DNA of 64,000 nt, taken from Anaerolinea thermolimosa (GTDB lineage: Bacteria; Chloroflexota; Anaerolineae; Anaerolineales; Anaerolineaceae). Within the stretch, counting starts at the first letter, position 1; every line of letters begins with the position of its first letter. The notes under the pieces are model-generated. The model saw only the letters and a list, made by a program, of their open reading frames with translations. It had not been told where the DNA came from and ran no database searches. The position numbers and the translations under genes are program-made. The DNA lies in contig NZ_DF967966.1 of NCBI RefSeq assembly GCF_001050195.2, positions 333,411 through 397,410 of the forward strand, read 5' to 3'. Of the stretch, positions 1 through 64,000 are shown piece after piece.

Positions 1-2
1 GG

Positions 3-713
3 GGGCTTTTCTGCCAGGGGGGCAGAGTGGAAGGTGAGATGGTGATTCTCTCAGGCAATGATGCGCCCGAGGGGGCGGGGTTGTATATCAACGGAGGGTG
101 CACCTTCGATCTGCATGAGAGCGCTATTTTTCAGCACAATCAGAGCAGTGGAACGGTGATCACGGCGGGGGGCGTTCTCGCGTTGACCAATGTGAGCGCC
201 GGTTTTAACGCTGGCACCGCCCTGAAGGTGCTCTCTGGCGGACAGGTCAACCTCAACCATGTGACGCTGGGATGGAACGGGCTGGAAGTGGATGGGGTGA
301 GGGAGGTTCAGGTGCTGGCAGGCGGGCAGGCGCGATTGGCCAACACGCTGGTGCACCATCCTGATGGTATGAATTGCAGTGGGAGTGCAGAAGAACTGAC
401 CTCTCTCGGTTACAACCTGAGTGATGATGATACCTGCAACCTCACGGCGGGCGGTGACCTGGCCGGGGTAGATGCGCTTTTGACAGGAATGGAGTACAAC
501 GGCGGGGTTACTCCAACCTTCGCACTGCGGCGGGAGAGCCCGGCGGTAGACGCAGGCGACCCTCTGGAAAGCACGCCGTGGGTGGATCAGCGGGGAAAGG
601 CGCGGCGGCGGGATGGCAACGGCGACGGGGTAGCGCGCGCCGATATTGGCGCGTTTGAGTTCCCGATTTTCGAGTTCATGCTCCCGCTGGTGATACGCGC
701 GCCGGGTTTTTAA
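3..713 (+). CDS. C-terminal part of a beta-helix / choice-of-anchor Q surface protein (5' end outside window)
   Basis: The frame is open to the left edge, so only the last ~236 residues are visible. They contain short hydrophobic and Asn/Gly-rich strands typical of a right-handed parallel beta-helix (polymorphic outer-membrane / pectate-lyase-like fold). The end matches the choice-of-anchor Q pattern: a gap-filling DxxL segment, then SPAVDAGDP, a DQRGKARR stretch and DIGAFEF. Such proteins are exported and surface-associated, and the carbohydrate or adhesion role is usually unknown. A hydrophobic tail (FMLPLVI) closes the protein. It runs convergent with the ATPase gene, and the two stops overlap by a few bases. 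No catalytic residue can be claimed from this fragment. Confidence 0.7.
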   Translation, partial: GLFCQGGRVEGEMVILSGNDAPEGAGLYINGGCTFDLHESAIFQHNQSSGTVITAGGVLALTNVSAGFNAGTALKVLSGGQVNLNHVTLGWNGLEVDGVREVQVLAGGQARLANTLVHHPDGMNCSGSAEELTSLGYNLSDDDTCNLTAGGDLAGVDALLTGMEYNGGVTPTFALRRESPAVDAGDPLESTPWVDQRGKARRRDGNGDGVARADIGAFEFPIFEFMLPLVIRAPGF

Positions 714-3220
714 TAGGCGGGAGCTTCAATGAGCTTCCCTTCGGCGCTCACCAGGTAAACTGGCACCCAGAGTAACCCTCCCACCTCAAGGTAGATGTCT
801 TTTTTATAGGGAGCCACGACGATCTCCGAAATCTGTCCGGCGGTACGTGCCCAGCGTTCCTGGGTCTGTTTTAATTCTTCGGCTTTTTGCTGTTCAAGCT
901 CCTGTTTTTGCTTGAGGAGGCTCTCCAGTTCTCGTTTTGCCGTTTGCAGGTCGGCTTTGGCCTGCTGAGCCATGCGGCTTTTGCTGAGCGGGGTTGAAAT
1001 GCTGCGCCGGCGTTTTCCGAACAGCCCGCCCAGCAGCACCTCTGCACCTGAGGCGAGGGTCTCGACGTTGCGCTGGGTCACCTCGGCTTCGTTCTTGTCA
1101 ATGATGCTTTTCTGTTTTTCGATTTTCCGTTCCAGAGCCTCGATCCGGGCCTGGTAGGTTTTTTCGATTTTACGGGCTTCTTCGTCAAGGGCGGCGCGCA
1201 GGGCGGCATCGCATTTCTGCCGGAAGGCGGCCTGACTGTCTTGAGGGTCGCTGTAAAGCTTGAGAGTCTGATTGGCGTAGAGGCGAATCTCCCCGCTACG
1301 GTAGGCCCATTCGAGAAAATCTTTTTGCAGCGAGGTGAGACGGGCGGCAGAGGAAAGCCAGCCGGGTAGCGGAGCAAAACGGGCATCGGGGAGAGGGCGG
1401 GTATCGAAACGCTTGGGGTCGATGGGTTCATGGGCGGCGGCGGCCCAGTCGGGGCGGGCGCCGGTGAGCGAGTCGATCAGGGCGGCCACCTTACGGGTGT
1501 AATTCAACCCGTAGGTGCGGTTCAGGTATGAGATCTCGGCCTGGCAGAAGAATACCGGGCGGTAGAGCAGGCCTTCGGGGCGTGCCGGGCCGTTAAAGCC
1601 ACCCCCCAGGCGGGCAAGCGCCTGGCTGAGGCTGAGTTCGGGCGCCAGGAACAGAGCTGATGTTCCGGCGGGTGGGGCGGGAGGGGTGCGGGTGAAGGTA
1701 TCGGTGGAGGTGGTGGTTGGGCCAGCCGGAGGCACGGCTGCAGGCTGTGTAGAGACTGCTGGCGCGGCAGTGGCGGATGGAACCGCCGCAGGGGGGGTGG
1801 GCAGCCCCTCAGGAGCGGCGCCGAGGGGTTTCAGCCCTGCAAGCTGAGCCCGGCTGAGCGGTCCGGCCAGGTAGTTGAGGCACCAGCGAGGCTGGAAGGT
1901 GAAGGCTCCGCCGCGATGATGCACGTTGTGGAGCAGGAAAACGCGCGGGCGCAGGGCTGAAATGATGCGGTCGTAAGCGGCGCGGTCTACACCACCCTCC
2001 AGGGAGTTCAGACCGTCGAGCAGGCGTTCTTTGTCGCGCTCGGTCTGCAACCGTCCGATGAACCAGGTTCCGGCATTGGAAAGGCCTTTGTAGTCGAGGT
2101 CGACGGGGTTCTGGGTGGCCAGCAGAAGGCCCAGGCCGAAAGCGCGCCCCTGTTTAAGCAGACGCAACAACACAGGGCGCGAGGGCGGGTTGGCCACTGG
2201 CGGCAGATACCCCACGATTTCATCAAACGCCAGCAATGCACGCAGGCCTGAACTGCCGCGTTGAGCACGCATCCACGATTCTACAGAAGCGAGCAGGAGG
2301 GTAACGAAGAACATGCGCTCGTTCTCATCGAGGTGGGCAAGGTAGAAAATGCTCATGCGCGGGCGTCCCTCAGGGGTGTAGAGGAAGTCTTGCACCTCGA
2401 TGGGCTGGCCTTCGGCCCAGGCCTGAAAGGATGGAGAGGCCAGAAAATTGTTCAGGAGCAGGGCGAGATCAAAGCGTTCTTTGGAAGGGTAGAACGAGTC
2501 CAGAGGGAATGCCCCGAGGCGTTCGAAGGGAGGTTCCTGTACCTGATGGATCAGTTCGGCCAGATCGAGAGGCTGGTTGCGGCTCCAGGCGGTTTCCAGA
2601 ATGTTGGAGAGGAGAATATGTTCACGTGAACGGAGTGGATCGATGTCTTTGAGGCCGATTAAACCGAGCAGGGCAGTGACCGTGGATGAAATCCGCTCAC
2701 GGAGGATGTCGCGGTGTTCTTCCCAGTTGAGGGCAGGGGGCGGGCTGAAGGAGGAGAGGAGGTTGACGGGCTGCCCGCTGGAAGAACCGGGAGTGAAGAG
2801 GACGTAATCTACCGCCTGCTGAAGAGCCAGGAGCTGATCGCGGCCCAGATTCCAGCTCTGGAGGCCCTCACGCCAGCGGGAAGCGGTGGCTTCGGCAAGC
2901 TGGGGCACGCTCAGATTGGCGCGGCGGGCGGCTTCGGGGTCGATCCATGGTTCGAAATCGGCCGGGGCAAGGTTGGGGAAGTGGAGGAAAAGGTTGGTGA
3001 GGTCGCCTTTCGGATCGATGACAATGGATGGAATCCCGCGCAGAGCGGCTTCTTCGAGGAGGTCGATGAGCAGACCGGTCTTCCCGGAGCCAGTCATGCC
3101 GACGATAATGCCGTGGGTGGTGAGATCATCGGGATCATACTGGACGATCTCGCCGGTGGCCGGAGAGGACTGGGCGGTGAGGTCTACGGTACGACCGATG
3201 GTGAATGAAGCATTGCTCAT
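710..3220 (-). CDS. HerA/DUF87-family ATPase
   Basis: An 836-residue P-loop ATPase of the FtsK/HerA superfamily. The Walker A motif GMTGSGKT lies at residues 41-48 behind a short N-terminal barrel-like segment, and Walker B (LLAFDEIV) near residue 328. A QNPVDLDYKGL segment follows, as in HerA-like proteins annotated as DUF87 or DUF853. A Pro/Ala/Thr-rich linker (~470-530) separates the motor from a C-terminal part with a long charged coiled coil (~640-760). HerA enzymes translocate DNA, usually with the NurA nuclease. No nurA gene is nearby, so the substrate is unknown. The start is ATG. The downstream partner on the same strand ends beyond the window-left gene, so no operon is visible. Confidence 0.8.
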   Translation of the reverse strand: MSNASFTIGRTVDLTAQSSPATGEIVQYDPDDLTTHGIIVGMTGSGKTGLLIDLLEEAALRGIPSIVIDPKGDLTNLFLHFPNLAPADFEPWIDPEAARRANLSVPQLAEATASRWREGLQSWNLGRDQLLALQQAVDYVLFTPGSSSGQPVNLLSSFSPPPALNWEEHRDILRERISSTVTALLGLIGLKDIDPLRSREHILLSNILETAWSRNQPLDLAELIHQVQEPPFERLGAFPLDSFYPSKERFDLALLLNNFLASPSFQAWAEGQPIEVQDFLYTPEGRPRMSIFYLAHLDENERMFFVTLLLASVESWMRAQRGSSGLRALLAFDEIVGYLPPVANPPSRPVLLRLLKQGRAFGLGLLLATQNPVDLDYKGLSNAGTWFIGRLQTERDKERLLDGLNSLEGGVDRAAYDRIISALRPRVFLLHNVHHRGGAFTFQPRWCLNYLAGPLSRAQLAGLKPLGAAPEGLPTPPAAVPSATAAPAVSTQPAAVPPAGPTTTSTDTFTRTPPAPPAGTSALFLAPELSLSQALARLGGGFNGPARPEGLLYRPVFFCQAEISYLNRTYGLNYTRKVAALIDSLTGARPDWAAAAHEPIDPKRFDTRPLPDARFAPLPGWLSSAARLTSLQKDFLEWAYRSGEIRLYANQTLKLYSDPQDSQAAFRQKCDAALRAALDEEARKIEKTYQARIEALERKIEKQKSIIDKNEAEVTQRNVETLASGAEVLLGGLFGKRRRSISTPLSKSRMAQQAKADLQTAKRELESLLKQKQELEQQKAEELKQTQERWARTAGQISEIVVAPYKKDIYLEVGGLLWVPVYLVSAEGKLIEAPAY

Positions 3221-3261
3221 GGGGCGCCTTCCTTAAAAAGGGAGTGGATGAGAGAGAATCA

Positions 3262-3798
3262 TCAGGGGCGAATGACCACATGCAGTGGGGCACTACGGAT
3301 GCGGCGTCCACTGCGGACGCCAACATCGGCGGTGTATTCTCCCTGGCGGATGGCCTTGAGTTGAAAGGTCAGGGTGGTGGTTTCCTGCGGTGCCAGGGGG
3401 AGGGAGAAATCGTAACCCACCTGGCCGGTGTAATCGGTTGCACCGGTGCTGGGCGGGGTGGAGCCGGTCAGTTCGGCCCCTTCGAGGAGGATTTTAGGCA
3501 GCTGGACTTCGGTGAGGGTGAGCGTACGGTCGCTGTCATTGGTGACGGTGACCGGCAGGGTGAACGATTCACCCACCTGAACGGGCGGCAGGGTGGGGAT
3601 GGTAACCGTCAGGGGAGGTTCGCCGAAGAGGGAGGAAAGAGCCATGCCTCCCAGAAGAAAGAACCCTCCCAGACAGAGGAATACCAGCATGGAACCGATG
3701 AAGCCGATTAAAACCAGCCGCTTACGGCTACCGTAGATCAGGGGTTGGGCAGCGGCCGCTTGCAGGTCTGATGGTTTCATGGTGAGAGGGTCTTTCAC
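3262..3798 (-). CDS. single-pass membrane protein with extracellular beta-sandwich (CARDB-like) domain
   Basis: About 178 residues. A short cytoplasmic N-terminus is followed by one strong hydrophobic segment (about residues 25-50, LIGFIGSMLVFLCLGGFFLL) and then a beta-rich domain. That domain has FTLPVTVTNDSDRTLTL and TTTLTFQLKA patterns resembling CARDB/DUF11-type sandwich folds that follow a membrane anchor. GTG at 3798 is preferred because AGGGA lies six bases upstream. The ATG six bases before it has no proper spacing, and the next internal ATG (3780) has no ribosome site. The gene sits just upstream of the HerA-like ATPase on the same strand and could be co-transcribed with it. Function unknown. 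Confidence 0.6.
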   Translation of the reverse strand: MKDPLTMKPSDLQAAAAQPLIYGSRKRLVLIGFIGSMLVFLCLGGFFLLGGMALSSLFGEPPLTVTIPTLPPVQVGESFTLPVTVTNDSDRTLTLTEVQLPKILLEGAELTGSTPPSTGATDYTGQVGYDFSLPLAPQETTTLTFQLKAIRQGEYTADVGVRSGRRIRSAPLHVVIRP

Positions 3799-3842
3799 GG
3801 GCATTCCCTGTTTGAACGGTTATCTTCAAAGAAATGATAAAC

Positions 3843-3859
3843 CACAATAGATCATTGTG
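3843..3859. promoter_or_regulatory. inverted repeat in divergent control region
   Basis: CACAAT (3843-3848) and ATTGTG (3854-3859) form a perfect 6-bp inverted repeat with a 5-bp centre. It lies in the ~170-bp divergent region between the membrane-protein gene and the phage cassette. The size suits a helix-turn-helix dimer site. There is no direct evidence of binding. Confidence 0.3.
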
Positions 3860-3932
3860 CAACCGGGGGAAGAAGAAAGTTTCACCTTTTAACAGGTTGA
3901 TATTTCACCTGCGGGAGTGATAATCTTGGTTT

Positions 3933-3958
3933 GAAAATAGAACATATATTCTATTTTC
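3933..3958. promoter_or_regulatory. 10-bp perfect palindrome upstream of terminase (possible SOS-like operator)
   Basis: GAAAATAGAA (3933-3942) and TTCTATTTTC (3949-3958) are perfect complements around a 6-bp centre, ending 11 bases before the small terminase ATG. The core GAACATATATTC differs by one base from the Gram-positive LexA/DinR pattern GAAC-N4-GTTC. A repressor site controlling the phage-like cassette is the simplest reading. A transcript stem-loop is the alternative. Confidence 0.45.
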
Positions 3959-3969
3959 GGGAAGGTGAA

Positions 3970-4311
3970 ATGACTTCAGTGAAGAAGCGTGGAAACCGGC
4001 GCATGGCGCGTGAGGTGGAACAGGATCTGCTGGTGGAGAACCTGAACGAAGAGATTGCCACCCTGCGCGGGTTGATGCGAGAAATGGCGGAGGCCTTCGA
4101 CGCCGGGATGGATGTGCCCGAACGGCTGCGGATTCTGGCCGTGTTGAGCCAGGCGAGTGCCCGGCTGGCGCAGGTGTTGAAGATCCAGAGTCAGCTGGGG
4201 GGCGGTACAGCGCTGGTGGAGGAGATTCGCCAGGTGGCGGAGGAAGTGCGCCGCGAGTTAGAGGGGCGCGGCGCCCCGGGACATTCAACGGAAGAGGACA
4301 GCGGCGTATGA
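3970..4311 (+). CDS. putative phage terminase small subunit
   Basis: A 113-residue, charged, helical protein at the head of the phage cassette. It lies just before a recognisable large terminase, which is the usual place for the DNA-recognition small subunit. The sequence has a basic N-terminus (KKRGNRRMAREVE) followed by heptad-like helices (LNEEIATLRGLMREMAEAF) and a second helix pair ending acidic. Small terminases diverge quickly, so the call rests on position and architecture more than on motif. ATG 3970 is chosen because AAGGTGAA directly precedes it. A TTG 13 codons earlier would place the palindrome inside the gene. The stop overlaps an ATG of the next frame (ATGA at 4308). Confidence 0.5.
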   Translation: MTSVKKRGNRRMAREVEQDLLVENLNEEIATLRGLMREMAEAFDAGMDVPERLRILAVLSQASARLAQVLKIQSQLGGGTALVEEIRQVAEEVRRELEGRGAPGHSTEEDSGV

Positions 4312-4526
4312 GCGCAAACACCGGGGGTGGTGGGGCGTGCGGGGCCACAACGCCATGGCGGCCCTGGCTGCACGGCAACTCTTTTCTGGCCGGTTGGTGT
4401 AGTGTGATGAAAAAGTCAGCCAATACCCCGGAACCCTGCAGCAGGTGGTCTACACGAGGGCATCCTCACCACCCCGGAAACAAACTGCCGGTTTTTGTGC
4501 TCATCAAAGGCGGGCAAAGGAGGGGC

Positions 4527-6035
4527 TTGTTCAATCGTCAGGATGTGTATGGAGGGCTGGCTTCGATTCGTGCGTTCACCCTGTTCGGGGGGATTCGCCT
4601 GCGTGCCTATCAACAGGAAGCAGTAGAAGCTGTGCTGGGCTCGGTTTTTATGGGGCGGGGGGACTCGCTGGTGGTGATGTTTCCCCGTCAGAGCGGCAAG
4701 AACGAACTACAGGCCCAGCTGGAGGCGTATCTGCTGGCAGTGTATGCCAGTCGACCGGCGGAGATCATCAAAGTGTCGCCAACGTGGCGGCCCCAGAGCC
4801 AGAATGCCATGCGCCGGTTGGAGCGGGTGCTGCAGGCGAATCTGCTCACCCGGCTACAGTGGCGGCGCGAGAACGGGTATATCTACCGGGTAGGCGAGGC
4901 GCGGATTTACTTCCTCTCCGCTGCTCCGGAGGCTCACATTGTCGGGGCAACTGCCTCTCTGCTTCTGGAGGTGGACGAAGCGCAGGATGTAGGGGTGGAG
5001 AAATTTGACCGGGAGATTGCTCCGATGGCGGCTTCGACTCACGCCACCCGGGTTTTCTGGGGTACAGCCTGGACACCCACTACCCTGCTGGGGCGGGAGC
5101 TGCGCGCCAGCCAGCGGGAGGAACAGGCCGATGGGCGGCGGAGGGTGTTCCGGGTGAATGCCGGGGAAGTAGCGCGTGAGGTGCCGGCCTACCGCACGCA
5201 TGTGGAGCAAATGATTGCCCGGTTGGGGCGGGGGCACCCCTCCATCCGGACGCAGTACTTTTCGGAGGAGATCGAAGCCGAAGGGGGCATGTTCCCGCCG
5301 GAGCGGCTGGCCTTGATGGAGGGGGATCATCTGTGGCAAGAGTCGCCGCAACCGGGGCAGGTGGTTGCTTTTCTGGTCGATGTGGGGGGAGAAACGCGTG
5401 CCCCGGAGGGGGACGGCGCACCGGACAAAGAGCATGATGCCACGGCGCTGGTGATCGTGCGGGTTGATCTGAGTACGATGGCCGACCCGGCGTTGCGCGC
5501 GCCGTGCTACCGGGTGGTGCATTTGCGCCAATGGCATGGAGAAAGCCATTCTCGTCTGTACGCTCAGATTGCCGCCCTGGCCCAGAGCTGGAATGCCCGC
5601 CGGGTCGTGCTGGATGCGACGGGTATGGGAGAGGGGTTGAGCAGCTTTCTGGAAAAGGCGCTTCCGGGACGGGTGATCCGTTTTCTTTTTCAGGCGCAGT
5701 CGAAAAGCCGATTGGGGTTAGGGTTCATTGAGGTGGTGGAGAGTGGCCGGTTTCGCCTGCCGCGAACGGTAGAGCCGCACGCCGAAGCCCTGGTGGAGCT
5801 GTTTCGAGCACAGTGCCGGGCGTGCCAGATGCACATGGGTGAGCGGATGACGCAGGGTATGCGCTGGGGGGTGCCGGAAGGGGCGCGCCACCCCCGCTCG
5901 GGGCAGTTGCTGCATGATGATCTGCTGCTGGCGGCGGCGTTGTGCGCTCATCTGGACAGGTTGGAGTGGCCTACGGGATCGGGAGCGGGGATCATTCAGG
6001 GGCGCGACCCGCTGGAAGAGAAACTTTCGTTTTGA
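4527..6035 (+). CDS. phage terminase large subunit (ATPase-nuclease)
   Basis: About 502 residues; packages DNA into a phage head through portal-docked ATP hydrolysis and cuts the DNA. The ATPase part shows a Walker-A-like PRQSGKNE segment, Walker B plus catalytic acid LLLEVDEAQDV, and a coupling-like GTAWTPTT segment. The C-terminal RNase-H-like nuclease shows acidic strands FLVDVGGE and VVLDATGMGEG and the late LHDDLLLAAAL acidic cluster. Start is uncertain. The frame is open back to ATG 4308, but the first ~73 codons do not look coding. TTG 4527 has AGGAGG just upstream, and GTG 4545 is the other option. Portal and capsid genes follow immediately, as in tailed phages. Confidence 0.8.
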   Translation: MFNRQDVYGGLASIRAFTLFGGIRLRAYQQEAVEAVLGSVFMGRGDSLVVMFPRQSGKNELQAQLEAYLLAVYASRPAEIIKVSPTWRPQSQNAMRRLERVLQANLLTRLQWRRENGYIYRVGEARIYFLSAAPEAHIVGATASLLLEVDEAQDVGVEKFDREIAPMAASTHATRVFWGTAWTPTTLLGRELRASQREEQADGRRRVFRVNAGEVAREVPAYRTHVEQMIARLGRGHPSIRTQYFSEEIEAEGGMFPPERLALMEGDHLWQESPQPGQVVAFLVDVGGETRAPEGDGAPDKEHDATALVIVRVDLSTMADPALRAPCYRVVHLRQWHGESHSRLYAQIAALAQSWNARRVVLDATGMGEGLSSFLEKALPGRVIRFLFQAQSKSRLGLGFIEVVESGRFRLPRTVEPHAEALVELFRAQCRACQMHMGERMTQGMRWGVPEGARHPRSGQLLHDDLLLAAALCAHLDRLEWPTGSGAGIIQGRDPLEEKLSF

Positions 6036-6062
6036 ACAGAGGGAAAGAGAGGAAGGCCTGGG

Positions 6063-7337
6063 ATGTTGAAACGTCTGTGGCGGCGCTGGATTGAACCAGA
6101 AGTTTCGCGCCGGGTGAGGCTGGCGCTGGCCGAAACGGAAAATACGATCACAGTGGGGTGGCGGCACAACCAGAGCGAACGGGATCGTTTCGATGGCGAC
6201 CGTGAACAGACCCTGGAGCTGGCTCTGGAAGCCTGGCGTACCAATCCCCTGGCGCGGCGCATTGTGGAATTGACCACTCAGTATGTGGTAGGGGGCGGTT
6301 TACGTCTGAGGTGCGAGGATGAGGCGGGGCAGTCTTTTCTTCAGGAGTGGTGGAATCACCCTCTTAACCGGCTGACGATGCAGAGCGCCGAGTGGTGCGA
6401 CGAGTTGACGCGCTCCGGGGAGTTGTTTCTGCTTCTTTCTACGGATGCAGGCGGAATGACTTATGTGCGGGCGGTGCCGGCGGCGCAAATCTCGGAGGTG
6501 CGTTGCGCGCCGCAGGATATTCAACAGGAACTGGCCTATGTGGAACGCAGAGAAATGCCCGGTGAAGAGCGAATCTGGCCAGCGCTCCACCGGCTGGATG
6601 ACTGCCCGGATGAATCGGGGAGCTTCCCACCGGCCATGTTGCACTATGCGGTCAATCGGCCGGTGGGGGCACTGCGCGGGGAGAGTGACCTGGCTCCCCT
6701 GTTGCGCTGGCTTTCGCGTTATGCTGGCTGGCTGGAAGACCGCGCCCGCCTTAACCGTTACCGCAACACATTTCTGTTTACGGTGCGTTCCAGCTTTGCC
6801 AGTGAGGCTGAGCGATTGGCCCGACAGCAGTCGCTTGCGGCCAACCCGCCTGCGCCGGGGAGTATTCTGGTCACAGATGCCAGCGAGGAGTGGGGGGTGA
6901 TCCATCCCCGGCTGGAAAGCCAGGAAGCCGGAGAGGATGGGCTGGCATTGAAGAAAATGATCGCTGCCGGAGCGGGTGTGCCGCTGCATTTTCTGGCTGA
7001 GCCAGAAAGTGCCACCCGTACCACGGCTGAGGCCGCGGGCGGCCCGACATACCGGCGGCTTGAACAGCGTCAACGCTTTTTCTGCTGGCTGATAGCCGAT
7101 GTTGCCGAGGCGGCCCTGCGGCGCTGGCAATGGGTGCAGGGGTTGCCGGTACGTCGAGTGCCGGTGTATGTGGAGGCAGCGGATCTTTCGGCGAGGGATA
7201 ATGCTTCGCTGGCGGGGGCGCTTGCCGCCGCGGTGCGTGCGCTGTTGCCGCTCTGGGAGCACAAATTGATCGACGCTGATGAATTATTACGCCTGGTGTA
7301 TCGTTTCGCCGGAGAAACCGGAAAGAGCCGCGGCTGA
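6063..7337 (+). CDS. phage portal protein
   Basis: 424 residues. Portal proteins form the dodecameric vertex through which DNA enters the capsid. The sequence has the family's layout: a basic amphipathic N-terminus, ERDRFDGDREQTLELALEAW, then LARRIVELTTQYVVGGG, a stem region with YRNTFLFTVRS, and the crown-proximal segment KKMIAAGAGVPLHFLAEPES followed by TTAEAAGGPTYRRLEQRQ. These resemble SPP1/Mu-type portals of modest length. The gene lies 27 bases after the large terminase and ahead of the protease-capsid gene, the canonical order. ATG 6063 follows an AGAGAGGAAGG ribosome site. Confidence 0.8.
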   Translation: MLKRLWRRWIEPEVSRRVRLALAETENTITVGWRHNQSERDRFDGDREQTLELALEAWRTNPLARRIVELTTQYVVGGGLRLRCEDEAGQSFLQEWWNHPLNRLTMQSAEWCDELTRSGELFLLLSTDAGGMTYVRAVPAAQISEVRCAPQDIQQELAYVERREMPGEERIWPALHRLDDCPDESGSFPPAMLHYAVNRPVGALRGESDLAPLLRWLSRYAGWLEDRARLNRYRNTFLFTVRSSFASEAERLARQQSLAANPPAPGSILVTDASEEWGVIHPRLESQEAGEDGLALKKMIAAGAGVPLHFLAEPESATRTTAEAAGGPTYRRLEQRQRFFCWLIADVAEAALRRWQWVQGLPVRRVPVYVEAADLSARDNASLAGALAAAVRALLPLWEHKLIDADELLRLVYRFAGETGKSRG

Positions 7338-7390
7338 GGGAACCAATGGATGGGCATTGGAAACCTGTTCATCTGAATCAAGGAGGTGGT

Positions 7391-9316
7391 ATGCAGGATG
7401 ATGAGATTCCGGAAGGGGCAATGCGGGTGTGTCTGGCTGCCGAGGGGCAGGTGGGCGCGCAGGGTGAGTTTGAGGTGCTGGCGATTACCGCCGGGGAAGG
7501 GAATGGCTGGGTGTTCCCGGAGGCGGTGTTGCGGCATTCGCTTGCCCTGTGGGAAGGGGTGGAGGTTTTCATCGACCATGCAGAGCAGGCGCGCAGTGTT
7601 CGAGACCTGGCGGGGGTGTGCGCCGCGCCGAGCTGGGACGCAGTGGCAGGCGGGGTGCGGGTGCACCTGCGCGCGGTAGGGCCTTCGGCAGAAGTGCTCC
7701 GCGAGGTGGGCCGACAGATGCTGGCGGCGGGGAAACCCCTCCCGCGCGTGGGTTTCTCGGCAGACGTGGCGTTCACGGCCAGAGGGCGTGAGGTACAGGA
7801 GATCGTGCGGGTGTATTCGCTCGATCTGGTGTTCAATCCGGCGCGCGGCGGGGCATTCGTCCGGGCGCTTCATTCAAAAGGAGGGAAGATGACTGAGGAG
7901 CGCGAAACATCCATTCGGAAAGTGGCGCTGGCCAAAGAGGAGACGAACGGTCAGCCACAGGCAGAGGGGCTGGCGGGTCAGCGCGCCCAATTGAATCGTT
8001 ACCTGCTGGATGTGGGACTGCAGGCGGCCAAATTACCCCCTGCCATGGAGGCTTATGTGCGGGGGCAATTTGATGGAAAAGATTTCGAGCCGGATCAGCT
8101 TGCACGGGCGATCGGTGAGGCGCGCAGGCTGCTTTCGGACCTGGCCGGTGCAGGTGTGGTGGTGGGGCCAGGGCGCATTTCAGAGATGTATGATACCCGG
8201 GATCAACTTCAGGCGGCAGTGGATGATCTGTTTGAAGCCCCGCGCGATGAGCACCTTAAAAGCCTGAAGGCGCACCGTTTGCAGGGTATTCGAGAATTGT
8301 ACCTGATGCTCACCGGTGACTATGATTTTCATGGCGGATATGACCGAACCCGGGCTCAATTTGCCATGACCACAGATTTCACCGGGCTGGTGAAGAATGC
8401 CCTGAACAAACTGGTGGTTAACACCTGGGAAATGCTTGGCCAGGCCGGGTATGACTGGTGGTCGAAGATCAGCGTGGTGGAGCACTTCAACAACCTCAAT
8501 CAGATCACCGGCATTCTGGTGGGAACGGTGGGTGACCTGCCCACAGTGGCGGAGGGAGCGGCCTATCCTGAGCTGGCTGTGGGTGATTCCCCGGAAACTG
8601 CCACATTCACCAAATACGGCGGGTATGTGCCCCTCACTCTGGAGTTGATCGACCGCGACGAAACAAGAAAACTGAAGGCGTATGCCCGGGAGCTTGCCAG
8701 CGCTGGCCTGCGGAAGATCTCACGGCTGGTGGCGGCAATCTTCACCCAGGCGGGTGGTCTGGGGCCAACGATGGCCGATGGCGGCACGCTCTTCAATGCC
8801 ACGGTTGCCACCACAGCGGGCGGGCATCAGAACCTGCGAACGGTGGCGCTTTCGGCAGCAGAATGGGATGCCGTGGGGCAGGCCGTGTATAACCAGCCCA
8901 TGCTCATTAAAAATGCCGCCGGGGTTTATGGAACCGGGCCCAAACTGGCGATTTCGCCGCGTTATTTGCTGGTGCCGCGCACACTTCAGCTGACTGCAAA
9001 GCAGATTCTTTACCCCAGCCTGGAGCGGGCGGCCAATATCTTCAGCGATAACCTGCAACGAGGCGAGCCGGGGGATGTGGTCACTGTGCCCGACTGGACG
9101 GATGCCAATGACTGGGCCGCGGTTTGTGATCCGCGTATTGCTCCGGCGATCTTCATCGGCGAGCGCTTTGGAATTATGCCGGAGGTGTTCATCGCGGGCG
9201 ATGAACTCAGCCCGGCGGTTTTCACCAATGATGAACACCGTCTGAAGGTAAGGCACTTCCTGGCGGTGTGGGTTAACGATTACCGTCCACTGCATAAATC
9301 CAACGTGGCCGGGTAG
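7391..9316 (+). CDS. fused prohead protease and major capsid protein
   Basis: A 641-residue polypeptide with two phage head functions. Residues ~1-170 look like a prohead protease (EGNGWVFPEAVLRHSLALW, VEVFIDHAEQARSVRDLAG, RVGFSADVAF, VRVYSLDLVFNPARGGAF). After a charged linker/scaffold-like region (~170-310), residues ~310-641 look like a Mu gpT / HK97-type capsid subunit (LPTVAEGAAYPELAVGD, GGYVPLTLELIDRDE, LLVPRTLQLTAKQIL, HRLKVRHFLAVWV). In many phages these are separate genes; here no stop or internal start with a strong ribosome site divides them. ATG 7391 is set by AGGAGG two bases short of ideal spacing. The His (HAEQ) and Ser (FSAD) could be catalytic, but this is inferred. Confidence 0.75.
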   Translation: MQDDEIPEGAMRVCLAAEGQVGAQGEFEVLAITAGEGNGWVFPEAVLRHSLALWEGVEVFIDHAEQARSVRDLAGVCAAPSWDAVAGGVRVHLRAVGPSAEVLREVGRQMLAAGKPLPRVGFSADVAFTARGREVQEIVRVYSLDLVFNPARGGAFVRALHSKGGKMTEERETSIRKVALAKEETNGQPQAEGLAGQRAQLNRYLLDVGLQAAKLPPAMEAYVRGQFDGKDFEPDQLARAIGEARRLLSDLAGAGVVVGPGRISEMYDTRDQLQAAVDDLFEAPRDEHLKSLKAHRLQGIRELYLMLTGDYDFHGGYDRTRAQFAMTTDFTGLVKNALNKLVVNTWEMLGQAGYDWWSKISVVEHFNNLNQITGILVGTVGDLPTVAEGAAYPELAVGDSPETATFTKYGGYVPLTLELIDRDETRKLKAYARELASAGLRKISRLVAAIFTQAGGLGPTMADGGTLFNATVATTAGGHQNLRTVALSAAEWDAVGQAVYNQPMLIKNAAGVYGTGPKLAISPRYLLVPRTLQLTAKQILYPSLERAANIFSDNLQRGEPGDVVTVPDWTDANDWAAVCDPRIAPAIFIGERFGIMPEVFIAGDELSPAVFTNDEHRLKVRHFLAVWVNDYRPLHKSNVAG

Positions 9317-9329
9317 AGAGGGTACGCTT

Positions 9330-9833
9330 ATGGGATACACCCACGATACGGAGTTTGCCCAGTTCATTGCCCCTCATCAGATCATCAAGACGGCGGGAAG
9401 CTGGACAGATACCCTCAATGCCGGTGTCATTCGCTCTGAGCGCGCCCAGGCCGCCTCCGGGTTTTCGTTATTCGTCCCTCTGCTGGTTCCTTCTAACGGA
9501 GCGCCGTTGCGTGGAGCGCGCCTGAAGAGCGTGGAATTGCATTACCGCATTTCAGGGGCGGCCGCCGGGGCGTTTGCGGTGGAACTGGAACGGATGACGA
9601 TTAACGCGGCCGGGGTGGTGAGCGGCGCGGTGGTGGCCGTCTCGCTGGACGCCGCACATGCCACTGATATTCAGCGGCGCAGTGTCGGTGATCACCGGAT
9701 GCTGGTCAGCCTGGATGTGCCCGTCTGGGTGGATGATGACGATGCATACTGGCTGGTGTGTACGCTGAACGCGGCTTCATCCACGGCGTTTGGTTTGTCG
9801 GGGGCGGTGGTGCGTTACGATTTTCGCGCCTGA
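9330..9833 (+). CDS. phage-cassette protein, possible head decoration or minor structural protein
   Basis: 167 residues, beta-rich, with no trans-membrane segment. Visible features are an N-terminal region IKTAGSWTDTLNAGVIR and repeated short strands (LKSVELHYRIS, FAVELERMTI, VPVWVDDDDAYWLVCTL). The order and size, directly after the capsid gene and 14 bases from it, suit a decoration protein or neck protein. No catalytic motif is seen and the family was not recognised. GGGTACGC precedes the ATG, a weak ribosome site. Confidence 0.4.
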   Translation: MGYTHDTEFAQFIAPHQIIKTAGSWTDTLNAGVIRSERAQAASGFSLFVPLLVPSNGAPLRGARLKSVELHYRISGAAAGAFAVELERMTINAAGVVSGAVVAVSLDAAHATDIQRRSVGDHRMLVSLDVPVWVDDDDAYWLVCTLNAASSTAFGLSGAVVRYDFRA

Positions 9834-9872
9834 TTCTGGTGATTGGTTCGCTGGATCGTTCCGGGAGGGTAT

Positions 9873-10076
9873 ATGCCTGAAAAATTGAAGATGTTGCTGA
9901 TCAGCCGCAAATTCTGGGCGGCACTGGTGGGGCTGGTGATGGTGCTGGTGCGCACCTGGCGGCCTGATTTTCCTCTCAGTGAAGAACAGGTGACCGGCAT
10001 CATTGCCTTGCTGGCCGCCTATATCCTGGGAACGGCGCTTGAGGATGCCCGGCCTGCTCTTCCACCGGCGAAATAG
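9873..10076 (+). CDS. small membrane protein, holin-like
   Basis: 67 residues with two hydrophobic helices: KFWAALVGLVMVLVRTW (about residues 12-28) and VTGIIALLAAYILGTALEDA (about 40-60), separated by a short turn with FPLSEEQ. This is the layout of small phage holins, which make pores that release lysin. No lysin gene was found in the window, so a lysis role is doubtful and the protein may simply be a relic. ATG 9873 is preferred (GGGAGGGTAT upstream) to the GTG/TTG starts 30 bases earlier. Confidence 0.5.
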   Translation: MPEKLKMLLISRKFWAALVGLVMVLVRTWRPDFPLSEEQVTGIIALLAAYILGTALEDARPALPPAK

Positions 10077-10091
10077 ATTGCAGGTTCAGGC

Positions 10092-10132
10092 CCGGTGAGA
10101 GGGGGACTGGTTTGTGGTCTCCTTCTCACCGG
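10092..10132. other. stem-loop between holin-like and connector-like genes
   Basis: CCGGTGAGA (10092-10100) pairs exactly with TCTCACCGG (10124-10132) across a 23-base loop, in the only sizeable gap inside the phage cassette (10077-10153). No T-run follows, so it is not a clear intrinsic terminator. RNA processing or attenuation is possible. Confidence 0.4.
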
Positions 10133-10153
10133 TAATGGAAGGGAAGGTGTGCC

Positions 10154-10600
10154 TTGGATGTGAACACGGTGGTAGAGCGGGTGGCGGGATTGTTGCTCGA
10201 CCCGGAACGGGTGAAATATGGTGAGGCTGAGATGCTGGCGGGGCTTCGGCTGGCACTGGGGGAATTATCGCTGAGGGCTGGCGAAGCTTACTTGCTCACC
10301 GGTCTGGATGGCGCCATGGAGACTACTTTGCCGGAGACCCTTGAGACGTTGCTGGTGATTGGTGCCGCCGGTTACACAGCTCTGGCGCGTGCCGGTGCGC
10401 GGGCTGACTGGGAACTGCAAGATGAAGGGGAGTTCCAGCGTTTACAAACCTGGGCCGAAGGGCGGCTGGAAGATTTTCGCAAGGTGATGCGAAGCCTTTA
10501 TCCGGCGCATGTGCCCCGGGTACACGGTCAATATCGCAGTCAGGCGCCCTGGGCGGCGTGGCATGGCACCCTGGGAGAAGAAGAGGAGGGAAGCGCATGA
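10154..10600 (+). CDS. phage head-tail connector-like protein
   Basis: 148 residues, mostly helical, acidic at the end. Segments VVERVAGLLLDPERVKYGEAEMLAGLRLALGELSL and LPETLETLLVIGAAGYTALARAGAR suit the short helical-bundle connectors (gp6/gp15 type) that follow capsid genes. This is an inference from size, helicity and position; no diagnostic motif is present. The TTG start has GGAAGGTG upstream and GTG two codons later is an alternative. The stop overlaps the next start (ATGATG), which suggests translational coupling. Confidence 0.4.
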   Translation: MDVNTVVERVAGLLLDPERVKYGEAEMLAGLRLALGELSLRAGEAYLLTGLDGAMETTLPETLETLLVIGAAGYTALARAGARADWELQDEGEFQRLQTWAEGRLEDFRKVMRSLYPAHVPRVHGQYRSQAPWAAWHGTLGEEEEGSA

Positions 10601-11892
10601 TGGAGATTTCTCTGATTCGGGGAGCGGATACGCTGGTGCTGAACGGTTCAGGAGCCTGGGCGCGCTTTGTAGATGCTCCTATGCGGACTCTGGAAGTTTC
10701 TCTGGCCGGAGATGCCGCCGGTGCGGCCGGGTGGGTGGGGGCGGTCTCGCGAATGCTGGATGAGGCAGCGCGTGCCTTCGCCTGGCCGGGTGAAGAGCGC
10801 GGCTATGTACAGGTGGCTCTGGAAGATGGTCAGCGCTGGCGCAGCCCCTACCGTGGCGGGCGGGTTGAGATGACCCGCAATGCGGCGGGGAGGGGATTAA
10901 AAACCCCGGCGATGCACCTCTGCCTGGAGCGGGAGGACTGGTGGGAAACCGCCGAACCGGTTTATGCCGCGCTCAGGAATCGCCATGGCGAGTCAATCGG
11001 GGCGGGTGGGCTGACCGTGTATAACCACAAGGATGCCAGCCACGATAATTACGTGGATGTGGCGTATATGGAGGGTGACCTCCCGGCTCCGGCGGTGCTG
11101 AAGATCTCCGGGGCAGGGATGGGAGGGGTGGAGGCATTCTGCGGGATGGGAAGTTTTCTGATGCTGGATGACTTTCAGGTGAGGTATGAGGGTGAAGGTG
11201 GTAGTTCGGGTGCTGGAGTAACGGCAACCCTTCTCGCCGATACCGCCTGCGCGGGGGGGAGCTTTGCGGCATTGAGCTGGGCGGGGACGGTTGAAGTGAT
11301 GGTGCGGCGGTGGTCGGTATCCCGGGCAGAGGCCGGGGCGCTGGCAGGGCGGGTGTTTCTGCCATTGCTACGTCTGCAGGAAGCGGTGATGGCAGGAGAG
11401 TCTCTCTGGCTCAGCTGGCAGGTGGGCTTCAACAACCTGGGGGACATTGAGGTCATCTGGCAGGGTGAAGCAGTTCTGGTACCCGCGGGCCGGCAAATGG
11501 TGGTGTTCCCGGCCATGCAATTACCTCCCTGGCCAGCCCCTGCTGGAAGTGCCGAAAGCCTGGAACTTTGCCTGCTGGCGCAGGCCCAGACGGGCGGAGG
11601 GCACACCCTGAGGATCGATCAGGTGCTTTTGCTGCCCACCGATTCCTTTCTGCGTTTGGTTCCCGTGCTTTCGGGGTATCCGCAGTTCGATATCGAATAT
11701 ACCTCTGGCGGTGGTTTCTTTAAAAACGGAGGTCGAGCCTGCCCCTCCCATGAGGCCGAGGGGCCGGGGTTGTGGCTGGTACCGGGGCGGGTTCAACGGC
11801 TGGTGTTTGCCTTCAGGCAGGGGAACGAGTGGAATATTAACCACGCGCCGCTGGTGAATTTGCTGGTTCGGCCCAGAAGGCGGGTGATCTGA
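10597..11892 (+). CDS. phage tail-tip-like protein (distal-tail/Dit type)
   Basis: 431 residues. The N-terminus ISLIRGADTLVLNGSG, a beta-rich body and a hydrophobic-beta C-terminus (VQRLVFAFRQGNE, VNLLVRPRRR) resemble siphophage distal-tail proteins that cap the tail tube. The middle holds a carbohydrate-binding-like beta domain (YNHKDASHDNYVDVAYMEGD). It begins with GGAGGGAAGCGC upstream of ATG 10597 and ends on the start codon of the next gene. No tape-measure or tail-tube gene precedes it, which is odd for a Dit gene. A spike or adhesin of a different particle type is an alternative. Confidence 0.4.
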   Translation: MMEISLIRGADTLVLNGSGAWARFVDAPMRTLEVSLAGDAAGAAGWVGAVSRMLDEAARAFAWPGEERGYVQVALEDGQRWRSPYRGGRVEMTRNAAGRGLKTPAMHLCLEREDWWETAEPVYAALRNRHGESIGAGGLTVYNHKDASHDNYVDVAYMEGDLPAPAVLKISGAGMGGVEAFCGMGSFLMLDDFQVRYEGEGGSSGAGVTATLLADTACAGGSFAALSWAGTVEVMVRRWSVSRAEAGALAGRVFLPLLRLQEAVMAGESLWLSWQVGFNNLGDIEVIWQGEAVLVPAGRQMVVFPAMQLPPWPAPAGSAESLELCLLAQAQTGGGHTLRIDQVLLLPTDSFLRLVPVLSGYPQFDIEYTSGGGFFKNGGRACPSHEAEGPGLWLVPGRVQRLVFAFRQGNEWNINHAPLVNLLVRPRRRVI

Positions 11893-12040
11893 TGGGCTGG
11901 GGTGTCTATTTTGAAAGCCGCGATTTTTCTCGCCCGTTGCCGGCGGCTGGCCTCACGTTTCGGGTGCAGCGCCTGACATGGAGTGAAGAGGGCGGTCCGC
12001 AGCTGGGAGAGGTGCAGGCGGTTGGTGATCTATCGGCGCT

Positions 12041-12821
12041 GGAGTCGCTGGTGGGACGGCTGCGCTGCCCGGTGACCGTGCTCGACGATTACGGCTCACC
12101 TGCCTGGTGGGGCTATGTGCACGCGGTGCAGATCTTCCTGGATGGGGTGGTGTTTCGGGCCACGCTGGAAGGGATGGCAAACCGGGTGGCGGTGCGCTGG
12201 GCCGATGAAAACCCACAAATGGAGGAGACCGGGCAGGCTTATCAGCACCAGACGGCCTGGCTGGATGATTTACCCTCTCAGCGGGCTTTCGGAGTGAAGG
12301 AGATGATTTTCTCTCTGGGTGAGGCCAGCCAGGCCGAGGCTGAGGCCGCCTGCTACACGCACCTGATGACCCGGCGGCTTCCGCAGGTGCAGGCCCTGCC
12401 CGGAGAACGCGTGGGGCGGCCCTGCGCGGTGCTCGATTTACGGGGCTGGTTTGATACGCTGCGCTGGAGATTCTGGAGCGAGCCGCGCGGGTACACCGGT
12501 AATATTCAATCTGGCGGGCGAGAAGCCAGTTTTGGCCACAGCCTGGCTGTACAGCGGGTGGCCCAGTCTTTTTCGTCGGGCCTGGCAGGAGGGTGGGAGC
12601 TTTCTGAAGTGTGGGTAAAGCTCTGGAAGGTGGGCGCTCCGTCAGATCAGGTGGTGGTTTCTCTGTGCGCTGACCAGAACGGCCTGCCCGGAACAGTCCT
12701 TGCCAGCGTGAGCCTTTCTACCGGGGAGATCGCCTCTGAGCCAGGGTGGGTGAAGGTTTTCTTCCCCGAAGCGCTGATGCTCACCGGCGGAACGATGTAC
12801 TGGGTGGTACTGGCCCGCAGT
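12041..12821 (+). repeat. tandem duplication, copy 1 (781 bp)
   Basis: Begins GGAGTCGCTG and ends CCCGCAGT. It appears identical to copy 2 at every position compared, including the translated segments. Both break points share the five bases TGGAG (12040-12044 and 13602-13606), consistent with slippage or microhomology-mediated duplication. Confidence 0.9.
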
Positions 12822-13602
12822 GGAGTCGCTGGTGGGACGGCTGCGCTGCCCGGTGACCGTGCTCGACGATTACGGCTCACCTGCCTGGTGGGGCTATGTG
12901 CACGCGGTGCAGATCTTCCTGGATGGGGTGGTGTTTCGGGCCACGCTGGAAGGGATGGCAAACCGGGTGGCGGTGCGCTGGGCCGATGAAAACCCACAAA
13001 TGGAGGAGACCGGGCAGGCTTATCAGCACCAGACGGCCTGGCTGGATGATTTACCCTCTCAGCGGGCTTTCGGAGTGAAGGAGATGATTTTCTCTCTGGG
13101 TGAGGCCAGCCAGGCCGAGGCTGAGGCCGCCTGCTACACGCACCTGATGACCCGGCGGCTTCCGCAGGTGCAGGCCCTGCCCGGAGAACGCGTGGGGCGG
13201 CCCTGCGCGGTGCTCGATTTACGGGGCTGGTTTGATACGCTGCGCTGGAGATTCTGGAGCGAGCCGCGCGGGTACACCGGTAATATTCAATCTGGCGGGC
13301 GAGAAGCCAGTTTTGGCCACAGCCTGGCTGTACAGCGGGTGGCCCAGTCTTTTTCGTCGGGCCTGGCAGGAGGGTGGGAGCTTTCTGAAGTGTGGGTAAA
13401 GCTCTGGAAGGTGGGCGCTCCGTCAGATCAGGTGGTGGTTTCTCTGTGCGCTGACCAGAACGGCCTGCCCGGAACAGTCCTTGCCAGCGTGAGCCTTTCT
13501 ACCGGGGAGATCGCCTCTGAGCCAGGGTGGGTGAAGGTTTTCTTCCCCGAAGCGCTGATGCTCACCGGCGGAACGATGTACTGGGTGGTACTGGCCCGCA
13601 GT
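12822..13602 (+). repeat. tandem duplication, copy 2 (781 bp)
   Basis: Exact second copy placed head-to-tail with no bases between copies. The downstream original sequence resumes with GGAGGAATATC at 13603. Copy identity implies a very recent event or an assembly error. Confidence 0.9.
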
Positions 13603-14211
13603 GGAGGAATATCAGCCACGCAATATTTTGGGGTTCGGCGCGAGGAAGATGCCCGCATTCCTTCCGGGGCATTCAAAGTGTTTAATGGCACAACCTGGGT
13701 GAATGAGGTTGCTCCGGGGCACCTGGTGATGGGGGTTCTGGGGCGCCAGGAGAGCACCGAACAGTTGGCGGCTGTTGCCGGAGCGGCGGGGGGTGGTCAG
13801 TTCCTGCGGGGGGTGCGTATTCGGCAGGCCAGCGGGGTGAAGGCTCACCTTTTTCGGGCCGGAAAATGGAACGCTCTGGAGGAAGTGTGCCGCCTGTTGC
13901 AAATGGGCACTGCCGGCGGCGAGAGATTGCTGGCACGGGTGAACCCTGAAAGGGTGCTGGTGGTGGAGAAACGCCCCGGCCCGGAACAGCCCACGTTGCG
14001 CATCTTACCCGGTGGTGAGGTGGTTCATCTCAACGGGCGCAGACTGCTTCCGGGAGAGAATCCGGCAGGCAGATGGGCGGTGCTGGATCATCTGGTGAGG
14101 ATGGAGGGAAAAGTTGGAGCTCCAGAAGTAGTGTACCTGACCCGTGCCGAATGGAGAGATAACGGGGTGCGCGTGAGCTGGGAATGAGGCAATAAACCTT
14201 CGGGCGGGGGC

Positions 14212-14487
14212 TCAGTCAGAGTGGGAGCCGTGGAGCAACTCACGGGCGGTGGCATCGGCTTCTTTCAGAAGGTTCTCGACTTCCTTTTTGATTTCAGGGG
14301 TGGCACTGGGGGTGTAGGGAATGAATTTAACCAGGTCTTTGGCCTGTTGCGTAAGCTGCCGGATACGGGCAATGTAGTATACGTCGAGCCGCCCCAGCTC
14401 CTCTGGAATGGGAAGTTCCCGCGCCTGCTGGATGAGCTGGCGGGCTTGCTGGATACGTTCAGCCATGGTCAGGGTTTTGGGCGTCAT
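14212..14487 (-). CDS. small helical protein of unknown function
   Basis: 91 residues, almost entirely helical and charged, with the repeating pattern ARQLIQQARELPIPEELG, RIRQLTQQAKDLVKF and KKEVENLLKEADATARELL. ATG 14487 is preferred because CCAGAGG lies eight bases upstream; the frame is open 14 codons further. It is the only gene on the minus strand near the phage cassette and runs convergent with the broken tail gene, closing the cassette. It could be a chromosomal gene or a phage accessory gene. Family not recognised. Confidence 0.55.
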   Translation of the reverse strand: MTPKTLTMAERIQQARQLIQQARELPIPEELGRLDVYYIARIRQLTQQAKDLVKFIPYTPSATPEIKKEVENLLKEADATARELLHGSHSD

Positions 14488-14731
14488 AGGAACCTCTGGC
14501 GGAATAAACGTAGATAAGGGTCTGGCCAATTACTCGTTGATAACCGTGGAGTGACCCCATTATAACCAGATTCTCAGCGGATGGTGAATCACTGGCGGCA
14601 AATTTTGTTCGAGAGAAAATCTCCCTTCCGATTGGCATGATCTATGCACACTGTGATACACTTTAATTGTGTTCTGAGCGAACCTCTCTGGGAATTTTTA
14701 CCGGGGGAACTTCCGGTGGATGGTATGAAGG

Positions 14732-16174
14732 ATGAATGACCAGCCGGTAAACGATGCAACTTCTGCCCCACAGCCGAGCCCGCCGCCCGGCTGGCTGGGG
14801 GAGGGGCAGTTTGTCGAGTTACTCGCCGCTACCCGGGCGCGGGGTGGTATGCTGGTAGCCCGGGATGGTGTGGTCTTTTCAGGCGGCGGGTTGACCGAAG
14901 CTGTGGCACATGAGCTGGAAAAAACGGCACAGCGCTCGCTGGAGCGGTTGACGGGAGAGGGTGAGCACACCGATCTGGTGCGCTTTGTGCGCCTGCCAGG
15001 GCAGGGTAAATGGAGAGATCACCTGTTCTATGTGACCTCAGTGGCCCCTGAAGTGGTGCTTGCCATGGCTTATGCTGTCGGAACACCTCTCCGCCAGGTG
15101 CGGGAGCAGTCGGCTTTTGTGGCGGGCAGGCTGGCAGCATGTATGGATGCGCCTTTGCCACCCTCCGGTACGGAGATTCTTCCCACACCACCTTCCTCCG
15201 AACCTGCTGTTGAACCCGATGCGGTGTTGCCCGTCGGGGATGAGGAGGAGGTGGCCGAGATTGACCTTTCGGCATTGCTCGGGGATGTTCCCCCGCCTGA
15301 CCCGTACCCCCCGGGAGAAATGCTGTCCCCCTCACCGGAGATTTCTATGTCTCTGCCGCGTCTGGAGGAAGAAAAAGCCCCGGAAGAAACCCCGGAATCG
15401 CAGGGAGAAGAGAGCCCGGCCTGGGCCGAAGTGCTTGAAGCCCTCTCGTGGATCGAAGAAGCGCGTAACGCTGGCAACGCCCGGCCCCAGCCTCCGGCTC
15501 CTCCCGAAGAGACGCCGCTTTCTGAACCTTCACCGGAGGCTGAAGCAACCCGCCCTGCATCTGTGGAATCCGACACGATGGAGGAAACGCTCCCCACCCC
15601 TGTAACGCCGGTCAGTGCGCCGCTTCAACTGGAAGAGCCCCCGCCGGATGACCTGGAAGATACCCGACCGCATGTGTTGACGCACCTGGTCAGTCTACAG
15701 CAGGTGGAACCGGTTTCGGCGGCGTTCAGCCAGCTGAGCTATACCTGTGTGCTCATTCCCCGCCTTCCACAGCACACCCTTACCGGGCAGCTGGGTGAGC
15801 AATTGAGCCAGTGGATTCAGCAATTGTGCCTGGCGTTTGGCTGGCGGCTGGAGGGGATCGCCGTTCGACCGCAGTATCTTCAATGTACGGTGCAGGTTTC
15901 ACCTTCCATTGCCCCGGCGCACCTGGTGCGTGTGCTGCGCCACCGGCTTTCGGAGCTGATCTTCCAGCATTTTCCGATGTTCGGGCGGCAGAACCCCTCT
16001 GGAGACTTCTGGGCTACGGGGTATCTGATTGTAGGTGGGCCGCAACCTCCGTCGCCACGCCTGCTGCGCGATTACATCGCCGAGACGCGCCGCCGACAGG
16101 GGGTGACACCCTCAGGAGAACCGCTGGCTTTGCAGCAACCCTCATCGGCTGATTCTGCGTCCCCCCTTCATTAA
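14732..16174 (+). CDS. roadblock-like protein with a degenerate IS200/IS605 TnpA-like C-terminal domain
   Basis: 480 residues in three parts. Residues ~15-140 resemble a roadblock/LC7 fold (GGMLVARDGVVFSGGGLTE, LFYVTSVAPEVVLAMAYAV). Residues ~140-320 form a long Pro/Glu-rich, probably disordered linker. Residues ~330-460 follow the TnpA (Y1 transposase) layout: SYTCVLIPR, a helix WIQQLCLAFGWRLEGIAV, the strand RPQYLQCTVQVS where TnpA has the HUH metal site, HLVRVLRHRLSELIFQHFP, FWATGYLIVGG, and LLRDYIAETRR, the helix that carries the catalytic Tyr. The HUH histidines are replaced (YLQC) but the Tyr is kept. This suggests a domesticated, non-transposing DNA- or RNA-binding domain. It stands 22 bases ahead of polA, probably in one operon. 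Confidence 0.6.
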   Translation: MNDQPVNDATSAPQPSPPPGWLGEGQFVELLAATRARGGMLVARDGVVFSGGGLTEAVAHELEKTAQRSLERLTGEGEHTDLVRFVRLPGQGKWRDHLFYVTSVAPEVVLAMAYAVGTPLRQVREQSAFVAGRLAACMDAPLPPSGTEILPTPPSSEPAVEPDAVLPVGDEEEVAEIDLSALLGDVPPPDPYPPGEMLSPSPEISMSLPRLEEEKAPEETPESQGEESPAWAEVLEALSWIEEARNAGNARPQPPAPPEETPLSEPSPEAEATRPASVESDTMEETLPTPVTPVSAPLQLEEPPPDDLEDTRPHVLTHLVSLQQVEPVSAAFSQLSYTCVLIPRLPQHTLTGQLGEQLSQWIQQLCLAFGWRLEGIAVRPQYLQCTVQVSPSIAPAHLVRVLRHRLSELIFQHFPMFGRQNPSGDFWATGYLIVGGPQPPSPRLLRDYIAETRRRQGVTPSGEPLALQQPSSADSASPLH

Positions 16175-16195
16175 CAAGATTGAGGATTGTACAGT

Positions 16196-19012
16196 ATGCC
16201 TCCAACGCTTTACTTAATTGACGGGCATGCGCTGGCTTATCGGACGTTCTTTGCCCTGACGGGCACCGGTACTCGCCTCACCACTTCGAGTGGCGAGCCC
16301 ACTGCGGGGGTGTTCGGTTTTGCCAGTGTCCTGCTCCGCCTGCTCGAACAGGAAAAACCCGAGTACCTCGCGGTGGCCTTCGATGGCGGGCATTCTTTCC
16401 GCGATGTGGAATATCCTGCCTACAAAGCCACACGCGCCAAAATGCCCGATGATCTGCGCGCTCAGATGGATCGCGTTCGGGAGCTGGTGGATGCCTTCGG
16501 AATTCCCCGCCTGGAACTGGACGGATATGAGGCGGATGACATCCTTGGGAGCATTGCCCGTCAGGCAGTGAAGGCCGGGATGGGGGTTAAGATCATCACC
16601 GGCGATCGCGATCTCCTCCAGCTTGTGGACGAACGGATCATCGTCAACCTGGCGGGAAACAAGTTATCTGAGGCGCGCGATTTCACCCCACGGGATGTGG
16701 AAGAAGTTCTGGGGGTGCGGCCAGACCAGGTGGTGGATTATAAGGCGCTGGTGGGCGACTCTTCAGATAACATACCCGGAGTCAGCGGTGTGGGCGAGAA
16801 AACGGCGGTGTCGCTCCTGAAGCAATACTCCACCCTCGACGAAATTTATGCCCACCTTGAAGAACTTCCGCCACGCATTCGCACCCGGCTGGAAGCCGAC
16901 CGTGAAAATGCTTATCTCAGCCGCCGCCTGGCGAAGATTCAGACAGATCTGCAAATCACCCTCGATCTGAACGCGGCACGGGTGGATGGCTTCGATGTGG
17001 CGCGGGTTGAAGAGCTTTTCCGCAGGCTGGAGTTTCGCTCTCTGCTTGAGCGCCTGCGGAAAATTGCCAAAGCCAGTGAGGGTTCTCCTTCTGCAGTTGA
17101 GACGAACCAGCGCGGTCAGCTTTCGCTGTTTGAGAGCCTGCCCGGCGGCACAGCTCGAAGTCTGCGCATTGGGGAGCCGCCAGCCTATCAGTTGAACACG
17201 GTAGTGGTTGATTCTCCCCGGGGGCTTGCAGAGCTTTCCGCCAGGCTGGAACAGGCGGAATGGATTGCGCTGGATACCGAGTCGACCTCGACCGATCCGT
17301 TGCGCGGAGACCTGGTGGGAATTTCGCTGGCCGTGGAAGAGGGAACGGGCTATTACATTCCACTGGGACACCGAACGGGTGAGCCTCAGCTTTCTCTGGA
17401 AGCGGTGAAGGCGGCCCTTGCACCGGTGATGCTGAACCCCCGGAAACCTAAACTGGGGCAAAACCTGAAGTATGACATGCTTCTGTTGCGGGTGCATGGG
17501 ATAGAGACGGCCGGTATTGCCTTTGACACCATGGTGGCCGAATGGTTGATTGACCCGGCTTCGCGCAACCTGGGGCTGAAGGAGATGGCTGAGCACTACC
17601 TTGGGGCGAAGATGACGCACATCCAGGAGTTGATCGGCAGCGGTAAAAACCAGATCAGCATGGCTGAGGTGCCGGTGGCCCAGGCGGCTCCTTACGCCGC
17701 CGCCGATGCTGAGGTGACCCTGCGACTGCGTCCCATCCTCGAAGAGGGGATGCGAAAAAGCGGCGTGGAGCGGCTTTTTTATGAGCTGGAAATGCCCCTT
17801 GTGCCGGTGCTGGCCCAGATGGAATGGAATGGAATTTCACTGGACGTGCCATTCTTCGAGCGCATGAGCGAAACCTTGAGCCAGCGCTTGAAGGAAATTG
17901 AGGCTGAGATCTACACACTGGTGGGGTACACCTTCAATGTGAACTCCACGCAACAGCTCTCCAGGGTGCTTTTCGAAACGTTGCACCTTGAACCACCAGA
18001 CCGCAAACGGAAGACGGCCAGCGGGCATTACTCCACCAGCGCGGATGTGCTGGAAGAGCTTCGAGGTCAGCACCCGGTGGTGGACCTGGTGCTGGAGAAC
18101 CGTGAGCTGGCCAAACTCAAATCGACCTATGTGGATGCCCTGCCGCGGCAGATCAACCCGCGCACGGGGCGGGTGCACACCAGCTTTAACCAGACCGGTT
18201 CGGTGACGGGGCGGCTGGCCTCATCGGAGCCGAATCTGCAAAACATCCCCACCCGCACCGACCTGGGCCGGCAGGTGCGGAACGGGTTCATCGCCGAGCC
18301 GGGGTGGTTTTTGCTCTCGGTGGATTACTCGCAAATCGAATTGCGGATTGTGGCCCACGTGGCGCAGGACGAGGCCATGCTGGCAGCCTTCCGCGCCGGG
18401 CAAGACATTCACGCGGCCACGGCGGCGGCGATCTACGGTGTGCCGTTGAATCAGGTTGATAAAGCCATGCGCCGGCACGCCAAGGCGATCAATTTTGGGC
18501 TGATCTACGGGATGAGCGCCTTCGGGCTGAGCCGCTCCACCGAGTTGACTCTGGCCGAGGCGGAGGAATTTGTGAAAGCCTATTTCCGGCAATTCCCCGG
18601 GGTGAAGCGGTATCTTGATGAGGCTCGCCAGCAGGCCGCTCGCCGGGGATATGTGGAGACCCTGCTGGGGCGGCGGAGGTACTTCCCCAATCTGGTCAGT
18701 GGGGCCAACCCCGCCCTGCGCAGTCGTGAGGAACGCGAGGCGATCAATGCGCCCATTCAGGGCACGGCCGCCGATATCATTAAACTGGCCATGATTCGCC
18801 TGCCCCGCGCGCTTGAAGAAGCTGGAAGCCGGGCGCGCTTACTGCTTCAGGTGCATGATGAGCTGCTGCTGGAGCTTCCACAGGAAGAACTTCATGCCAC
18901 AACGCGTCTTGTACGCGAGGTGATGGAAAACGCATTTCCACTTTCCATTCCTCTCAGTACCGAAGCGCGGTACGGGGTGAACTGGGGTGAAATGACCGTC
19001 CTGGAAGATTGA
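16196..19012 (+). CDS. polA: DNA polymerase I
   Basis: 938 residues, full length for the family, with all three activities. The 5'-3' exonuclease occupies about residues 1-290 (YLIDGHALAYRTFF, GYEADDILG, ITGDRDLLQL, GVSGVGEKTA). The 3'-5' proofreading domain keeps its acidic residues (LDTEST, NLKYD, YAAADAEVT), unlike Taq-type enzymes that lost them. The polymerase has motif A VDYSQIELR, motif B RRHAKAINFGLIYG (Phe at the sugar-discrimination site) and motif C VHDELLLEL. It fills gaps in repair and replaces Okazaki primers. ATG 16196 has GAGG ten bases upstream; a TTG three codons earlier is also in frame. Confidence 0.97.
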   Translation: MPPTLYLIDGHALAYRTFFALTGTGTRLTTSSGEPTAGVFGFASVLLRLLEQEKPEYLAVAFDGGHSFRDVEYPAYKATRAKMPDDLRAQMDRVRELVDAFGIPRLELDGYEADDILGSIARQAVKAGMGVKIITGDRDLLQLVDERIIVNLAGNKLSEARDFTPRDVEEVLGVRPDQVVDYKALVGDSSDNIPGVSGVGEKTAVSLLKQYSTLDEIYAHLEELPPRIRTRLEADRENAYLSRRLAKIQTDLQITLDLNAARVDGFDVARVEELFRRLEFRSLLERLRKIAKASEGSPSAVETNQRGQLSLFESLPGGTARSLRIGEPPAYQLNTVVVDSPRGLAELSARLEQAEWIALDTESTSTDPLRGDLVGISLAVEEGTGYYIPLGHRTGEPQLSLEAVKAALAPVMLNPRKPKLGQNLKYDMLLLRVHGIETAGIAFDTMVAEWLIDPASRNLGLKEMAEHYLGAKMTHIQELIGSGKNQISMAEVPVAQAAPYAAADAEVTLRLRPILEEGMRKSGVERLFYELEMPLVPVLAQMEWNGISLDVPFFERMSETLSQRLKEIEAEIYTLVGYTFNVNSTQQLSRVLFETLHLEPPDRKRKTASGHYSTSADVLEELRGQHPVVDLVLENRELAKLKSTYVDALPRQINPRTGRVHTSFNQTGSVTGRLASSEPNLQNIPTRTDLGRQVRNGFIAEPGWFLLSVDYSQIELRIVAHVAQDEAMLAAFRAGQDIHAATAAAIYGVPLNQVDKAMRRHAKAINFGLIYGMSAFGLSRSTELTLAEAEEFVKAYFRQFPGVKRYLDEARQQAARRGYVETLLGRRRYFPNLVSGANPALRSREEREAINAPIQGTAADIIKLAMIRLPRALEEAGSRARLLLQVHDELLLELPQEELHATTRLVREVMENAFPLSIPLSTEARYGVNWGEMTVLED

Positions 19013-19106
19013 GGACGGGCACAGATGGGATGGTGAGACATTGCAATTGCCATACATTTACCGGCGAACTATTTTCGAGGAAAGGATTTGTGATATTCTA
19101 TAACGT

Positions 19107-21440
19107 ATGGCAGGAAACCAGGCTGCATTTCAAAAAGCGATGAACCAGGGCCATTCGGCGGCCTGGGATCAGGATTGGCGGAAAGCCGCCGAATACTACA
19201 GCCAGGCGCTGGAAGAGTTCCCGGAGAATGCCCTTGCTCTTTCCAGCCTGGGGCTGGCTTACTTTGAGCTGGCAGATTACGAACGTGCCCTGGAGTGTTA
19301 TCAACATGCGGCGCGGGTGGCTCCCACCGACCCGATTCCCCAGGAAAAAATGGCGCGCATTTATGAGCGTATGGGGCGGCTGAAAGAAGCCGCTGAGGCT
19401 TCGCTCATCGCGGCAGAGTTACATCTGCGCGGACGCGATGCCGAACGCGCGATTGACAACTGGGTGCACGTGCTCAGCCTGTACCCTGAACATCTTTCGA
19501 CACGGCAACGCCTTGCGGCTGTGTACGAACGGCTGGGACGGCGCGAAGAAGCCGTGCACGAATACATTGCTGTAGCCAGCCTTCTCCAGCATAGCGGAGA
19601 CCTTACGCGGGCGCTTAAATCGGTGGAGTACGCCGCGCGCCTGGCCCCTGAAAGCCAGGAAGCCCGTTTTGCTCTGCACACTCTGCGAAGTAACCAGGTG
19701 TTGCCCCGCCCGGCCCGTCCCAAAGGGGGGACAGGGCCGATGCGTATGGCCAGCGTAAAGGAGTTAGAGAGCAGTGCCCAGAGCGGCGAACAGGATTTGC
19801 AACTCGACCCGGTGGATGAGACGCGCCAGAAGGCGCTGGTACAGCTGGCGGCACTGCTTTTTGAACAGGCCGAAGAAGCTGAAGGGGAACCTGCCAGCCG
19901 CCGCGGACTTTCTGCGCTGACCCGCGGGGCGGCCGGGCCTCTGGGCGGCGGAAACGATAGAACCCGGGTCATTTTACATCTGGGGCAGGCGATTGACTCG
20001 CAGACCGAGGGCGACCTGACCCAGGCCGCGGTGGAGCTGGAGCGCGCCTTCGAGCTGGGTCTGCGTACCCCGGCAGCGGCTTTTGACCTGGGCCTGCTTT
20101 ACCGCGGGCGCGATGATGAAAAGGCCCTGCGTTACCTGCGCGAGTCTGTGAAGCACCCCGATTACACCCTCGGGGCAAGCCTGCTGCTGGCCCAAATCTA
20201 CGCCGGACGCGGCCAGTGGAATGAAGCCGCAGCCAGTTACATGCGCGCGCTGGCCATGGCCGACGCTGAGATGGTGCCCCCTGAACAGGCCGACGAATTG
20301 CGCCAGATGTACGAACCGATGATCGATGCGCTGGGAAGCGATACCGATCAGGCATCCTTGCAGAGCATCTGCAAGACGATTGCCTCGCAACTGCAACGCG
20401 CCGACTGGCGTACCTTCCTGCGTATGGCGCGGCAAAATCTGCCTCCCCAGCCCCCCGGAAGCCCCCTCACGCCGGTGTCTGAGATGCTGCTGGAATCGCA
20501 CAGCGGCACGGTGGTGGAACTGATCGGCCGGGTGCGTGAGCTGGCCGCCCGCGAAATGACCCGTTCGGCGATGGAAGAGGCTTATTTTGCATTGCAACTG
20601 GCTCCGGCGTACCTGCCCGTTCACATTGAGATTGCCGAGCTTCTTCTGCGCGAAGGGCGAATGGAAGAAGCCGTGCGGAAATTCATGATTGTGGCCGATC
20701 TGTACAACGCGCGCGGCGAATCGGCGCGGGCAGTGCGCATCTTACAGCGGGTGCTCGAAGTGGCCCCCATGAATCTTAACGTGCGTGAACGATTGATCGA
20801 ACTGCTCGTGGCGCAGGAAAAAACCGATGAAGCTCTGAAGCAGTGCATGGAACTGGCCGAAAACTATTACCGCCTGGCAGACCTGGATAAAAGTCGGCAG
20901 ACCTATCTTGAGGCGCTTAAGGTGGCCCAGCAGTCGAAGAACAACCGTGCCTGGGGGGTGGAGATTCTCAGCCGGGTGGCGGATATCGATATGCAGCGCT
21001 TGAATTTTCGCCAGGCGCTGCGTATCTTTGAGCAGATTCGCACCATTCAACCGGATAATCAGGCCACGCGAATGCAGATTATTCAATTGCAGTTCCGCCT
21101 GGGGCAGCCCGCAGCGGCCATTGGTGAGGCCGACTCGTACATTAACCTGCTGGAAAGCTCGGGCAGGCGGGGGGAGGCCATTGAATTTCTCAACCTGGTG
21201 ATCAAAGAGGGAAACGATAACCTCGATCTTCGCCGCCGATTGGCCGATCTTTACGCCCGCGAAGGGCGAGTTGATGAGGCCGTGAGCCAGCTGGATACTG
21301 TGGCCGATGCCTACGCCGGGCAGGGGAAAATGTTGGAAGCCATCAACATCCTGGAGATGATCGTGGCGCTCAAGCCTAAAAATGTAGAAGATTACCGCCA
21401 GGCGTTGATGGAACTGCGGCGTCAAAGTTTACGCCGGTAA
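19107..21440 (+). CDS. large tetratricopeptide-repeat protein
   Basis: 777 residues built almost wholly of TPR-like helix pairs, for example residues ~15-50 (AAWDQDWRKAAEYYSQALEEFPEN), ~50-85, ~90-190, ~300-370 (YLRESVKHPDYTLGASLLLAQIYAGRG), and a dense block from ~460 to the end. A less regular central stretch (~200-290) is Gln/Glu rich. There is no signal peptide, so it is probably a cytoplasmic scaffold. TPR proteins mediate protein contacts and the partner cannot be told from sequence. No ribosome site precedes the ATG. An extended -10-like element (TGATATTCT) ends seven bases before it, suggesting a leaderless transcript. Confidence 0.8.
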   Translation: MAGNQAAFQKAMNQGHSAAWDQDWRKAAEYYSQALEEFPENALALSSLGLAYFELADYERALECYQHAARVAPTDPIPQEKMARIYERMGRLKEAAEASLIAAELHLRGRDAERAIDNWVHVLSLYPEHLSTRQRLAAVYERLGRREEAVHEYIAVASLLQHSGDLTRALKSVEYAARLAPESQEARFALHTLRSNQVLPRPARPKGGTGPMRMASVKELESSAQSGEQDLQLDPVDETRQKALVQLAALLFEQAEEAEGEPASRRGLSALTRGAAGPLGGGNDRTRVILHLGQAIDSQTEGDLTQAAVELERAFELGLRTPAAAFDLGLLYRGRDDEKALRYLRESVKHPDYTLGASLLLAQIYAGRGQWNEAAASYMRALAMADAEMVPPEQADELRQMYEPMIDALGSDTDQASLQSICKTIASQLQRADWRTFLRMARQNLPPQPPGSPLTPVSEMLLESHSGTVVELIGRVRELAAREMTRSAMEEAYFALQLAPAYLPVHIEIAELLLREGRMEEAVRKFMIVADLYNARGESARAVRILQRVLEVAPMNLNVRERLIELLVAQEKTDEALKQCMELAENYYRLADLDKSRQTYLEALKVAQQSKNNRAWGVEILSRVADIDMQRLNFRQALRIFEQIRTIQPDNQATRMQIIQLQFRLGQPAAAIGEADSYINLLESSGRRGEAIEFLNLVIKEGNDNLDLRRRLADLYAREGRVDEAVSQLDTVADAYAGQGKMLEAINILEMIVALKPKNVEDYRQALMELRRQSLRR

Positions 21441-21460
21441 GGCGCTCCGCAGAGAGCGGC

Positions 21461-21973
21461 TCAGCCTTCAAACAGAGGGGCTTTTTCGAGACCGAGGATG
21501 ACCCGCGTGGCATGGAAGGCCAGCGGCGGCAGGGCATGGCGCGGGAAGAAGGCCGCTGCCCTGGCATCATCTCCGGCCTGCAATTGACCTCCACAGATTT
21601 CGGCGCGGTAGGCAATGACCATGTCGGCTCCGGCAGGGTGTTCACGCCCGGCAATGATTCCCAGCAGACGGGTTACTTTTACGGTCAGCCCGGTTTCTTC
21701 CAGGCATTCCCGTTCAGCGGCGCTGGCAGGGTCCTCATGGGCATCAACAAAGCCTGCGGGTAATGTCCACAGGCCGGCTCCCGGCTCGTTCACACGCTGT
21801 ACCAGCAGGACGTGTTCATCCTGTTCCACCAGCACCGCGGCGGCTACTTTGGGATCTTCAAAGTAAATCCATCCGCACGACGGGCAGGTGGAACGTTCTT
21901 TTCCAAAAAGGGGACGCTGGATGAGCGCTGTGCCACAGCTGGGACAAAAGCGGACGGGGAAAGAAAGGCTCAT
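21461..21973 (-). CDS. Nudix hydrolase with N-terminal zinc ribbon
   Basis: 170 residues. An N-terminal zinc ribbon (CPSCG at ~9-13 and CPSCG at ~30-34) precedes a Nudix domain with a complete Nudix box starting GFVDAHEDPASAAERECLEE (G-x5-E-x7-RE-x2-EE-x-G). This arrangement is found in NudC/ADP-ribose-pyrophosphatase-like house-cleaning enzymes that cleave nucleoside diphosphates linked to another group. The NudC marker SQPWPFPxS is absent, so the substrate is unknown. It runs downstream of the disrupted anti-sigma gene, seven bases away, and could share its transcript. Confidence 0.85.
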   Translation of the reverse strand: MSLSFPVRFCPSCGTALIQRPLFGKERSTCPSCGWIYFEDPKVAAAVLVEQDEHVLLVQRVNEPGAGLWTLPAGFVDAHEDPASAAERECLEETGLTVKVTRLLGIIAGREHPAGADMVIAYRAEICGGQLQAGDDARAAAFFPRHALPPLAFHATRVILGLEKAPLFEG

Positions 21974-21979
21974 GGAGGT

Positions 21980-22997
21980 TCAGATGCGGCGGCGTGCAAA
22001 CCAGGTATATACACCGGCCAGCAATGCCACTCCCAGCAGAATGGCCTGAATCAACCGGCGGGCAGGGAAGGCTTCTCCGGGGGCCGGGGCTGGGGCGGTT
22101 ACTGGCTGAGAAGCGCTGGCGGGCATTCCAGGGGAGGTGGCAATGATCTGCCCGGCCGCCTGGTTTGAGGGAATGCCCAGAATGGGGCCGCTGCCTTCCA
22201 GCGGGACAGATAGCGGGAGGGCTTCCGTAGGGGCGAGGGGCTGTTCCTGCGCGGGAGCGGAGATCGGCCCGGACGGGACAGGAGCCGGCACGCCGCTGTA
22301 GGTTACAATTCCGCCTGATTGCCCCTGGGGGGGCAAACGTATTGGCAGCTCCACCATCTCCGCCAGCCATGAGCGCGCCGGGCGAGCTCTGGTTGAAGGT
22401 GACGATCCCTCCTTCTGCGCCAGAGCTACCAGTACCACCACCTCCACCACCGCCTTTGCCAAGGGCTATCGGACTACCTGTGTCCATCATGTTCGATTGA
22501 CCGTTCCACACCACAACCGGCGGCGGAGTGCTCTGAGCGGTTGCCTGGACGCTCTCCTGGGGGGCGGCTTCCGGGGCGCGAGAAGTTTGCCCTTCGGTCT
22601 TCAGCGAGAGCGCAGGCCCCTGGGTGGGCATGGCCGGGGGCGCCATGGCCACCCGGCTGGCAGGCCCGCCGCCGGGTAATACCTGCAACACCAGCACAGC
22701 GATGAGCGCCACGGCGGCCAGTGCCGCTGAAAAGCGGAAGGAAAACAGGGAAGGAAGAATGGGCCTGCGAGCAACCTGGTGGGCCATTTCGGGCGAGAGA
22801 GTGAAGTTGCGTGGGGCGCGGTAATGCGGAGCACGGCGCACCACGGCACGGGTAGCGGCCAGCTCATCCAGGGCAAGGCGCCATTCGGGGTTGGCCTTGA
22901 GTTGCTCTTCCAGTTTGCGGGTTTCGGCGGGAGAAAGCTGGCCATCCAGATAGGCGGAAAATTGTTCGTAATCTCGTAACGATAAACGGCTGCTCAT
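21980..22997 (-). pseudogene. anti-sigma factor gene with a single-base frameshift in a homopolymer
   Basis: The N-terminus is a cytoplasmic anti-sigma domain (YEQFSAYLDGQLSPAETRKL, EWRLALDELAATRAVV), followed by a membrane segment near residues 85-110 (AALAAVALIAVLVLQVLP) and a Pro/Gly/Ser-rich exterior. In the sequenced frame the reading leaves coding style after NTFAPPG and runs on past the natural end. A second frame continues with QGQSGGIVTYSG and ends in another membrane segment (LIQAILLGVALLAGVYTWFARR). The switch lies at a run of seven G (22327-22333 on the + strand). Six would join the frames into one 338-residue protein with two membrane segments. The ATG overlaps the sigma stop (ATGA). 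Sequencing error, phase variation and true decay are all possible. Confidence 0.75.
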
Positions 22998-23602
22998 GCG
23001 CTCCTCGTATTTTCAAGACGAAAAGCGGGCGGCAATAGTTCCCAGAAGCGGTGCAGGCAGTCGCGCATTTTTAAACGCGCCCGTGCCAGACGGCTTTTGA
23101 TGGTGCCCAGGGGGCGGTGAAGTGCGGTGGAAACTTCCTGGTAGTCCATGCCTTCAATATCTACCATGATCACTACCGCTCGAAACTCCTCGTCCAGGCG
23201 CTGTAAGCAATCTTGCAGGGCCTGGTTTAATTCTTCGCGTTCCAGTGTGTCTTCGGGAGAAGGTCCATCATCGGCCATCCATGCCGGTGATTCGACCTCA
23301 TCGTCCTCTTCATCCAGCGGGTTGAGCGGGGTGGTGGGGCGGCGCTGTCAACGGCGTAACTCATCGTAACAGGCGTTGGTGACCATGCGCATGACCCAGG
23401 CGCGGAACGATCCGCCGCGAAAAGTGTTCAGGCTGCGGTAGGCCGAAAGAAAGGCCGTCTGGGTGACATCCTCTGCAAGATAGGGGTCGTTCAACATGCG
23501 GATGGCCAGGTTGAAGGCCATGTCCTGATAACTCAACACCAGGCGATTGAAGGCGTCCAGATCTCCCTGACGGGCGCTCTGGACGAGGGCCAGTTCATCC
23601 AC
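22994..23602 (-). pseudogene. ECF (sigma-70 family) sigma factor with an in-frame stop codon
   Basis: Region 2 is clear (LVQSARQGDLDAFNRLVLSY, LAEDVTQTAFLSAYRSLNTF, GGSFRAWVMRMVTNACYDELRR) and so is region 4 (ALQDCLQRLDEEFRAVVIMV, MDYQEVSTALHRPLGTIKSR, LARARLKMRDCL). Between them, in the same frame, a TGA at 23350-23348 interrupts LRR-stop-QRRPTTPLNPLD. Arg is expected at that place, so one CGA to TGA change explains it. Read through, the protein is 202 residues, normal for the family. Start GTG 23602 follows AGGAG by eight bases and overlaps the DUF3054 stop. An internal ATG (23278) could still express region 4 alone. The adjacent anti-sigma gene is also disrupted. Confidence 0.8.
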
Positions 23603-23987
23603 GGGTATCACTCCTGAACACAAGCCAGCCCCAGAGCAGGCGCCAGATGCCCATTCCCAGCGCATTGGTCAGGCCCAGAACCAGCACAAAGAGGGGTAAG
23701 ACGGCACTGTTTAACCACAGCCCCCGCAGGGTGGCCGCCAGCGGCGCGGAAAGCAGGGCCGCCAGGGCTGCGCGCCAGGCATGGGCCGGGCGCGAGGCCG
23801 TCTCGGGACGATAGACACCCAGCCATGGAGCCACCAGTGCCCAGGCTGCCAGGGTGGGGAGGATGGTGGTCAGCAGGCGGGCGTTGAGATCGCGGTTGTG
23901 AAAGAGGAACCCGATCACCCCCAGGATGACGATCGCCAGAAAATCCCCCACCAGAAGAGGGAATGGTATGCGACGGAAGGCAATCAT
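23595..23987 (-). CDS. DUF3054 family membrane protein
   Basis: 130 residues with four predicted membrane helices (PFPLLVGDFLAIVILGVIGF, LLTTILPTLAAWALVAPWLG, LRGLWLNSAVLPLFVLVLGL, GMGIWRLLWGWLVF). The GDF motif in the first helix and FLFHNRD just after it fit DUF3054, a small integral membrane family of unknown role. Its stop overlaps the GTG start of the sigma gene, so the three genes DUF3054, sigma and anti-sigma form one transcript unit. There is no ribosome site; TACAAT lies six bases before ATG, consistent with leaderless initiation. Confidence 0.75.
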   Translation of the reverse strand: MIAFRRIPFPLLVGDFLAIVILGVIGFLFHNRDLNARLLTTILPTLAAWALVAPWLGVYRPETASRPAHAWRAALAALLSAPLAATLRGLWLNSAVLPLFVLVLGLTNALGMGIWRLLWGWLVFRSDTRG

Positions 23988-24039
23988 AGCGATATTGTAC
24001 CAAAGAAATGGACATTACCCCGGTTGCGAGGTTGGGGGC

Positions 24040-25494
24040 TTAATCTCCGCGGGCTTCTTCACTTTGCAATGCCAGGGCTTTTTGACGGCGGTCGAATTGC
24101 CAGGCAAACACGGCCAGCCCCAGCGAGGCGAGGATGAAAAACACAGCCACCATATAGGTGTTGACCACTCCGCTGATCAACGCGGAGGGTGGAGCAGTAG
24201 TGATGTCGAAGCCGGGGGGGAAATTCCCGAAAGCCATTACCTGAGCGGTGAAGATTGAACCGATGAGGGGCAGGCCGGTAGTGCTCCCCAGGGTACGCGA
24301 AAGGCTGACCAGCCCCGAGGCTACACCCAGCCGATCGCGCGGGGCGGCTCCCATGATGGCGCTGTTATTCGGGGATTGAAAAACACCCATCCCCACCCCC
24401 AGTGGAACGAGCCGCAGAATAATCCCGAGCGGAGTGACACCGGGGTGCAGGGTGCTCATGCCCAGGCACCCCCCCGCCAGGATGATAAGCCCCACCAGGC
24501 TGATCACCCGCGAGCCGAAGCGGTCGGATAGAGACCCGGCCAGGGGAGCTACCAGTCCCATGGCAATAGGATTGGCCATCATTAATAAGCCCACCATTTC
24601 AGTGGAATACCCGAGTACATTTTGCAGCAGGAAGGGAAAGATGAACCCGGCGGAAAGGACGATGAACACCAGGAAGGCCATTAATAGATTGGCGCTGATC
24701 AGTGGATTGTGGAACAGGCTCAGGTCAACCATGGGGTGGGTGGTGCGCCGCTCCACGAGGATAAATGCGGTTAATCCCACAAGGGCCAGCCCCAGCAGGA
24801 GGAGCACCGGGAGCGTTCGGAAGCCCTGATCCTGGCCGAGGGTCATGCCCAGGGCATACGACCCCATCGCGAAGAACAGGATGAGTGCTCCGGCGGCGTC
24901 GAAGCGCTGGCCGCGGCGAAGAATGGTGCTGGGCGGGACGAAGCGCTGGATGATCAACCAGGTGAAGAGGCCGACCGGCACGTTCACCCAGAAGACCGAG
25001 CGCCATCCCAGCAGGCCGATCAGCAATCCTCCCAGGGGTGGCCCCACCGCGATGCCTACCGAAACCGTGCTACCCATCACTCCCAGCGCCCGTCCGCGCT
25101 CACTGGAGGGGAAAATCTCGGTCACAATGGCCCCGCCGAGGGCCTGCATAAAAGTTGCGCCTAATCCCTGCAGGGCGCGAAAGGCAATCAGCCAGTTTGC
25201 GCTGGGAGCAAGGCCGCATAAAAACGAGCCAAGGACAAAGACGGTCAGCCCTCCCAGGTAGAGCTTCTTCTTGTTGAACATGTCGCCCAGGCGGGCGGCG
25301 CCAAGCATGAGCGAGGTAAGCACCAGGGTATAACTTAAAATCACCCATTCGATGGTCGCCAGATTGGTATGAAAGCTCTCGACGAGGGTGGGCAGAGAGA
25401 TGTTGACGATGCTGGAATCGAGGGTGGCCATGAAGACCCCCAGCCCGATACCGGTAATGGCCAGCCATTTGTTGTTGGTCTGATTTTGCTCCAT
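24040..25494 (-). CDS. MFS drug exporter, DHA2 (14-helix EmrB/QacA-like) family
   Basis: 484 residues, highly hydrophobic, with about 14 membrane helices. The DHA2 signatures are present: helix 1 GLGVFMATLDSSIVNISLP with the conserved Asp, WVILSYTLVLTSLM, the loop GDMFNKKKLYLGG after helix 2, and motif C-like GSTVSVGIAVGPPLGGLLIG in helix 5, a marker of proton antiporters. It probably exports drugs or other amphiphiles at the cytoplasmic membrane. The substrate is unknown. No TetR-like regulator adjoins it. No ribosome site precedes ATG 25494, and TATACA lies seven bases upstream. Confidence 0.9.
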   Translation of the reverse strand: MEQNQTNNKWLAITGIGLGVFMATLDSSIVNISLPTLVESFHTNLATIEWVILSYTLVLTSLMLGAARLGDMFNKKKLYLGGLTVFVLGSFLCGLAPSANWLIAFRALQGLGATFMQALGGAIVTEIFPSSERGRALGVMGSTVSVGIAVGPPLGGLLIGLLGWRSVFWVNVPVGLFTWLIIQRFVPPSTILRRGQRFDAAGALILFFAMGSYALGMTLGQDQGFRTLPVLLLLGLALVGLTAFILVERRTTHPMVDLSLFHNPLISANLLMAFLVFIVLSAGFIFPFLLQNVLGYSTEMVGLLMMANPIAMGLVAPLAGSLSDRFGSRVISLVGLIILAGGCLGMSTLHPGVTPLGIILRLVPLGVGMGVFQSPNNSAIMGAAPRDRLGVASGLVSLSRTLGSTTGLPLIGSIFTAQVMAFGNFPPGFDITTAPPSALISGVVNTYMVAVFFILASLGLAVFAWQFDRRQKALALQSEEARGD

Positions 25495-25654
25495 GATTAA
25501 ATGTATAACCCCTTTGGTTTTTCAGGGTGGGCGGGTAACAAGGGCAACCTCAAGTATACTCCCACCGCCACCAGCTTTCCAGGAGGGGCTCTTCCGAGGT
25601 TTCGGAACAGGTTTTCCATTGACCACTCGAACAATTGGTGATTCAATTTAAGGT

Positions 25655-26650
25655 ATGAAATGCATCCAGATTCTTGAACCCAATCATGCGGAATATATCG
25701 AAATCCCCACACCTCGTCCGCGGGCGGGCGAGGTGCTCATTCGGGTGGCGGCTTCGGGCATCTGCGGCACCGACCTTCATATTTTGCGGGGGGAGTATAT
25801 GGGGGGGTATCCGGTGATCCCGGGGCATGAATTTTCGGGCACCATTGTGGAAGTGGGCGAGGGTGTTTCGCGCTTTCGGGTGGGAGACCGGGTGGCCGTG
25901 GAACCCAACATTTCCTGCGATAATTGCCCCGAATGTTTACACAACCGCCAGAACTTCTGCCGCAACTGGCAGGCGGTGGGGGTAACCCTGCCGGGGGGCA
26001 TGGCAGAATATGTGGCTGTGCCGGAAAAGCAGGTTTTTTCCATCGGCGATCTGCCTTTTGAACAGGCGGCCTTCGTGGAACCGCTTTCCTGCGTGCTCCA
26101 CGGCCTGGAAAAGCTATCCCTTCGCCCCGGTGAGTCGGTAGCTCTGCTGGGGGCCGGGCCGATCGGCATTCAACTTTTACGGGTTGCCCGCCTCTGGGGA
26201 GTGACGCACATTGCGGTGGCTGAGCGCAACCCCGAACGGCTGGCGTTTGCCCGTCAGGCCGGTGCCGATGAAGCCTTTACCAACCTGGACGAACTGACCC
26301 CCGATGGTTATGACGCCGTCATCGACGCCACCGGTGTGCCGACCGTCATGGCCCGGTGTATTGATCTGGCGCGTCCGGGCGGACGGGTTTTATGGTTTGG
26401 GGTGCCCCCGTCGGGCCGGGAAATGAACCTGGAGCCGTTTAAGGTGTTCCGTAAGGGTCTGGCGCTTTACGGTTCCTTTACCTCCCTGCGAAACTCTTAT
26501 CAGGCGGTGGCGTTGCTGCAAAGTGGGCGCCTGAAGGTGGATGATATCATTTCGCACCGCCTGCCGCTGGAAGCCTTCGTTCACGGTTGTGAGTTGATTG
26601 AGCAGGGAGCGGAAGGGGTGAAGAAGGTGCTCGTTCTGCCGGGTGGTTGA
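25655..26650 (+). CDS. zinc-dependent medium-chain dehydrogenase (sorbitol/threonine dehydrogenase-like)
   Basis: 331 residues, a GroES-like catalytic domain followed by a Rossmann domain. Catalytic zinc ligands are visible in ASGICGTDLH (Cys), PGHEFSG (His-Glu) and the later FVEPLSC (Glu). The structural zinc loop has CDNCPECLHNRQNFC with four Cys. The coenzyme fold carries GAGPIGIQLLRVA, with an acidic residue after the second strand (VAERNPERLAF), favouring NAD. It oxidises a secondary alcohol or polyol; the substrate is not determined. It lies 37 bases ahead of an esterase gene, so the two may form an operon. Confidence 0.9.
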   Translation: MKCIQILEPNHAEYIEIPTPRPRAGEVLIRVAASGICGTDLHILRGEYMGGYPVIPGHEFSGTIVEVGEGVSRFRVGDRVAVEPNISCDNCPECLHNRQNFCRNWQAVGVTLPGGMAEYVAVPEKQVFSIGDLPFEQAAFVEPLSCVLHGLEKLSLRPGESVALLGAGPIGIQLLRVARLWGVTHIAVAERNPERLAFARQAGADEAFTNLDELTPDGYDAVIDATGVPTVMARCIDLARPGGRVLWFGVPPSGREMNLEPFKVFRKGLALYGSFTSLRNSYQAVALLQSGRLKVDDIISHRLPLEAFVHGCELIEQGAEGVKKVLVLPGG

Positions 26651-26686
26651 GGAATCTGCTGAAGAGGGCTGGAAAGGAAGGAAAGC

Positions 26687-27451
26687 ATGGCCGAAACGTT
26701 AAACCCGCATCTGCACAACCCGCATCTCAACAGCGATCCCATCTTCTTTCGAGGTGGGCGGGTGGGGATTCTTTTATTGCACGGATTCACGGCCACCCCC
26801 TACGAGGTGCGCCCGGCGGCGGAACGACTGGCACGTCTCGGGTACAGTGTGGCCGGCCCATGCCTTCCGGGGCACGCTACCCGCCCCGAAGATCTCAACC
26901 GTGTGCGCTGGCAGGACTGGGTGGAAACCGCCGGTCAGGCATATCGGGCGCTGCAGGGCGAGTGCGAAAAAGTGGTGGTGGGGGGTGAGTCGATGGGAGC
27001 GGTGGTTGCCCTTTACCTGGCCACGCAACACCCGGAGGCCGCGGCTGTGCTGGCGTTTGCCCCCGCCATCCGTTTGCGCCTCACGTGGGTGCGGCAGCTC
27101 CAGCTGCGCCTGCTTGCCCCCGTGGTGATGGGTGTGCCCAAGGGAGGGTTGGATGCTTCGGAGAACTGGCAGGGGTATCGGGTTAACCCACTGCGCGGGG
27201 TGTTGCAGCTGCTGGCGATGCAGCGGGCGTTGCAGGCAAGGTTGCCCCTCATCCAGCAGCCGCTCTTTGTGGGGCTGGGGCGTTTTGACACCACCATTCA
27301 TCCGCAGGCCGGAGAAATGGTGCTGAAGGGGGTGTCTTCAGCGATTCGCGAAATGCACTGTTATGAACACTCCAGCCACGTGGTGCTTCTCGATGGTGAA
27401 ATCGACGCGGTGATCACAGACGTGGAGAATTTTCTGCGCCGGGTGCTTTAA
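26687..27451 (+). CDS. alpha/beta hydrolase, carboxylesterase/monoacylglycerol-lipase type
   Basis: 254 residues. The nucleophile elbow is GGESMG, the oxyanion strand ILLLHGFTATPYEV, the acid is probably Asp in GRFDTTIHP, and the base is His in HSSHVVLLD near the C-terminus. This is the layout of Bacillus Est30-like carboxylesterases that cut short or medium acyl esters. There is no signal peptide, so it is cytoplasmic. ATG 26687 follows AAGGAAGGAAAGC. Which of the upstream dehydrogenase products it meets is unknown. Confidence 0.9.
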   Translation: MAETLNPHLHNPHLNSDPIFFRGGRVGILLLHGFTATPYEVRPAAERLARLGYSVAGPCLPGHATRPEDLNRVRWQDWVETAGQAYRALQGECEKVVVGGESMGAVVALYLATQHPEAAAVLAFAPAIRLRLTWVRQLQLRLLAPVVMGVPKGGLDASENWQGYRVNPLRGVLQLLAMQRALQARLPLIQQPLFVGLGRFDTTIHPQAGEMVLKGVSSAIREMHCYEHSSHVVLLDGEIDAVITDVENFLRRVL

Positions 27452-27467
27452 CCGCTGGCGCGCCACC

Positions 27468-28625
27468 TCAACTTTCGTATTTGCGCAGCAGATCATCCAG
27501 CGCCTCCCGGAGGAGGTGCGCTTCGGTTTTCCCGGTCTTTTTCGCCAGGTCGGCCAGCTTTTCGAGCTGGGTCTGGGTGTAATGGCTGGTTTTGGTGACC
27601 ATCTGTGAGCTGACGGGCAGGCAGATGCGGTTGCGCCCGAGCCGCTTGGCGCGGAAAAGGGCCTCATCAGAGCGCCGGAAAAGGCTCTCCCAGTCGTTGC
27701 CATCGGAGGGATATTCGGCCACCCCACCGGAGATGTGAATGGTAAGGCGGAATTTCTGCTCGCCTACCTGCACGTCGATGGGGGTATCTTCGAGGGCCCG
27801 GCGCACTTCTTCAGCCAGGACGAAGGCGGTTTCGGCGCGGCTGTCAGGAAGGACGACGACGAATTCATCGCCGGCGTAACGCCCGGTGAAGCCCATCTCC
27901 CGAAAGTTATTCGCCAGCACACGCCCAACCCGGCGGAGCACCTCGTCGCCGGTGTACCGCCCATACTGCCGGTTGATCGAGTCGAATTCGTCAATGTCGA
28001 GGTTGATGATAGCCATGGGAGCGTGTGTCCGGTCGGCTTCTTCCCGGGCACGGGCAAAGCGCGCAAGCAAGGCTTCGCGTTTGAGGACGCCGGTGAGCAC
28101 GTCGCGCTCTTCCTGGGCAGAATAAAGGACTACGGCATTCCCGCCGCTTTCCTTACCGCGCAGAAGCGCATCGTAAGCGCGGCGGATGAGTTCTTCGGCG
28201 GTGAGGGAAGGGCCGTCTGCGGGGTAGCTGGCCACACCGATGGTGACGCTAACGCGAAGATCGACTGGCTTTTCTTGATGGGTGAGGTGCAAGGGCTGAG
28301 ACTCAACGCCACGCCGGATAGCCTCGGCCAGGGTCAGGGCTTCCTCGGCAGACAATCCGCTGGCAACCAGCAAGAACTCGTCACCGGCTATCCGACCGGC
28401 GTCGGCGTGAGGGGGCAGGTGTTCTGAGAGCACACCCGCCACATGGTGGATGAAAGCGTCGCCCGCCAGGTGGCCGTAGGTGGAATTTACGCTCAGAAGC
28501 CGGTCTGTATCGATGTAGAGGATGGCGAGAGGGTGGTGCTGCTGGCTTGCCAGTGAGAGGGTGCTTTCCAGTCGGGTGAGAATCTCACCGCGGCTCGGAA
28601 GGCCGGTCAATTCATCGGGAGGCAT
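27468..28625 (-). CDS. tandem GGDEF protein with C-terminal ribbon-helix-helix domain
   Basis: 385 residues with two GGDEF domains in series. The first (~1-165) has LYIDTDRLLSVNSTYGHLAG and RIAGDEFLLV; the second (~170-335) has INLDIDEFDSINRQYG and RYAGDEFVVV. Both carry AGDEF rather than GGDEF, a variant known in active diguanylate cyclases, and no RxxD inhibitory site precedes either. The last ~45 residues (SHYTQTQLEKLADLAKKTGK, TEAHLLREALDDLLRKY) look like a CopG/Arc ribbon-helix-helix DNA-binding domain. There is no sensor or membrane segment. ATG 28625 is chosen by AGGAG seven bases upstream. An AT-rich palindrome lies just ahead of the start. Confidence 0.75.
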   Translation of the reverse strand: MPPDELTGLPSRGEILTRLESTLSLASQQHHPLAILYIDTDRLLSVNSTYGHLAGDAFIHHVAGVLSEHLPPHADAGRIAGDEFLLVASGLSAEEALTLAEAIRRGVESQPLHLTHQEKPVDLRVSVTIGVASYPADGPSLTAEELIRRAYDALLRGKESGGNAVVLYSAQEERDVLTGVLKREALLARFARAREEADRTHAPMAIINLDIDEFDSINRQYGRYTGDEVLRRVGRVLANNFREMGFTGRYAGDEFVVVLPDSRAETAFVLAEEVRRALEDTPIDVQVGEQKFRLTIHISGGVAEYPSDGNDWESLFRRSDEALFRAKRLGRNRICLPVSSQMVTKTSHYTQTQLEKLADLAKKTGKTEAHLLREALDDLLRKYES

Positions 28626-28640
28626 GAGAAAACTCCTTTT

Positions 28641-28694
28641 TGACATACATATATGCTTATATGTATCATTATATATGTATGTTCGCATATGTCA
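28641..28694. promoter_or_regulatory. AT-rich nested inverted repeats upstream of the GGDEF-RHH gene
   Basis: ACATACATATAT (28643-28654) is exactly complementary to ATATATGTATGT (28671-28682), and TGACATA (28641-28647) to TATGTCA (28688-28694). Several ATATGTAT-like half sites recur between. Multiple spaced half sites are what ribbon-helix-helix repressors bind, so self-control by the gene's own RHH domain is plausible but untested. Confidence 0.45.
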
Positions 28695-28783
28695 AGGACT
28701 TTCCCCCTGGTCTTCTAGACCGGGTGCCGCGGGTTTTTAGAGGTCAGATGGGTTAAAAGGATTCTCAGGAAAGGGTTCTGGGC

Positions 28784-28789
28784 TATAAT
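28784..28789 (+). promoter_or_regulatory. -10 element (TATAAT), leaderless start of udk
   Basis: A perfect TATAAT ends six bases before the uridine kinase ATG at 28796, and no ribosome site is present. A normal start point six or seven bases downstream of the -10 would coincide with the ATG. Confidence 0.5.
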
Positions 28790-28795
28790 TCACGT

Positions 28796-29440
28796 ATGCC
28801 CAACCCTCCCACCCCTCTGGTTATCGGGATTGCCGGTGGTACTGGTTCCGGAAAGACCACCGTGGTTGATACGATCCTCAAACGTGTCGGGCGCGAGCGT
28901 ATTGCCTGCCTGCCGCACGACGCTTACTACCGCGATCTTTCTCACCTGCCCTTTGAAGAACGCCTCAAGGTTAATTTTGATCATCCCGATTCGCTGGAAA
29001 CCGACCTGCTCATTGAGCACATTCATCGCTTGAAATGCTGGGAAGCCGTGGATGTGCCGGTGTACGATTTTGCCCACCATACCCGTACAAGCCAGACCAT
29101 CCATGTTGAACCCCGGCGCATCATTCTGGTGGAGGGCATTCTCATTTTCTATGAGCCAGCCCTGCGGGCGGAGTTCGACGTTAAAATTTTTGTCGATACC
29201 GATGCTGATATCCGCTTCATCCGGCGCTTACAGCGCGATATCGTGGAACGTGGGCGCACCACCGAGTCGGTGATCCGTCAGTATCTGGAGACGGTGCGCC
29301 CCATGCATCTCGAATTTGTTGAGCCAACCAAACGCTATGCCGATATCATCATCCCTGAAGGCGGCCTGAATACCGTGGCGCTGGACATGGTGGTAGCGCG
29401 GATCGAAGCCTTGCTGGGCAGGGAGCATCTTTCTGCATGA
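28796..29440 (+). CDS. udk: uridine kinase
   Basis: 214 residues, the usual length. Phosphorylates uridine and cytidine in pyrimidine salvage. P-loop GGTGSGKTT at about residues 14-22. The family's substrate segments follow: PHDAYYRDLSHLPFEER, VNFDHPDSLETDLLIEHI, PVYDFAHHTRT, RIILVEGILIF and RFIRRLQRDIVERGRTTESV. The stop overlaps the next gene's ATG (ATGA), so the VTT-domain gene is translationally coupled. Confidence 0.95.
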   Translation: MPNPPTPLVIGIAGGTGSGKTTVVDTILKRVGRERIACLPHDAYYRDLSHLPFEERLKVNFDHPDSLETDLLIEHIHRLKCWEAVDVPVYDFAHHTRTSQTIHVEPRRIILVEGILIFYEPALRAEFDVKIFVDTDADIRFIRRLQRDIVERGRTTESVIRQYLETVRPMHLEFVEPTKRYADIIIPEGGLNTVALDMVVARIEALLGREHLSA

Positions 29441-29973
29441 CCCGCTCCCGGCGCACCTTGATCCTGCGCATTCTGGCGCTGACTTTTGTGGTTGGCCTTT
29501 CGATTACGCTTTACCTGCTTCGAGACCAGGTGCGCCAGCTGGAAGGGCTGGGTTATACCGGGATTTTTCTGGTTTCTCTGCTTTCCAGCGCCACGCTGAT
29601 CCTTCCGGTGCCGGGGGTGCTCTTCACCTCGGTGATGGGGGCGGTGTTCAACCCGCTGTGGGTGGCGCTCGCAGCCGGGAGCGGGGCGGCCCTGGGTGAG
29701 CTTTCGGGGTACCTGGCGGGGTTCAGCGGGCGCGGTGTGGTCGAAAAGACCGAGATCCACCGTAAGCTGGAAGACTGGATGCACCGTTATGGTGAGGTTA
29801 CCGTGCTGGTGCTGGCTTTCATCCCCAACCCGCTTTTCGACGTGGCCGGGATGATCGCCGGGGCGTTGAAAATGAAATTGTGGCGTTTCCTGCTCTTTTG
29901 CTGGCTGGGGAAGGTGGGGAAGATGCTTCTCTTTGCCTACGGCGGGATGGGAATTTTCCATCTGTTTCCCTGA
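29437..29973 (+). CDS. VTT/SNARE-associated (DedA/TVP38-like) membrane protein
   Basis: 178 residues with a basic N-terminus and about four to five hydrophobic helices. The VTT pattern is seen in LPVPGVLFTSVMGAVFNPLW, the glycine-rich GSGAALGELSGYLAGFSGRG and the later FIPNPLFDVAGMIAGALKMK. The family is linked to lipid or small-solute movement across bacterial membranes. The exact substrate is unknown. It overlaps udk by four bases. A dipeptidase-like gene follows after 76 bases. Confidence 0.8.
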   Translation: MTRSRRTLILRILALTFVVGLSITLYLLRDQVRQLEGLGYTGIFLVSLLSSATLILPVPGVLFTSVMGAVFNPLWVALAAGSGAALGELSGYLAGFSGRGVVEKTEIHRKLEDWMHRYGEVTVLVLAFIPNPLFDVAGMIAGALKMKLWRFLLFCWLGKVGKMLLFAYGGMGIFHLFP

Positions 29974-30049
29974 CCCTTTCCTCACCGAAAGACTGGCAGA
30001 AACCCCATCCATTCCAGGGTTATGTTTAATCGTACAGGAGGTTATGGGA

Positions 30050-31408
30050 ATGGCTTCACTGGAACACATCGATGCCTATCTGGAGAGCCATCTGAATGAG
30101 TCGATTGCGGAGTTATCGCGTTTTTGCGCCCAGCCCAGCGTTTCGGCGCAAAACTGGGGGCTGACCGAAACCGCCGGGATGGTGGCAGACATGTTGCGCA
30201 GGCGCGGCTTCAGTGTGGAGATCTTTCCTACCGGCGGCGCTCCGATTGTCTTTGCCGAGCGAAAAGGGCGCAGTGACCGGACTGTGCTCTTTTACAACCA
30301 TTATGATGTTCAGCCACCTGAGCCGCTCGAATTGTGGGAAACCCCGCCTTTTGAGCCGACCCTGCGCGAGGGGCACCTCTATGCGCGCGGCGTCAGTGAT
30401 GACAAGGGGCCCATCATGAGCCGTTTGTTTGCCATCGATGCCCTGCTGGCAACGGAGGGAGAATTGCCCTGCACGGTGAAGTGGGTCATCGAAGGTGAGG
30501 AAGAAACCTCCAGCGCGCATCTGGCGCCTTTCGTCAGGGAACATGCCGACCTGCTCCGCGCGGATGGATGCGTGTGGGAGTTTGGCACGGTGGACTTTCG
30601 CGATGTGCCGATTCAATACCTGGGACTGCGCGGTATCTGCTATGTCGAATTGAGCGTAGAGACGGCCAATCAGGACGTCCATTCGGGGCTGGGCGGTTCG
30701 ATTTTCCCCAATGCCGCCTGGCGGCTGGTCTGGGCGTTGAACACGCTTAAAGGCCCGGATGAGCGCATTCGCATTCCCCACTTTTATGATCATGTGCGCC
30801 CGCCTACCCCGCGCGAGCAGGAGCTGATGGCGGCCCTGCCTGACCCGGCGGAAGAATACAGGACCCGTTACGGCATCAAAGGGTTTGTGCGGGGGCTTCA
30901 GGGCGGGCAGGAACTGCGCCTGGCCGAAGTGTACGAGCCCACCTGCACCATCTGCGGGCTGACCTCGGGTTATCAGGGGCCTGGCTCAAAGACGGTTCTC
31001 CCGGCCAGGGCCAGCGCCAAAGTGGACTTCCGCCTGGTGCCCGACCAGACTCCCGAAGAGGTATTGCGCCTGCTCCGCGCCCACCTCGACGCACAGGGTT
31101 TCAGCGACGTGCAGGTGACCTTCCTGGGGGGTGAGGCTCCCGCCGTCACCGACCCTGACGACCCGTTCGTCAGGCTGGTGGTCGACGCCGCCGAGGAGCC
31201 CTACGGGGTAAAAATGCAGGTGGTGCCCATGGTGGGCGGCTCGGGGCCTAACCACGTGTTTCAGGAAACATTGCATGTGCCCATCGTCACCGCCGGGCCG
31301 GGGCACCCGGGAGGGCAGGCGCACGCCCCCAATGAAAATATGCGCATTGATTTGTATCTGAAGGCCGCCCGGCACATTGCCCGAATCCTGAGGCAGTTTG
31401 GAGGTTGA
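30050..31408 (+). CDS. M20-family metallopeptidase (dipeptidase/ArgE-DapE type)
   Basis: 452 residues. The di-zinc site of M20 enzymes is visible: His-x-Asp in YNHYDVQP, Asp in GVSDDKGP, the Glu pair in IEGEEETSS, and the C-terminal His in GPGHPGGQAHAP. A dimerisation domain sits in the middle (SVETANQDVHSGLGG onward). These enzymes hydrolyse dipeptides or acylated amino acids in the cytosol. ATG 30050 has AGGAGG at eight bases; the ATG at 30044 is too close to it. Confidence 0.92.
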   Translation: MASLEHIDAYLESHLNESIAELSRFCAQPSVSAQNWGLTETAGMVADMLRRRGFSVEIFPTGGAPIVFAERKGRSDRTVLFYNHYDVQPPEPLELWETPPFEPTLREGHLYARGVSDDKGPIMSRLFAIDALLATEGELPCTVKWVIEGEEETSSAHLAPFVREHADLLRADGCVWEFGTVDFRDVPIQYLGLRGICYVELSVETANQDVHSGLGGSIFPNAAWRLVWALNTLKGPDERIRIPHFYDHVRPPTPREQELMAALPDPAEEYRTRYGIKGFVRGLQGGQELRLAEVYEPTCTICGLTSGYQGPGSKTVLPARASAKVDFRLVPDQTPEEVLRLLRAHLDAQGFSDVQVTFLGGEAPAVTDPDDPFVRLVVDAAEEPYGVKMQVVPMVGGSGPNHVFQETLHVPIVTAGPGHPGGQAHAPNENMRIDLYLKAARHIARILRQFGG

Positions 31409-31420
31409 GGCGGAGGCACC

Positions 31421-32479
31421 TCACCGTAAAGGTGCATCTTCAGGGGCGTTCTCGTCGGATGAGGGCGCCCCTGTTTCGTCTTCCGGGGTGACCTCAGGGG
31501 GCGGTGGGTAGAGCCGGTGAGCCTCCAGCAGGGGCTGGTGGATGACCTCTCCCAGCTGCTGCCAGAACCTCCTGCGCTGCCATGCGTTCCACTGTTCCAC
31601 AAACCCGGCATAAGCGCGCTGTCGTTCGGCAGTGCGGTCGGCCAGGTAGCCCTCGATGCCCGGCAGAAGCCGCCGGAAGGGACGGGGGTTGCCGTAAAAG
31701 GCAATTACCCGGGCGCGCTCTTCTTCGATGAAAACCGGGAGGAACTGCCCCCAAACATCACAATCGTGGATGTTTCCCAGCGTTTCCTGCGTCTGGCGGA
31801 TGGCCGTAAGCCAGGGTTTGAGGCCGCTGGCGTAGAGGGGGCTGAAGGTCTCAAGGGTGTAGCGCAGATGTTTGGCGGCGATGCGCATGGCATGGAGTTC
31901 GGCCACGGCTTCGGGCCGGGCCACGATGGCATCGTAGGAGAGGAACGCTTCCAGGCGGGGCTGGATCGAGGCGGCGGCGTGGCGGTACAGAGCGTGAGAA
32001 AAGGGCGGCCCGACGGATGCGGCGGCCATCGGCTCGAGCACGGCGCGCATGACGGGCAGGGTGCCGCTGGCGGCGAAGCGATCGAGGGCATGGAGCACCT
32101 CTGGCTGAAGCGACTCGCGATGCTGGCGCAGGCGCAACAACAGGCGTGCCACACCCCGCCGCTGGAGCGGGTCGTTCAGAGTGCTGGCGTAGGTCTGCAA
32201 ATGGGCCAGCTGTACGTCGGCGTCACGGGCGGCGCCCATAGCGCGGGTGATTTTGCGGATTTCCTTAAGCCAGATCGGGCGCTGGCGGGCGGGCAGGCAG
32301 GCCTCGAACAGGGGCAGGGCGGCGCGCAGGCGGCGGGTGGCCACGCGCATGCGGTGGATATACTCAATATCCTCTCCCCCGGAACGCACGCCGTGCATTT
32401 CGGTTTCCAGTGCCTGAAGGTGTTTGAGCAAAACGCTCGCGCCAAAGGCGCACAGCTCTTGATCCTTACCAGAGGTCAT
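31421..32479 (-). CDS. CHAD-domain protein
   Basis: 352 residues. Conserved histidines and basic helices of the CHAD domain (a polyphosphate-binding helical fold) occur twice: residues ~40-160 (YIHRMRVATRRLRAALPLFE, RDADVQLAHL) and ~190-300 (ELHAMRIAAKHLRYTLETF, TLGNIHDCDVWGQFL). The C-terminus is Pro/Glu/Asp rich and probably disordered. No CYTH phosphatase domain is fused. The start overlaps the preceding kinase stop (ATGA at 32479), so translation is coupled. Polyphosphate binding is family knowledge, not visible directly. Confidence 0.88.
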   Translation of the reverse strand: MTSGKDQELCAFGASVLLKHLQALETEMHGVRSGGEDIEYIHRMRVATRRLRAALPLFEACLPARQRPIWLKEIRKITRAMGAARDADVQLAHLQTYASTLNDPLQRRGVARLLLRLRQHRESLQPEVLHALDRFAASGTLPVMRAVLEPMAAASVGPPFSHALYRHAAASIQPRLEAFLSYDAIVARPEAVAELHAMRIAAKHLRYTLETFSPLYASGLKPWLTAIRQTQETLGNIHDCDVWGQFLPVFIEEERARVIAFYGNPRPFRRLLPGIEGYLADRTAERQRAYAGFVEQWNAWQRRRFWQQLGEVIHQPLLEAHRLYPPPPEVTPEDETGAPSSDENAPEDAPLR

Positions 32480-33165
32480 GCGGGCTTTACCAGCTGGCGG
32501 ATGTGGGCGCACAGATCGTGGAAGACGTCCTGCACGGGGCGGTTGGCGTCGATGGTGACGAAGCCGTATTCCTCGGCCATGCGGTCAAATTCTTCGATCA
32601 ACTGCGACTGGTACACGCAGAAGCTGTCGAAGAGGTTGTCGGCGAAGCGCATATCCATGCCGGATTCCCAGTAATTGAAGCCGCGCCCGTTGGCCATGCG
32701 GGTGATGAGCGTGTCGAGATTGGCGCGCAGGTAGAAGACAATATCGGGCTTGAGCGCAAAACCGTACACCTTGCGCCCCCAGTCGGGGTCGCCCCCGCGC
32801 ACGGTATCGCGGGCGACAATGGAGTAGAAATACCGGTCGGAGAGCACGTAAAAACCGGCCTTGAGGGCAGGGATGATGCTGTTTTCCAGCCGGTCGGCGA
32901 AATCGGTGGCGTAGAAGAGGCTCATGGTGAGGCGCCCCAGGGTGTGGCCGCTTTTAGCCGCGTCGAGGCCGGGCTGGGTGAGCGTGGAACGGCGCAGGCC
33001 GGTATCTGAAACGGCAAAGCCTTCATCTTCCAGCCAGCGGCGTAGAAGGGCCATCTGGGTAGAGCGCCCCACGCCGTCGGTGCCTTCGAGGACGATGAGA
33101 CAGCCGGGGAGCGAATCGATGTTGCGGTAGGGAAACCCCGCACCGTAGAAAGAGACGGCGGTCAT
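32476..33165 (-). CDS. thymidylate-kinase-like protein (second of a pair)
   Basis: 229 residues of the dTMP kinase fold: P-loop EGTDGVGRST, in which Arg replaces the usual invariant Lys (GKST), base-binding LSDRYFYS and the lid-like GGDPDWGRKVYGF. The Lys-to-Arg change at the phosphate loop is unusual and may lower or change activity. Its neighbour at 33165-33899 is a paralogue with an intact loop, sharing ATDFADR-EN and RMxEEYxF segments. The start overlaps the neighbour's stop (TGATG) with GGGAGGT upstream. True dTMP kinase function is therefore uncertain. Confidence 0.75.
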   Translation of the reverse strand: MTAVSFYGAGFPYRNIDSLPGCLIVLEGTDGVGRSTQMALLRRWLEDEGFAVSDTGLRRSTLTQPGLDAAKSGHTLGRLTMSLFYATDFADRLENSIIPALKAGFYVLSDRYFYSIVARDTVRGGDPDWGRKVYGFALKPDIVFYLRANLDTLITRMANGRGFNYWESGMDMRFADNLFDSFCVYQSQLIEEFDRMAEEYGFVTIDANRPVQDVFHDLCAHIRQLVKPA

Positions 33166-33899
33166 CAGGCTACCTCCCGGGTTTTCTGTTTTTTCTGACG
33201 CTTTTTGTTCTTACCGGCGGCGGCCATGGGGTTGGGCAGTCCTTCCCAGCCGTTGAGCACGCGCCGCACCAGGGCGCGAATTTGCTTCTGCTGGGCCTGG
33301 ATGGGCTGGGTGCCGTTGATGACGGTGAAGTTGAACTCTTCGATCATGCGTTCGTACTCTTCCATGATGCGTTTCTGGAAGAGAGTGAAGCTCTCCACCT
33401 TGTCTTCCGAAAGCCCAAGGTCCATGCCAGCCTCATAGTATTTGATCTTGGCACGCGCGGAGAGGATGCGCGAGATGGCCACTTCGAGGGGGACGCGGAA
33501 GTAGAGCGCCAGGTCGGGCTGGGGGGCGAAGGAATAGAGGTTGCGCACCCAGAGAGGATCGACCCCGCGGGCCACATCGCGGGCAAAGGCGGTGAAAGCG
33601 TAGCGGTCAGCCAGCACTACCGCGCCGGCCTTTAACATGGGGAGCATGTAGTTTTCCCAGCGGTCGGCAAAATCGGTAGCCTGAAGCAGGCTGAAGGTGG
33701 TGGGGGTGAAGAGCTTCTCTTTTTTGGCCAGGCGGGTGGTCGATTTAACCAGCTCCGAGGAGTTCCACTCACTGAAGTATACCGTGCGGCCCTGCGCGGT
33801 AAGCCACTTGACGAGCAGGTCAATTTGAGTGGATTTTCCGCTGCCGTCGATGCCCTCGACGATGATCAGCTTTCCGTGATAGGGTTGCGGATGGAGCAC
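33165..33899 (-). CDS. thymidylate-kinase-like protein (first of a pair)
   Basis: 244 residues with a standard P-loop EGIDGSGKST and the dTMP-kinase segments ATDFADRWENYML, VLADRYAFTAFARDVARG and the DLALYFRVPLEVAISRIL helix. A Lys/Arg-rich tail (KNKKRQKKQKTREVA) is longer than in ordinary Tmk and may bind polyanions. GTG 33899 is favoured by AGAGG six bases upstream; a TTG six codons earlier is in frame. It may supply dTTP precursors, but the paralogue and CHAD gene downstream suggest a dedicated role. Confidence 0.75.
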   Translation of the reverse strand: MLHPQPYHGKLIIVEGIDGSGKSTQIDLLVKWLTAQGRTVYFSEWNSSELVKSTTRLAKKEKLFTPTTFSLLQATDFADRWENYMLPMLKAGAVVLADRYAFTAFARDVARGVDPLWVRNLYSFAPQPDLALYFRVPLEVAISRILSARAKIKYYEAGMDLGLSEDKVESFTLFQKRIMEEYERMIEEFNFTVINGTQPIQAQQKQIRALVRRVLNGWEGLPNPMAAAGKNKKRQKKQKTREVA

Positions 33900-33943
33900 A
33901 GAAGGCCTCTTTTTCAAAAAGATGATTGACTTAGCGTATCTAT

Positions 33944-33949
33944 ATTATA
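33944..33949 (-). promoter_or_regulatory. -10 element of the kinase-CHAD operon
   Basis: The minus strand reads a perfect TATAAT about 45 bases upstream of the first kinase start. No convincing -35 hexamer is seen at the expected spacing. Confidence 0.4.
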
Positions 33950-34062
33950 GCATTTGGTGAGAAGGAAAAAAGTGGGTGAAGAGGCCGGGATTCCGAAGAA
34001 GCAGGCTTTACCGATGTTTTTTCTGATCTCCGGTGTTCGGGTGAGGGTTCAAACCAGAATCG

Positions 34063-34083
34063 GGGCGGGCCGAAAACCCGCCC
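34063..34083 (-). terminator. GC-rich hairpin after the small CxxC gene
   Basis: GGGCGGG (34063-34069) pairs with CCCGCCC (34077-34083) around a short loop, starting seven bases past the stop of the 34090-34287 gene. No good T-run follows on the minus strand, so it is a weak terminator candidate. Confidence 0.35.
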
Positions 34084-34089
34084 TTCCTG

Positions 34090-34287
34090 CTATTTCTCCA
34101 GATCGTCCGATTCGCTCGGATCGTCCAGGTCGCCCAGCTCCAGGAAGCCTGAAAAGTCTTCCTCTTTGGGCGGCGTGCAGTCCTTGCAGGCGTATAGCAC
34201 GCTAGGCTCGGGCCGCTTCTCCATCTCGAACAATTGACCGCAAAGGGCACAAATCGCTTCATATGGCAGTTCTTCTGTGTTGTTCAT
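34090..34287 (-). CDS. small zinc-ribbon-like protein
   Basis: 65 residues with a CALCGQLF pair and a CKDC pair (C-x2-C ... C-x2-C), compatible with one structural zinc, and an acidic tail (LGDLDDPSESDDLEK). ATG 34287 has GGAGG about five bases upstream. Nothing identifies a partner. It shares strand and spacing (46 bases) with the next small membrane gene. Confidence 0.65.
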   Translation of the reverse strand: MNNTEELPYEAICALCGQLFEMEKRPEPSVLYACKDCTPPKEEDFSGFLELGDLDDPSESDDLEK

Positions 34288-34333
34288 GTTTTCCTCCCTG
34301 TGCTTTGTTTTTGTCGAAGACAATCCATCCCTG

Positions 34334-34582
34334 TCAAAAGCTCCAGTCTTGCGGTTCGTCCCAATCCGACATCCAGTTTTCCTCTTCCTCTTTCTTCTTC
34401 ACCTCCTTCGGTTTCAGGTCATCCAGAGTGAACTCGCCTGCAATCAGCCCGGAAATGACCAGCCCGACTACCAGGGCCGGCATGGCAATGTACGGAAAAG
34501 CAAGGATTACCACAAACATCCAGAAAATGAGAAAGATAATGCCGATCGTCCACTGGACCGCCTTGGCTGCTTTGTCAAACAT
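34334..34582 (-). CDS. small membrane protein of unknown function
   Basis: 82 residues: a short amphipathic N-terminus, two hydrophobic helices (TIGIIFLIFWMFVVILAF and ALVVGLVISGLIAGEF) and a strongly charged C-terminal tail (KPKEVKKKEEEENW). AGGTGAG lies about eight bases before ATG. Family not recognised. The stretch 34583-34859 up to the array holds only the repeat-like relic described below. Confidence 0.6.
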   Translation of the reverse strand: MFDKAAKAVQWTIGIIFLIFWMFVVILAFPYIAMPALVVGLVISGLIAGEFTLDDLKPKEVKKKEEEENWMSDWDEPQDWSF

Positions 34583-34649
34583 GTTGTTCTCACCTGGTTT
34601 ATGTTTTCAAGACAGGATAGATGAGGCGGCTGTTTATGGGCTCGCTGTG

Positions 34650-34680
34650 GTTTCAGCATCCATGAACGGAGCGAGCGAGA
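34650..34680 (+). repeat. degenerate CRISPR-repeat-like relic outside the array
   Basis: GTTTCAGCATCCATGAACGG and the following bases GAGCGAG match the array repeat at 21 of the first 26 aligned positions, then diverge. It lies 210 bases beyond the leader-distal end. It reads as a decayed repeat left from an older or shortened array end. Confidence 0.5.
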
Positions 34681-34859
34681 CCTGTCTAACCCCCATATAT
34701 TCATATTATAACAGAAAACAAACAACTTGGGATCTACGTATCGATCCAGGGAATGCTATTTGTACCGCAGAAAAGAAAAAGCGCCCGGACGGACAGGCTC
34801 CCCGTCATCAGTCCCTTGCAGGTAAGTGGCGCCTGGTTTTCGACACTCGAGCGCAACGC

Positions 34860-37800
34860 ATTTCAGTATCCACTAACGGATCGAGGGGGGTGCAACACAG
34901 CCAGCCCAAGCCCGCGATGGACTGCAACGTTAATTTCAGTATCCACTAACGGATCGAGGGGGGTGCAACAGAAACGCGGAGATCTCACGCTTTACTTGAT
35001 TACAGTATTTCAGTATCCACTAACGGATCGAGGGGGGTGCAACTCGGTGTCCCTCACCGCCCCAGACGGTGAGGTGTCCGATTTCAGTATCCACTAACGG
35101 ATCGAGGGGGGTGCAACCCGAAAGCAACGGCAATCCGGTTACATCCTTCCTAAATTTCAGTATCCACTAACGGATCGAGGGGGGTGCAACCAGTCAACCT
35201 ACAAATACACGCTCCAGATTGATTTCCATTTCAGTATCCACTAACGGATCGAGGGGGGTGCAACGCCGCTGCCAAAATCCGCCTGATGGACATTCAAGCA
35301 TTTCAGTATCCACTAACGGATCGAGGGGGGTGCAACGAACAGAATTGACCGCGCAGCTGTACAGACGCTGCTATTTCAGTATCCACTAACGGATCGAGGG
35401 GGGTGCAACTGAAAAGATAGCCCCCTACTCTCTTGTCGAGACCGGATTTCAGTATCCACTAACGGATCGAGGGGGGTGCAACCATCCGCCAGCCCCGTCA
35501 CTGATGCGCGTCAAGCGCATTTCAGTATCCACTAACGGATCGAGGGGGGTGCAACGAGATATATACGCTGACGCATACAAAATCGCGTAGAGATTTCAGT
35601 ATCCACTAACGGATCGAGGGGGGTGCAACCGATATTCGGGACGTAGCTCGTCGAGATTACGTCGCATTTCAGTATCCACTAACGGATCGAGGGGGGTGCA
35701 ACTTACAAAAAAAGGATTATCTCTGAAGCTGAATACAATTTCAGTATCCACTAACGGATCGAGGGGGGTGCAACCGATCTATCTGACATACCGGATGCCA
35801 ACCCGAAAATCATTTCAGTATCCACTAACGGATCGAGGGGGGTGCAACAAGATCCGGCGCGAGCGCAGTCCAACCAAGACTTGAATTTCAGTATCCACTA
35901 ACGGATCGAGGGGGGTGCAACCTTCTAAGATGCGCCCCTCGCGCAATGCCTGCATAAATTTCAGTATCCACTAACGGATCGAGGGGGGTGCAACAAAAAT
36001 ACATTGAAAACAAACACAGACATTACAATGATTTCAGTATCCACTAACGGATCGAGGGGGGTGCAACCGTCACGCGCCTTGGGTGGTGAGGGACGAAAAA
36101 ACTATTTCAGTATCCACTAACGGATCGAGGGGGGTGCAACAACCTAGACGCCTGGGATGTGGTAGTAGACGAAGTGATTTCAGTATCCACTAACGGATCG
36201 AGGGGGGTGCAACTGTGGGTGAGGTCTGCTGACAATCCAGACAATCTACGATTTCAGTATCCACTAACGGATCGAGGGGGGTGCAACAAGAACCCTCGCG
36301 CATCCTTGCCCTGGGAAAGCAACTATTTCAGTATCCACTAACGGATCGAGGGGGGTGCAACACGTCCACCCCGATGACATATTCCCCGCCTTCAGCATTT
36401 CAGTATCCACTAACGGATCGAGGGGGGTGCAACTTGCTCTCGAACGAGAGCAACTCGCTGATCAAAATATTTCAGTATCCACTAACGGATCGAGGGGGGT
36501 GCAACTACGACAAGCTCTGCATGAGATAAGCCGTGTGCCAATTTCAGTATCCACTAACGGATCGAGGGGGGTGCAACACCGAGTAAGTCCAGCAGCGACA
36601 TGTAGATAGAATTATTTCAGTATCCACTAACGGATCGAGGGGGGTGCAACGTGCGCATCAATTACACGCGAATGATTGTTGATAAATTTCAGTATCCACT
36701 AACGGATCGAGGGGGGTGCAACGTCCGGTTCAACAACACCGCCCCACTACCGAAAAAATTTCAGTATCCACTAACGGATCGAGGGGGGTGCAACGCTCTG
36801 AGCCCGTTTGCGCGATTTCGGGGCTGGGGAATTTCAGTATCCACTAACGGATCGAGGGGGGTGCAACCACTGTTCTCATCGCCATCCTTGATCTTGTCTA
36901 TGAATTTCAGTATCCACTAACGGATCGAGGGGGGTGCAACAAATGGACCGCTCCCGGCGGTCAGGCACCCTTCGCCAAATTTCAGTATCCACTAACGGAT
37001 CGAGGGGGGTGCAACGGACTGGTCATCAAGTCGATGGAAAACGGGCTGGTGGTATTTCAGTATCCACTAACGGATCGAGGGGGGTGCAACGGAGATGGAA
37101 GCGTTTGCCATATACGACATATGCGAAATTTCAGTATCCACTAACGGATCGAGGGGGGTGCAACTGCGGCATCGATCCAGAGTCGCGCAAATATAATTAT
37201 AATTTCAGTATCCACTAACGGATCGAGGGGGGTGCAACAATTGGTTTTGGGACATCTACCAGCGGGGCGTTCGATTTCAGTATCCACTAACGGATCGAGG
37301 GGGGTGCAACGTATCCCCGACCAATCCAGCCCAGGGCCGTGTTTCATTTCAGTATCCACTAACGGATCGAGGGGGGTGCAACCCTTCACCACCCCGTACA
37401 CCTCCCGAAGCCGCGCTTCATTTCAGTATCCACTAACGGATCGAGGGGGGTGCAACGTCGGTGAACGAATGGAGCGTTTACGCTGAATCGGTATTTCAGT
37501 ATCCACTAACGGATCGAGGGGGGTGCAACCCATGCACCCCCGGTGCGTACCTTAACCTGCATCCATTTCAGTATCCACTAACGGATCGAGGGGGGTGCAA
37601 CAACCAAAACACCAGCCAGAGGCTCTTGCTGAATAAATTTCAGTATCCACTAACGGATCGAGGGGGGTGCAACCGGAGGTGATCACCTCCGGTCTCGCGG
37701 ACGTCAACGATTTCAGTATCCACTAACGGATCGAGGGGGGTGCAACTGCTGGAGCGTCTTTCCGAGAGGATACGTTATGTCAATTTCAGTATCCACTAAC

Positions 37801-40800
37801 GGATCGAGGGGGGTGCAACTCGGGAAACTGAATGAAGCAAAAGCCTTATCATACTATTTCAGTATCCACTAACGGATCGAGGGGGGTGCAACGACTTTCA
37901 ACCTGCCGACCGGTTTCAGTTTGACGGGTATTTCAGTATCCACTAACGGATCGAGGGGGGTGCAACCAAGCGGATTGGACGCCGACCGCGACTCCGGCGC
38001 TTTATTTCAGTATCCACTAACGGATCGAGGGGGGTGCAACTTGATTTTAAGCTGTCTAGTATTCAACCCTGGGTTACATTTCAGTATCCACTAACGGATC
38101 GAGGGGGGTGCAACTTGACAGGCAAACGCGCGCGATATAATCAAAAAAACATTTCAGTATCCACTAACGGATCGAGGGGGGTGCAACAAAGACGGTGGAT
38201 AATTCCACCATATCACACAGACGTTATTTCAGTATCCACTAACGGATCGAGGGGGGTGCAACTAACCACCATAGGTGGGGGGAGGTATGCTAAAAATCAT
38301 TTCAGTATCCACTAACGGATCGAGGGGGGTGCAACCTGGAAACCGGCGATGCCTGGGTAGCCTGCGATGATATTTCAGTATCCACTAACGGATCGAGGGG
38401 GGTGCAACGCATGGAATGGGTGATAATTATGTTAATGTTACAAGATTTCAGTATCCACTAACGGATCGAGGGGGGTGCAACTGCAAGGGGGCGAGTAATG
38501 TGGAAACCATTCTCAAAATTTCAGTATCCACTAACGGATCGAGGGGGGTGCAACGACAGGGGCTCAGACATTGAACATTGAAGACCTGAATTTCAGTATC
38601 CACTAACGGATCGAGGGGGGTGCAACTTGACCAGCTCGTAAGCGTATTCCTTGCCCGTCGTATTTCAGTATCCACTAACGGATCGAGGGGGGTGCAACCT
38701 GAAGCGGTGCATGTTGAGGATGGAAATCGGGTATATTTCAGTATCCACTAACGGATCGAGGGGGGTGCAACATTGTATGGACTGTAAAAAAGTCCTTAAG
38801 TACGTAGAATTTCAGTATCCACTAACGGATCGAGGGGGGTGCAACGTCACCTCTCCGGATGGTAGCCACCGGAATCTGGATTTCAGTATCCACTAACGGA
38901 TCGAGGGGGGTGCAACCTTGAAGTCGGGCAGCATAGTGTCGAACAGGCGTACATTTCAGTATCCACTAACGGATCGAGGGGGGTGCAACATCCTTGTGGG
39001 CGAGGTGAACTACCACCCGCTCAAGCATTTCAGTATCCACTAACGGATCGAGGGGGGTGCAACCCCCCGCGCCGCCGCTTCCCACGGATCCTCTAGTAGA
39101 TTTCAGTATCCACTAACGGATCGAGGGGGGTGCAACCCGGCCGGTTCGACTGTCCAGGATGGGCCCAGCCGCATTTCAGTATCCACTAACGGATCGAGGG
39201 GGGTGCAACAGAAAATGCTAGTCACTGGCAAGTTACAAAGAGAGAGATTTCAGTATCCACTAACGGATCGAGGGGGGTGCAACGGGTGTACACCCCGGGG
39301 GGAGTTTTATTTGTTTTTTCATTTCAGTATCCACTAACGGATCGAGGGGGGTGCAACAAATCCGCTCCTGCGCCTGATGGTGCAGGAATGTCCCATTTCA
39401 GTATCCACTAACGGATCGAGGGGGGTGCAACCGCGAACTGGCGCGCAAACTTATCGCCTTGTATCGCATTTCAGTATCCACTAACGGATCGAGGGGGGTG
39501 CAACAAAGCGCAAAGCGGCGCGAGCGCTGCTGCGGTTGTATATTTCAGTATCCACTAACGGATCGAGGGGGGTGCAACCATTCTGGAAACGCTTGAATGA
39601 ATATTCAAAAAGCATTTCAGTATCCACTAACGGATCGAGGGGGGTGCAACTTCCAATCAATGACCAGCCCCGCCGGTGGCTTACCATTTCAGTATCCACT
39701 AACGGATCGAGGGGGGTGCAACGAAAAGACGGTCAGCCGGTTACATACACTGCAAATGAATTTCAGTATCCACTAACGGATCGAGGGGGGTGCAACAGCC
39801 CGTTCCAATTGTCTTCGGTCAGCCCGTCCATATTTCAGTATCCACTAACGGATCGAGGGGGGTGCAACCTGGCAGTCGTATCCATGCATGCGCTGGCCAA
39901 ACAATTTCAGTATCCACTAACGGATCGAGGGGGGTGCAACCTATAGTCGCAAGACTTGATCATTCGAATCGTCTGAATTTCAGTATCCACTAACGGATCG
40001 AGGGGGGTGCAACAACGCCTGCCGCGGGCAACGCGATCTGAATGTGATCCATTTCAGTATCCACTAACGGATCGAGGGGGGTGCAACCCTGCCGCGGGCA
40101 GAAGGACATCAACATCATTCGCATTTCAGTATCCACTAACGGATCGAGGGGGGTGCAACAGCGGGAGCGGAGCGCGGACGCACAATTACGCCTGGGATTT
40201 CAGTATCCACTAACGGATCGAGGGGGGTGCAACCCGTGCTCAGTTCCCAGATGCCGCCGTGACGTTGCATTTCAGTATCCACTAACGGATCGAGGGGGGT
40301 GCAACTGCTGGATGTTGGTGATGCCTGGATAGCCTGTGAGGAATTTCAGTATCCACTAACGGATCGAGGGGGGTGCAACTTCGCTGACCGGAGCCGCGAT
40401 CGTTGCGGTTTTGTATTTCAGTATCCACTAACGGATCGAGGGGGGTGCAACTTGAGCGCGGTGCATGAGAAGCTGGATCAGATTCGATTTCAGTATCCAC
40501 TAACGGATCGAGGGGGGTGCAACTGACCCGTACGAGGACATGCCTGACAGAGAACGCGAAATTTCAGTATCCACTAACGGATCGAGGGGGGTGCAACACC
40601 GGCGTTATGGAAGAAGACTTGATCGTCCGATAATATTTCAGTATCCACTAACGGATCGAGGGGGGTGCAACGTAATTTGTAGCAAGTGCGGAAAATTTGA
40701 AGAGATATTTCAGTATCCACTAACGGATCGAGGGGGGTGCAACGTTGACCAGCTCGTAAGCGTATTCCTTGCCCGTCGTATTTCAGTATCCACTAACGGA

Positions 40801-40816
40801 TCGAGGGGGGTGCAAC
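34860..40816 (-). CRISPR. CRISPR array, 82 repeats and 81 spacers
   Basis: The repeat is 37 bases long, starting ATTTCAGTAT and ending GGGGTGCAAC on the + strand. It appears invariant across 82 copies, with repeat starts from 34860 to 40780 spaced 71-75 bases, giving spacers of about 34-38 bases. On the minus strand the repeat begins GTTGCACC and ends ACTGAAAT, matching the usual 8-base Cas6-derived 5' handle (xxTGAAAx). Transcription is therefore leftward, from a leader at 40817-40975 beside cas4, and the newest spacer is at 40744-40779. No degenerate terminal repeat is present at 34860. Confidence 0.98.
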
Positions 40817-40919
40817 CGCGTATTTTCGCACCTCAAAACCTATTATACATCCATTTTCGGGGCTCTGCGGGCATTTTAAGGCCATTCTGCAGGGGTACTG
40901 CTCGGGGGGGGCGGAGCAG
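40817..40919 (-). promoter_or_regulatory. CRISPR leader with -10 element
   Basis: On the minus strand a perfect TATAAT (complement of 40842-40847) lies 25 bases before the first repeat, so pre-crRNA should start about 18 bases upstream of it. No good -35 is seen. A second hairpin (CTGCTC with GAGCAG, near 40898-40919) flanks the promoter. Adjacent-repeat position and AT-rich parts fit a leader. Confidence 0.6.
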
Positions 40920-40966
40920 TTTTCGCAAACCGTTTTTTGCTTAAAAACCGGGGAGATTTGCGAAAA
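40920..40966. other. nested inverted repeat between cas4 and the leader
   Basis: TTTTCGCAAA (40920-40929) pairs perfectly with TTTGCGAAAA (40957-40966), and inside it GTTTTT pairs with AAAAAC. It starts ten bases past the cas4 stop. It could end the cas transcript or bind a factor needed for spacer integration. Confidence 0.5.
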
Positions 40967-40975
40967 GAGTCTCGT

Positions 40976-41587
40976 TTACAAACGGTCGTTGCAAAACCGG
41001 CGGAATTCGCAGGAGACGCACCGCTGAAGCTGGGTGGTAGGCGGCGGCATGCGTTCACTTTCCAGTACGCCCCGCATCTGATCGAGGATTTCTTGCACCC
41101 TCTCACGCAAAGCCGGGGTGAAGGGAACTTCTACGGCACGCCGCAGGGGAATTTCGACCAGAAAACCACGGCGGGAGGGTTTACCGCTCATTTCTTCCAG
41201 GAGCATCCCGTACGCCACGAGCTGAAGTTTAAAGTGCTCCCCCGCGCGGTGAGAAAACTTAAAATCAACCGGGATCACCTCGCCGGGTGCTGGCTCATCC
41301 ACCCAGATGACAAGGTCCACCTTACCGCGCAGTCCCCATTTTGAGGAACGCACGGGCACGTCCAGCTCGCGTCTTCCCTCCGTCAGGCGGTAGGCGCGCA
41401 GAGAGCGGCGGATTTCGCGCCGGGCTTCTTCTTCTCCCACTTCCTTCCCCACATCCATGAGGTAGGTGCGGGGTTGAACATCGGGCAGGCAGACCAGGTA
41501 ATAAAGAATGCGCGGACAGTAAGCCCACTGCTTCAGATCGGTCACCCGGAATGGGAACTCCATAATTTCTTCGTAAGGGTCCAGCAT
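40976..41587 (-). CDS. cas4: CRISPR adaptation nuclease Cas4
   Basis: 203 residues, RecB-type nuclease that trims and orients prespacers with Cas1-Cas2. The iron-sulfur cysteines are visible: YCPRIL at ~21-26 and the C-terminal cluster CVSCEFRRFC. The nuclease core has RGKVDLVIW and the VIPVDFKFS strand where DxK-type residues sit, with the HFKLQLVAYGMLLEE QxxxY-like helix. It is the last gene of the operon, nearest the leader. AAGGAAG lies about ten bases before ATG; a second ATG eight codons on is possible. Confidence 0.93.
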   Translation of the reverse strand: MLDPYEEIMEFPFRVTDLKQWAYCPRILYYLVCLPDVQPRTYLMDVGKEVGEEEARREIRRSLRAYRLTEGRRELDVPVRSSKWGLRGKVDLVIWVDEPAPGEVIPVDFKFSHRAGEHFKLQLVAYGMLLEEMSGKPSRRGFLVEIPLRRAVEVPFTPALRERVQEILDQMRGVLESERMPPPTTQLQRCVSCEFRRFCNDRL

Positions 41588-41609
41588 GGCGGGGCTTCTT
41601 CCTTTCGGC

Positions 41610-41873
41610 TCAGTCTGGTTTCTGGTCGATCACCCGGCGCTTACGCCAGTCCTCGGCACAGACGGGCACCAGCTGTACATTGCCGGGGCTTTTCCCCAGG
41701 ATGCGCCGGATTTTGACGAACAGTTCCTGTTGTTTCCCGGGCAACAGCCAGCCGGTAAATGCGCTGAACTGGATGCGGTCCAGGCCGTAATCGAGGCAGA
41801 CGTCGGCAATTTTGCTCCGTTTACGATCGTTGGGAATATCATAGATCAGGATCAGGTTGGGGGTTTTCTCCAT
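41610..41873 (-). CDS. cas2: CRISPR adaptation protein Cas2
   Basis: 87 residues, dimer that bridges two Cas1 dimers in the spacer integrase. The ferredoxin-like fold shows the family's first strand LILIYDIPNDRKRSKIADVC with the Asp, DYGLDRIQFSAFTG, and VQLVPVC. ATG 41873 is preferred, with GGTGA eight bases upstream. The GTG at 41885 overlaps the cas1 stop but has no ribosome site. Confidence 0.95.
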   Translation of the reverse strand: MEKTPNLILIYDIPNDRKRSKIADVCLDYGLDRIQFSAFTGWLLPGKQQELFVKIRRILGKSPGNVQLVPVCAEDWRKRRVIDQKPD

Positions 41874-41881
41874 ACAGAAGG

Positions 41882-42931
41882 TCACCAGGGCAGTACGGAG
41901 GGGATGTAGGCTTCGCGCTCTCCGCGCAGGAAGGTGGCCATGTGGCGGGCCTGCATCTGGATCACCCCGCGGATGGGGAAGCGTTTGCTCTTGAAGGGAA
42001 TGAGGCTATCCAGGCGCTCAAGCACTTTTTCGGCAATGGTGCGGCGGGTTTCGAGGGTGAGGAGGTGCTTATCATCCTGCTTGAATTCCATGCCTTTGTT
42101 GGCCAGCCCGAGGATGGTGCGGTCGACCACAGTGGGGCGGAATTCTTCGATAAAATCGAGGGTGAGGCTGGGTTTGCCGGGGCGGTCGACGTGCAAAAAT
42201 CCGGCGTAGGGGTCGAGCCCGGCCAGCACGATGGCGCGTTCTACCTGGCCGTAAAGGATGCCGTATCCGTAATTGAGGGCGGCGTTGACCGGGTCGGTAG
42301 CGCCGCGCCCGACGCGCCCCGGGAAGGCGTATTTTTCGGGGATGGTCTGGCGGATGGCGTCCCAGTAGCGTTGCGCGGCGCGGCCCTCGATGCCCAGGAT
42401 GGACAGACGCAGGTCGTCCATGGTTAGCTTTGCTTCCTGAACTTCAGGCGAGCGGCGAAGGCGTTCAAGGGCCAGCTGTTCGTCGAGCACTTCGGCGGCG
42501 CAGCGGCGCAGTTCTTCGTAGAGGGCAGGCTGGCTTTCTTTGCGGTTTTTACTCAGGTATTTCAGGAAGTTGGCCTGGTTCTGCAGTTTTCCGCTGGCCA
42601 GCGCCAGGGCCAGCTCCAGCCCCCGGCGGTGGTGGTAGGCTTCCAGCTGAGCGCGGCGGGTGGCGATGGTGCCGGTGAGTGCGGCGCTGTAGAGGGTGGC
42701 GTAAGGCGAGCCGCTGGGGCTGACGAAGAAAATAGGAATGCCGCGTTCGGTGCATTCCTGCACGGCATCGGCGCTGATGCTCACCCCCTGGCTGGCAATG
42801 ACCACCGATTCGAGGTGCATGAGCGGCGCCTGAAGGCGTTTCTCTTCTCCCACGGAGATAATGAGCCGCTCGCTGTGCTTGCCGATGAAAGCGCCAAATT
42901 CGTCCACGACCAGATGCTGGATGATCCCCAT
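41882..42931 (-). CDS. cas1: CRISPR integrase Cas1
   Basis: 349 residues, type I-B sized. Metal-site residues are conserved: Glu182 in ILGIEGRAAQRYW, His247 in GFLHVDRPGK and the acidic pair in LDFIEEFRPTV. The N-terminal beta domain holds IIQHLVVDEFGAFIG. It catalyses insertion of new spacers at the leader-proximal repeat. The gene follows cas6 by 20 bases with AAGGGAG upstream of ATG and precedes cas2 and cas4, the standard I-B adaptation order. Confidence 0.97.
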   Translation of the reverse strand: MGIIQHLVVDEFGAFIGKHSERLIISVGEEKRLQAPLMHLESVVIASQGVSISADAVQECTERGIPIFFVSPSGSPYATLYSAALTGTIATRRAQLEAYHHRRGLELALALASGKLQNQANFLKYLSKNRKESQPALYEELRRCAAEVLDEQLALERLRRSPEVQEAKLTMDDLRLSILGIEGRAAQRYWDAIRQTIPEKYAFPGRVGRGATDPVNAALNYGYGILYGQVERAIVLAGLDPYAGFLHVDRPGKPSLTLDFIEEFRPTVVDRTILGLANKGMEFKQDDKHLLTLETRRTIAEKVLERLDSLIPFKSKRFPIRGVIQMQARHMATFLRGEREAYIPSVLPW

Positions 42932-42950
42932 TTCTGCTCCCTTCTGGTGG

Positions 42951-43937
42951 TTAACCCGCGCGGCGGAAGACGCCGTTGCCTTTCACGGTGTCTTTTCCTA
43001 CCTGCACCACTTCTCCCCACAGCAACCACGGCAGCAGTTCTTCCCATGCCGAAACCGGCGCAGCATAACGGGCGCTTCCGACCAGCCCGCTGATCCAGGT
43101 TTTTGAGCCAGTGCGGCTGGAGCCGCTGGAGACCTCGACCCAGCGGGTGTGGTTTTCGATCATGCGCACCTCGCGCGCCAGGTTTTGCAGGCGGGTGCGT
43201 TCTTCCAAGGGGCGGTGTTCGCCGCCCGAAAACTGCATGGCCAGCTCATCTACCCGCTCCAGCAGGCGGTTAAAGAAGATGGAGAAATCCGGGGCTTTTA
43301 CCAGCTCTTCATTCCAGATGAGGCGGAGTGGGGTCAGAAATTCGAGCCCAAGCGAAGCAACGCCCCCATCACGCCAGCGGCGGCTGAACTGCCCGGCCTG
43401 GCTGAGCAGGTCGGCGTGGGTTGCGGGCTGTTCGGGCAGGCGCAGCACCTGCTCGCCCTCAGGGAGCACCTCTTCTTCACGCCCGCCGGGGAACTCGGCC
43501 ACCACACGGCGCAGACGGAAGCGCCCCCGCCCTGCACCTACCCCGCCCAGGCCCATTTCTGGCACGGCCAGGACGAAGTAAGGTAAAAAGCGCCGGGCTT
43601 CTCCGAAGAGGGTGAGGTGAAAGGCAAAACGCTCACCCGGCATGAGCACCGAAGGCGCTTCCACCGGCGGGGTGAGGATGTAACCCCGGCGTTCTACCCC
43701 TGGCTTCTCGTGTGCGGCCACCAGCCAGCACACCGGGCAATGCGCAATATGTTCTGCATCGATAGAGACCTTTTGGCCCGGCACCGAGGGGACACTGTAA
43801 GCGCAGGTAGCCCGGCGCATGACATCTACCAGGGCGCCGCGCAGGTTGCTGCCGGCGCGCCACCCTCCCAGGCGCAGGGGGGTCTCTGTGACACACTCAA
43901 AACGCAAACGGGTAAAGGTAAGAGGGAATGGGGTCAT
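42951..43937 (-). CDS. cas6: CRISPR RNA processing endonuclease Cas6
   Basis: 328 residues. A double ferredoxin-like RAMP protein that cuts pre-crRNA in each repeat. The N-terminal TPLRLGGWRAGSNLRGALVD and CPVCWLVAAHE regions fit the Cas6 family common with type III systems, and the C-terminal KTWISGLVGSARY plus glycine-rich VQVGKDTVKGNGVF fit the RNA-binding loop. It is the only cas6 in the locus, so it should serve both the I-B and the III-B complexes. It overlaps cas3 by four bases. Confidence 0.9.
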   Translation of the reverse strand: MTPFPLTFTRLRFECVTETPLRLGGWRAGSNLRGALVDVMRRATCAYSVPSVPGQKVSIDAEHIAHCPVCWLVAAHEKPGVERRGYILTPPVEAPSVLMPGERFAFHLTLFGEARRFLPYFVLAVPEMGLGGVGAGRGRFRLRRVVAEFPGGREEEVLPEGEQVLRLPEQPATHADLLSQAGQFSRRWRDGGVASLGLEFLTPLRLIWNEELVKAPDFSIFFNRLLERVDELAMQFSGGEHRPLEERTRLQNLAREVRMIENHTRWVEVSSGSSRTGSKTWISGLVGSARYAAPVSAWEELLPWLLWGEVVQVGKDTVKGNGVFRRAG

Positions 43938-46318
43938 TCTTCCTGATCATCCTCCATGGCAGGGTTTGCTTCGAGATCGAGGCCGAGATCTTCTCGATAG
44001 GGCAGGCGGACAACGGGCGGAAAGCCGCGCTCTCCCTCCACCAGGGCATGGCGCTGTACCAGCATGGCGTAAAGCCCCCACGAAAGCGGCACCAGCAGGC
44101 TGTCGGCTTCGAGAGCGCGGTCGCTGTCGCGCAGGGTGAGGTAGTCGTCGTAGAGCGACTCTGGGAGAACTTCGGTGCTGTCGAAGAGGCGATCGAACTG
44201 CGCGGCCAGGGTCTGGTTCGAGCGAAAAGGTTGCAGAGAATCCAGAAAAATGCGCTGAAATTCCTGTGCCGCGCGCCGGTACTCTTTCTGCCAGGCGTCG
44301 AGCACTGCTCCAGTGTATATGGCATCCAGCCACCGGGGCAGAGAGCGTTCATCCAGCACCACACCTTTCCCGTGAGAGGCGGCAAAGTGTTCTTCCAGCA
44401 CTTCCAGGGTATGAGTGACCTGTTCAATAGGGCGGTAAACACGGCGGAAGACCTCGTCCGCGCCGCGAAAGACGTACACGGGCGCCAGTTCCCGCCTGCC
44501 GAGGCGGTTGATGCGCCCGATGCGCTGCAGCAGGGCTTCCAGCGGAGCGGGGTCAGAAAAAAGCACATCCAGATCAAGGTTCAGGCTCACTTCCACTACC
44601 TGGGTGGCAACCAGCACCAGCGGGCGATGATCCGTCGGGTTCAGCCCTGCCGCCTGAAGCATCTCGCGTTCTTTGCGGGCGCGGTCGTGGCCGGTAAAGC
44701 GTCCGTGAAGCAGGAAAAAGGGAATTTCAGGGGGAAGGTGGTCACGCATCCACAGCCATACCTGCTGGGCGCGTCGGACTGTGTTGCATACTACCAGCAC
44801 CCGCCGCCCTTGGCGGGCTTCTTCAAGGGCCTGATTCAGGTTTTTCTCGTCCAGCAAATCACCATCGGCCAGAAAGAGGCGATGGCGGCGCAACCCCGCC
44901 AGCAAGCGCCGGGAAGCATGGATGGAAGTGACCTGCCCCAGGGTGTCTTCCAGGGCGGCGCGGAGAGGGGCAGGCAAAGTTGCCGACATGACCAGAAAAC
45001 GCGCCCCGCAGGTACGTGCCAGGAACCCCATCGTAGATACAATCATCGCCAGCCGATCCGGTTCGTAGGCGTGAATCTCGTCAAAGACAAATGCGGCTTC
45101 GGTAAAATCGCTCAGCAGGGCCTCGTGGCCTTTGAGCTGAAAGGCGGCTTTGAGCAGTTGATAGGGGCTGAAGACACGCACCGGGTAGTAGGCCAGCCCG
45201 GAGCGGTTATGAAGCAACTGGGCCAGTTTTGCCGCTTCTTCGGGAGCGTAAGATTGTTCCATCAGTCGCTGGAACTGCGCCATGGTGCTGCGCCCGTGCA
45301 AAAGCCCAACCTGTTCGGGAAAGATACGCGTGAGCCGGTCGTACATGGCGTTCATGCTGGCTTGATAGGGCAGGGTGTAAAACAGGCGCGGCAGACGCTG
45401 ATTTACCGCCCACAGAAGAGCGGCTTCGGTCTTGCCGGTGCCGGTGGGCGCCAGCAGCATGGCGTGTCCACCGACACTGGCAGCAGTACGCTGGTGTGCG
45501 TATAGACGACGGCGGGATAACCCCAGCGTTTGTAAGATGGCATTCGCTTCCAGGCGCGGGTCGGGTAAAGCCCCCCAGCCTGCCGAAGCCAGATGGTCGG
45601 ACTGCAAAACCAGCCCGCGCAGGAAAATGCCCAAACGCAGGTTTTCTGCAGAGGGGGGAGTTTCCTCCCACTCACGCAGGTAGCGTTCCATGCGGTGCAA
45701 ATGACGGCGAATCGCCTGCGGGGTCAATCCGTTCAAGGCCTGTTCCAGCGGCGGCAAGACAGGGCAGGTGACCCCCAGAGGGCGCATCTCCAGCGCATCC
45801 ACCCAGTGTTCGGCACAGGTTGCGATCCAGCGGTAGAGCGCGGTGGCATCCTCGCGGGTAATTTCCTTCAGCATGAAAGTCAGCGGGTCGAGATCGGGAT
45901 CATGCTCATCCAGATAATCTTCAATGTCATCAAAGTCCTTGTGGTGGGTGGCAATGGCTGCTGCCAGAAAGGTCGATTCTTCGCGGGAGAGGTCGGCGGT
46001 GACCCAATCTACAAATGCCAGAGAGAGCACCTCATGGCGGAACGGCCAGCGGCGCTCTTTGCCGCGCAAGAGGCGCTGAAAGCCCTGCGCGGCCTTGCCC
46101 CAGTCGTGCAGGAAAACCGTCCAGAAAAGCAAATGCCACAGGCGTGGTTGCCCGCTGAGAGCGGGCAGGTCGGGGCGCTGATGCGCCAGTTCGCTCAGAC
46201 GCATCAGCGCCTCCCAGGTGTGCTCTGCCAGCGTCTGCGCCTTTCGGTGAGCCGCCACCGGGCTTTTTGCCCACAGGTGGGCTAAGCCTTCGGGAACACG
46301 GGGCATATTCATGGTCAT
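43934..46318 (-). CDS. cas3: Cas3 HD nuclease-helicase
   Basis: 794 residues. Degrades Cascade-bound DNA from the nicked non-target strand. The N-terminal HD nuclease keeps His33, FLHDWGK (71-75), the later HEVLS and ATHHKD. The superfamily-2 helicase has motif I APTGTGKTEA (near 292), motif II FDEIHAYEPD (near 411), SATLPAPL, and motif VI QRIGRINR (near 599). All signature residues look intact. ATG 46318 overlaps the cas5 stop (ATGA). A longer open frame upstream lies within cas5 and is not used. Confidence 0.95.
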   Translation of the reverse strand: MTMNMPRVPEGLAHLWAKSPVAAHRKAQTLAEHTWEALMRLSELAHQRPDLPALSGQPRLWHLLFWTVFLHDWGKAAQGFQRLLRGKERRWPFRHEVLSLAFVDWVTADLSREESTFLAAAIATHHKDFDDIEDYLDEHDPDLDPLTFMLKEITREDATALYRWIATCAEHWVDALEMRPLGVTCPVLPPLEQALNGLTPQAIRRHLHRMERYLREWEETPPSAENLRLGIFLRGLVLQSDHLASAGWGALPDPRLEANAILQTLGLSRRRLYAHQRTAASVGGHAMLLAPTGTGKTEAALLWAVNQRLPRLFYTLPYQASMNAMYDRLTRIFPEQVGLLHGRSTMAQFQRLMEQSYAPEEAAKLAQLLHNRSGLAYYPVRVFSPYQLLKAAFQLKGHEALLSDFTEAAFVFDEIHAYEPDRLAMIVSTMGFLARTCGARFLVMSATLPAPLRAALEDTLGQVTSIHASRRLLAGLRRHRLFLADGDLLDEKNLNQALEEARQGRRVLVVCNTVRRAQQVWLWMRDHLPPEIPFFLLHGRFTGHDRARKEREMLQAAGLNPTDHRPLVLVATQVVEVSLNLDLDVLFSDPAPLEALLQRIGRINRLGRRELAPVYVFRGADEVFRRVYRPIEQVTHTLEVLEEHFAASHGKGVVLDERSLPRWLDAIYTGAVLDAWQKEYRRAAQEFQRIFLDSLQPFRSNQTLAAQFDRLFDSTEVLPESLYDDYLTLRDSDRALEADSLLVPLSWGLYAMLVQRHALVEGERGFPPVVRLPYREDLGLDLEANPAMEDDQEE

Positions 46319-47034
46319 ACCCACGAAAGCCACACCACTCCGGGATAATCTCCATCCACCGCCGGTTCGCTGGGATCTGCCCACCAGGGCTCAAGCGCAG
46401 GCTGACCCGTGTAGCGGGTGAACTCACGCGTGCGCACACGGCGGTGCAGGACAACATAACGCTCAAAAGCCGGGTAGCGGCGGTTATGATAATCCAGCCA
46501 GCGGGGCATCAACACGGCCTGCCCGGCAGCCGTGTAGGCCGCGTAGTCATAGGGCAGAAGGGTGCGCTCCAGCACCACCTGATCGGCGGGCTGAAGCTCT
46601 ACCACCTCCACCCTGCGGTAGGTAAATAAGTCCTGCGAGCGGCCAAGGCAAACCGCATAACGCGGGTGACAGAACGCCTCCAGCCATTCGGGGCGATTGA
46701 GGTAGAGGGTGAGGCGCGGAAAATAGAGAATCTCGCGCTGGAAGGGGTTGGGGTTGCCCTCCAATGCCTTTGGCAGGGATTTGTCGCCGGGCATCTTGCC
46801 GGTGGCAGGGGTGAGCAGGTAAGTGGTCTCAATATCCGCCTGTTTGCGGCGGAACTCGAAACGCACGGCAAAACGCACACCCTGTGGATCGAACCACTCG
46901 CCCAGGGCGCTGGCGACGTGCCCGTAGAGCGTGGCAGGCGGGGGCATCTCGAAAGTAGGCTGAACGCCCATCATGAAGTGGGGGTAACGGAAAGAGGCGG
47001 TCAGCCCTTCGGCAACAATTTTGAGTGCGCGCAT
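46315..47034 (-). CDS. cas5: Cas5 subunit of type I-B Cascade
   Basis: 239 residues. The RAMP N-terminus VAEGLTASFRYPHFMMGVQP is the Cas5b/Cas5t signature, followed by PPPATLYGHVASALGEWF. Cas5 caps the crRNA 5' handle in Cascade. ATG 47034 lies 14 bases after the cas7 stop with GGAGGGTGC upstream. The frame is open 35 codons further but that part overlaps cas7. Confidence 0.93.
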   Translation of the reverse strand: MRALKIVAEGLTASFRYPHFMMGVQPTFEMPPPATLYGHVASALGEWFDPQGVRFAVRFEFRRKQADIETTYLLTPATGKMPGDKSLPKALEGNPNPFQREILYFPRLTLYLNRPEWLEAFCHPRYAVCLGRSQDLFTYRRVEVVELQPADQVVLERTLLPYDYAAYTAAGQAVLMPRWLDYHNRRYPAFERYVVLHRRVRTREFTRYTGQPALEPWWADPSEPAVDGDYPGVVWLSWV

Positions 47035-47048
47035 GGTGCACCCTCCGT

Positions 47049-48128
47049 TTACTGCATCCAGTCCGGGTGCGCCTCCAACTCCTGTGCCAGCCGCTGGCAG
47101 GCTTCGCGCGGATGGATGAGGTGAATGCGATCCTTCCAATGGGCCAGCAAACCGCCTTCGCCCAGAGCGGCTTCCAGCTTCTCGCGCTCGGCGTCGAGAT
47201 AGCCGCGCACCCAGCCCATGTACACATCGGAAAGTATATCCTCGCGGTTGACATCCAGAGCTTCTTGCAGGGCAGGCAGGTTAAGCACCGGGCGTTCTCC
47301 CTGGGCCCCGATGATGTGCCCGAAAATGTGGTTGCCGCCGCGGGTGACCGCCAGTACAAGAATATCGGGGCTGACATCGGTATAGTGCAAAGCCTGTTTG
47401 GCGCCGCCGCCCAGTTCTGCCAGCCCTTCCAGCAACGCATGAACACGGGTAAGCCGTTCCTTGAGCGGCAGGCGGTAGGCTTTGTCCTTTGCCAGATGCT
47501 CCAGTGCCATTTCACGCGCCAGTTTGAGGCGTGTCTCATCCAGGTTGAGGTAGCCGGTGCGCTCGGCGTAGGTAAAGGTACCGGCGGCGTGCAAATCAAG
47601 CGAAAGAAGCCCCTGCAGGGTGGCGCGGTAGAACTGATGCCCGTGCGGGACGGGGTTGCCTTCCTGGCGCGACATGGTGCCAAAATCCTCTACCAGGCGC
47701 ACCGGCGCAATGGAAACCAGCGTGCTGACGCGGAAGGGCGAGACGCGGGTCACGGTTTCGGCAGTGAGGGTGCCCTCGGCTACCAGACCGCTGGATTCGC
47801 GAGCATTAGCGGCTTCGGTTTTCTTCGAGGGGGCGCGCATGTAGCCGAACAGATCATCATCCCAGTAGAGAATGGGGTTGGCGTCGGTGTAGGCGATCTT
47901 GGATTCGCGGAAGACCGGCGCGGCTTTCCAGCCCCAGTTGCCCTGCTCCAGTGTGGTGCGCAGCCAGTAGCGAAAGGCCTGGGCAGAAACATAGGGATAA
48001 TTCCCCTCGCGGGTGGGGATGTGCTTCACCCCGACCACATTTTCAGTCATACTCCCGGGCATGTTACCCAGGTTGTTCAACGCAGACGCGGGAGCGTCAA
48101 TCAAGAGTAAACCGGTGACAAAAGACAT
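47049..48128 (-). CDS. cas7: Cas7 (Cst2/DevR) backbone subunit of type I-B Cascade
   Basis: 359 residues. The DevR/Cst2 signature VTGLLLIDAPASALNNLG and a thumb-like VVGVKHIPTREGNYPYVSAQ identify the I-B backbone that lines crRNA. RAMP glycines occur in RGGNHIFGHIIGAQGERP. Several copies form the Cascade filament. AAGGAGGG lies four bases before ATG 48128. It follows cas8 by 21 bases. Confidence 0.93.
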   Translation of the reverse strand: MSFVTGLLLIDAPASALNNLGNMPGSMTENVVGVKHIPTREGNYPYVSAQAFRYWLRTTLEQGNWGWKAAPVFRESKIAYTDANPILYWDDDLFGYMRAPSKKTEAANARESSGLVAEGTLTAETVTRVSPFRVSTLVSIAPVRLVEDFGTMSRQEGNPVPHGHQFYRATLQGLLSLDLHAAGTFTYAERTGYLNLDETRLKLAREMALEHLAKDKAYRLPLKERLTRVHALLEGLAELGGGAKQALHYTDVSPDILVLAVTRGGNHIFGHIIGAQGERPVLNLPALQEALDVNREDILSDVYMGWVRGYLDAEREKLEAALGEGGLLAHWKDRIHLIHPREACQRLAQELEAHPDWMQ

Positions 48129-48149
48129 GGATCCCTCCTTGAGATGACA

Positions 48150-49619
48150 TTACAGGTTTTCTTCTTCGGGTGCGGCTTCGGGCAGTTCTTCGGCATGTGC
48201 CTGGAGCCAGCCTTTCTGATACAACTGTTCGAGCAGACGGATGAGCACCAGGTCGCGTCCAAGGCGCCAATCGCTGTTGGGGATGCCCTCGGACTGCTCG
48301 AAAATGGCCAGGAACTGATCGAGGTTGATCAGCGGCTTGCGCCCTGCACGTACCTCGGCGGCAGAAGCGCGGATAAGCACTGCGCGCAGTTCGCCATAAT
48401 TGCGCGCCATCCAGAAGCCGTTGAACACGCTGCGATCATTGCGGTCAAGAATGTACTGGGCAAGGGCATCGCCCAGTTCGCGAATGGATTGAACACGGGA
48501 ATCTTCCATAAGCATCACCTTCCTGAGAAAGAGCTGGGTCAGCTGCCACGAAATCAAATCAACTTCGCGGCGGGTGTCATAGGTCAACGTGGGGTCCTGT
48601 TTATCCGTTCTCTGATGGGATGGCTTGCGGAGGAAGTACAGACGGATGAAACGCGGAGCTCCCTCGGGCAGGGTAAAGAGGTCTTCATAGAGGCGGTTGT
48701 AGCGCGGGGTCTCGCCCTCTTTGCGGGTTAACTGCCAGCCGCGGGCGGTGAGCGCCTCCCAATCGGGCTTCAGCAGGTCATTATGCATCACCTCCCTCAA
48801 AAATACGCCCACCTCCAGCGGCAGGGGATAGATATCCAGCTCGGCGCCCTGCCCGCTGTTGGTAAAGTAGTAGCCGGTCAGGGTGGGCGCAAGCCTGCCG
48901 TTTTCCTTCTCCTGGCGTGTGCGCTCCTTTTCGGCTTCGAGCAGATGCTCGATCAGCACCGTGCGGGCGCGATGCGGGCTGGTATCGGGCAGTTTTTTCT
49001 CACCGCCGGCGCGTGCTGTGACCACCCCCTGTAAATTGGCTTTGAGGAAGGTTCTGGCAAAGGAAAGCAGAAGGTCGGGGTCATTGCTGTGCACCGCCAG
49101 CAGTTTGCCGCTCACCTTGGCGCACCCCATGGGGAGCATCTGGAACGCCAGCAGGCTGATGCCCGAAAGGGGAATGCCCGCCTCGCCGTAGGGATGGAAG
49201 TTAATCACATCCTCCCCGGTGAGCAGAGGCACGTGCTGGCGATAGGTGCGCCCGGGGGGTAAATTGCCATCTGGCTTGAGAACCAGCATCGTTGCCGGTA
49301 AACCGGTAAGTGGATCACGTTCCTCTCCGGCTGGCGCGGCAAAAGCGCCGGAAACAATTTCTGCATATCGGTGGCGTTTTTCGGGTTGCTTTTCAAAAGC
49401 GGGATTGGTAAACCCCGAATTGGGAAAGGCCACATTAAGGAAGGACTTCAGCGGGTCTACGATGTAGTTTTCGCGGATGTAGCGCCCCGCGTTGTGCAGG
49501 TCTTCCTCTGTCAGCAGGGTGGGGTGTTTCTTCCCGGCAAAGGCGGTCAGAGTGGCCAGCCCCACATCTAACAGAGGGTGACCGGTGTAATCAGGGGGAG
49601 AAAAAGACATTTCAGGCAT
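48150..49619 (-). CDS. cas8: Cas8 (Cst1) large subunit, type I-B Tneap
   Basis: 489 residues. The N-terminus YTGHPLLDVGLATLTAFAGK and GRYIRENYIVDPLKSFLNVA match the Cst1/Cas8b1 large subunit that recognises PAM and opens target DNA. ATG 49619 is favoured since AGAAGGGG lies six bases upstream; ATG 49625 abuts that site directly. A non-catalytic subunit, it has little motif detail to test. It is the first gene of the I-B block, 30 bases after csx15. Confidence 0.85.
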   Translation of the reverse strand: MPEMSFSPPDYTGHPLLDVGLATLTAFAGKKHPTLLTEEDLHNAGRYIRENYIVDPLKSFLNVAFPNSGFTNPAFEKQPEKRHRYAEIVSGAFAAPAGEERDPLTGLPATMLVLKPDGNLPPGRTYRQHVPLLTGEDVINFHPYGEAGIPLSGISLLAFQMLPMGCAKVSGKLLAVHSNDPDLLLSFARTFLKANLQGVVTARAGGEKKLPDTSPHRARTVLIEHLLEAEKERTRQEKENGRLAPTLTGYYFTNSGQGAELDIYPLPLEVGVFLREVMHNDLLKPDWEALTARGWQLTRKEGETPRYNRLYEDLFTLPEGAPRFIRLYFLRKPSHQRTDKQDPTLTYDTRREVDLISWQLTQLFLRKVMLMEDSRVQSIRELGDALAQYILDRNDRSVFNGFWMARNYGELRAVLIRASAAEVRAGRKPLINLDQFLAIFEQSEGIPNSDWRLGRDLVLIRLLEQLYQKGWLQAHAEELPEAAPEEENL

Positions 49620-49649
49620 AGGCATCCCCTTCTAGAAAAAAAGACAAAC

Positions 49650-50033
49650 TCATGCCCTGCGGCGGCGGGCGGCTTCGTGCTGGGATTGCAGGTTGAGCAC
49701 CTCGGCCACCTCAAAGCGCGGCGGGATGGCGCCGTTCACCGCGCGTAAACGCACACACGCCGGGAAGTAGCCCATCCTGCCGTGCAGTTCAGCGATGAGC
49801 ATTGTGGCGCTGAAGTTGAGCGAGGGCGGGTTGATCAACAGGGGGGCATGCTCCCATTCTTCCTGAGTCAGACCAGCCCGGTCTACCATGGCGCTCACCT
49901 GCGGGCCGAGGGGCTGGCCTGGCTCAATCTGGCTGTGCACCTCGATGGTGCGTTCAATGGGCGCACCGAGCAAGTTTTGCAGTTGTTCTATCTGGTCGGC
50001 AGAGAGGGGGTGCGAGAAGTTGACCAGAATCAT
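49650..50033 (-). CDS. Csx15-like CRISPR-associated protein
   Basis: 127 residues. MILVNFSHPLSADQIEQLQ, the central LLINPPSLNFSATMLIAELH and the following GRMGYFPACVRLR match my recall of the Csx15 family, a small Rossmann-like protein of type III loci that has been proposed to handle cyclic oligoadenylate (ring nuclease or sponge). That activity is family-level proposal, not shown here. The start overlaps the stop of the CARF nuclease (ATGA), so the two are made together, as expected for an effector and its off-switch. Confidence 0.65.
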   Translation of the reverse strand: MILVNFSHPLSADQIEQLQNLLGAPIERTIEVHSQIEPGQPLGPQVSAMVDRAGLTQEEWEHAPLLINPPSLNFSATMLIAELHGRMGYFPACVRLRAVNGAIPPRFEVAEVLNLQSQHEAARRRRA

Positions 50034-50950
50034 CGCTTTGGCTCCTGATGGGTGGGCAGAATTTCCGATACGGTTTGAAACAAACGGTTTTGGTCCTTCT
50101 GGCTGAGGGGTTTGCCGGGATAGTACTCCTTCAATTCGATGACCCTCACCCGCAGGGCGGTTGCCAGCGCTTTGTAACGCTCCTCCATCGAGGCCTGGGT
50201 CACCATGAAGCGCGCGGCATAGGTGCCCAGGTACTCGCGGGCCGCCATGGTGGTGAGCTGATCTATGGCGTGCTTATCGCTCCCCGTACCGCCGGTCTTG
50301 ATTTCGAAGACGCCCACATGATTACCGCAGCGCACCAGCAGGTCGATTTCTACCTGATCTTTCACCCCGTCGGGCACCACACTCTGTTTGATCTCATCTA
50401 CATGCGGCTTCAGGGCTTTCGCAACGGCATCTTCCAGCGGCTTTCCGTCAGTTTCCTTGGTATTGTAATGATATCCATCCAGGTGGGCTTTGAGGTAATC
50501 ATCCAGGGTGATCAGTGCGGGCAGTTCGCGGGGGTAGCCCTCTTCGAGGTGCAGTTCACGTTGTTCGTCGAAACGATAGCGGTAGAGTGTGCTCTTTTGA
50601 TCGCGCCCGCGCGGCCCTTCGGTCTGGTAATAGACCACCGGGTAGCGGCGCTGGCGCGCCAGTTCGAACGCCGCCAGCATCATCGGTTTGGTGCCGCCGG
50701 TCACGTTGACCACCACTTCATCTTCAGGCTCACCCATCTCGCGGTAAAGCGCTTCCAGGATGCGGGAAATATGGTAGCCGTCACCCACCGAAAACAGGCG
50801 GGTGTTGCCCATCAATCCGGCGAGGCGTCTGGCACTCTTCTTCGAGGCTTCCAGCGAGGTGTGGGCGATGAAGGTCTGCGCCGGGTTGTGGTAGCGCGCC
50901 GGCAGCAGGTTGGGGATGGGCTGTTCACCAGCAAGGCAGAGAAGAATCAT
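50030..50950 (-). CDS. Card1/Can2-like CARF nuclease (DUF1887)
   Basis: 306 residues. The N-terminal CARF domain has LCLAGEQPIPNLLPARY and the cyclic-oligoadenylate-binding VNVTGGTKPMML at 81-92. The C-terminal PD-(D/E)xK nuclease has EDAVAKAL (~173-180), VEIDLLV (Asp203) and VFEIKTG (Glu216, Lys218), all conserved. Relatives are switched on by cyclic tetra-adenylate and cut single-stranded or nicked DNA and RNA. It should be the nuclease arm of the adjacent III-B system. ATG 50950 has GAGGTG upstream; longer starts overlap cmr6. Confidence 0.88.
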   Translation of the reverse strand: MILLCLAGEQPIPNLLPARYHNPAQTFIAHTSLEASKKSARRLAGLMGNTRLFSVGDGYHISRILEALYREMGEPEDEVVVNVTGGTKPMMLAAFELARQRRYPVVYYQTEGPRGRDQKSTLYRYRFDEQRELHLEEGYPRELPALITLDDYLKAHLDGYHYNTKETDGKPLEDAVAKALKPHVDEIKQSVVPDGVKDQVEIDLLVRCGNHVGVFEIKTGGTGSDKHAIDQLTTMAAREYLGTYAARFMVTQASMEERYKALATALRVRVIELKEYYPGKPLSQKDQNRLFQTVSEILPTHQEPKR

Positions 50951-50957
50951 GGGCACC

Positions 50958-51899
50958 TCATTGGAAATAACCATAACCCGCGCTGGTCTTGGCACCGGCG
51001 CCCAGGTTGCGCAGGCCATTCTTCAACCAGGTACAGGCCTGTTCCAGCAAATCCGCCCGGGAAGCGCCGCGCCGCCATGCCATGGCGAAAGCAAATTCCT
51101 TATCTTTGGGCACCGCCAGGAAGGTGATGGGGTTGGGGTTATGCCAGTCGCCGGGGGAGTCTTTGCCCTGGTAATAGGGAGCGTAATGCGGGTTCATGAT
51201 ATCGATATCCAGCGGGAACGCTGAGGTGGGGATGGCGTCAAAGAACACCGCCCCGCCCGCCTGCTCCAGCGTGCCAAATACCAGACGCATAGTCTTTGCC
51301 AGTTCCTTTGCCTCGGGCGAGGGCTTAAATCGCTCAAAGGCTTTGTCAAACTCTTTATCTTCTCTGGAAAGCGTCTGGTCAAGGTCATTCAACTTCCCTT
51401 CGCTAAGGGACAGGAGTGAAGCCAGTTCAAACAGCGCCCAGGTGCGGGCAATGCCCTTGACACTGCTGGCAGGCAGGTAAGGAAAGCCGTAGCGGTGAAA
51501 GCCAAAGCCAATTTCCAGCGCGGTTTTACGTCCCAGCCCGGGGATGAAGCGCCAGTCGGTCTTGAGGGTGAAGGTTTGAGCGCGGCAGGCTTGCGTCAGG
51601 GCCTGCCAGCGGGCAAAAGCTGCTTTGAGCGCGGCCGGGTCGGGGGCGCTCCGGGCTTTCTTCAGCGCCTGTTCACGCCAGGCCGACTTTTCTCTATCTC
51701 CGGCTTTACTCATGTCCGGCGCAAAGCGTTCGAAGACCAGCCCGGGGTTGCTGGCCGGAACTTTTGTGAAGACATCCACCACCTCTTTCGGCAACGGATA
51801 TACCGGTGCTGTCGAGGAAGCAGGGGGGCCGCCTTTACCCTGCTGCCCGCCGGAGCGGTTGGGGGGAGTGCCATGTTTTTGAGGAATATTCGGGCTCAT
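50958..51899 (-). CDS. cmr6: Cmr6 subunit of type III-B complex
   Basis: 313 residues. A disordered, Pro/Gln/Gly-rich start, then a RAMP core with FIPGLGRKTALEIGFGFHRY, the PYLPASSVKGIARTW motif and the glycine loop LGAGAKTSAGYGYF at the end. Cmr6 closes the complex at the crRNA 3' side. GGAG within the end of cmr5 precedes the ATG. It lies four bases from cmr5 and eight bases ahead of the CARF nuclease start. Confidence 0.92.
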   Translation of the reverse strand: MSPNIPQKHGTPPNRSGGQQGKGGPPASSTAPVYPLPKEVVDVFTKVPASNPGLVFERFAPDMSKAGDREKSAWREQALKKARSAPDPAALKAAFARWQALTQACRAQTFTLKTDWRFIPGLGRKTALEIGFGFHRYGFPYLPASSVKGIARTWALFELASLLSLSEGKLNDLDQTLSREDKEFDKAFERFKPSPEAKELAKTMRLVFGTLEQAGGAVFFDAIPTSAFPLDIDIMNPHYAPYYQGKDSPGDWHNPNPITFLAVPKDKEFAFAMAWRRGASRADLLEQACTWLKNGLRNLGAGAKTSAGYGYFQ

Positions 51900-51902
51900 G
51901 GC

Positions 51903-52292
51903 TTACTCCTTTGTAGAATCAGGTAGTTCAGCCTCGGCAAAGCGTTTGTACCAGTTGAGGTACGCCAGGGCTTCAGCCGTTGCCTGGCGGTAGTGCAAAC
52001 TGCTGGCCGTGGTGGCAATCCATTCCAGCAGGTCGCGGTTCTCGTCGATGTGCAACTGCTTTTTCAACCAGCCCGAAAGATCGTTGTATAAAGTCAGATG
52101 ATGCACTTCTTTTTTGGCTTTCCAGAAGGCTAAAGTTTGCCCCAGGCCGTTGCTCTGAATGCTGGCAGGGGCATTGCGGGCAAGGCTCTTCAAGTCCTTA
52201 ACTCCCTTCTGCCTGGCTCTGGATATCGCATCATAAGCATGACTGGCGCGTTTCTGCTCCAGCGAGCGTTGTTCAGTTACTGTCTCAGCCAT
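51903..52292 (-). CDS. cmr5: Cmr5 small helical subunit
   Basis: 129 residues, all helical. RSLEQKRASHAYDAISRARQ, ARNAPASIQSNGLGQTLAFW and LHYRQATAEALAYLNWYKRF are the Cmr5 pattern. It lines the inner face of the complex along target RNA. ATG 52292 has GGAGG eight bases upstream, and the cmr4 stop lies just before it. Confidence 0.93.
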   Translation of the reverse strand: MAETVTEQRSLEQKRASHAYDAISRARQKGVKDLKSLARNAPASIQSNGLGQTLAFWKAKKEVHHLTLYNDLSGWLKKQLHIDENRDLLEWIATTASSLHYRQATAEALAYLNWYKRFAEAELPDSTKE

Positions 52293-52296
52293 GGTA

Positions 52297-53202
52297 TCAC
52301 CCTCCATACACTTTCACGGCTACCCAACCCTGACCGGTGGTTTCGTCGCCACCTAACTGCACGTGCCCATCCTGCAGGAAGTCGAATTCCTTCAGCACTT
52401 CGTCTGCAGGCATCTGGTCTTTGCCGTTGCGCACATCCATGGCCATCAGCGGGGCGTAAAGCAGACTGTCGGCAGGCAGGCTTTCCGCCGTCCACAGTGC
52501 CCCTTCGGCAACCGTTTTCTTCTCGGGGTCAATGCGGATGTGCGTTTGAACCTCGGTGGCGTAGAGGCAGAAATCGCGGAAGGCGTCTTCGTGAAGGATG
52601 CACAGGCGCGCGGGCAAAGTCTCGCGCCAGTACTGGAAAGCTGTCCCCTGGGGCAGGGCGTTTGCCGCCAGCCACTGGGCAATGGCATCCACTTCACTTT
52701 TCGGCCGGGCGTCGAAACTGAATTCTTCCAGCACCACTTTGCCCTCAGGTGCCACCTGAGATTTGCTTCCCACCCAGGCGGCGGTGCCTTCCGGCCCGCC
52801 CTGGGGCACATTCCAGCTAACCGACTGGCCGGCCAGTTCAGCAGAACGGCGGAAGGACTCCAGTGCATGCAGGCTGGTTACCCAGGCAAAGACCCCTGCC
52901 AGCGAACGTACCGGGAAGAGCAGAATACGTGCGTCGCCAGCGGAGATCGCCCCCGCCCAGTTTTCGCCGGTACTGCCGGCCTTACCGAAGATGGCCTCTA
53001 CCAGCGCATCATCATCATTTAATTGATGCGCCTGGCGAAACTCCGCCCGCAGGGCGCCTTTGAGGCTTGAAGCCTGCACCATGGGGTATTGCGTTACCCG
53101 TTCGCGCTGAATGGGAAGGTCTACATTGGCGCTGGCGCGCCCGGCACCCACGTGCAGAGGGGTTTCGACATAGAAGAAAAGCAAACGTCTGGCTTTAAAC
53201 AT
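52297..53202 (-). CDS. cmr4: Cmr4 backbone subunit (target RNA cutter)
   Basis: 301 residues. RAMP signature FYVETPLHVGAGRASANVDL, then PMVQASSLKGALRAEFR, and a C-terminal HVQLGGDETTGQGWV glycine loop. Cmr4 copies cut bound RNA at 6-base steps using an Asp in the thumb-side loop; an Asp lies in ASANVDLPIQRE at the expected place. GGAGG lies eight bases before ATG 53202. Confidence 0.94.
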   Translation of the reverse strand: MFKARRLLFFYVETPLHVGAGRASANVDLPIQRERVTQYPMVQASSLKGALRAEFRQAHQLNDDDALVEAIFGKAGSTGENWAGAISAGDARILLFPVRSLAGVFAWVTSLHALESFRRSAELAGQSVSWNVPQGGPEGTAAWVGSKSQVAPEGKVVLEEFSFDARPKSEVDAIAQWLAANALPQGTAFQYWRETLPARLCILHEDAFRDFCLYATEVQTHIRIDPEKKTVAEGALWTAESLPADSLLYAPLMAMDVRNGKDQMPADEVLKEFDFLQDGHVQLGGDETTGQGWVAVKVYGG

Positions 53203-53230
53203 GATCTTTTCCTCCCAAAAACGAAAGTTC

Positions 53231-54310
53231 CTATCCTTGTTCCGGTTTCCATGAAGCAATCATCACCTGCCCGAAGCCCAGCGCGGCACCGTCTTCGGTG
53301 ATGGCCTGCTGAGATAACTGCACCCCTCCCGTATGGGAGAAGTAATACACACTCCCTGCAGGGACGAAGCGCCGTGCAGGTTTCTGCTTCCGATTGAGCA
53401 GGTCGTACCCGCCCAGGGTTTGATAACGCGAAAGTGCCACGGCTTCCAACCTTACCTCGCCGGTGAAGAAAGCCTGCCACGAAGCCGGTTTCCAGCCCTG
53501 CGAGAAGTACGCCGGGGTGGCGAAATACACTTTGAAGAAGCGTGGCAGTTCACCGGTGTATCCCCATGACAATGAAGAGAGTTCTCCATCCTTCAGGGTG
53601 GTGTAACGCAGAGCGCGGCCTTCGCCACCGGCACGCATGATGCCCTGCGGGGGGAAATCCGCATATCCCTCTGTGATTTCCACCACCAGGCCGGCATCCT
53701 CAACCAGGCGGATATATTCCACCTCGTAGAGCATCCCCTCAACGGTGGATCGGCGTTGGGCATCGAGCTGAATGCCCAACCGCCGCTCAGTGACGAAAAG
53801 CTCAGCGGCTTTGACCGGCGTAACCAGCGCGCCCTGCTCCAGATAAGATTTCAACGTCTTTTCACTGAGAAACGCCCCTGGAGCGTTTTTGGTGATGATC
53901 CTGTTGGGTTTCTCCAGCAGGCAGGGCAGGGTTTCTTCCTTCCACACGCACCCGCCCGGGTTTGGCACCACTTTCATGGGCACCACCTGGCTGGCTTCAG
54001 CATCGGCCGGGTAGGCGTCTGCCGGGGTGGCAAAGTAGCGTATGACCCTGCCGTTCTCGCGGCGGGCAAGGAAAGGCCCGCGCAAACGCAACCCTTTGGA
54101 ATTGGCCGAATCACCGACCAGCTGGCGAATGGCTTCAGGATCATCCAGAGGGATCTTCCTGTGAGTCAGATAATGTGAGCGAATTACACCCTGGATCACC
54201 GAGGGAGGTGGCGGAAAGAGGCTGCGCGCCTCATGATCACTCTCAGCATTGAAGGGACGGCCGTCGCGAAACAGCAGGACATCTTCGGCTTCCATGAACA
54301 GGATACTCAT
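53231..54310 (-). CDS. cmr3: Cmr3 subunit
   Basis: 359 residues. LFMEAEDVLLFRDGRPFNAE and SLFPPPPSVIQGVIRSHYL are the Cmr3 signatures. The RAMP glycine region is near the end (GAALGFGQVMIA). It holds the crRNA 5' handle beside Cas10. The start overlaps the cas10 stop by four bases (ATGA). Confidence 0.95.
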   Translation of the reverse strand: MSILFMEAEDVLLFRDGRPFNAESDHEARSLFPPPPSVIQGVIRSHYLTHRKIPLDDPEAIRQLVGDSANSKGLRLRGPFLARRENGRVIRYFATPADAYPADAEASQVVPMKVVPNPGGCVWKEETLPCLLEKPNRIITKNAPGAFLSEKTLKSYLEQGALVTPVKAAELFVTERRLGIQLDAQRRSTVEGMLYEVEYIRLVEDAGLVVEITEGYADFPPQGIMRAGGEGRALRYTTLKDGELSSLSWGYTGELPRFFKVYFATPAYFSQGWKPASWQAFFTGEVRLEAVALSRYQTLGGYDLLNRKQKPARRFVPAGSVYYFSHTGGVQLSQQAITEDGAALGFGQVMIASWKPEQG

Positions 54311-56055
54311 TCTGCACCTCCAGAAGCAAGGAACCGGGCGATGATCAACCAGCGTGCAATTTCACCCATTGCGGATACTCCAGTTTTCTCCTTAATGGCT
54401 TTGTGCCATTCAGTCAACGTACCCAGCAATGCGTCTTTGCGATCCTTTGAGACCTTCTCCCCCGTGTGGCGATTGAATAGATACTGCAATATGCTTGTCT
54501 TGACTTCCTGTTTCAGGTCCTGAAGCATGGCAGTTTCGCGCGCCAGCAAATAAGGGAAGACCGCGGCAACTTCATCGTTTTGGAAAGCCTGCACCCACTC
54601 TGCTACCTGTGCCACATGCTCCCAGGGGCTGAGAGCAGAGAGCGCCTCACCGCCGCGTTTGGCAAGCGTGACGCACACCATTCCCTTGTTACCCAGGTCA
54701 TCCTTTTTGCCCAATTTAGCGCTTTTTTCAGCTTCGTGCAGCAGGCTTAGCGCCCGGGCAAGCGGGGTGAGATGGTGTGCAATTACCACCCCGGCTGATG
54801 CGGTTGCCAGAATACCCAAATCCTTTCCCACCGTGTTCTGATATTCCTCCGCCAGCTTTCGGGCAAGTTCCAGGCCTTTTTCACGGGAAGCCAGGAAGAG
54901 CACGTCATCCCCGCCGTTGTAGATGAGGAAACCACCCGCCTCTGGTTTCACGACCTTGCGCACCTGATTGGAAAACCTGGCGATGTTCTCGCTGAAACAG
55001 CGGTGATTTGCCTCTGCCTTCTCCTTATTCTCTAAAAGATGATCGATTTTCGCACCCACACCGTCGCCGTCGAACTGAATCAGCATGTAGTAGGGCGAGG
55101 GGGATTTTCTGGTTTTTTGGATCAGGCTCTTGAGTGTGCCGCGCACCTGCTGAAGTGCGGCCTCATCCACCTTCTCAACGTTATAGCTGTCCTTCATGCG
55201 CTGGCGGGTGAGAGTCTCTTCGAAGAAGAGGTCTCCGTCGTAGGGAAAAACTGCATCCTGCTTGCGGGCCCTGTAAAGCGGCAGTTTCTCCAGGGCCTGG
55301 CGGTAGCGGCTCAACTCATCTTGGGCTTTTTTCTGCGCTTCCAGATAAAAATCCCACGCCGCCACGGTGCTGGTAGAGGGGAATTCACGATCTCCGACCT
55401 CCCAGAAACGCTTGACCAGGGCGATGCTGTCGAGCAGTTCCCGTCCTTCGGGGCGCACCTGGGAAGATAAGATGTGCGGCTTCCTGGACATGGCTTCCCA
55501 GTACTTGCGGGCGGTCGCATATTTCTGGGTGCGCAGGGCGGTGCGCGCGCCGCTCAAGCTGTCCTTTTCCCCTTCTTCTTCGCTCTGGTCGAAGAGACGA
55601 CTGCGCTTGGCGCGCTCCAGCATATCGCGGGCGGCCTCATAAGCCTGAGCATAGTTCTCAGTTTCCGGCGCCACCGCCCAGAAAATTTGCCAGGGCGGTG
55701 CCTCCACAACCTGGCGCTTCCAGATGCGCTTCCAAAGGTCATCCTCTTCGAGGTAGGCTTCGGCGCGGGCTTTTTCAGCAATCTCCTGCCATTCCTTCAG
55801 TAAGGCTTGCCGCGCCTTTTGGGCAATTTCCGGTGCCTGCTCTTGGGACACACGGGCGACCAGCACGTTAGGGGTGTCGTTCTCCTGCAGTTGGGCGGGG
55901 TAAATCAGTTCTCCCGCGGTTTGAATCGCCTTTCCCGCTGCCTGAGCCAGCCGGGAGAGGATGGCGCTCCCGTTGAACAGGTCTTCACTGCGCCGCGCCT
56001 CGGCAATGAAGGACTGCACCGGCGAAAAGGTGAAAATTAACACGGCTTTGGTCAT
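54307..56055 (-). CDS. cas10: Cas10 (Cmr2), GGDD palm intact, no HD domain
   Basis: 582 residues, short for Cas10. The palm begins at once (FTFSPVQSFIAEARRSEDLF), so the N-terminal HD nuclease is absent. The cyclase keeps DGDG (near 327) and GGDD in YNGGDDVLFLAS (near 380). It should therefore make cyclic oligoadenylate on target RNA binding but not cut DNA itself. ATG 56055 overlaps the cmr1 stop. The frame is open 51 codons further upstream but that stretch lies in cmr1. Confidence 0.93.
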   Translation of the reverse strand: MTKAVLIFTFSPVQSFIAEARRSEDLFNGSAILSRLAQAAGKAIQTAGELIYPAQLQENDTPNVLVARVSQEQAPEIAQKARQALLKEWQEIAEKARAEAYLEEDDLWKRIWKRQVVEAPPWQIFWAVAPETENYAQAYEAARDMLERAKRSRLFDQSEEEGEKDSLSGARTALRTQKYATARKYWEAMSRKPHILSSQVRPEGRELLDSIALVKRFWEVGDREFPSTSTVAAWDFYLEAQKKAQDELSRYRQALEKLPLYRARKQDAVFPYDGDLFFEETLTRQRMKDSYNVEKVDEAALQQVRGTLKSLIQKTRKSPSPYYMLIQFDGDGVGAKIDHLLENKEKAEANHRCFSENIARFSNQVRKVVKPEAGGFLIYNGGDDVLFLASREKGLELARKLAEEYQNTVGKDLGILATASAGVVIAHHLTPLARALSLLHEAEKSAKLGKKDDLGNKGMVCVTLAKRGGEALSALSPWEHVAQVAEWVQAFQNDEVAAVFPYLLARETAMLQDLKQEVKTSILQYLFNRHTGEKVSKDRKDALLGTLTEWHKAIKEKTGVSAMGEIARWLIIARFLASGGAE

Positions 56056-56981
56056 TGGTTCCACCCCTTTATTTCGATCTTCTGCCCGCCGAAAGACTGA
56101 AGCACATTCAACACACTTTGATAATTGTGCCTGCCAGAGATCAGCCGGGAGGGTAAGACGGTGAGCAGCAGATGGTAGGCCTGAGAAGCATAGAAGATAT
56201 TCACCCACAGGGGCGACCCCTGGCGGGGAGAGATACCACCCAGATAATCGGCTTTGGGCATATTACGCATGACCATCGTCAGCGCTTCCTGAGATGTCCT
56301 GGCCCAATCCTTAACAAAGCGGATTTCTGCACCCTGTGCAGCACAGGGAAAAGCGGTTGGAATGGTTGGTAAAGAAACTACAGGTTGTTGTAATTGTTCT
56401 GCTAATTTTTTCCCCATACCAACTGCCGAACGCAAAATTTTATCGATACGTTTTGGGAACATATCCGGATTATCCGGGAACACAGGAATTAACGAAGGGT
56501 CAGTGCTCTTGATCACTTGCAAACTCCCTGCGCCTCTCCTGGAACGCAGTCCCAAACCTCCCAACCAGACGGCAAGGTTGAACGCCATACAGGCATTCAC
56601 CCACACCAGAAGGTCTACCGGGCGCGTGGTGCTCAAGATCACCTCAAATTGCTGTTTGGGTTTGAAAGCGCGGCGACTTCCTGAAGGCGTTTTATGGGGC
56701 AGAATAGGGTGTGGATCGGATAGAAGCGGCTTCTGCTGTACCTGAATGGCAATGGGCGAGCCGTACTCCGCATCCCCAAACACTTCCCGCTCCAGTTTCC
56801 TCAGCCCGGGTAAATTTTGATCCCCAATCACCCCGCCGAGAGCGGCGCGGAACCAGTAGCGCATGGCGCCGCGGAATGCCGGGGGGCGCAGTTCAGGCTC
56901 GCCTCGCGGATCGACCCCTCCCAGAAAGAGGGGGGTCACCGTTTCCAGTTGCACGCTCACCTGTTGTTTCCAGTTGAACAT
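56052..56981 (-). CDS. cmr1: Cmr1 subunit
   Basis: 309 residues, somewhat short for the family. LETVTPLFLGGVDPRGEPEL, PPAFRGAMRYWFRAALGG and LRSRRGAGSLQV are Cmr1 signatures. It binds the 3' end of crRNA and target. GGAGAG precedes ATG 56981. The 95-base gap upstream, after the CARF-HTH gene, may carry a promoter, but none is obvious. Confidence 0.9.
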   Translation of the reverse strand: MFNWKQQVSVQLETVTPLFLGGVDPRGEPELRPPAFRGAMRYWFRAALGGVIGDQNLPGLRKLEREVFGDAEYGSPIAIQVQQKPLLSDPHPILPHKTPSGSRRAFKPKQQFEVILSTTRPVDLLVWVNACMAFNLAVWLGGLGLRSRRGAGSLQVIKSTDPSLIPVFPDNPDMFPKRIDKILRSAVGMGKKLAEQLQQPVVSLPTIPTAFPCAAQGAEIRFVKDWARTSQEALTMVMRNMPKADYLGGISPRQGSPLWVNIFYASQAYHLLLTVLPSRLISGRHNYQSVLNVLQSFGGQKIEIKGWNQ

Positions 56982-57076
56982 AGTCTCTCCTTTCCTTCTT
57001 GGCGCGGTTTTGAAGATACCTTCTTTTTTTTCGCCTGTCGTCACAGACGGTTCCCATTCTCGATAGGAACTTCTTC

Positions 57077-57934
57077 CTATTCCGGTTCCTGCCCGAACAG
57101 GGAGGCAAACTCGGCAATAAAGGCAGCCCGGCTGGCACCCCCTGCGACCCCGTGCGTGCCCTTCCAATCTTCGAAGGCCCGGTAAATCCTGGTCAGCTGA
57201 TTGGCAATCGTATGTTCACTTTTCCCCAGCCGGCGGGCGATGGCGGCATTGTCCAGGCCTTCACGCACCAGCAGTTCCGCCACCCCGCGCAGCGCAGGCG
57301 ACAGGTGGTGCTCCCAGAACTCCCGCCGCCGCCGTATCACCTCGTGCAGGGTGAACTCCTGCTGACGGCGCAGGGCTTCCCAGGGATCATCCACCTCGGC
57401 GAGTAAGACCTGCACGGTTGCGGCATCGCTCCAGCGCACCACCGGTACTGCCACCACCTGGTAACGGTCTGGCGGGGTAGCGTGCATACGCCGCTCCGTG
57501 CCCGCCCAGGGCACCTCGGAGATCATGTGCCAGGCACGATCCTGTTCTCCAAAGAGCAATTGAGCCGCCACCATGGCATACACCGCCATGGTTTTGCGTC
57601 CACCGGTCAGGCTTAAATGCACTTTTTGCCCCATCTGGCGCGCCCGGCGGATGGCCCGGTATATGGACTGGAGGAATGCCCAGGTATCTTTTTCTGAGGC
57701 CAGGTCTTCGATAGGGCCTTCGGTGCCGCGAATGACTTCGTGACGGAAACGAATGGACGGGTAATAGGCCGGAAATTCCTGTTTCAGTTTTTGCAGAGCG
57801 GCTTCTACCACGCTGGCTGAGGTGTGCAAAACGAGAACTTCATCAATGGCAAAGCCCTGTTGCAACAACCAGTCCAGCATCCATGTGACACCCTGCGGTT
57901 CGGTGCCCAATGTGGCAATCAATAATTCATTCAT
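57077..57934 (-). CDS. CARF (Csx14/NE0113-like) protein fused to a LuxR-type HTH
   Basis: 285 residues. The N-terminal CARF fold has LLIATLGTEPQGVTWMLDWL and the ligand-motif strand HLSLTGGRKTMAVYA (106-120), close to the Csx14/NE0113 family. Residues ~211-256 form a GerE/LuxR helix-turn-helix (LRGVAELLVREGLDNAAIAR, RLGKSEHTIANQLTRIYRAF). No nuclease domain is present. It heads the cmr operon, so it may turn cyclic oligoadenylate into transcriptional control. Nothing shows whether it activates or represses. An 8-bp palindrome GACCGGTC (57951-57958) sits just upstream. Confidence 0.8.
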   Translation of the reverse strand: MNELLIATLGTEPQGVTWMLDWLLQQGFAIDEVLVLHTSASVVEAALQKLKQEFPAYYPSIRFRHEVIRGTEGPIEDLASEKDTWAFLQSIYRAIRRARQMGQKVHLSLTGGRKTMAVYAMVAAQLLFGEQDRAWHMISEVPWAGTERRMHATPPDRYQVVAVPVVRWSDAATVQVLLAEVDDPWEALRRQQEFTLHEVIRRRREFWEHHLSPALRGVAELLVREGLDNAAIARRLGKSEHTIANQLTRIYRAFEDWKGTHGVAGGASRAAFIAEFASLFGQEPE

Positions 57935-58040
57935 ATAAAGGGCGCGATACGACCGGTCTTATTTTTTCCCAATCCTGTTGGTCGCATCCGTCTATGCTAA
58001 TTCTAATATGAGTTTTGAAAAACACTCCTGAAAAAGGGGT

Positions 58041-58068
58041 AAAAAAACCGGCTCCCGTGGGAGCCGGT
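58041..58068 (-). terminator. intrinsic terminator of the pst-phoU operon
   Basis: ACCGGCTCCC (58047-58056) pairs with GGGAGCCGGT (58059-58068) in a 10-bp stem with a 2-base loop, followed on the minus strand by a run of seven T. It lies ten bases past the phoU stop. Confidence 0.9.
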
Positions 58069-58078
58069 CCGTCTGGCA

Positions 58079-58759
58079 TCAGTAGGCGGTTTCTTCGCTA
58101 TCATCGGTATCCAGTTCGAAGAGCTCGCCGGTGGCAATGTATACCGTTCGCTCGCAAATGTTGGTCACCCGGTCGGCGGCGCGCTCCAGGTTGTGTGCCA
58201 CCCAGACCAGCAGATTGGCGTCGTCAATAATTTCGGGGTTGGCAATCATGGTGGTGACAATCGCGCGATAGGCCTTATTGTACAGTTCATCGACCTGGTC
58301 ATCCTCCAGGACGATTTCACGAGCCTTTGCGGCATCTTCATTAATGAAGGCACTGAGGGCGCGGTGAAGCATACTGGCAGCCTGCTCTGCCATCTGGCTG
58401 AATTCACGCATGGGCATGGGCAGGGTGCTGTCGCCCAAGCGTATTACCACCTTGGCAATGCCCTTGGCATAATCGCCGATGCGTTCCAGTTCAATGATCG
58501 TTTCCAGCACCGAGGCGAGCAGGCGTAAATCACGCGCCATAGGCTGCTGGGTGGCGATGATAATGATGAGCGCATTCTCCAGGGCGTAGCGCTTTTCGTT
58601 AATGGCGATATCGTTGGCGAAGATCTTCTGCGCGGCAGAAATATCCCGGCGTTTCAGGGTGTCCACTGCGTTCAGCAGGGCCTGCTCCACCATGCTGCCG
58701 AGCAGCAAAACTTCATCCTGAAGCTGATGAATCTGGCGGTCGAGTGTTTCGCGGGGCAT
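58079..58759 (-). CDS. phoU: phosphate signalling regulator PhoU
   Basis: 226 residues, two three-helix PhoU bundles (LQDEVLLLGSMVEQALLNAV, ERIGDYAKGIAKVV; EDDQVDELYNKAYRAIVTTM, NLERAADRVTNICERTVY) with the metal-binding E/DxxxD-type patterns. PhoU links PstSCAB to the PhoR kinase and represses the response when phosphate is plentiful. It is last in the leftward pst operon, 27 bases after pstB, with AGAGGT before ATG. Confidence 0.97.
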   Translation of the reverse strand: MPRETLDRQIHQLQDEVLLLGSMVEQALLNAVDTLKRRDISAAQKIFANDIAINEKRYALENALIIIIATQQPMARDLRLLASVLETIIELERIGDYAKGIAKVVIRLGDSTLPMPMREFSQMAEQAASMLHRALSAFINEDAAKAREIVLEDDQVDELYNKAYRAIVTTMIANPEIIDDANLLVWVAHNLERAADRVTNICERTVYIATGELFELDTDDSEETAY

Positions 58760-58785
58760 CGAATACCTCTTTCCCTTCTTGCCGG

Positions 58786-59568
58786 TTAACCGAATCTGCC
58801 GGTGATGTAATCTTCGGTACGTTGATCACGCGGATTGGTGAAAATCTGGTGGGTTTCCCCATATTCTACCATGAGGCCAGCGCGATCATCATCCATGGTA
58901 AAGAAGGCCGTGTAATCGGAGGCGCGGGCGGCCTGTTGCATGTTGTGGGTGACGATAATGATCGTGTACTGACGCGAGAGTTCACGCATCAGTTCTTCGA
59001 TCTTTAACGTGGCAATGGGGTCGAGCGCCGAGCAGGGCTCATCCATGAGAATGATTTCCGGTTTGACGGCCAGCGCCCGCGCAATACACAGGCGTTGCTG
59101 TTGCCCCCCTGAAAGCGAAAGGCCGCTTTTCTTGAGGTTGTCTTTCACTTCATCCCAGAGCGCGGCATCGCGCAGGGTTTGCTCCACCAGTTCATCGAGG
59201 TTCCCCTTGTAGCCGTTGATGCGCGCTCCCCAGGCCACATTTTCATAGATCGACTTGGGGAAGGGATTGGGCTTTTGAAAGACCATCCCGATGCGCTGAC
59301 GCACCATCACCGGGTCGACGTCCTCAGCATAGATATTTTGCCCATGGAAGAGGATCTCCCCTTCCATGCGGAAGGAAGGGACAAAGTCGTTCATGCGGTT
59401 GAATGACCGCAGTACGGTGCTCTTCCCGCAGCCGGAAGGCCCGATGATCGCGGTGATCTTCTGGGGGACGATCTGCAAATCGACGTCCTTCACGGCGCGG
59501 AAGTTGCCGTAATAGAGATTCACGCCCCTGGTTTCAATGGCGTAGTGGTTGTTGGTTTCGTGAGTCAT
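58786..59568 (-). CDS. pstB: phosphate ABC transporter ATPase PstB
   Basis: 260 residues. Walker [11 protein letters not shown]-loop [17 protein letters not shown], signature [15 protein letters not shown], Walker [17 protein letters not shown] and the switch His in [20 protein letters not shown] are complete. It powers phosphate import. ATG 59568 overlaps the pstA stop (ATGA). Confidence 0.98.
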
Positions 59569-60800
59569 GTTCCTCGCTTGCTCAAACGGTTGCGCAGCAC
59601 AATGGCCACAGAATTGAGGGACAAAAGGACGACCAGTAGCACGAGAATGGCAGCGGCGGCAATGTTGCGGAACTCGGGTTGTGGCCGTGCAGTCCAATTA
59701 TAAATCTGGATCGGTAATGCGGTGAAAAATGAGAAAACCCCGGTGGGATCTTTATTGATCAGGCTGGAGGCGCCCACCAGGATGAGGGGGGCCGTCTCTC
59801 CGAGAGCGCGGGAGATGGCCAGAATGGTGCCGGTGAGGATGCCGGGCAGGGCATTGGGGAGTACATGGTGCCAGATTGTTTGCCAGCGGGTAGCCCCAAG
59901 CCCATAACTGGCCTGCCGTAAAGAGGCGGGCACGGCGCGGATGGCTTCCTGGGCATTAATGATGAGGATGGGCAGGATGAGCAGAGCCATGGTAAGACCG
60001 GCAGAGAGGATGGTACGCCCGTTGCTTCCCTGGATGCCGAATACAGCGCCGCTGGTCAGGTGAGAAAGGGTGCGCACGAAGATGGCCAGCCCCAGAATCC
60101 CGTATACAATAGAAGGCACTCCGGCCAGGTTATCGATATTGGTCTGAATGATGCGGTTGACGCGGTTCTCAGAAGCGTATTCTTCCAGGTAAATGGCGGC
60201 TCCCACCCCGATGGGGAAGGCGACCAGGATGGTGATGGCAATGATCCACAGCGAACCGAGCACGGCCGTGCGCACCCCGGCCAGTTCGGGCGTGGCCGAC
60301 ATACTGCGGGTGAGAAACCCCGGATTGAGCCACGAACGAAACTCTACCTGCAGGTTGGGGGTTTCAGCGCGCATGGCCGCAATTTCTTGCTCGATGGCTG
60401 CGCGCTGGAAGAGTGTTTCTGCCAGGGTGTAGCTCTTTCGAATGGTCGGTTTGACCACCTGCTCCATCACCAGGTTGATCAGGGTTTCTTCATCCAGGGA
60501 ATCGAGGGGGCCATTGTTCCGCTCCAGGGTGCGCAGACGGGTGCGGGTAAGGTGATCCTGGAGGATGGTGACCAATTCCGGGCGGGTCAGTTCAGTGAGG
60601 GGGCGTCCGGCAAGTGAGTTGCGGTCAACTGCATCGGTGATCACCACCAGCCCTGCGGCGCGGTTGAGGATGGTCAAAATCAGGGCGGCGAGTGCGATCA
60701 GCCCGATGAGGGTAGAGCTAAAAAAGACACCGCGCCAGAACTTGCCCCGGGCATGGCGTGCGGCCAGGATCGAACGGGGGGAGGTGAAGATGTTGTTCAT
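59565..60800 (-). CDS. pstA: phosphate ABC transporter permease PstA
   Basis: 411 residues, about 110 more than common PstA. The extra part lies between the first membrane helix (~28-50) and the permease core: a charged domain of ~130 residues ([40 protein letters not shown]) that should face outside. The core has [14 protein letters not shown] and six helices in the binding-protein permease fold. The EAA-like loop [20 protein letters not shown] contacts PstB. It overlaps pstC by four bases. Confidence 0.95.
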
Positions 60801-61750
60801 TCGTAGACCTCCCGGAAGCGCGCCACCAGCCGTCGGCTGAGGATGTTCAAAAGCAGGGTGGCCCCGAAGAGAAGCAGACCGATGGCGAAAATGCTGTTAT
60901 AGTCGGGGGTGTCATAGGCCACATCTCCACCGGAGATACGCGCGATGTATCCGGTGAGGGTTTCGGCGGAGAGGAAGGGGTTAAAGGTGAAGTTGGGGCC
61001 AGCACCAGCGGCCAGAGCCACGATCATCGTTTCGCCGATGGCGCGTGAAATGGCAAGAATAAAGGCGGCAATGATGCCCGAAAGTGCGGCGGGCACCACC
61101 ACCTGAAGAGCGGTTTCAAGGCGGGTGCCGCCCAGCCCGTAGGCCGCCTCGCGCAGAGACTGGGGGACTGCCGAAAGGGCATCTTCGCTCATGGAGCAAA
61201 CCAGCGGGAGAATCATAATTCCCATCACCAGGCCGGCGGAGAGGGTGTTATAGACCTGCACCTGGTCGCCAAAAAGCAGGCGCAGGAAAGGCGTCATGGT
61301 GGTGAGGGCAAAGTACCCGTAAACCACGGTGGGCACACCGGCCAGAATTTCGAGAATGGGTTTGAGGATACTCCGCGCGCGGGGTGAGGCATATTCACTG
61401 AGGTAAATGGCGGCGCTCAGCCCAAGAGGAAGGGCTACCAGCATGGCAAAAAAGGTAGTCATCAGGGTGGCTGTGACAAGCGGAAGCACGCCGAACTTCC
61501 CGATGGTGGGCTGCCACTCGGTTCTGGTGAAGAATTCGATCAGCGTCACCCCGGGCATCTGGAAAAAGAGGAGCGATTCTTTGCCAAGCTCGTAGATGAT
61601 TCCCAGGGTGGTGAGAATTGATACTGCCCCGCAGAAAAAAAGGAACCCCTGGATGAACATTTCTCCGAGACGCGGTTTTTTCTTGAGATGGATCGCTCGA
61701 ATGGATCCGGCATCGGCCAGGGGAGGATGGGTGATCAGTTCTTTTTGCAT
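60797..61750 (-). CDS. pstC: phosphate ABC transporter permease PstC
   Basis: 317 residues with six membrane helices. PstC markers are [38 protein letters not shown] and the coupling loop [23 protein letters not shown] 61750 has AGGG seven bases upstream; an ATG five codons earlier is possible. It overlaps pstA and follows pstS by 92 bases. Confidence 0.95.
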
Positions 61751-61842
61751 GAGTTTCCCTTCCATTTTGAGACATGTTCCCCTTCTCCTCTCAAGAAGGT
61801 GGGAGAAGGGGAAATCAGCCGGGAAGCGTTCGCAGGGTAAGC

Positions 61843-62931
61843 TTACGGTTTCATGGCCTCTTCCCAGAGCTGCATGTTTTTGTCGGCTGTTTCCTGGCTC
61901 ACGGGGAAGTAGCCAACTTTGCTGATCACACTGTTGACATTTTCAAGGTAGTAGCGAATGAAGGCGGCCACCTGGGGTTTGGCTTTCATGATGCCAGCGT
62001 CGGAGTAGATGAAGAGGGGGCGCGAGAGCGGGTAGCTGCCGTCTTCGGCGGTTTTTTCATCGGGTTTGACCCCATTGATGGAGAGAGCTTTGAGGTTAGA
62101 GCCTTCGCCTTTGTAGTACGCAAAGCCAAAGTACCCGATGGCATATTTGTTGCCTTCTACGCCCTGGACGAGGACATTATCATCTTCTGAAAGGTTGAGG
62201 TTTTTCGCATCCAGCGCCAGTTTCTTGGCATCCTCCAGGCTCTCCAGTTTGAGGGGTTTCTGGATGACAGTTTCAACGAAGAAGTCAAAGGTGCCAGAGT
62301 CGGTGCCGGGGGTGTAGCGCAGAATGGGTTCAGCCGGCCAGGCGGGGTTGACGTCGGACCATTTTTCGGCGGTAGTAAAGAGTTTGGTAAGCTCTTCCAT
62401 GGTGATGTTGGTGACGAAGTCGTTCTGGGGGTTGACCACCACGGTGAGCGCGTCGATGCCGACATGGAAGCCAATGGGGTTTCGGGGCGGGTTGAGTTTC
62501 TGACAATTCTCCACCTCACTATCCTTGATGGGGCGAGAGGCGTTGGAGATATCCGTCTCGCCGCTCTTGCAGAACCGTTCGAAGCCAGCGCCACTGCCGA
62601 TAATATCGTTTTTAACCTGGCCTTTGAAGCCATCGGCGACGAATTCTTCAATGATCGCTTCCGTAAGTGGCCCTACGGTAGAAGACCCTGCGGTATAAAT
62701 ATCGCCTGTGAGACTGGCCGGGTCATAAGGGTCAGCGGTAGGTTCGGGCTGGGTGGGTGCAGGCTGGGCCTGAGTTTCGGTGGGCTGGGGGAGGGTTGCG
62801 GTTGCCTCAACCATCGTGGCGGTGGGTTGAGCCTGGGTGGCGGTGGACGCTGCCATGGGAGCGCAGGCGGCCAGCAGGGTTCCAAACGCAACCAGCGCAG
62901 TGATGCTAACCTGAATGGATCGACGGAACAT
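61843..62931 (-). CDS. pstS: phosphate-binding lipoprotein PstS
   Basis: 362 residues. An N-terminal lipobox (GTLLAAC at ~17-23) anchors it outside the membrane, followed by a Thr/Ala/Gln/Pro linker (~30-70). Phosphate contacts are seen in [35 protein letters not shown] and [10 protein letters not shown]. It delivers phosphate to PstCAB. AAGGAGAAG precedes ATG. Confidence 0.95.
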
Positions 62932-63061
62932 GGTTCTTCTCCTTCATAAAAAGTAAGAATTAAATTGAGCAATCTGAGTTTATCTGACAGACTTTAATGG
63001 ACGAAAAAGGGGTGGTTAATGCGATGTAAACATCCGAATAAGGGTTTTTAAAATTCCAAAA

Positions 63062-63089
63062 CCTCCGGGAGGTTCAAACAGCCCGGAGG
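63062..63089 (-). terminator. intrinsic terminator after the PhoR-like gene
   Basis: CCTCCGGG (63062-63069) pairs with CCCGGAGG (63082-63089); on the minus strand the stem is followed by TTTTGGAATTTT. It lies 24 bases past the kinase stop and separates it from pstS. Confidence 0.75.
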
Positions 63090-63112
63090 GAGGAAGGGGA
63101 AGATGAGGAAAC

Positions 63113-64000
63113 TCAGGCGAGGGGGAGGGTGAACGAGAAGGTGCTACCCTGATTCAACTGGCTGGTTGCCCAGATGCGTCCACCGTGGGCCTCTACCAGA
63201 TGCCGGGCGATGGAAAGGCCAAGCCCCGTTCCGCCGCCTGAACGGGAGCGATCACCTTTGTAAAAGCGTTCGAAAATGCGCGGCAGATCTTCGGGAGAAA
63301 TGCCCACGCCGGTATCCTGCACTGAGATGATCAGCTCACGCCCGAAAGGCCTGGCAGTGACGGTGATGGTACCCCCCGGAGGGGTGAATTTGATGGCGTT
63401 GTGGATCAGGTTCATGAGCACCTGCTGGATTCGGCCAGGATCGGCGCGCACCGCAGGCAGGGGGGTGGGGCAGTCCAGCTGCAGGGTGAGGCCGGCACGT
63501 TCGGCCTGCACCTGCATGCGCTCGGTAGCCTGGCGCAGGAAAGCCAGGGGGTCGATCTCGTGCACATCCAGCGGGGCCCGCCCCGATTCAATGCGCGAAA
63601 GCTCCAGCAGCTCCTGCACCAGCTGGGTGAGGTTATCGATTTCCGTCTCCATTTGCCGCAGGAAGCGCCGGGCAGCGGGGGGGTCTTCAAGGGCACCGGC
63701 ATTGAGCGTTTCGGCGAGGGCTTTGAGTGAGGCCAGAGGGGTGCGTAATTCGTGGGAGATGTTGCTCACAAAATCGCGCCGGATGTTCTCCAACCGGCGC
63801 AGGCGGGTGAGATCCTGGAAGACCATGACCACCGCCCCTTCCATTTCCTGCCCCAGCGGGGTGGCGACGGCCTGGATAAAGAGGTGTTCACCGGCCACCT
63901 CCAGCGAGAGGGATTGAGGGCTTTCCTGTTGCCGGCAGGCCTGCCACAGTTCCACAAACTGGTGCTGACGAACGATTTCAGTGAGAGAACGCCCGGGCGC
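63113..64000 (-). CDS. phoR: PhoR-like sensor histidine kinase, C-terminal part (5' end outside window)
   Basis: About 295 residues are visible and the frame runs off the right edge. A PAS-like segment ends before the dimerisation helix RRDFVSNISHELRTPLASLK, with the phospho-accepting His. The ATPase domain has N box QVLMNLIHNAIKFTPPGG, G1 VQDTGVGISPEDLP, F box IFERFYKGD and G2 GGTGLGLSIARHLVEAHGG, all intact. Next to pstSCAB-phoU it is most likely the phosphate-response kinase. The partner response regulator is not in the window. Confidence 0.85.
   Translation of the reverse strand, partial: APGRSLTEIVRQHQFVELWQACRQQESPQSLSLEVAGEHLFIQAVATPLGQEMEGAVVMVFQDLTRLRRLENIRRDFVSNISHELRTPLASLKALAETLNAGALEDPPAARRFLRQMETEIDNLTQLVQELLELSRIESGRAPLDVHEIDPLAFLRQATERMQVQAERAGLTLQLDCPTPLPAVRADPGRIQQVLMNLIHNAIKFTPPGGTITVTARPFGRELIISVQDTGVGISPEDLPRIFERFYKGDRSRSGGGTGLGLSIARHLVEAHGGRIWATSQLNQGSTFSFTLPLA

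What the first reader, a model, noticed from the sequence alone, without database searches (positions are those of the whole stretch)
57077..57934. CARF domain fused to a LuxR/GerE helix-turn-helix at the head of a type III operon
Known CARF regulators mostly carry winged-helix domains (Csa3 type). Here a Csx14/NE0113-like CARF with the LTGGRKTM motif is joined to a LuxR-type HTH with no nuclease. A cyclic-oligoadenylate-gated transcription factor would make infection status control gene expression, perhaps of the whole island. I am not aware of a characterised protein with this combination.
Basis: partly seen in the sequence, partly recalled or inferred. Interest (0 to 1): 0.75.

Follow-up and report, generated by a model that had tools for sequence, protein, structure and literature searches.

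The report
CRISPR alarm-sensing switch with its operator
A bacterial immunity operon begins with a gene for a protein that joins a likely sensor of the CRISPR alarm molecule to a DNA-binding domain, and the DNA beside it holds a conserved landing site and promoter, which suggests that infection directly adjusts the defence genes.

Summary
The minus-strand gene 57077-57934 joins a Csx14/NE0113-type CARF (model closest to ring nuclease Sso2081, Z 19.3) to a LuxR/NarL-type helix-turn-helix, without a nuclease, directly 5' of a III-B operon. It is a family: 85 relatives in GTDB contigs; in 46 of 54 usable loci cas10 follows on the same strand.

Relatives share a palindrome between regulator and effector genes, followed at fixed distance by a sigma70-like promoter; in most relatives its centre is near -42.5. 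The motif is far above shuffles, passes a held-out test in one clade (15 of 21), co-occurs with the regulator (21 genomes, 4.4 expected) and differs with recognition-helix class. For the window's own clade the evidence is weaker. Two distal copies precede small, apparently membrane-protein genes.

The ring-nuclease serine is replaced in 68 of 68 aligned members; cA4-contact residues are mostly kept. Best reading: a cyclic-oligoadenylate-gated local regulator, probably an activator. Ligand binding and direction of control are inferred. CARF-HTH regulators are known (Csa3), and this family was already in profile libraries: a new variant of a known kind.

The parts
57077..57934 (-). CARF-LuxR-type HTH regulator gene, 285 aa
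57440..57934 (-). CARF domain, residues 1-165; motif I LGTEPQ (E12 where Sso2081 has Ser11), motif II GGRK (R113, K114), D77
57080..57310 (-). LuxR/NarL-type HTH, residues 209-285, preceded by a long linker helix (184-210)
57063..57080 (-). operator-like palindrome ATAGGAA-GAAG-TTCCTAT, overlapping the stop codon; centre about -65.5 from the inferred start
57051..57056 (-). left half TGGGAA of a second, degenerate site; if completed to 16 bp its centre would be about -42.5
   Evidence: spacing by hand, modelled on L054, which has two perfect palindromes 23 bp apart
57036..57041 (-). inferred -35 ACGACA of the cmr promoter
   Evidence: not listed by the consensus scan (8 of 12 matches, threshold 9)
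57013..57018 (-). inferred -10 TATCTT, 17 nt after the -35
56052..56981 (-). cmr1, ATG at 56981, with AAGGAGAG ribosome-binding-site-like sequence at 56985-56992
54307..56208 (-). cas10/cmr2 with GGDD palm motif (longest frame; the true start is probably inside)
53231..54310 (-). cmr3
52297..53259 (-). cmr4
51903..52307 (-). cmr5
50958..51899 (-). cmr6
50030..51019 (-). Card1/Can2-like CARF-PD-(D/E)xK effector
   Evidence: CARF4--CARF_PDDEXK E 5e-111
49650..50033 (-). csx15
   Evidence: NF040560 E 5.2e-47

Best explanation
The protein is a homodimeric local transcription factor. SHOWN here by sequence and model: CARF fold with the Sso2081 residues that contact cA4 (D75, R105, K106) conserved as D77, R113 and K114 (58 K, 10 R of 68), the ring-nuclease motif-I serine replaced, and a LuxR/NarL-type HTH on a long linker helix. 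SHOWN by comparative DNA: in most relatives a palindrome plus promoter lies between this gene and the Cas10 effector genes. INFERRED: the protein binds that palindrome. INFERRED: when Cas10 meets target RNA and makes cyclic oligoadenylate (probably cA4, because the operon's effector is Card1/Can2-like), the ligand bound across the CARF dimer re-orients the two HTH domains through the linker helices; the dimer then sits just upstream of the -35 (in this window at about -65.5 and -42.5) and activates the effector promoter, a positive feedback that lasts while the alarm molecule lasts. In some relatives it also drives distant small membrane-protein genes.
For: Fold and domains. HTH parts of true REC-LuxR response regulators are among the blast hits (L020, L021, L025: 50, 55 and 42% identity over 33-44 residues). 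Position: cas10 on the same strand within 6 kb downstream in 46 of 54 loci that have at least 4 kb downstream. Motif in -60..+160 around the stop codon, 66 regions: log-likelihood 709 against 415-434 in 5 shuffles and 406 for the gene's own 5' flank, n=61. Palindromic model 560 against 348-362; 42 of 66 regions above the 99% null; the -10-like hexamer peaks exactly 30 nt after the centre, mean 3.33 of 6 against 1.17-2.29 at the other offsets 15-44. Strict sites: 20, spacer 17 in 18 and 16 in 2. Held-out half of the non-window clades: 15 of 21 at p<0.01; 5' flank control 1 of 61. Full pattern in 33 of 301 genomes of the order, regulator in 40, both in 21, 4.4 expected, Fisher p 1.9e-13; 19 of the 36 hits lie within about 330 bp 3' of the regulator gene, reversed-pattern control 9 hits. 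Helix class against site class: VE class 24 of 30 GGG-N4/5-CC and 0 GGAA-N4-TTCC; AN class 5 of 7 GGAA-N4-TTCC and 0 GGG. Window clade: palindrome perfect in the window, L026 and L027 (L027 differs by a matched pair of changes) although dS is about 1.5 or more.
Against: No binding, ligand or expression data. For the window clade the evidence is weaker: a model trained on the other clades finds 0 of 23 at p<0.01 and 4 of 23 at p<0.05 (window p 0.18); the dyad test gives the window p 0.010 and 18 hand-picked loci combined 7.6e-6, one of them (L037) with an unrelated palindrome. Several window-clade loci (L028, L029, L032, L035, L041, L043, L045, L047, L094) show no good site, and Caldanaerobacter and Pseudothermotoga have no gap before csx15. 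The window promoter has 8 of 12 consensus matches and was not listed by the consensus scan; the joint site+promoter scan also missed it because its perfect palindrome is 23 bp further upstream. Loci share ancestry, so the p values are optimistic. Rhodothermus L141 shows no site by eye.
Confidence: 0.6

Rival explanations
1. Repressor: the apo-protein sits on the same sites and blocks the effector promoter; cyclic oligoadenylate releases it (or the ligand-bound form shuts the operon down as negative feedback).
For: Many clade II promoters look strong by themselves: ATGACA/ATGACG -35, 17-nt spacer, 5 of 6 or near -10, so they might not need an activator. Csa3b is described as a repressor of cas genes in Sulfolobus (PMC10013973, passages).
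Against: The centre at about -42.5 is the usual activator place (recalled for LuxR and CRP class II), upstream of the core promoter rather than over it; L054 has two perfect palindromes before a poor -35 (by hand).
Confidence: 0.25
2. Ring nuclease: a Crn1/Csx14 enzyme that removes cyclic oligoadenylate, with the HTH only as dimeriser or auto-inhibitor, as proposed for Sso1393/Sis0811.
For: CARF nearest to Crn1; NCBI names a relative only 'CRISPR-associated ring nuclease'; no other ring nuclease family found in this genome (of which two are uninformative because their controls rang nowhere); Ser11 is reported as not critical in Sis0455 (PMC10018336, passages).
Against: Motif-I Ser is E in 52, K in 13, A in 3, S in 0 of 68; one of the two search patterns demanded E, but in the unbiased PF09623 set 27 HTH-bearing loci have Q (23) or E (4) and no S, while 2 of the 3 HTH-less ones keep GTS (counted by eye). 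The Sso2081 helical lid is absent from the model. It does not explain the conserved operator or the constraint on the recognition helix.
Confidence: 0.1
3. The palindrome and promoter are real but are bound by another factor, or the dyad acts as an RNA hairpin in the leader.
For: No direct binding evidence. The window dyad has a GAAG loop and L026 and L027 a GAAA loop, which would make a good small hairpin.
Against: Co-occurrence with this gene, class match to its recognition helix, fixed distance to the -10, and positions upstream of the inferred transcription start, so it would not be transcribed from that promoter.
Confidence: 0.05

Closest known systems
Csa3 (CARF-winged HTH regulators; Csa3a binds cA4)
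   Same: CARF sensor joined to a C-terminal HTH, CRISPR-linked, a conserved promoter palindrome nearby (CAPPa, TCCCN8GGGA; PMC8699464, passages); full-length structural alignment 6wxq Z 14.4 but rmsd 7.6.
   Different: Here the HTH is LuxR/NarL-type and the CARF is Csx14/NE0113-type; TIGR01884 scores 19 bits against a cut-off of 60.2. Csa3a sites lie at adaptation genes and leaders; here they lie at the Cas10 effector promoter. Csa3a binding was reported as non-specific and cA4-independent.
Crn1 ring nucleases Sso2081/Sis0455, and Sso1393/Sis0811 with a C-terminal wHTH
   Same: CARF fold, D75/R105/K106 equivalents, CARF plus HTH in Sso1393/Sis0811.
   Different: Motif-I serine replaced, no helical lid, LuxR-type instead of winged HTH.
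Csx14/NE0113 (PF09623, TIGR03642) and PADLOC CARF3--CARF (PDLC01851)
   Same: This is that family: PF09623 68 of 68, TIGR03642 hit in 68 of 68 at E<=0.001; PDLC01851 covers residues 1-283.
   Different: The founding model NE0113 is 209 positions long and stops before the HTH; another PADLOC model labels the type CARF+WYL C, which our fold does not support.
LuxR/NarL/FixJ regulators (for example EL222, VpsT)
   Same: HTH fold and sequence, ligand-or-signal domain N-terminal, operator near -42.5 (LuxR position recalled).
   Different: Sensor is a CARF, not an AHL, REC or LOV domain.
CalpL-CalpT-CalpS
   Same: A cyclic-oligoadenylate-driven transcriptional response (PMC11229360, passages).
   Different: That one frees a sigma factor by proteolysis; here sensor and DNA-binding domain are one protein.

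Membership tests
Csx14/NE0113 CARF family | PF09623 above gathering score | tested here: met
   130.7 bits, cut-off 23
Csx14/NE0113 CARF family | TIGR03642 above curated cut-off | tested here: not met
   88.5 bits against 90.35, a near miss; I therefore say Csx14-type, not Csx14 proper
Csx14/NE0113 CARF family | linked to type III genes | tested here: met
   for the window; 46 of 54 loci
Crn1 ring nuclease | NF040581 above cut-off | tested here: not met
   40.8 bits against 125
Crn1 ring nuclease | motif I Gly-Thr-Ser | tested here: not met
   GTE in the window; no S in 68
Crn1 ring nuclease | motif II Arg-Lys for cA4 binding | tested here: met
   R113 K114
Crn1 ring nuclease | cleavage of cA4 | not testable with these tools
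   needs biochemistry
Csa3 | TIGR01884 above cut-off | tested here: not met
   19 bits against 60.2
Csa3 | winged HTH | tested here: not met
   C-terminal domain is a LuxR/NarL-type four-helix HTH without strands in the model
LuxR/NarL-type HTH regulator | GerE/LuxR HTH domain | tested here: met
   by profile and fold: 61 of 68 GerE at E<=0.01, GerE 1fse E 8.9e-9, Z 9.7-10.9; the window protein alone is below the GerE cut-off
LuxR/NarL-type HTH regulator | specific DNA site | tested here: inconclusive
   conserved palindrome co-occurring with the gene; binding not tested
cyclic-oligoadenylate-gated transcription factor | ligand binding that changes promoter activity | not testable with these tools
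   needs biochemistry

The most novel reading that the evidence does not exclude
Cas10's own alarm molecule directly drives the promoter of its effector operon through a one-protein CARF-LuxR switch at a class II operator, a positive-feedback immune amplifier in bacteria of about eleven phylum-level groups, and in some species the same switch turns on unlinked or distal small membrane proteins, so far unknown CRISPR-induced effectors.
Probability: 0.4. Interest if true: 0.88.

Novelty: new variant of a known kind. Interest (0 to 1): 0.7.

Why it matters
Most type III outputs that have been studied are enzymes. How the alarm molecule reaches transcription is open even for Csa3, whose specific and cA4-dependent DNA binding could not be shown (PMC8699464, passages). 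This family offers a compact case with a named operator, promoter and ligand candidate, so the question becomes a direct bench test. It also points to a blind spot: the published ring-nuclease survey put Csx14 in Crn1 and set a 250-aa length limit (PMC12409355, passages), which would leave out these roughly 290-aa proteins, and the effector survey set transcription factors aside (PMC11229360, passages). The two distal sites give candidate new effector genes.

Tried and rejected
Motif search in the regulator's own 5' flank: nothing beyond controls (21 clade II flanks; W16 136.6 against 126-135, W20 151 against 132-142; 406 against 415-434 for a different region set). A GATRCGACC inverted repeat that I saw in the window 5' flank was dropped: it is absent from L026-L028.

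Island-wide regulon in this genome: the window palindrome is unique exactly, and 2-mismatch matches are at control level; in the window, 1 match at up to 3 mismatches against 1.08 expected. The clade II pattern gives only the site beside the second, broken copy.

Phage or virus carriage: no relative in 'phages' and none in viral contigs (69 pattern stretches, no relative); the exact clade II operator is absent from viral contigs. Plasmids: 4 records, of which 2 Rhodothermus cover 98%.

Loci without cas10 downstream: 8 of 54 by script. One of these, L036, is probably a script error (wrong frame; cas10 overlaps there), judged from the frame arithmetic and not rerun. L041, L043, L050 show cas3, L088 csx15 and cas1, L055, L078, L082 no detected cas gene. 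These contigs may be cut or may signal in trans.

Dropped rows: of 80 loci, 13 were left out of A2 (L036, L038, L039, L040, L050, L058, L066, L073, L078, L096, L103, L104, L105) because truncated, frameshifted or misframed; A3 uses 65 of the 68. Of the 80 loci, 66 gave a usable 3' region; with the window and L002 that is 68, of which 66 non-redundant. One search covers 39 of the 42 sites above the null (L002, L104, L105 have no A2 row); its helix and site classes were defined after seeing the data.

Ring nuclease and Csm6-CARF searches of the own genome found nothing; for PF22208, PF09652 and PF09620 the controls rang nowhere, so these do not show absence.

Literature: searches listed no paper on a CARF-LuxR protein in the held library. 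Only passages were seen of PMC12409355, PMC9704534, PMC4012209, PMC11229360, PMC10018336, PMC12669630, PMC10910872, PMC10013973 and PMC8699464, and passages plus section 8 of PMC12669027. The key CARF classification (Makarova 2020, NAR gkaa635) is not held, so I cannot say that it lacks this HTH.

Full report
WHAT IS THERE. The gene at 57077-57934 (minus strand, 285 aa) is real and under purifying selection. Its N-terminal part is a CARF domain of the Csx14/NE0113 kind and its C-terminal part a LuxR/NarL-type HTH on a long linker helix; there is no nuclease. Upstream, phoU ends in a hairpin (58047-58068); downstream on the same strand come cmr1, cas10, cmr3-6, a Card1/Can2-like effector and csx15. 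Cas10 keeps the GGDD motif, so alarm-molecule synthesis is plausible.

THE FAMILY. A scan of GTDB contigs gave 85 relatives, 80 kept, from Chloroflexota and, by record titles, about ten other phylum-level groups, many of them metagenome bins. Among relatives in the order, 40 of 301 genomes have it. In a search for PF09623 in 301 Chloroflexota genomes, 49 have a match; of the 30 loci fetched, 27 align to our profile through the HTH part and 3 do not. So in this phylum an NE0113-type CARF usually carries this HTH. Three blast hits are ordinary REC-LuxR response regulators that match the HTH part only (L020, L021, L025). The gene stands 5' of cas10 on the same strand in 46 of 54 loci with enough downstream sequence; 13 of these have cmr1 (III-B), 33 do not. 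Loci include some pairs from one genome, so they are not all independent.

SENSOR. Sso2081 contacts cA4 with D75, R105 and K106 and cuts with help of motif I (G9-T10-S11) (PMC10018336, passages; motif II for binding and motif I for degradation also in PMC12669630, passages). The equivalents here are D77 (68 of 68), R113 (68 of 68) and K114 (58 K, 10 R); the serine is E in 52, K in 13, A in 3. Card1 and Can2, which also lack GTS, bind without cutting (same passages). Hence the forecast: binds, cuts little or not. Against this: Ser11 was reported as not critical in Sis0455, and one of the two search patterns demanded E. The cA4 forecast rests on the Card1/Can2-like effector in the operon (cOA4-activated in the table of PMC9704534, passages).

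TARGET. The gap between this gene and cmr1 holds a perfect 7+7 palindrome at 57063-57080. L026 keeps it with one change in the spacer; L027 keeps it with a matched pair of changes, at protein identities of 78 and 70%. Following this up over all usable loci, the 3' region of the regulator gene contains a strong shared motif (709 against 415-434 in shuffles and 406 in the 5' flank), palindromic (560 against 348-362), above the 99% null in 42 of 66 regions, with a -10-like hexamer exactly 30 nt from the centre. In the larger clade (II) the element reads A(C/G)GGG-AAAA-CCCGC directly before an ATGAC(A/G) -35, 17 nt and TANACT; 20 strict sites have spacer 17 (18) or 16 (2). It lies from about 40 nt before to 110 nt after the stop codon; where it overlaps the gene it writes the odd C-terminal tails such as GENPHD. 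Held-out tests: 15 of 21 at p<0.01 within clade II, 1 of 61 in the 5' flank control; but only 4 of 23 at p<0.05 when the clade II model is taken to the window's clade.

In the window's clade the architecture is two sites: by hand, the distance from the centre of the first palindrome to the -35 is 30, 30, 30, 29, 30 and 30 nt in the window, L026, L027, L031, L071 and L054; L054 has two perfect palindromes 23 bp apart, the second at the clade II position. In the window the second site keeps only its left half (57051-57056), and the promoter is mediocre (ACGACA-17-TATCTT, 8 of 12) and was not listed by the simple scan. A palindrome test for 18 hand-picked loci combines to p 7.6e-6, for the five closest to 1.3e-4.

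LINK BETWEEN PROTEIN AND SITE. In 301 genomes of the order the full clade II pattern (up to 2 mismatches) occurs in 33 and the regulator in 40, both in 21, 4.4 expected (Fisher p 1.9e-13, not corrected for kinship). Of the 36 hits 19 lie within about 330 bp 3' of the regulator; the reversed pattern gives 9 hits. At zero mismatches in 61 relatives, 7 of 10 hits lie beside the regulator. Recognition-helix class and site class go together: 24 of 30 VE-class proteins have GGG-N4/5-CC and none GGAA-N4-TTCC; 5 of 7 AN-class proteins, the window included, have GGAA-N4-TTCC and none GGG. Classes were set after seeing the data and the clades share ancestry.

WIDER REGULON. Two distal sites score 34.5 and 31.5 in the joint site-plus-promoter model; 1,135 kb of shuffled loci gave nothing above 22, and real off-target hits reach 23.0. 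One lies about 10 kb from the regulator at the far end of the same type III locus (L173, G028), the other on another contig (L174, G007); each precedes, at about 100-130 nt, a small protein (94 and 109 aa) that looks membrane-bound by eye; no transmembrane predictor was run; no Pfam or PADLOC family above cut-off. In the window's own genome no such second target was found.

A SECOND COPY IN THIS GENOME. Contig C1 holds another type III locus with its own clade II copy, split by one in-frame TAG near the end of the CARF domain, and an intact-looking operator and promoter.

MECHANISM. See Best explanation. Shown: domains, fold, residues, position, shared operator and promoter. Inferred: binding by this protein, the ligand, activation rather than repression. 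I put DNA binding at this site at about 0.85, a cyclic oligoadenylate as ligand at about 0.8, and activation at about 0.6-0.65 given both.

NOVELTY. CARF-HTH regulators are a known kind (Csa3); NE0113 proteins were predicted to be direct regulators in 2014 (PMC4012209, passages), and the full-length family sits in PADLOC. The nine paper searches listed under Tried and rejected found no CARF-LuxR account or operator, in a library without Makarova 2020. I therefore file it as a new variant of a known kind; the operator logic is what I believe to be new.

Noticed in passing
L136 (G000:C1:215000-234999), 6679-7545: Second regulator copy in the same genome, broken by one in-frame TAG, ahead of a second type III locus with an 814-aa Cas10-like gene; its operator and promoter look intact.
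   Followed up: partly
L173, 9177-9586 (minus strand): Near-perfect operator and promoter before a 94-aa, apparently membrane-anchored protein beyond csx15 and a following cas-like gene; no known family.
   Followed up: partly
L174, 6090-6522: Near-perfect operator and promoter before a 109-aa protein with two hydrophobic stretches, away from the CRISPR locus; no known family.
   Followed up: partly
L026-L101, 3' ends of the regulator genes: Where the operator overlaps the regulator's coding end, it dictates a recurrent C-terminal peptide tail (such as GENPHD), so a protein 'motif' is really a DNA site.
   Followed up: partly
L141, 8974-9879: Rhodothermus marinus plasmid homologue with motif I GEQPQ and an HTH, annotated only as CRISPR-associated ring nuclease; no operator seen by eye in its gap to csm1.
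   Followed up: partly
L106-L135: A GGQPQ-motif branch of CARF-HTH proteins in other Chloroflexota; several have cas10, cmr1 or a Card1-like gene within 1.5 kb. Operators were not sought.
   Followed up: no
34858-41000: CRISPR array with 82 repeat copies found, next to cas4, cas1 and a type I set that follows the III-B operon.
   Followed up: no
12040-12339 and 12821-13120: Two 300-nt stretches listed as 100% identical direct repeats, 781 nt apart.
   Followed up: no
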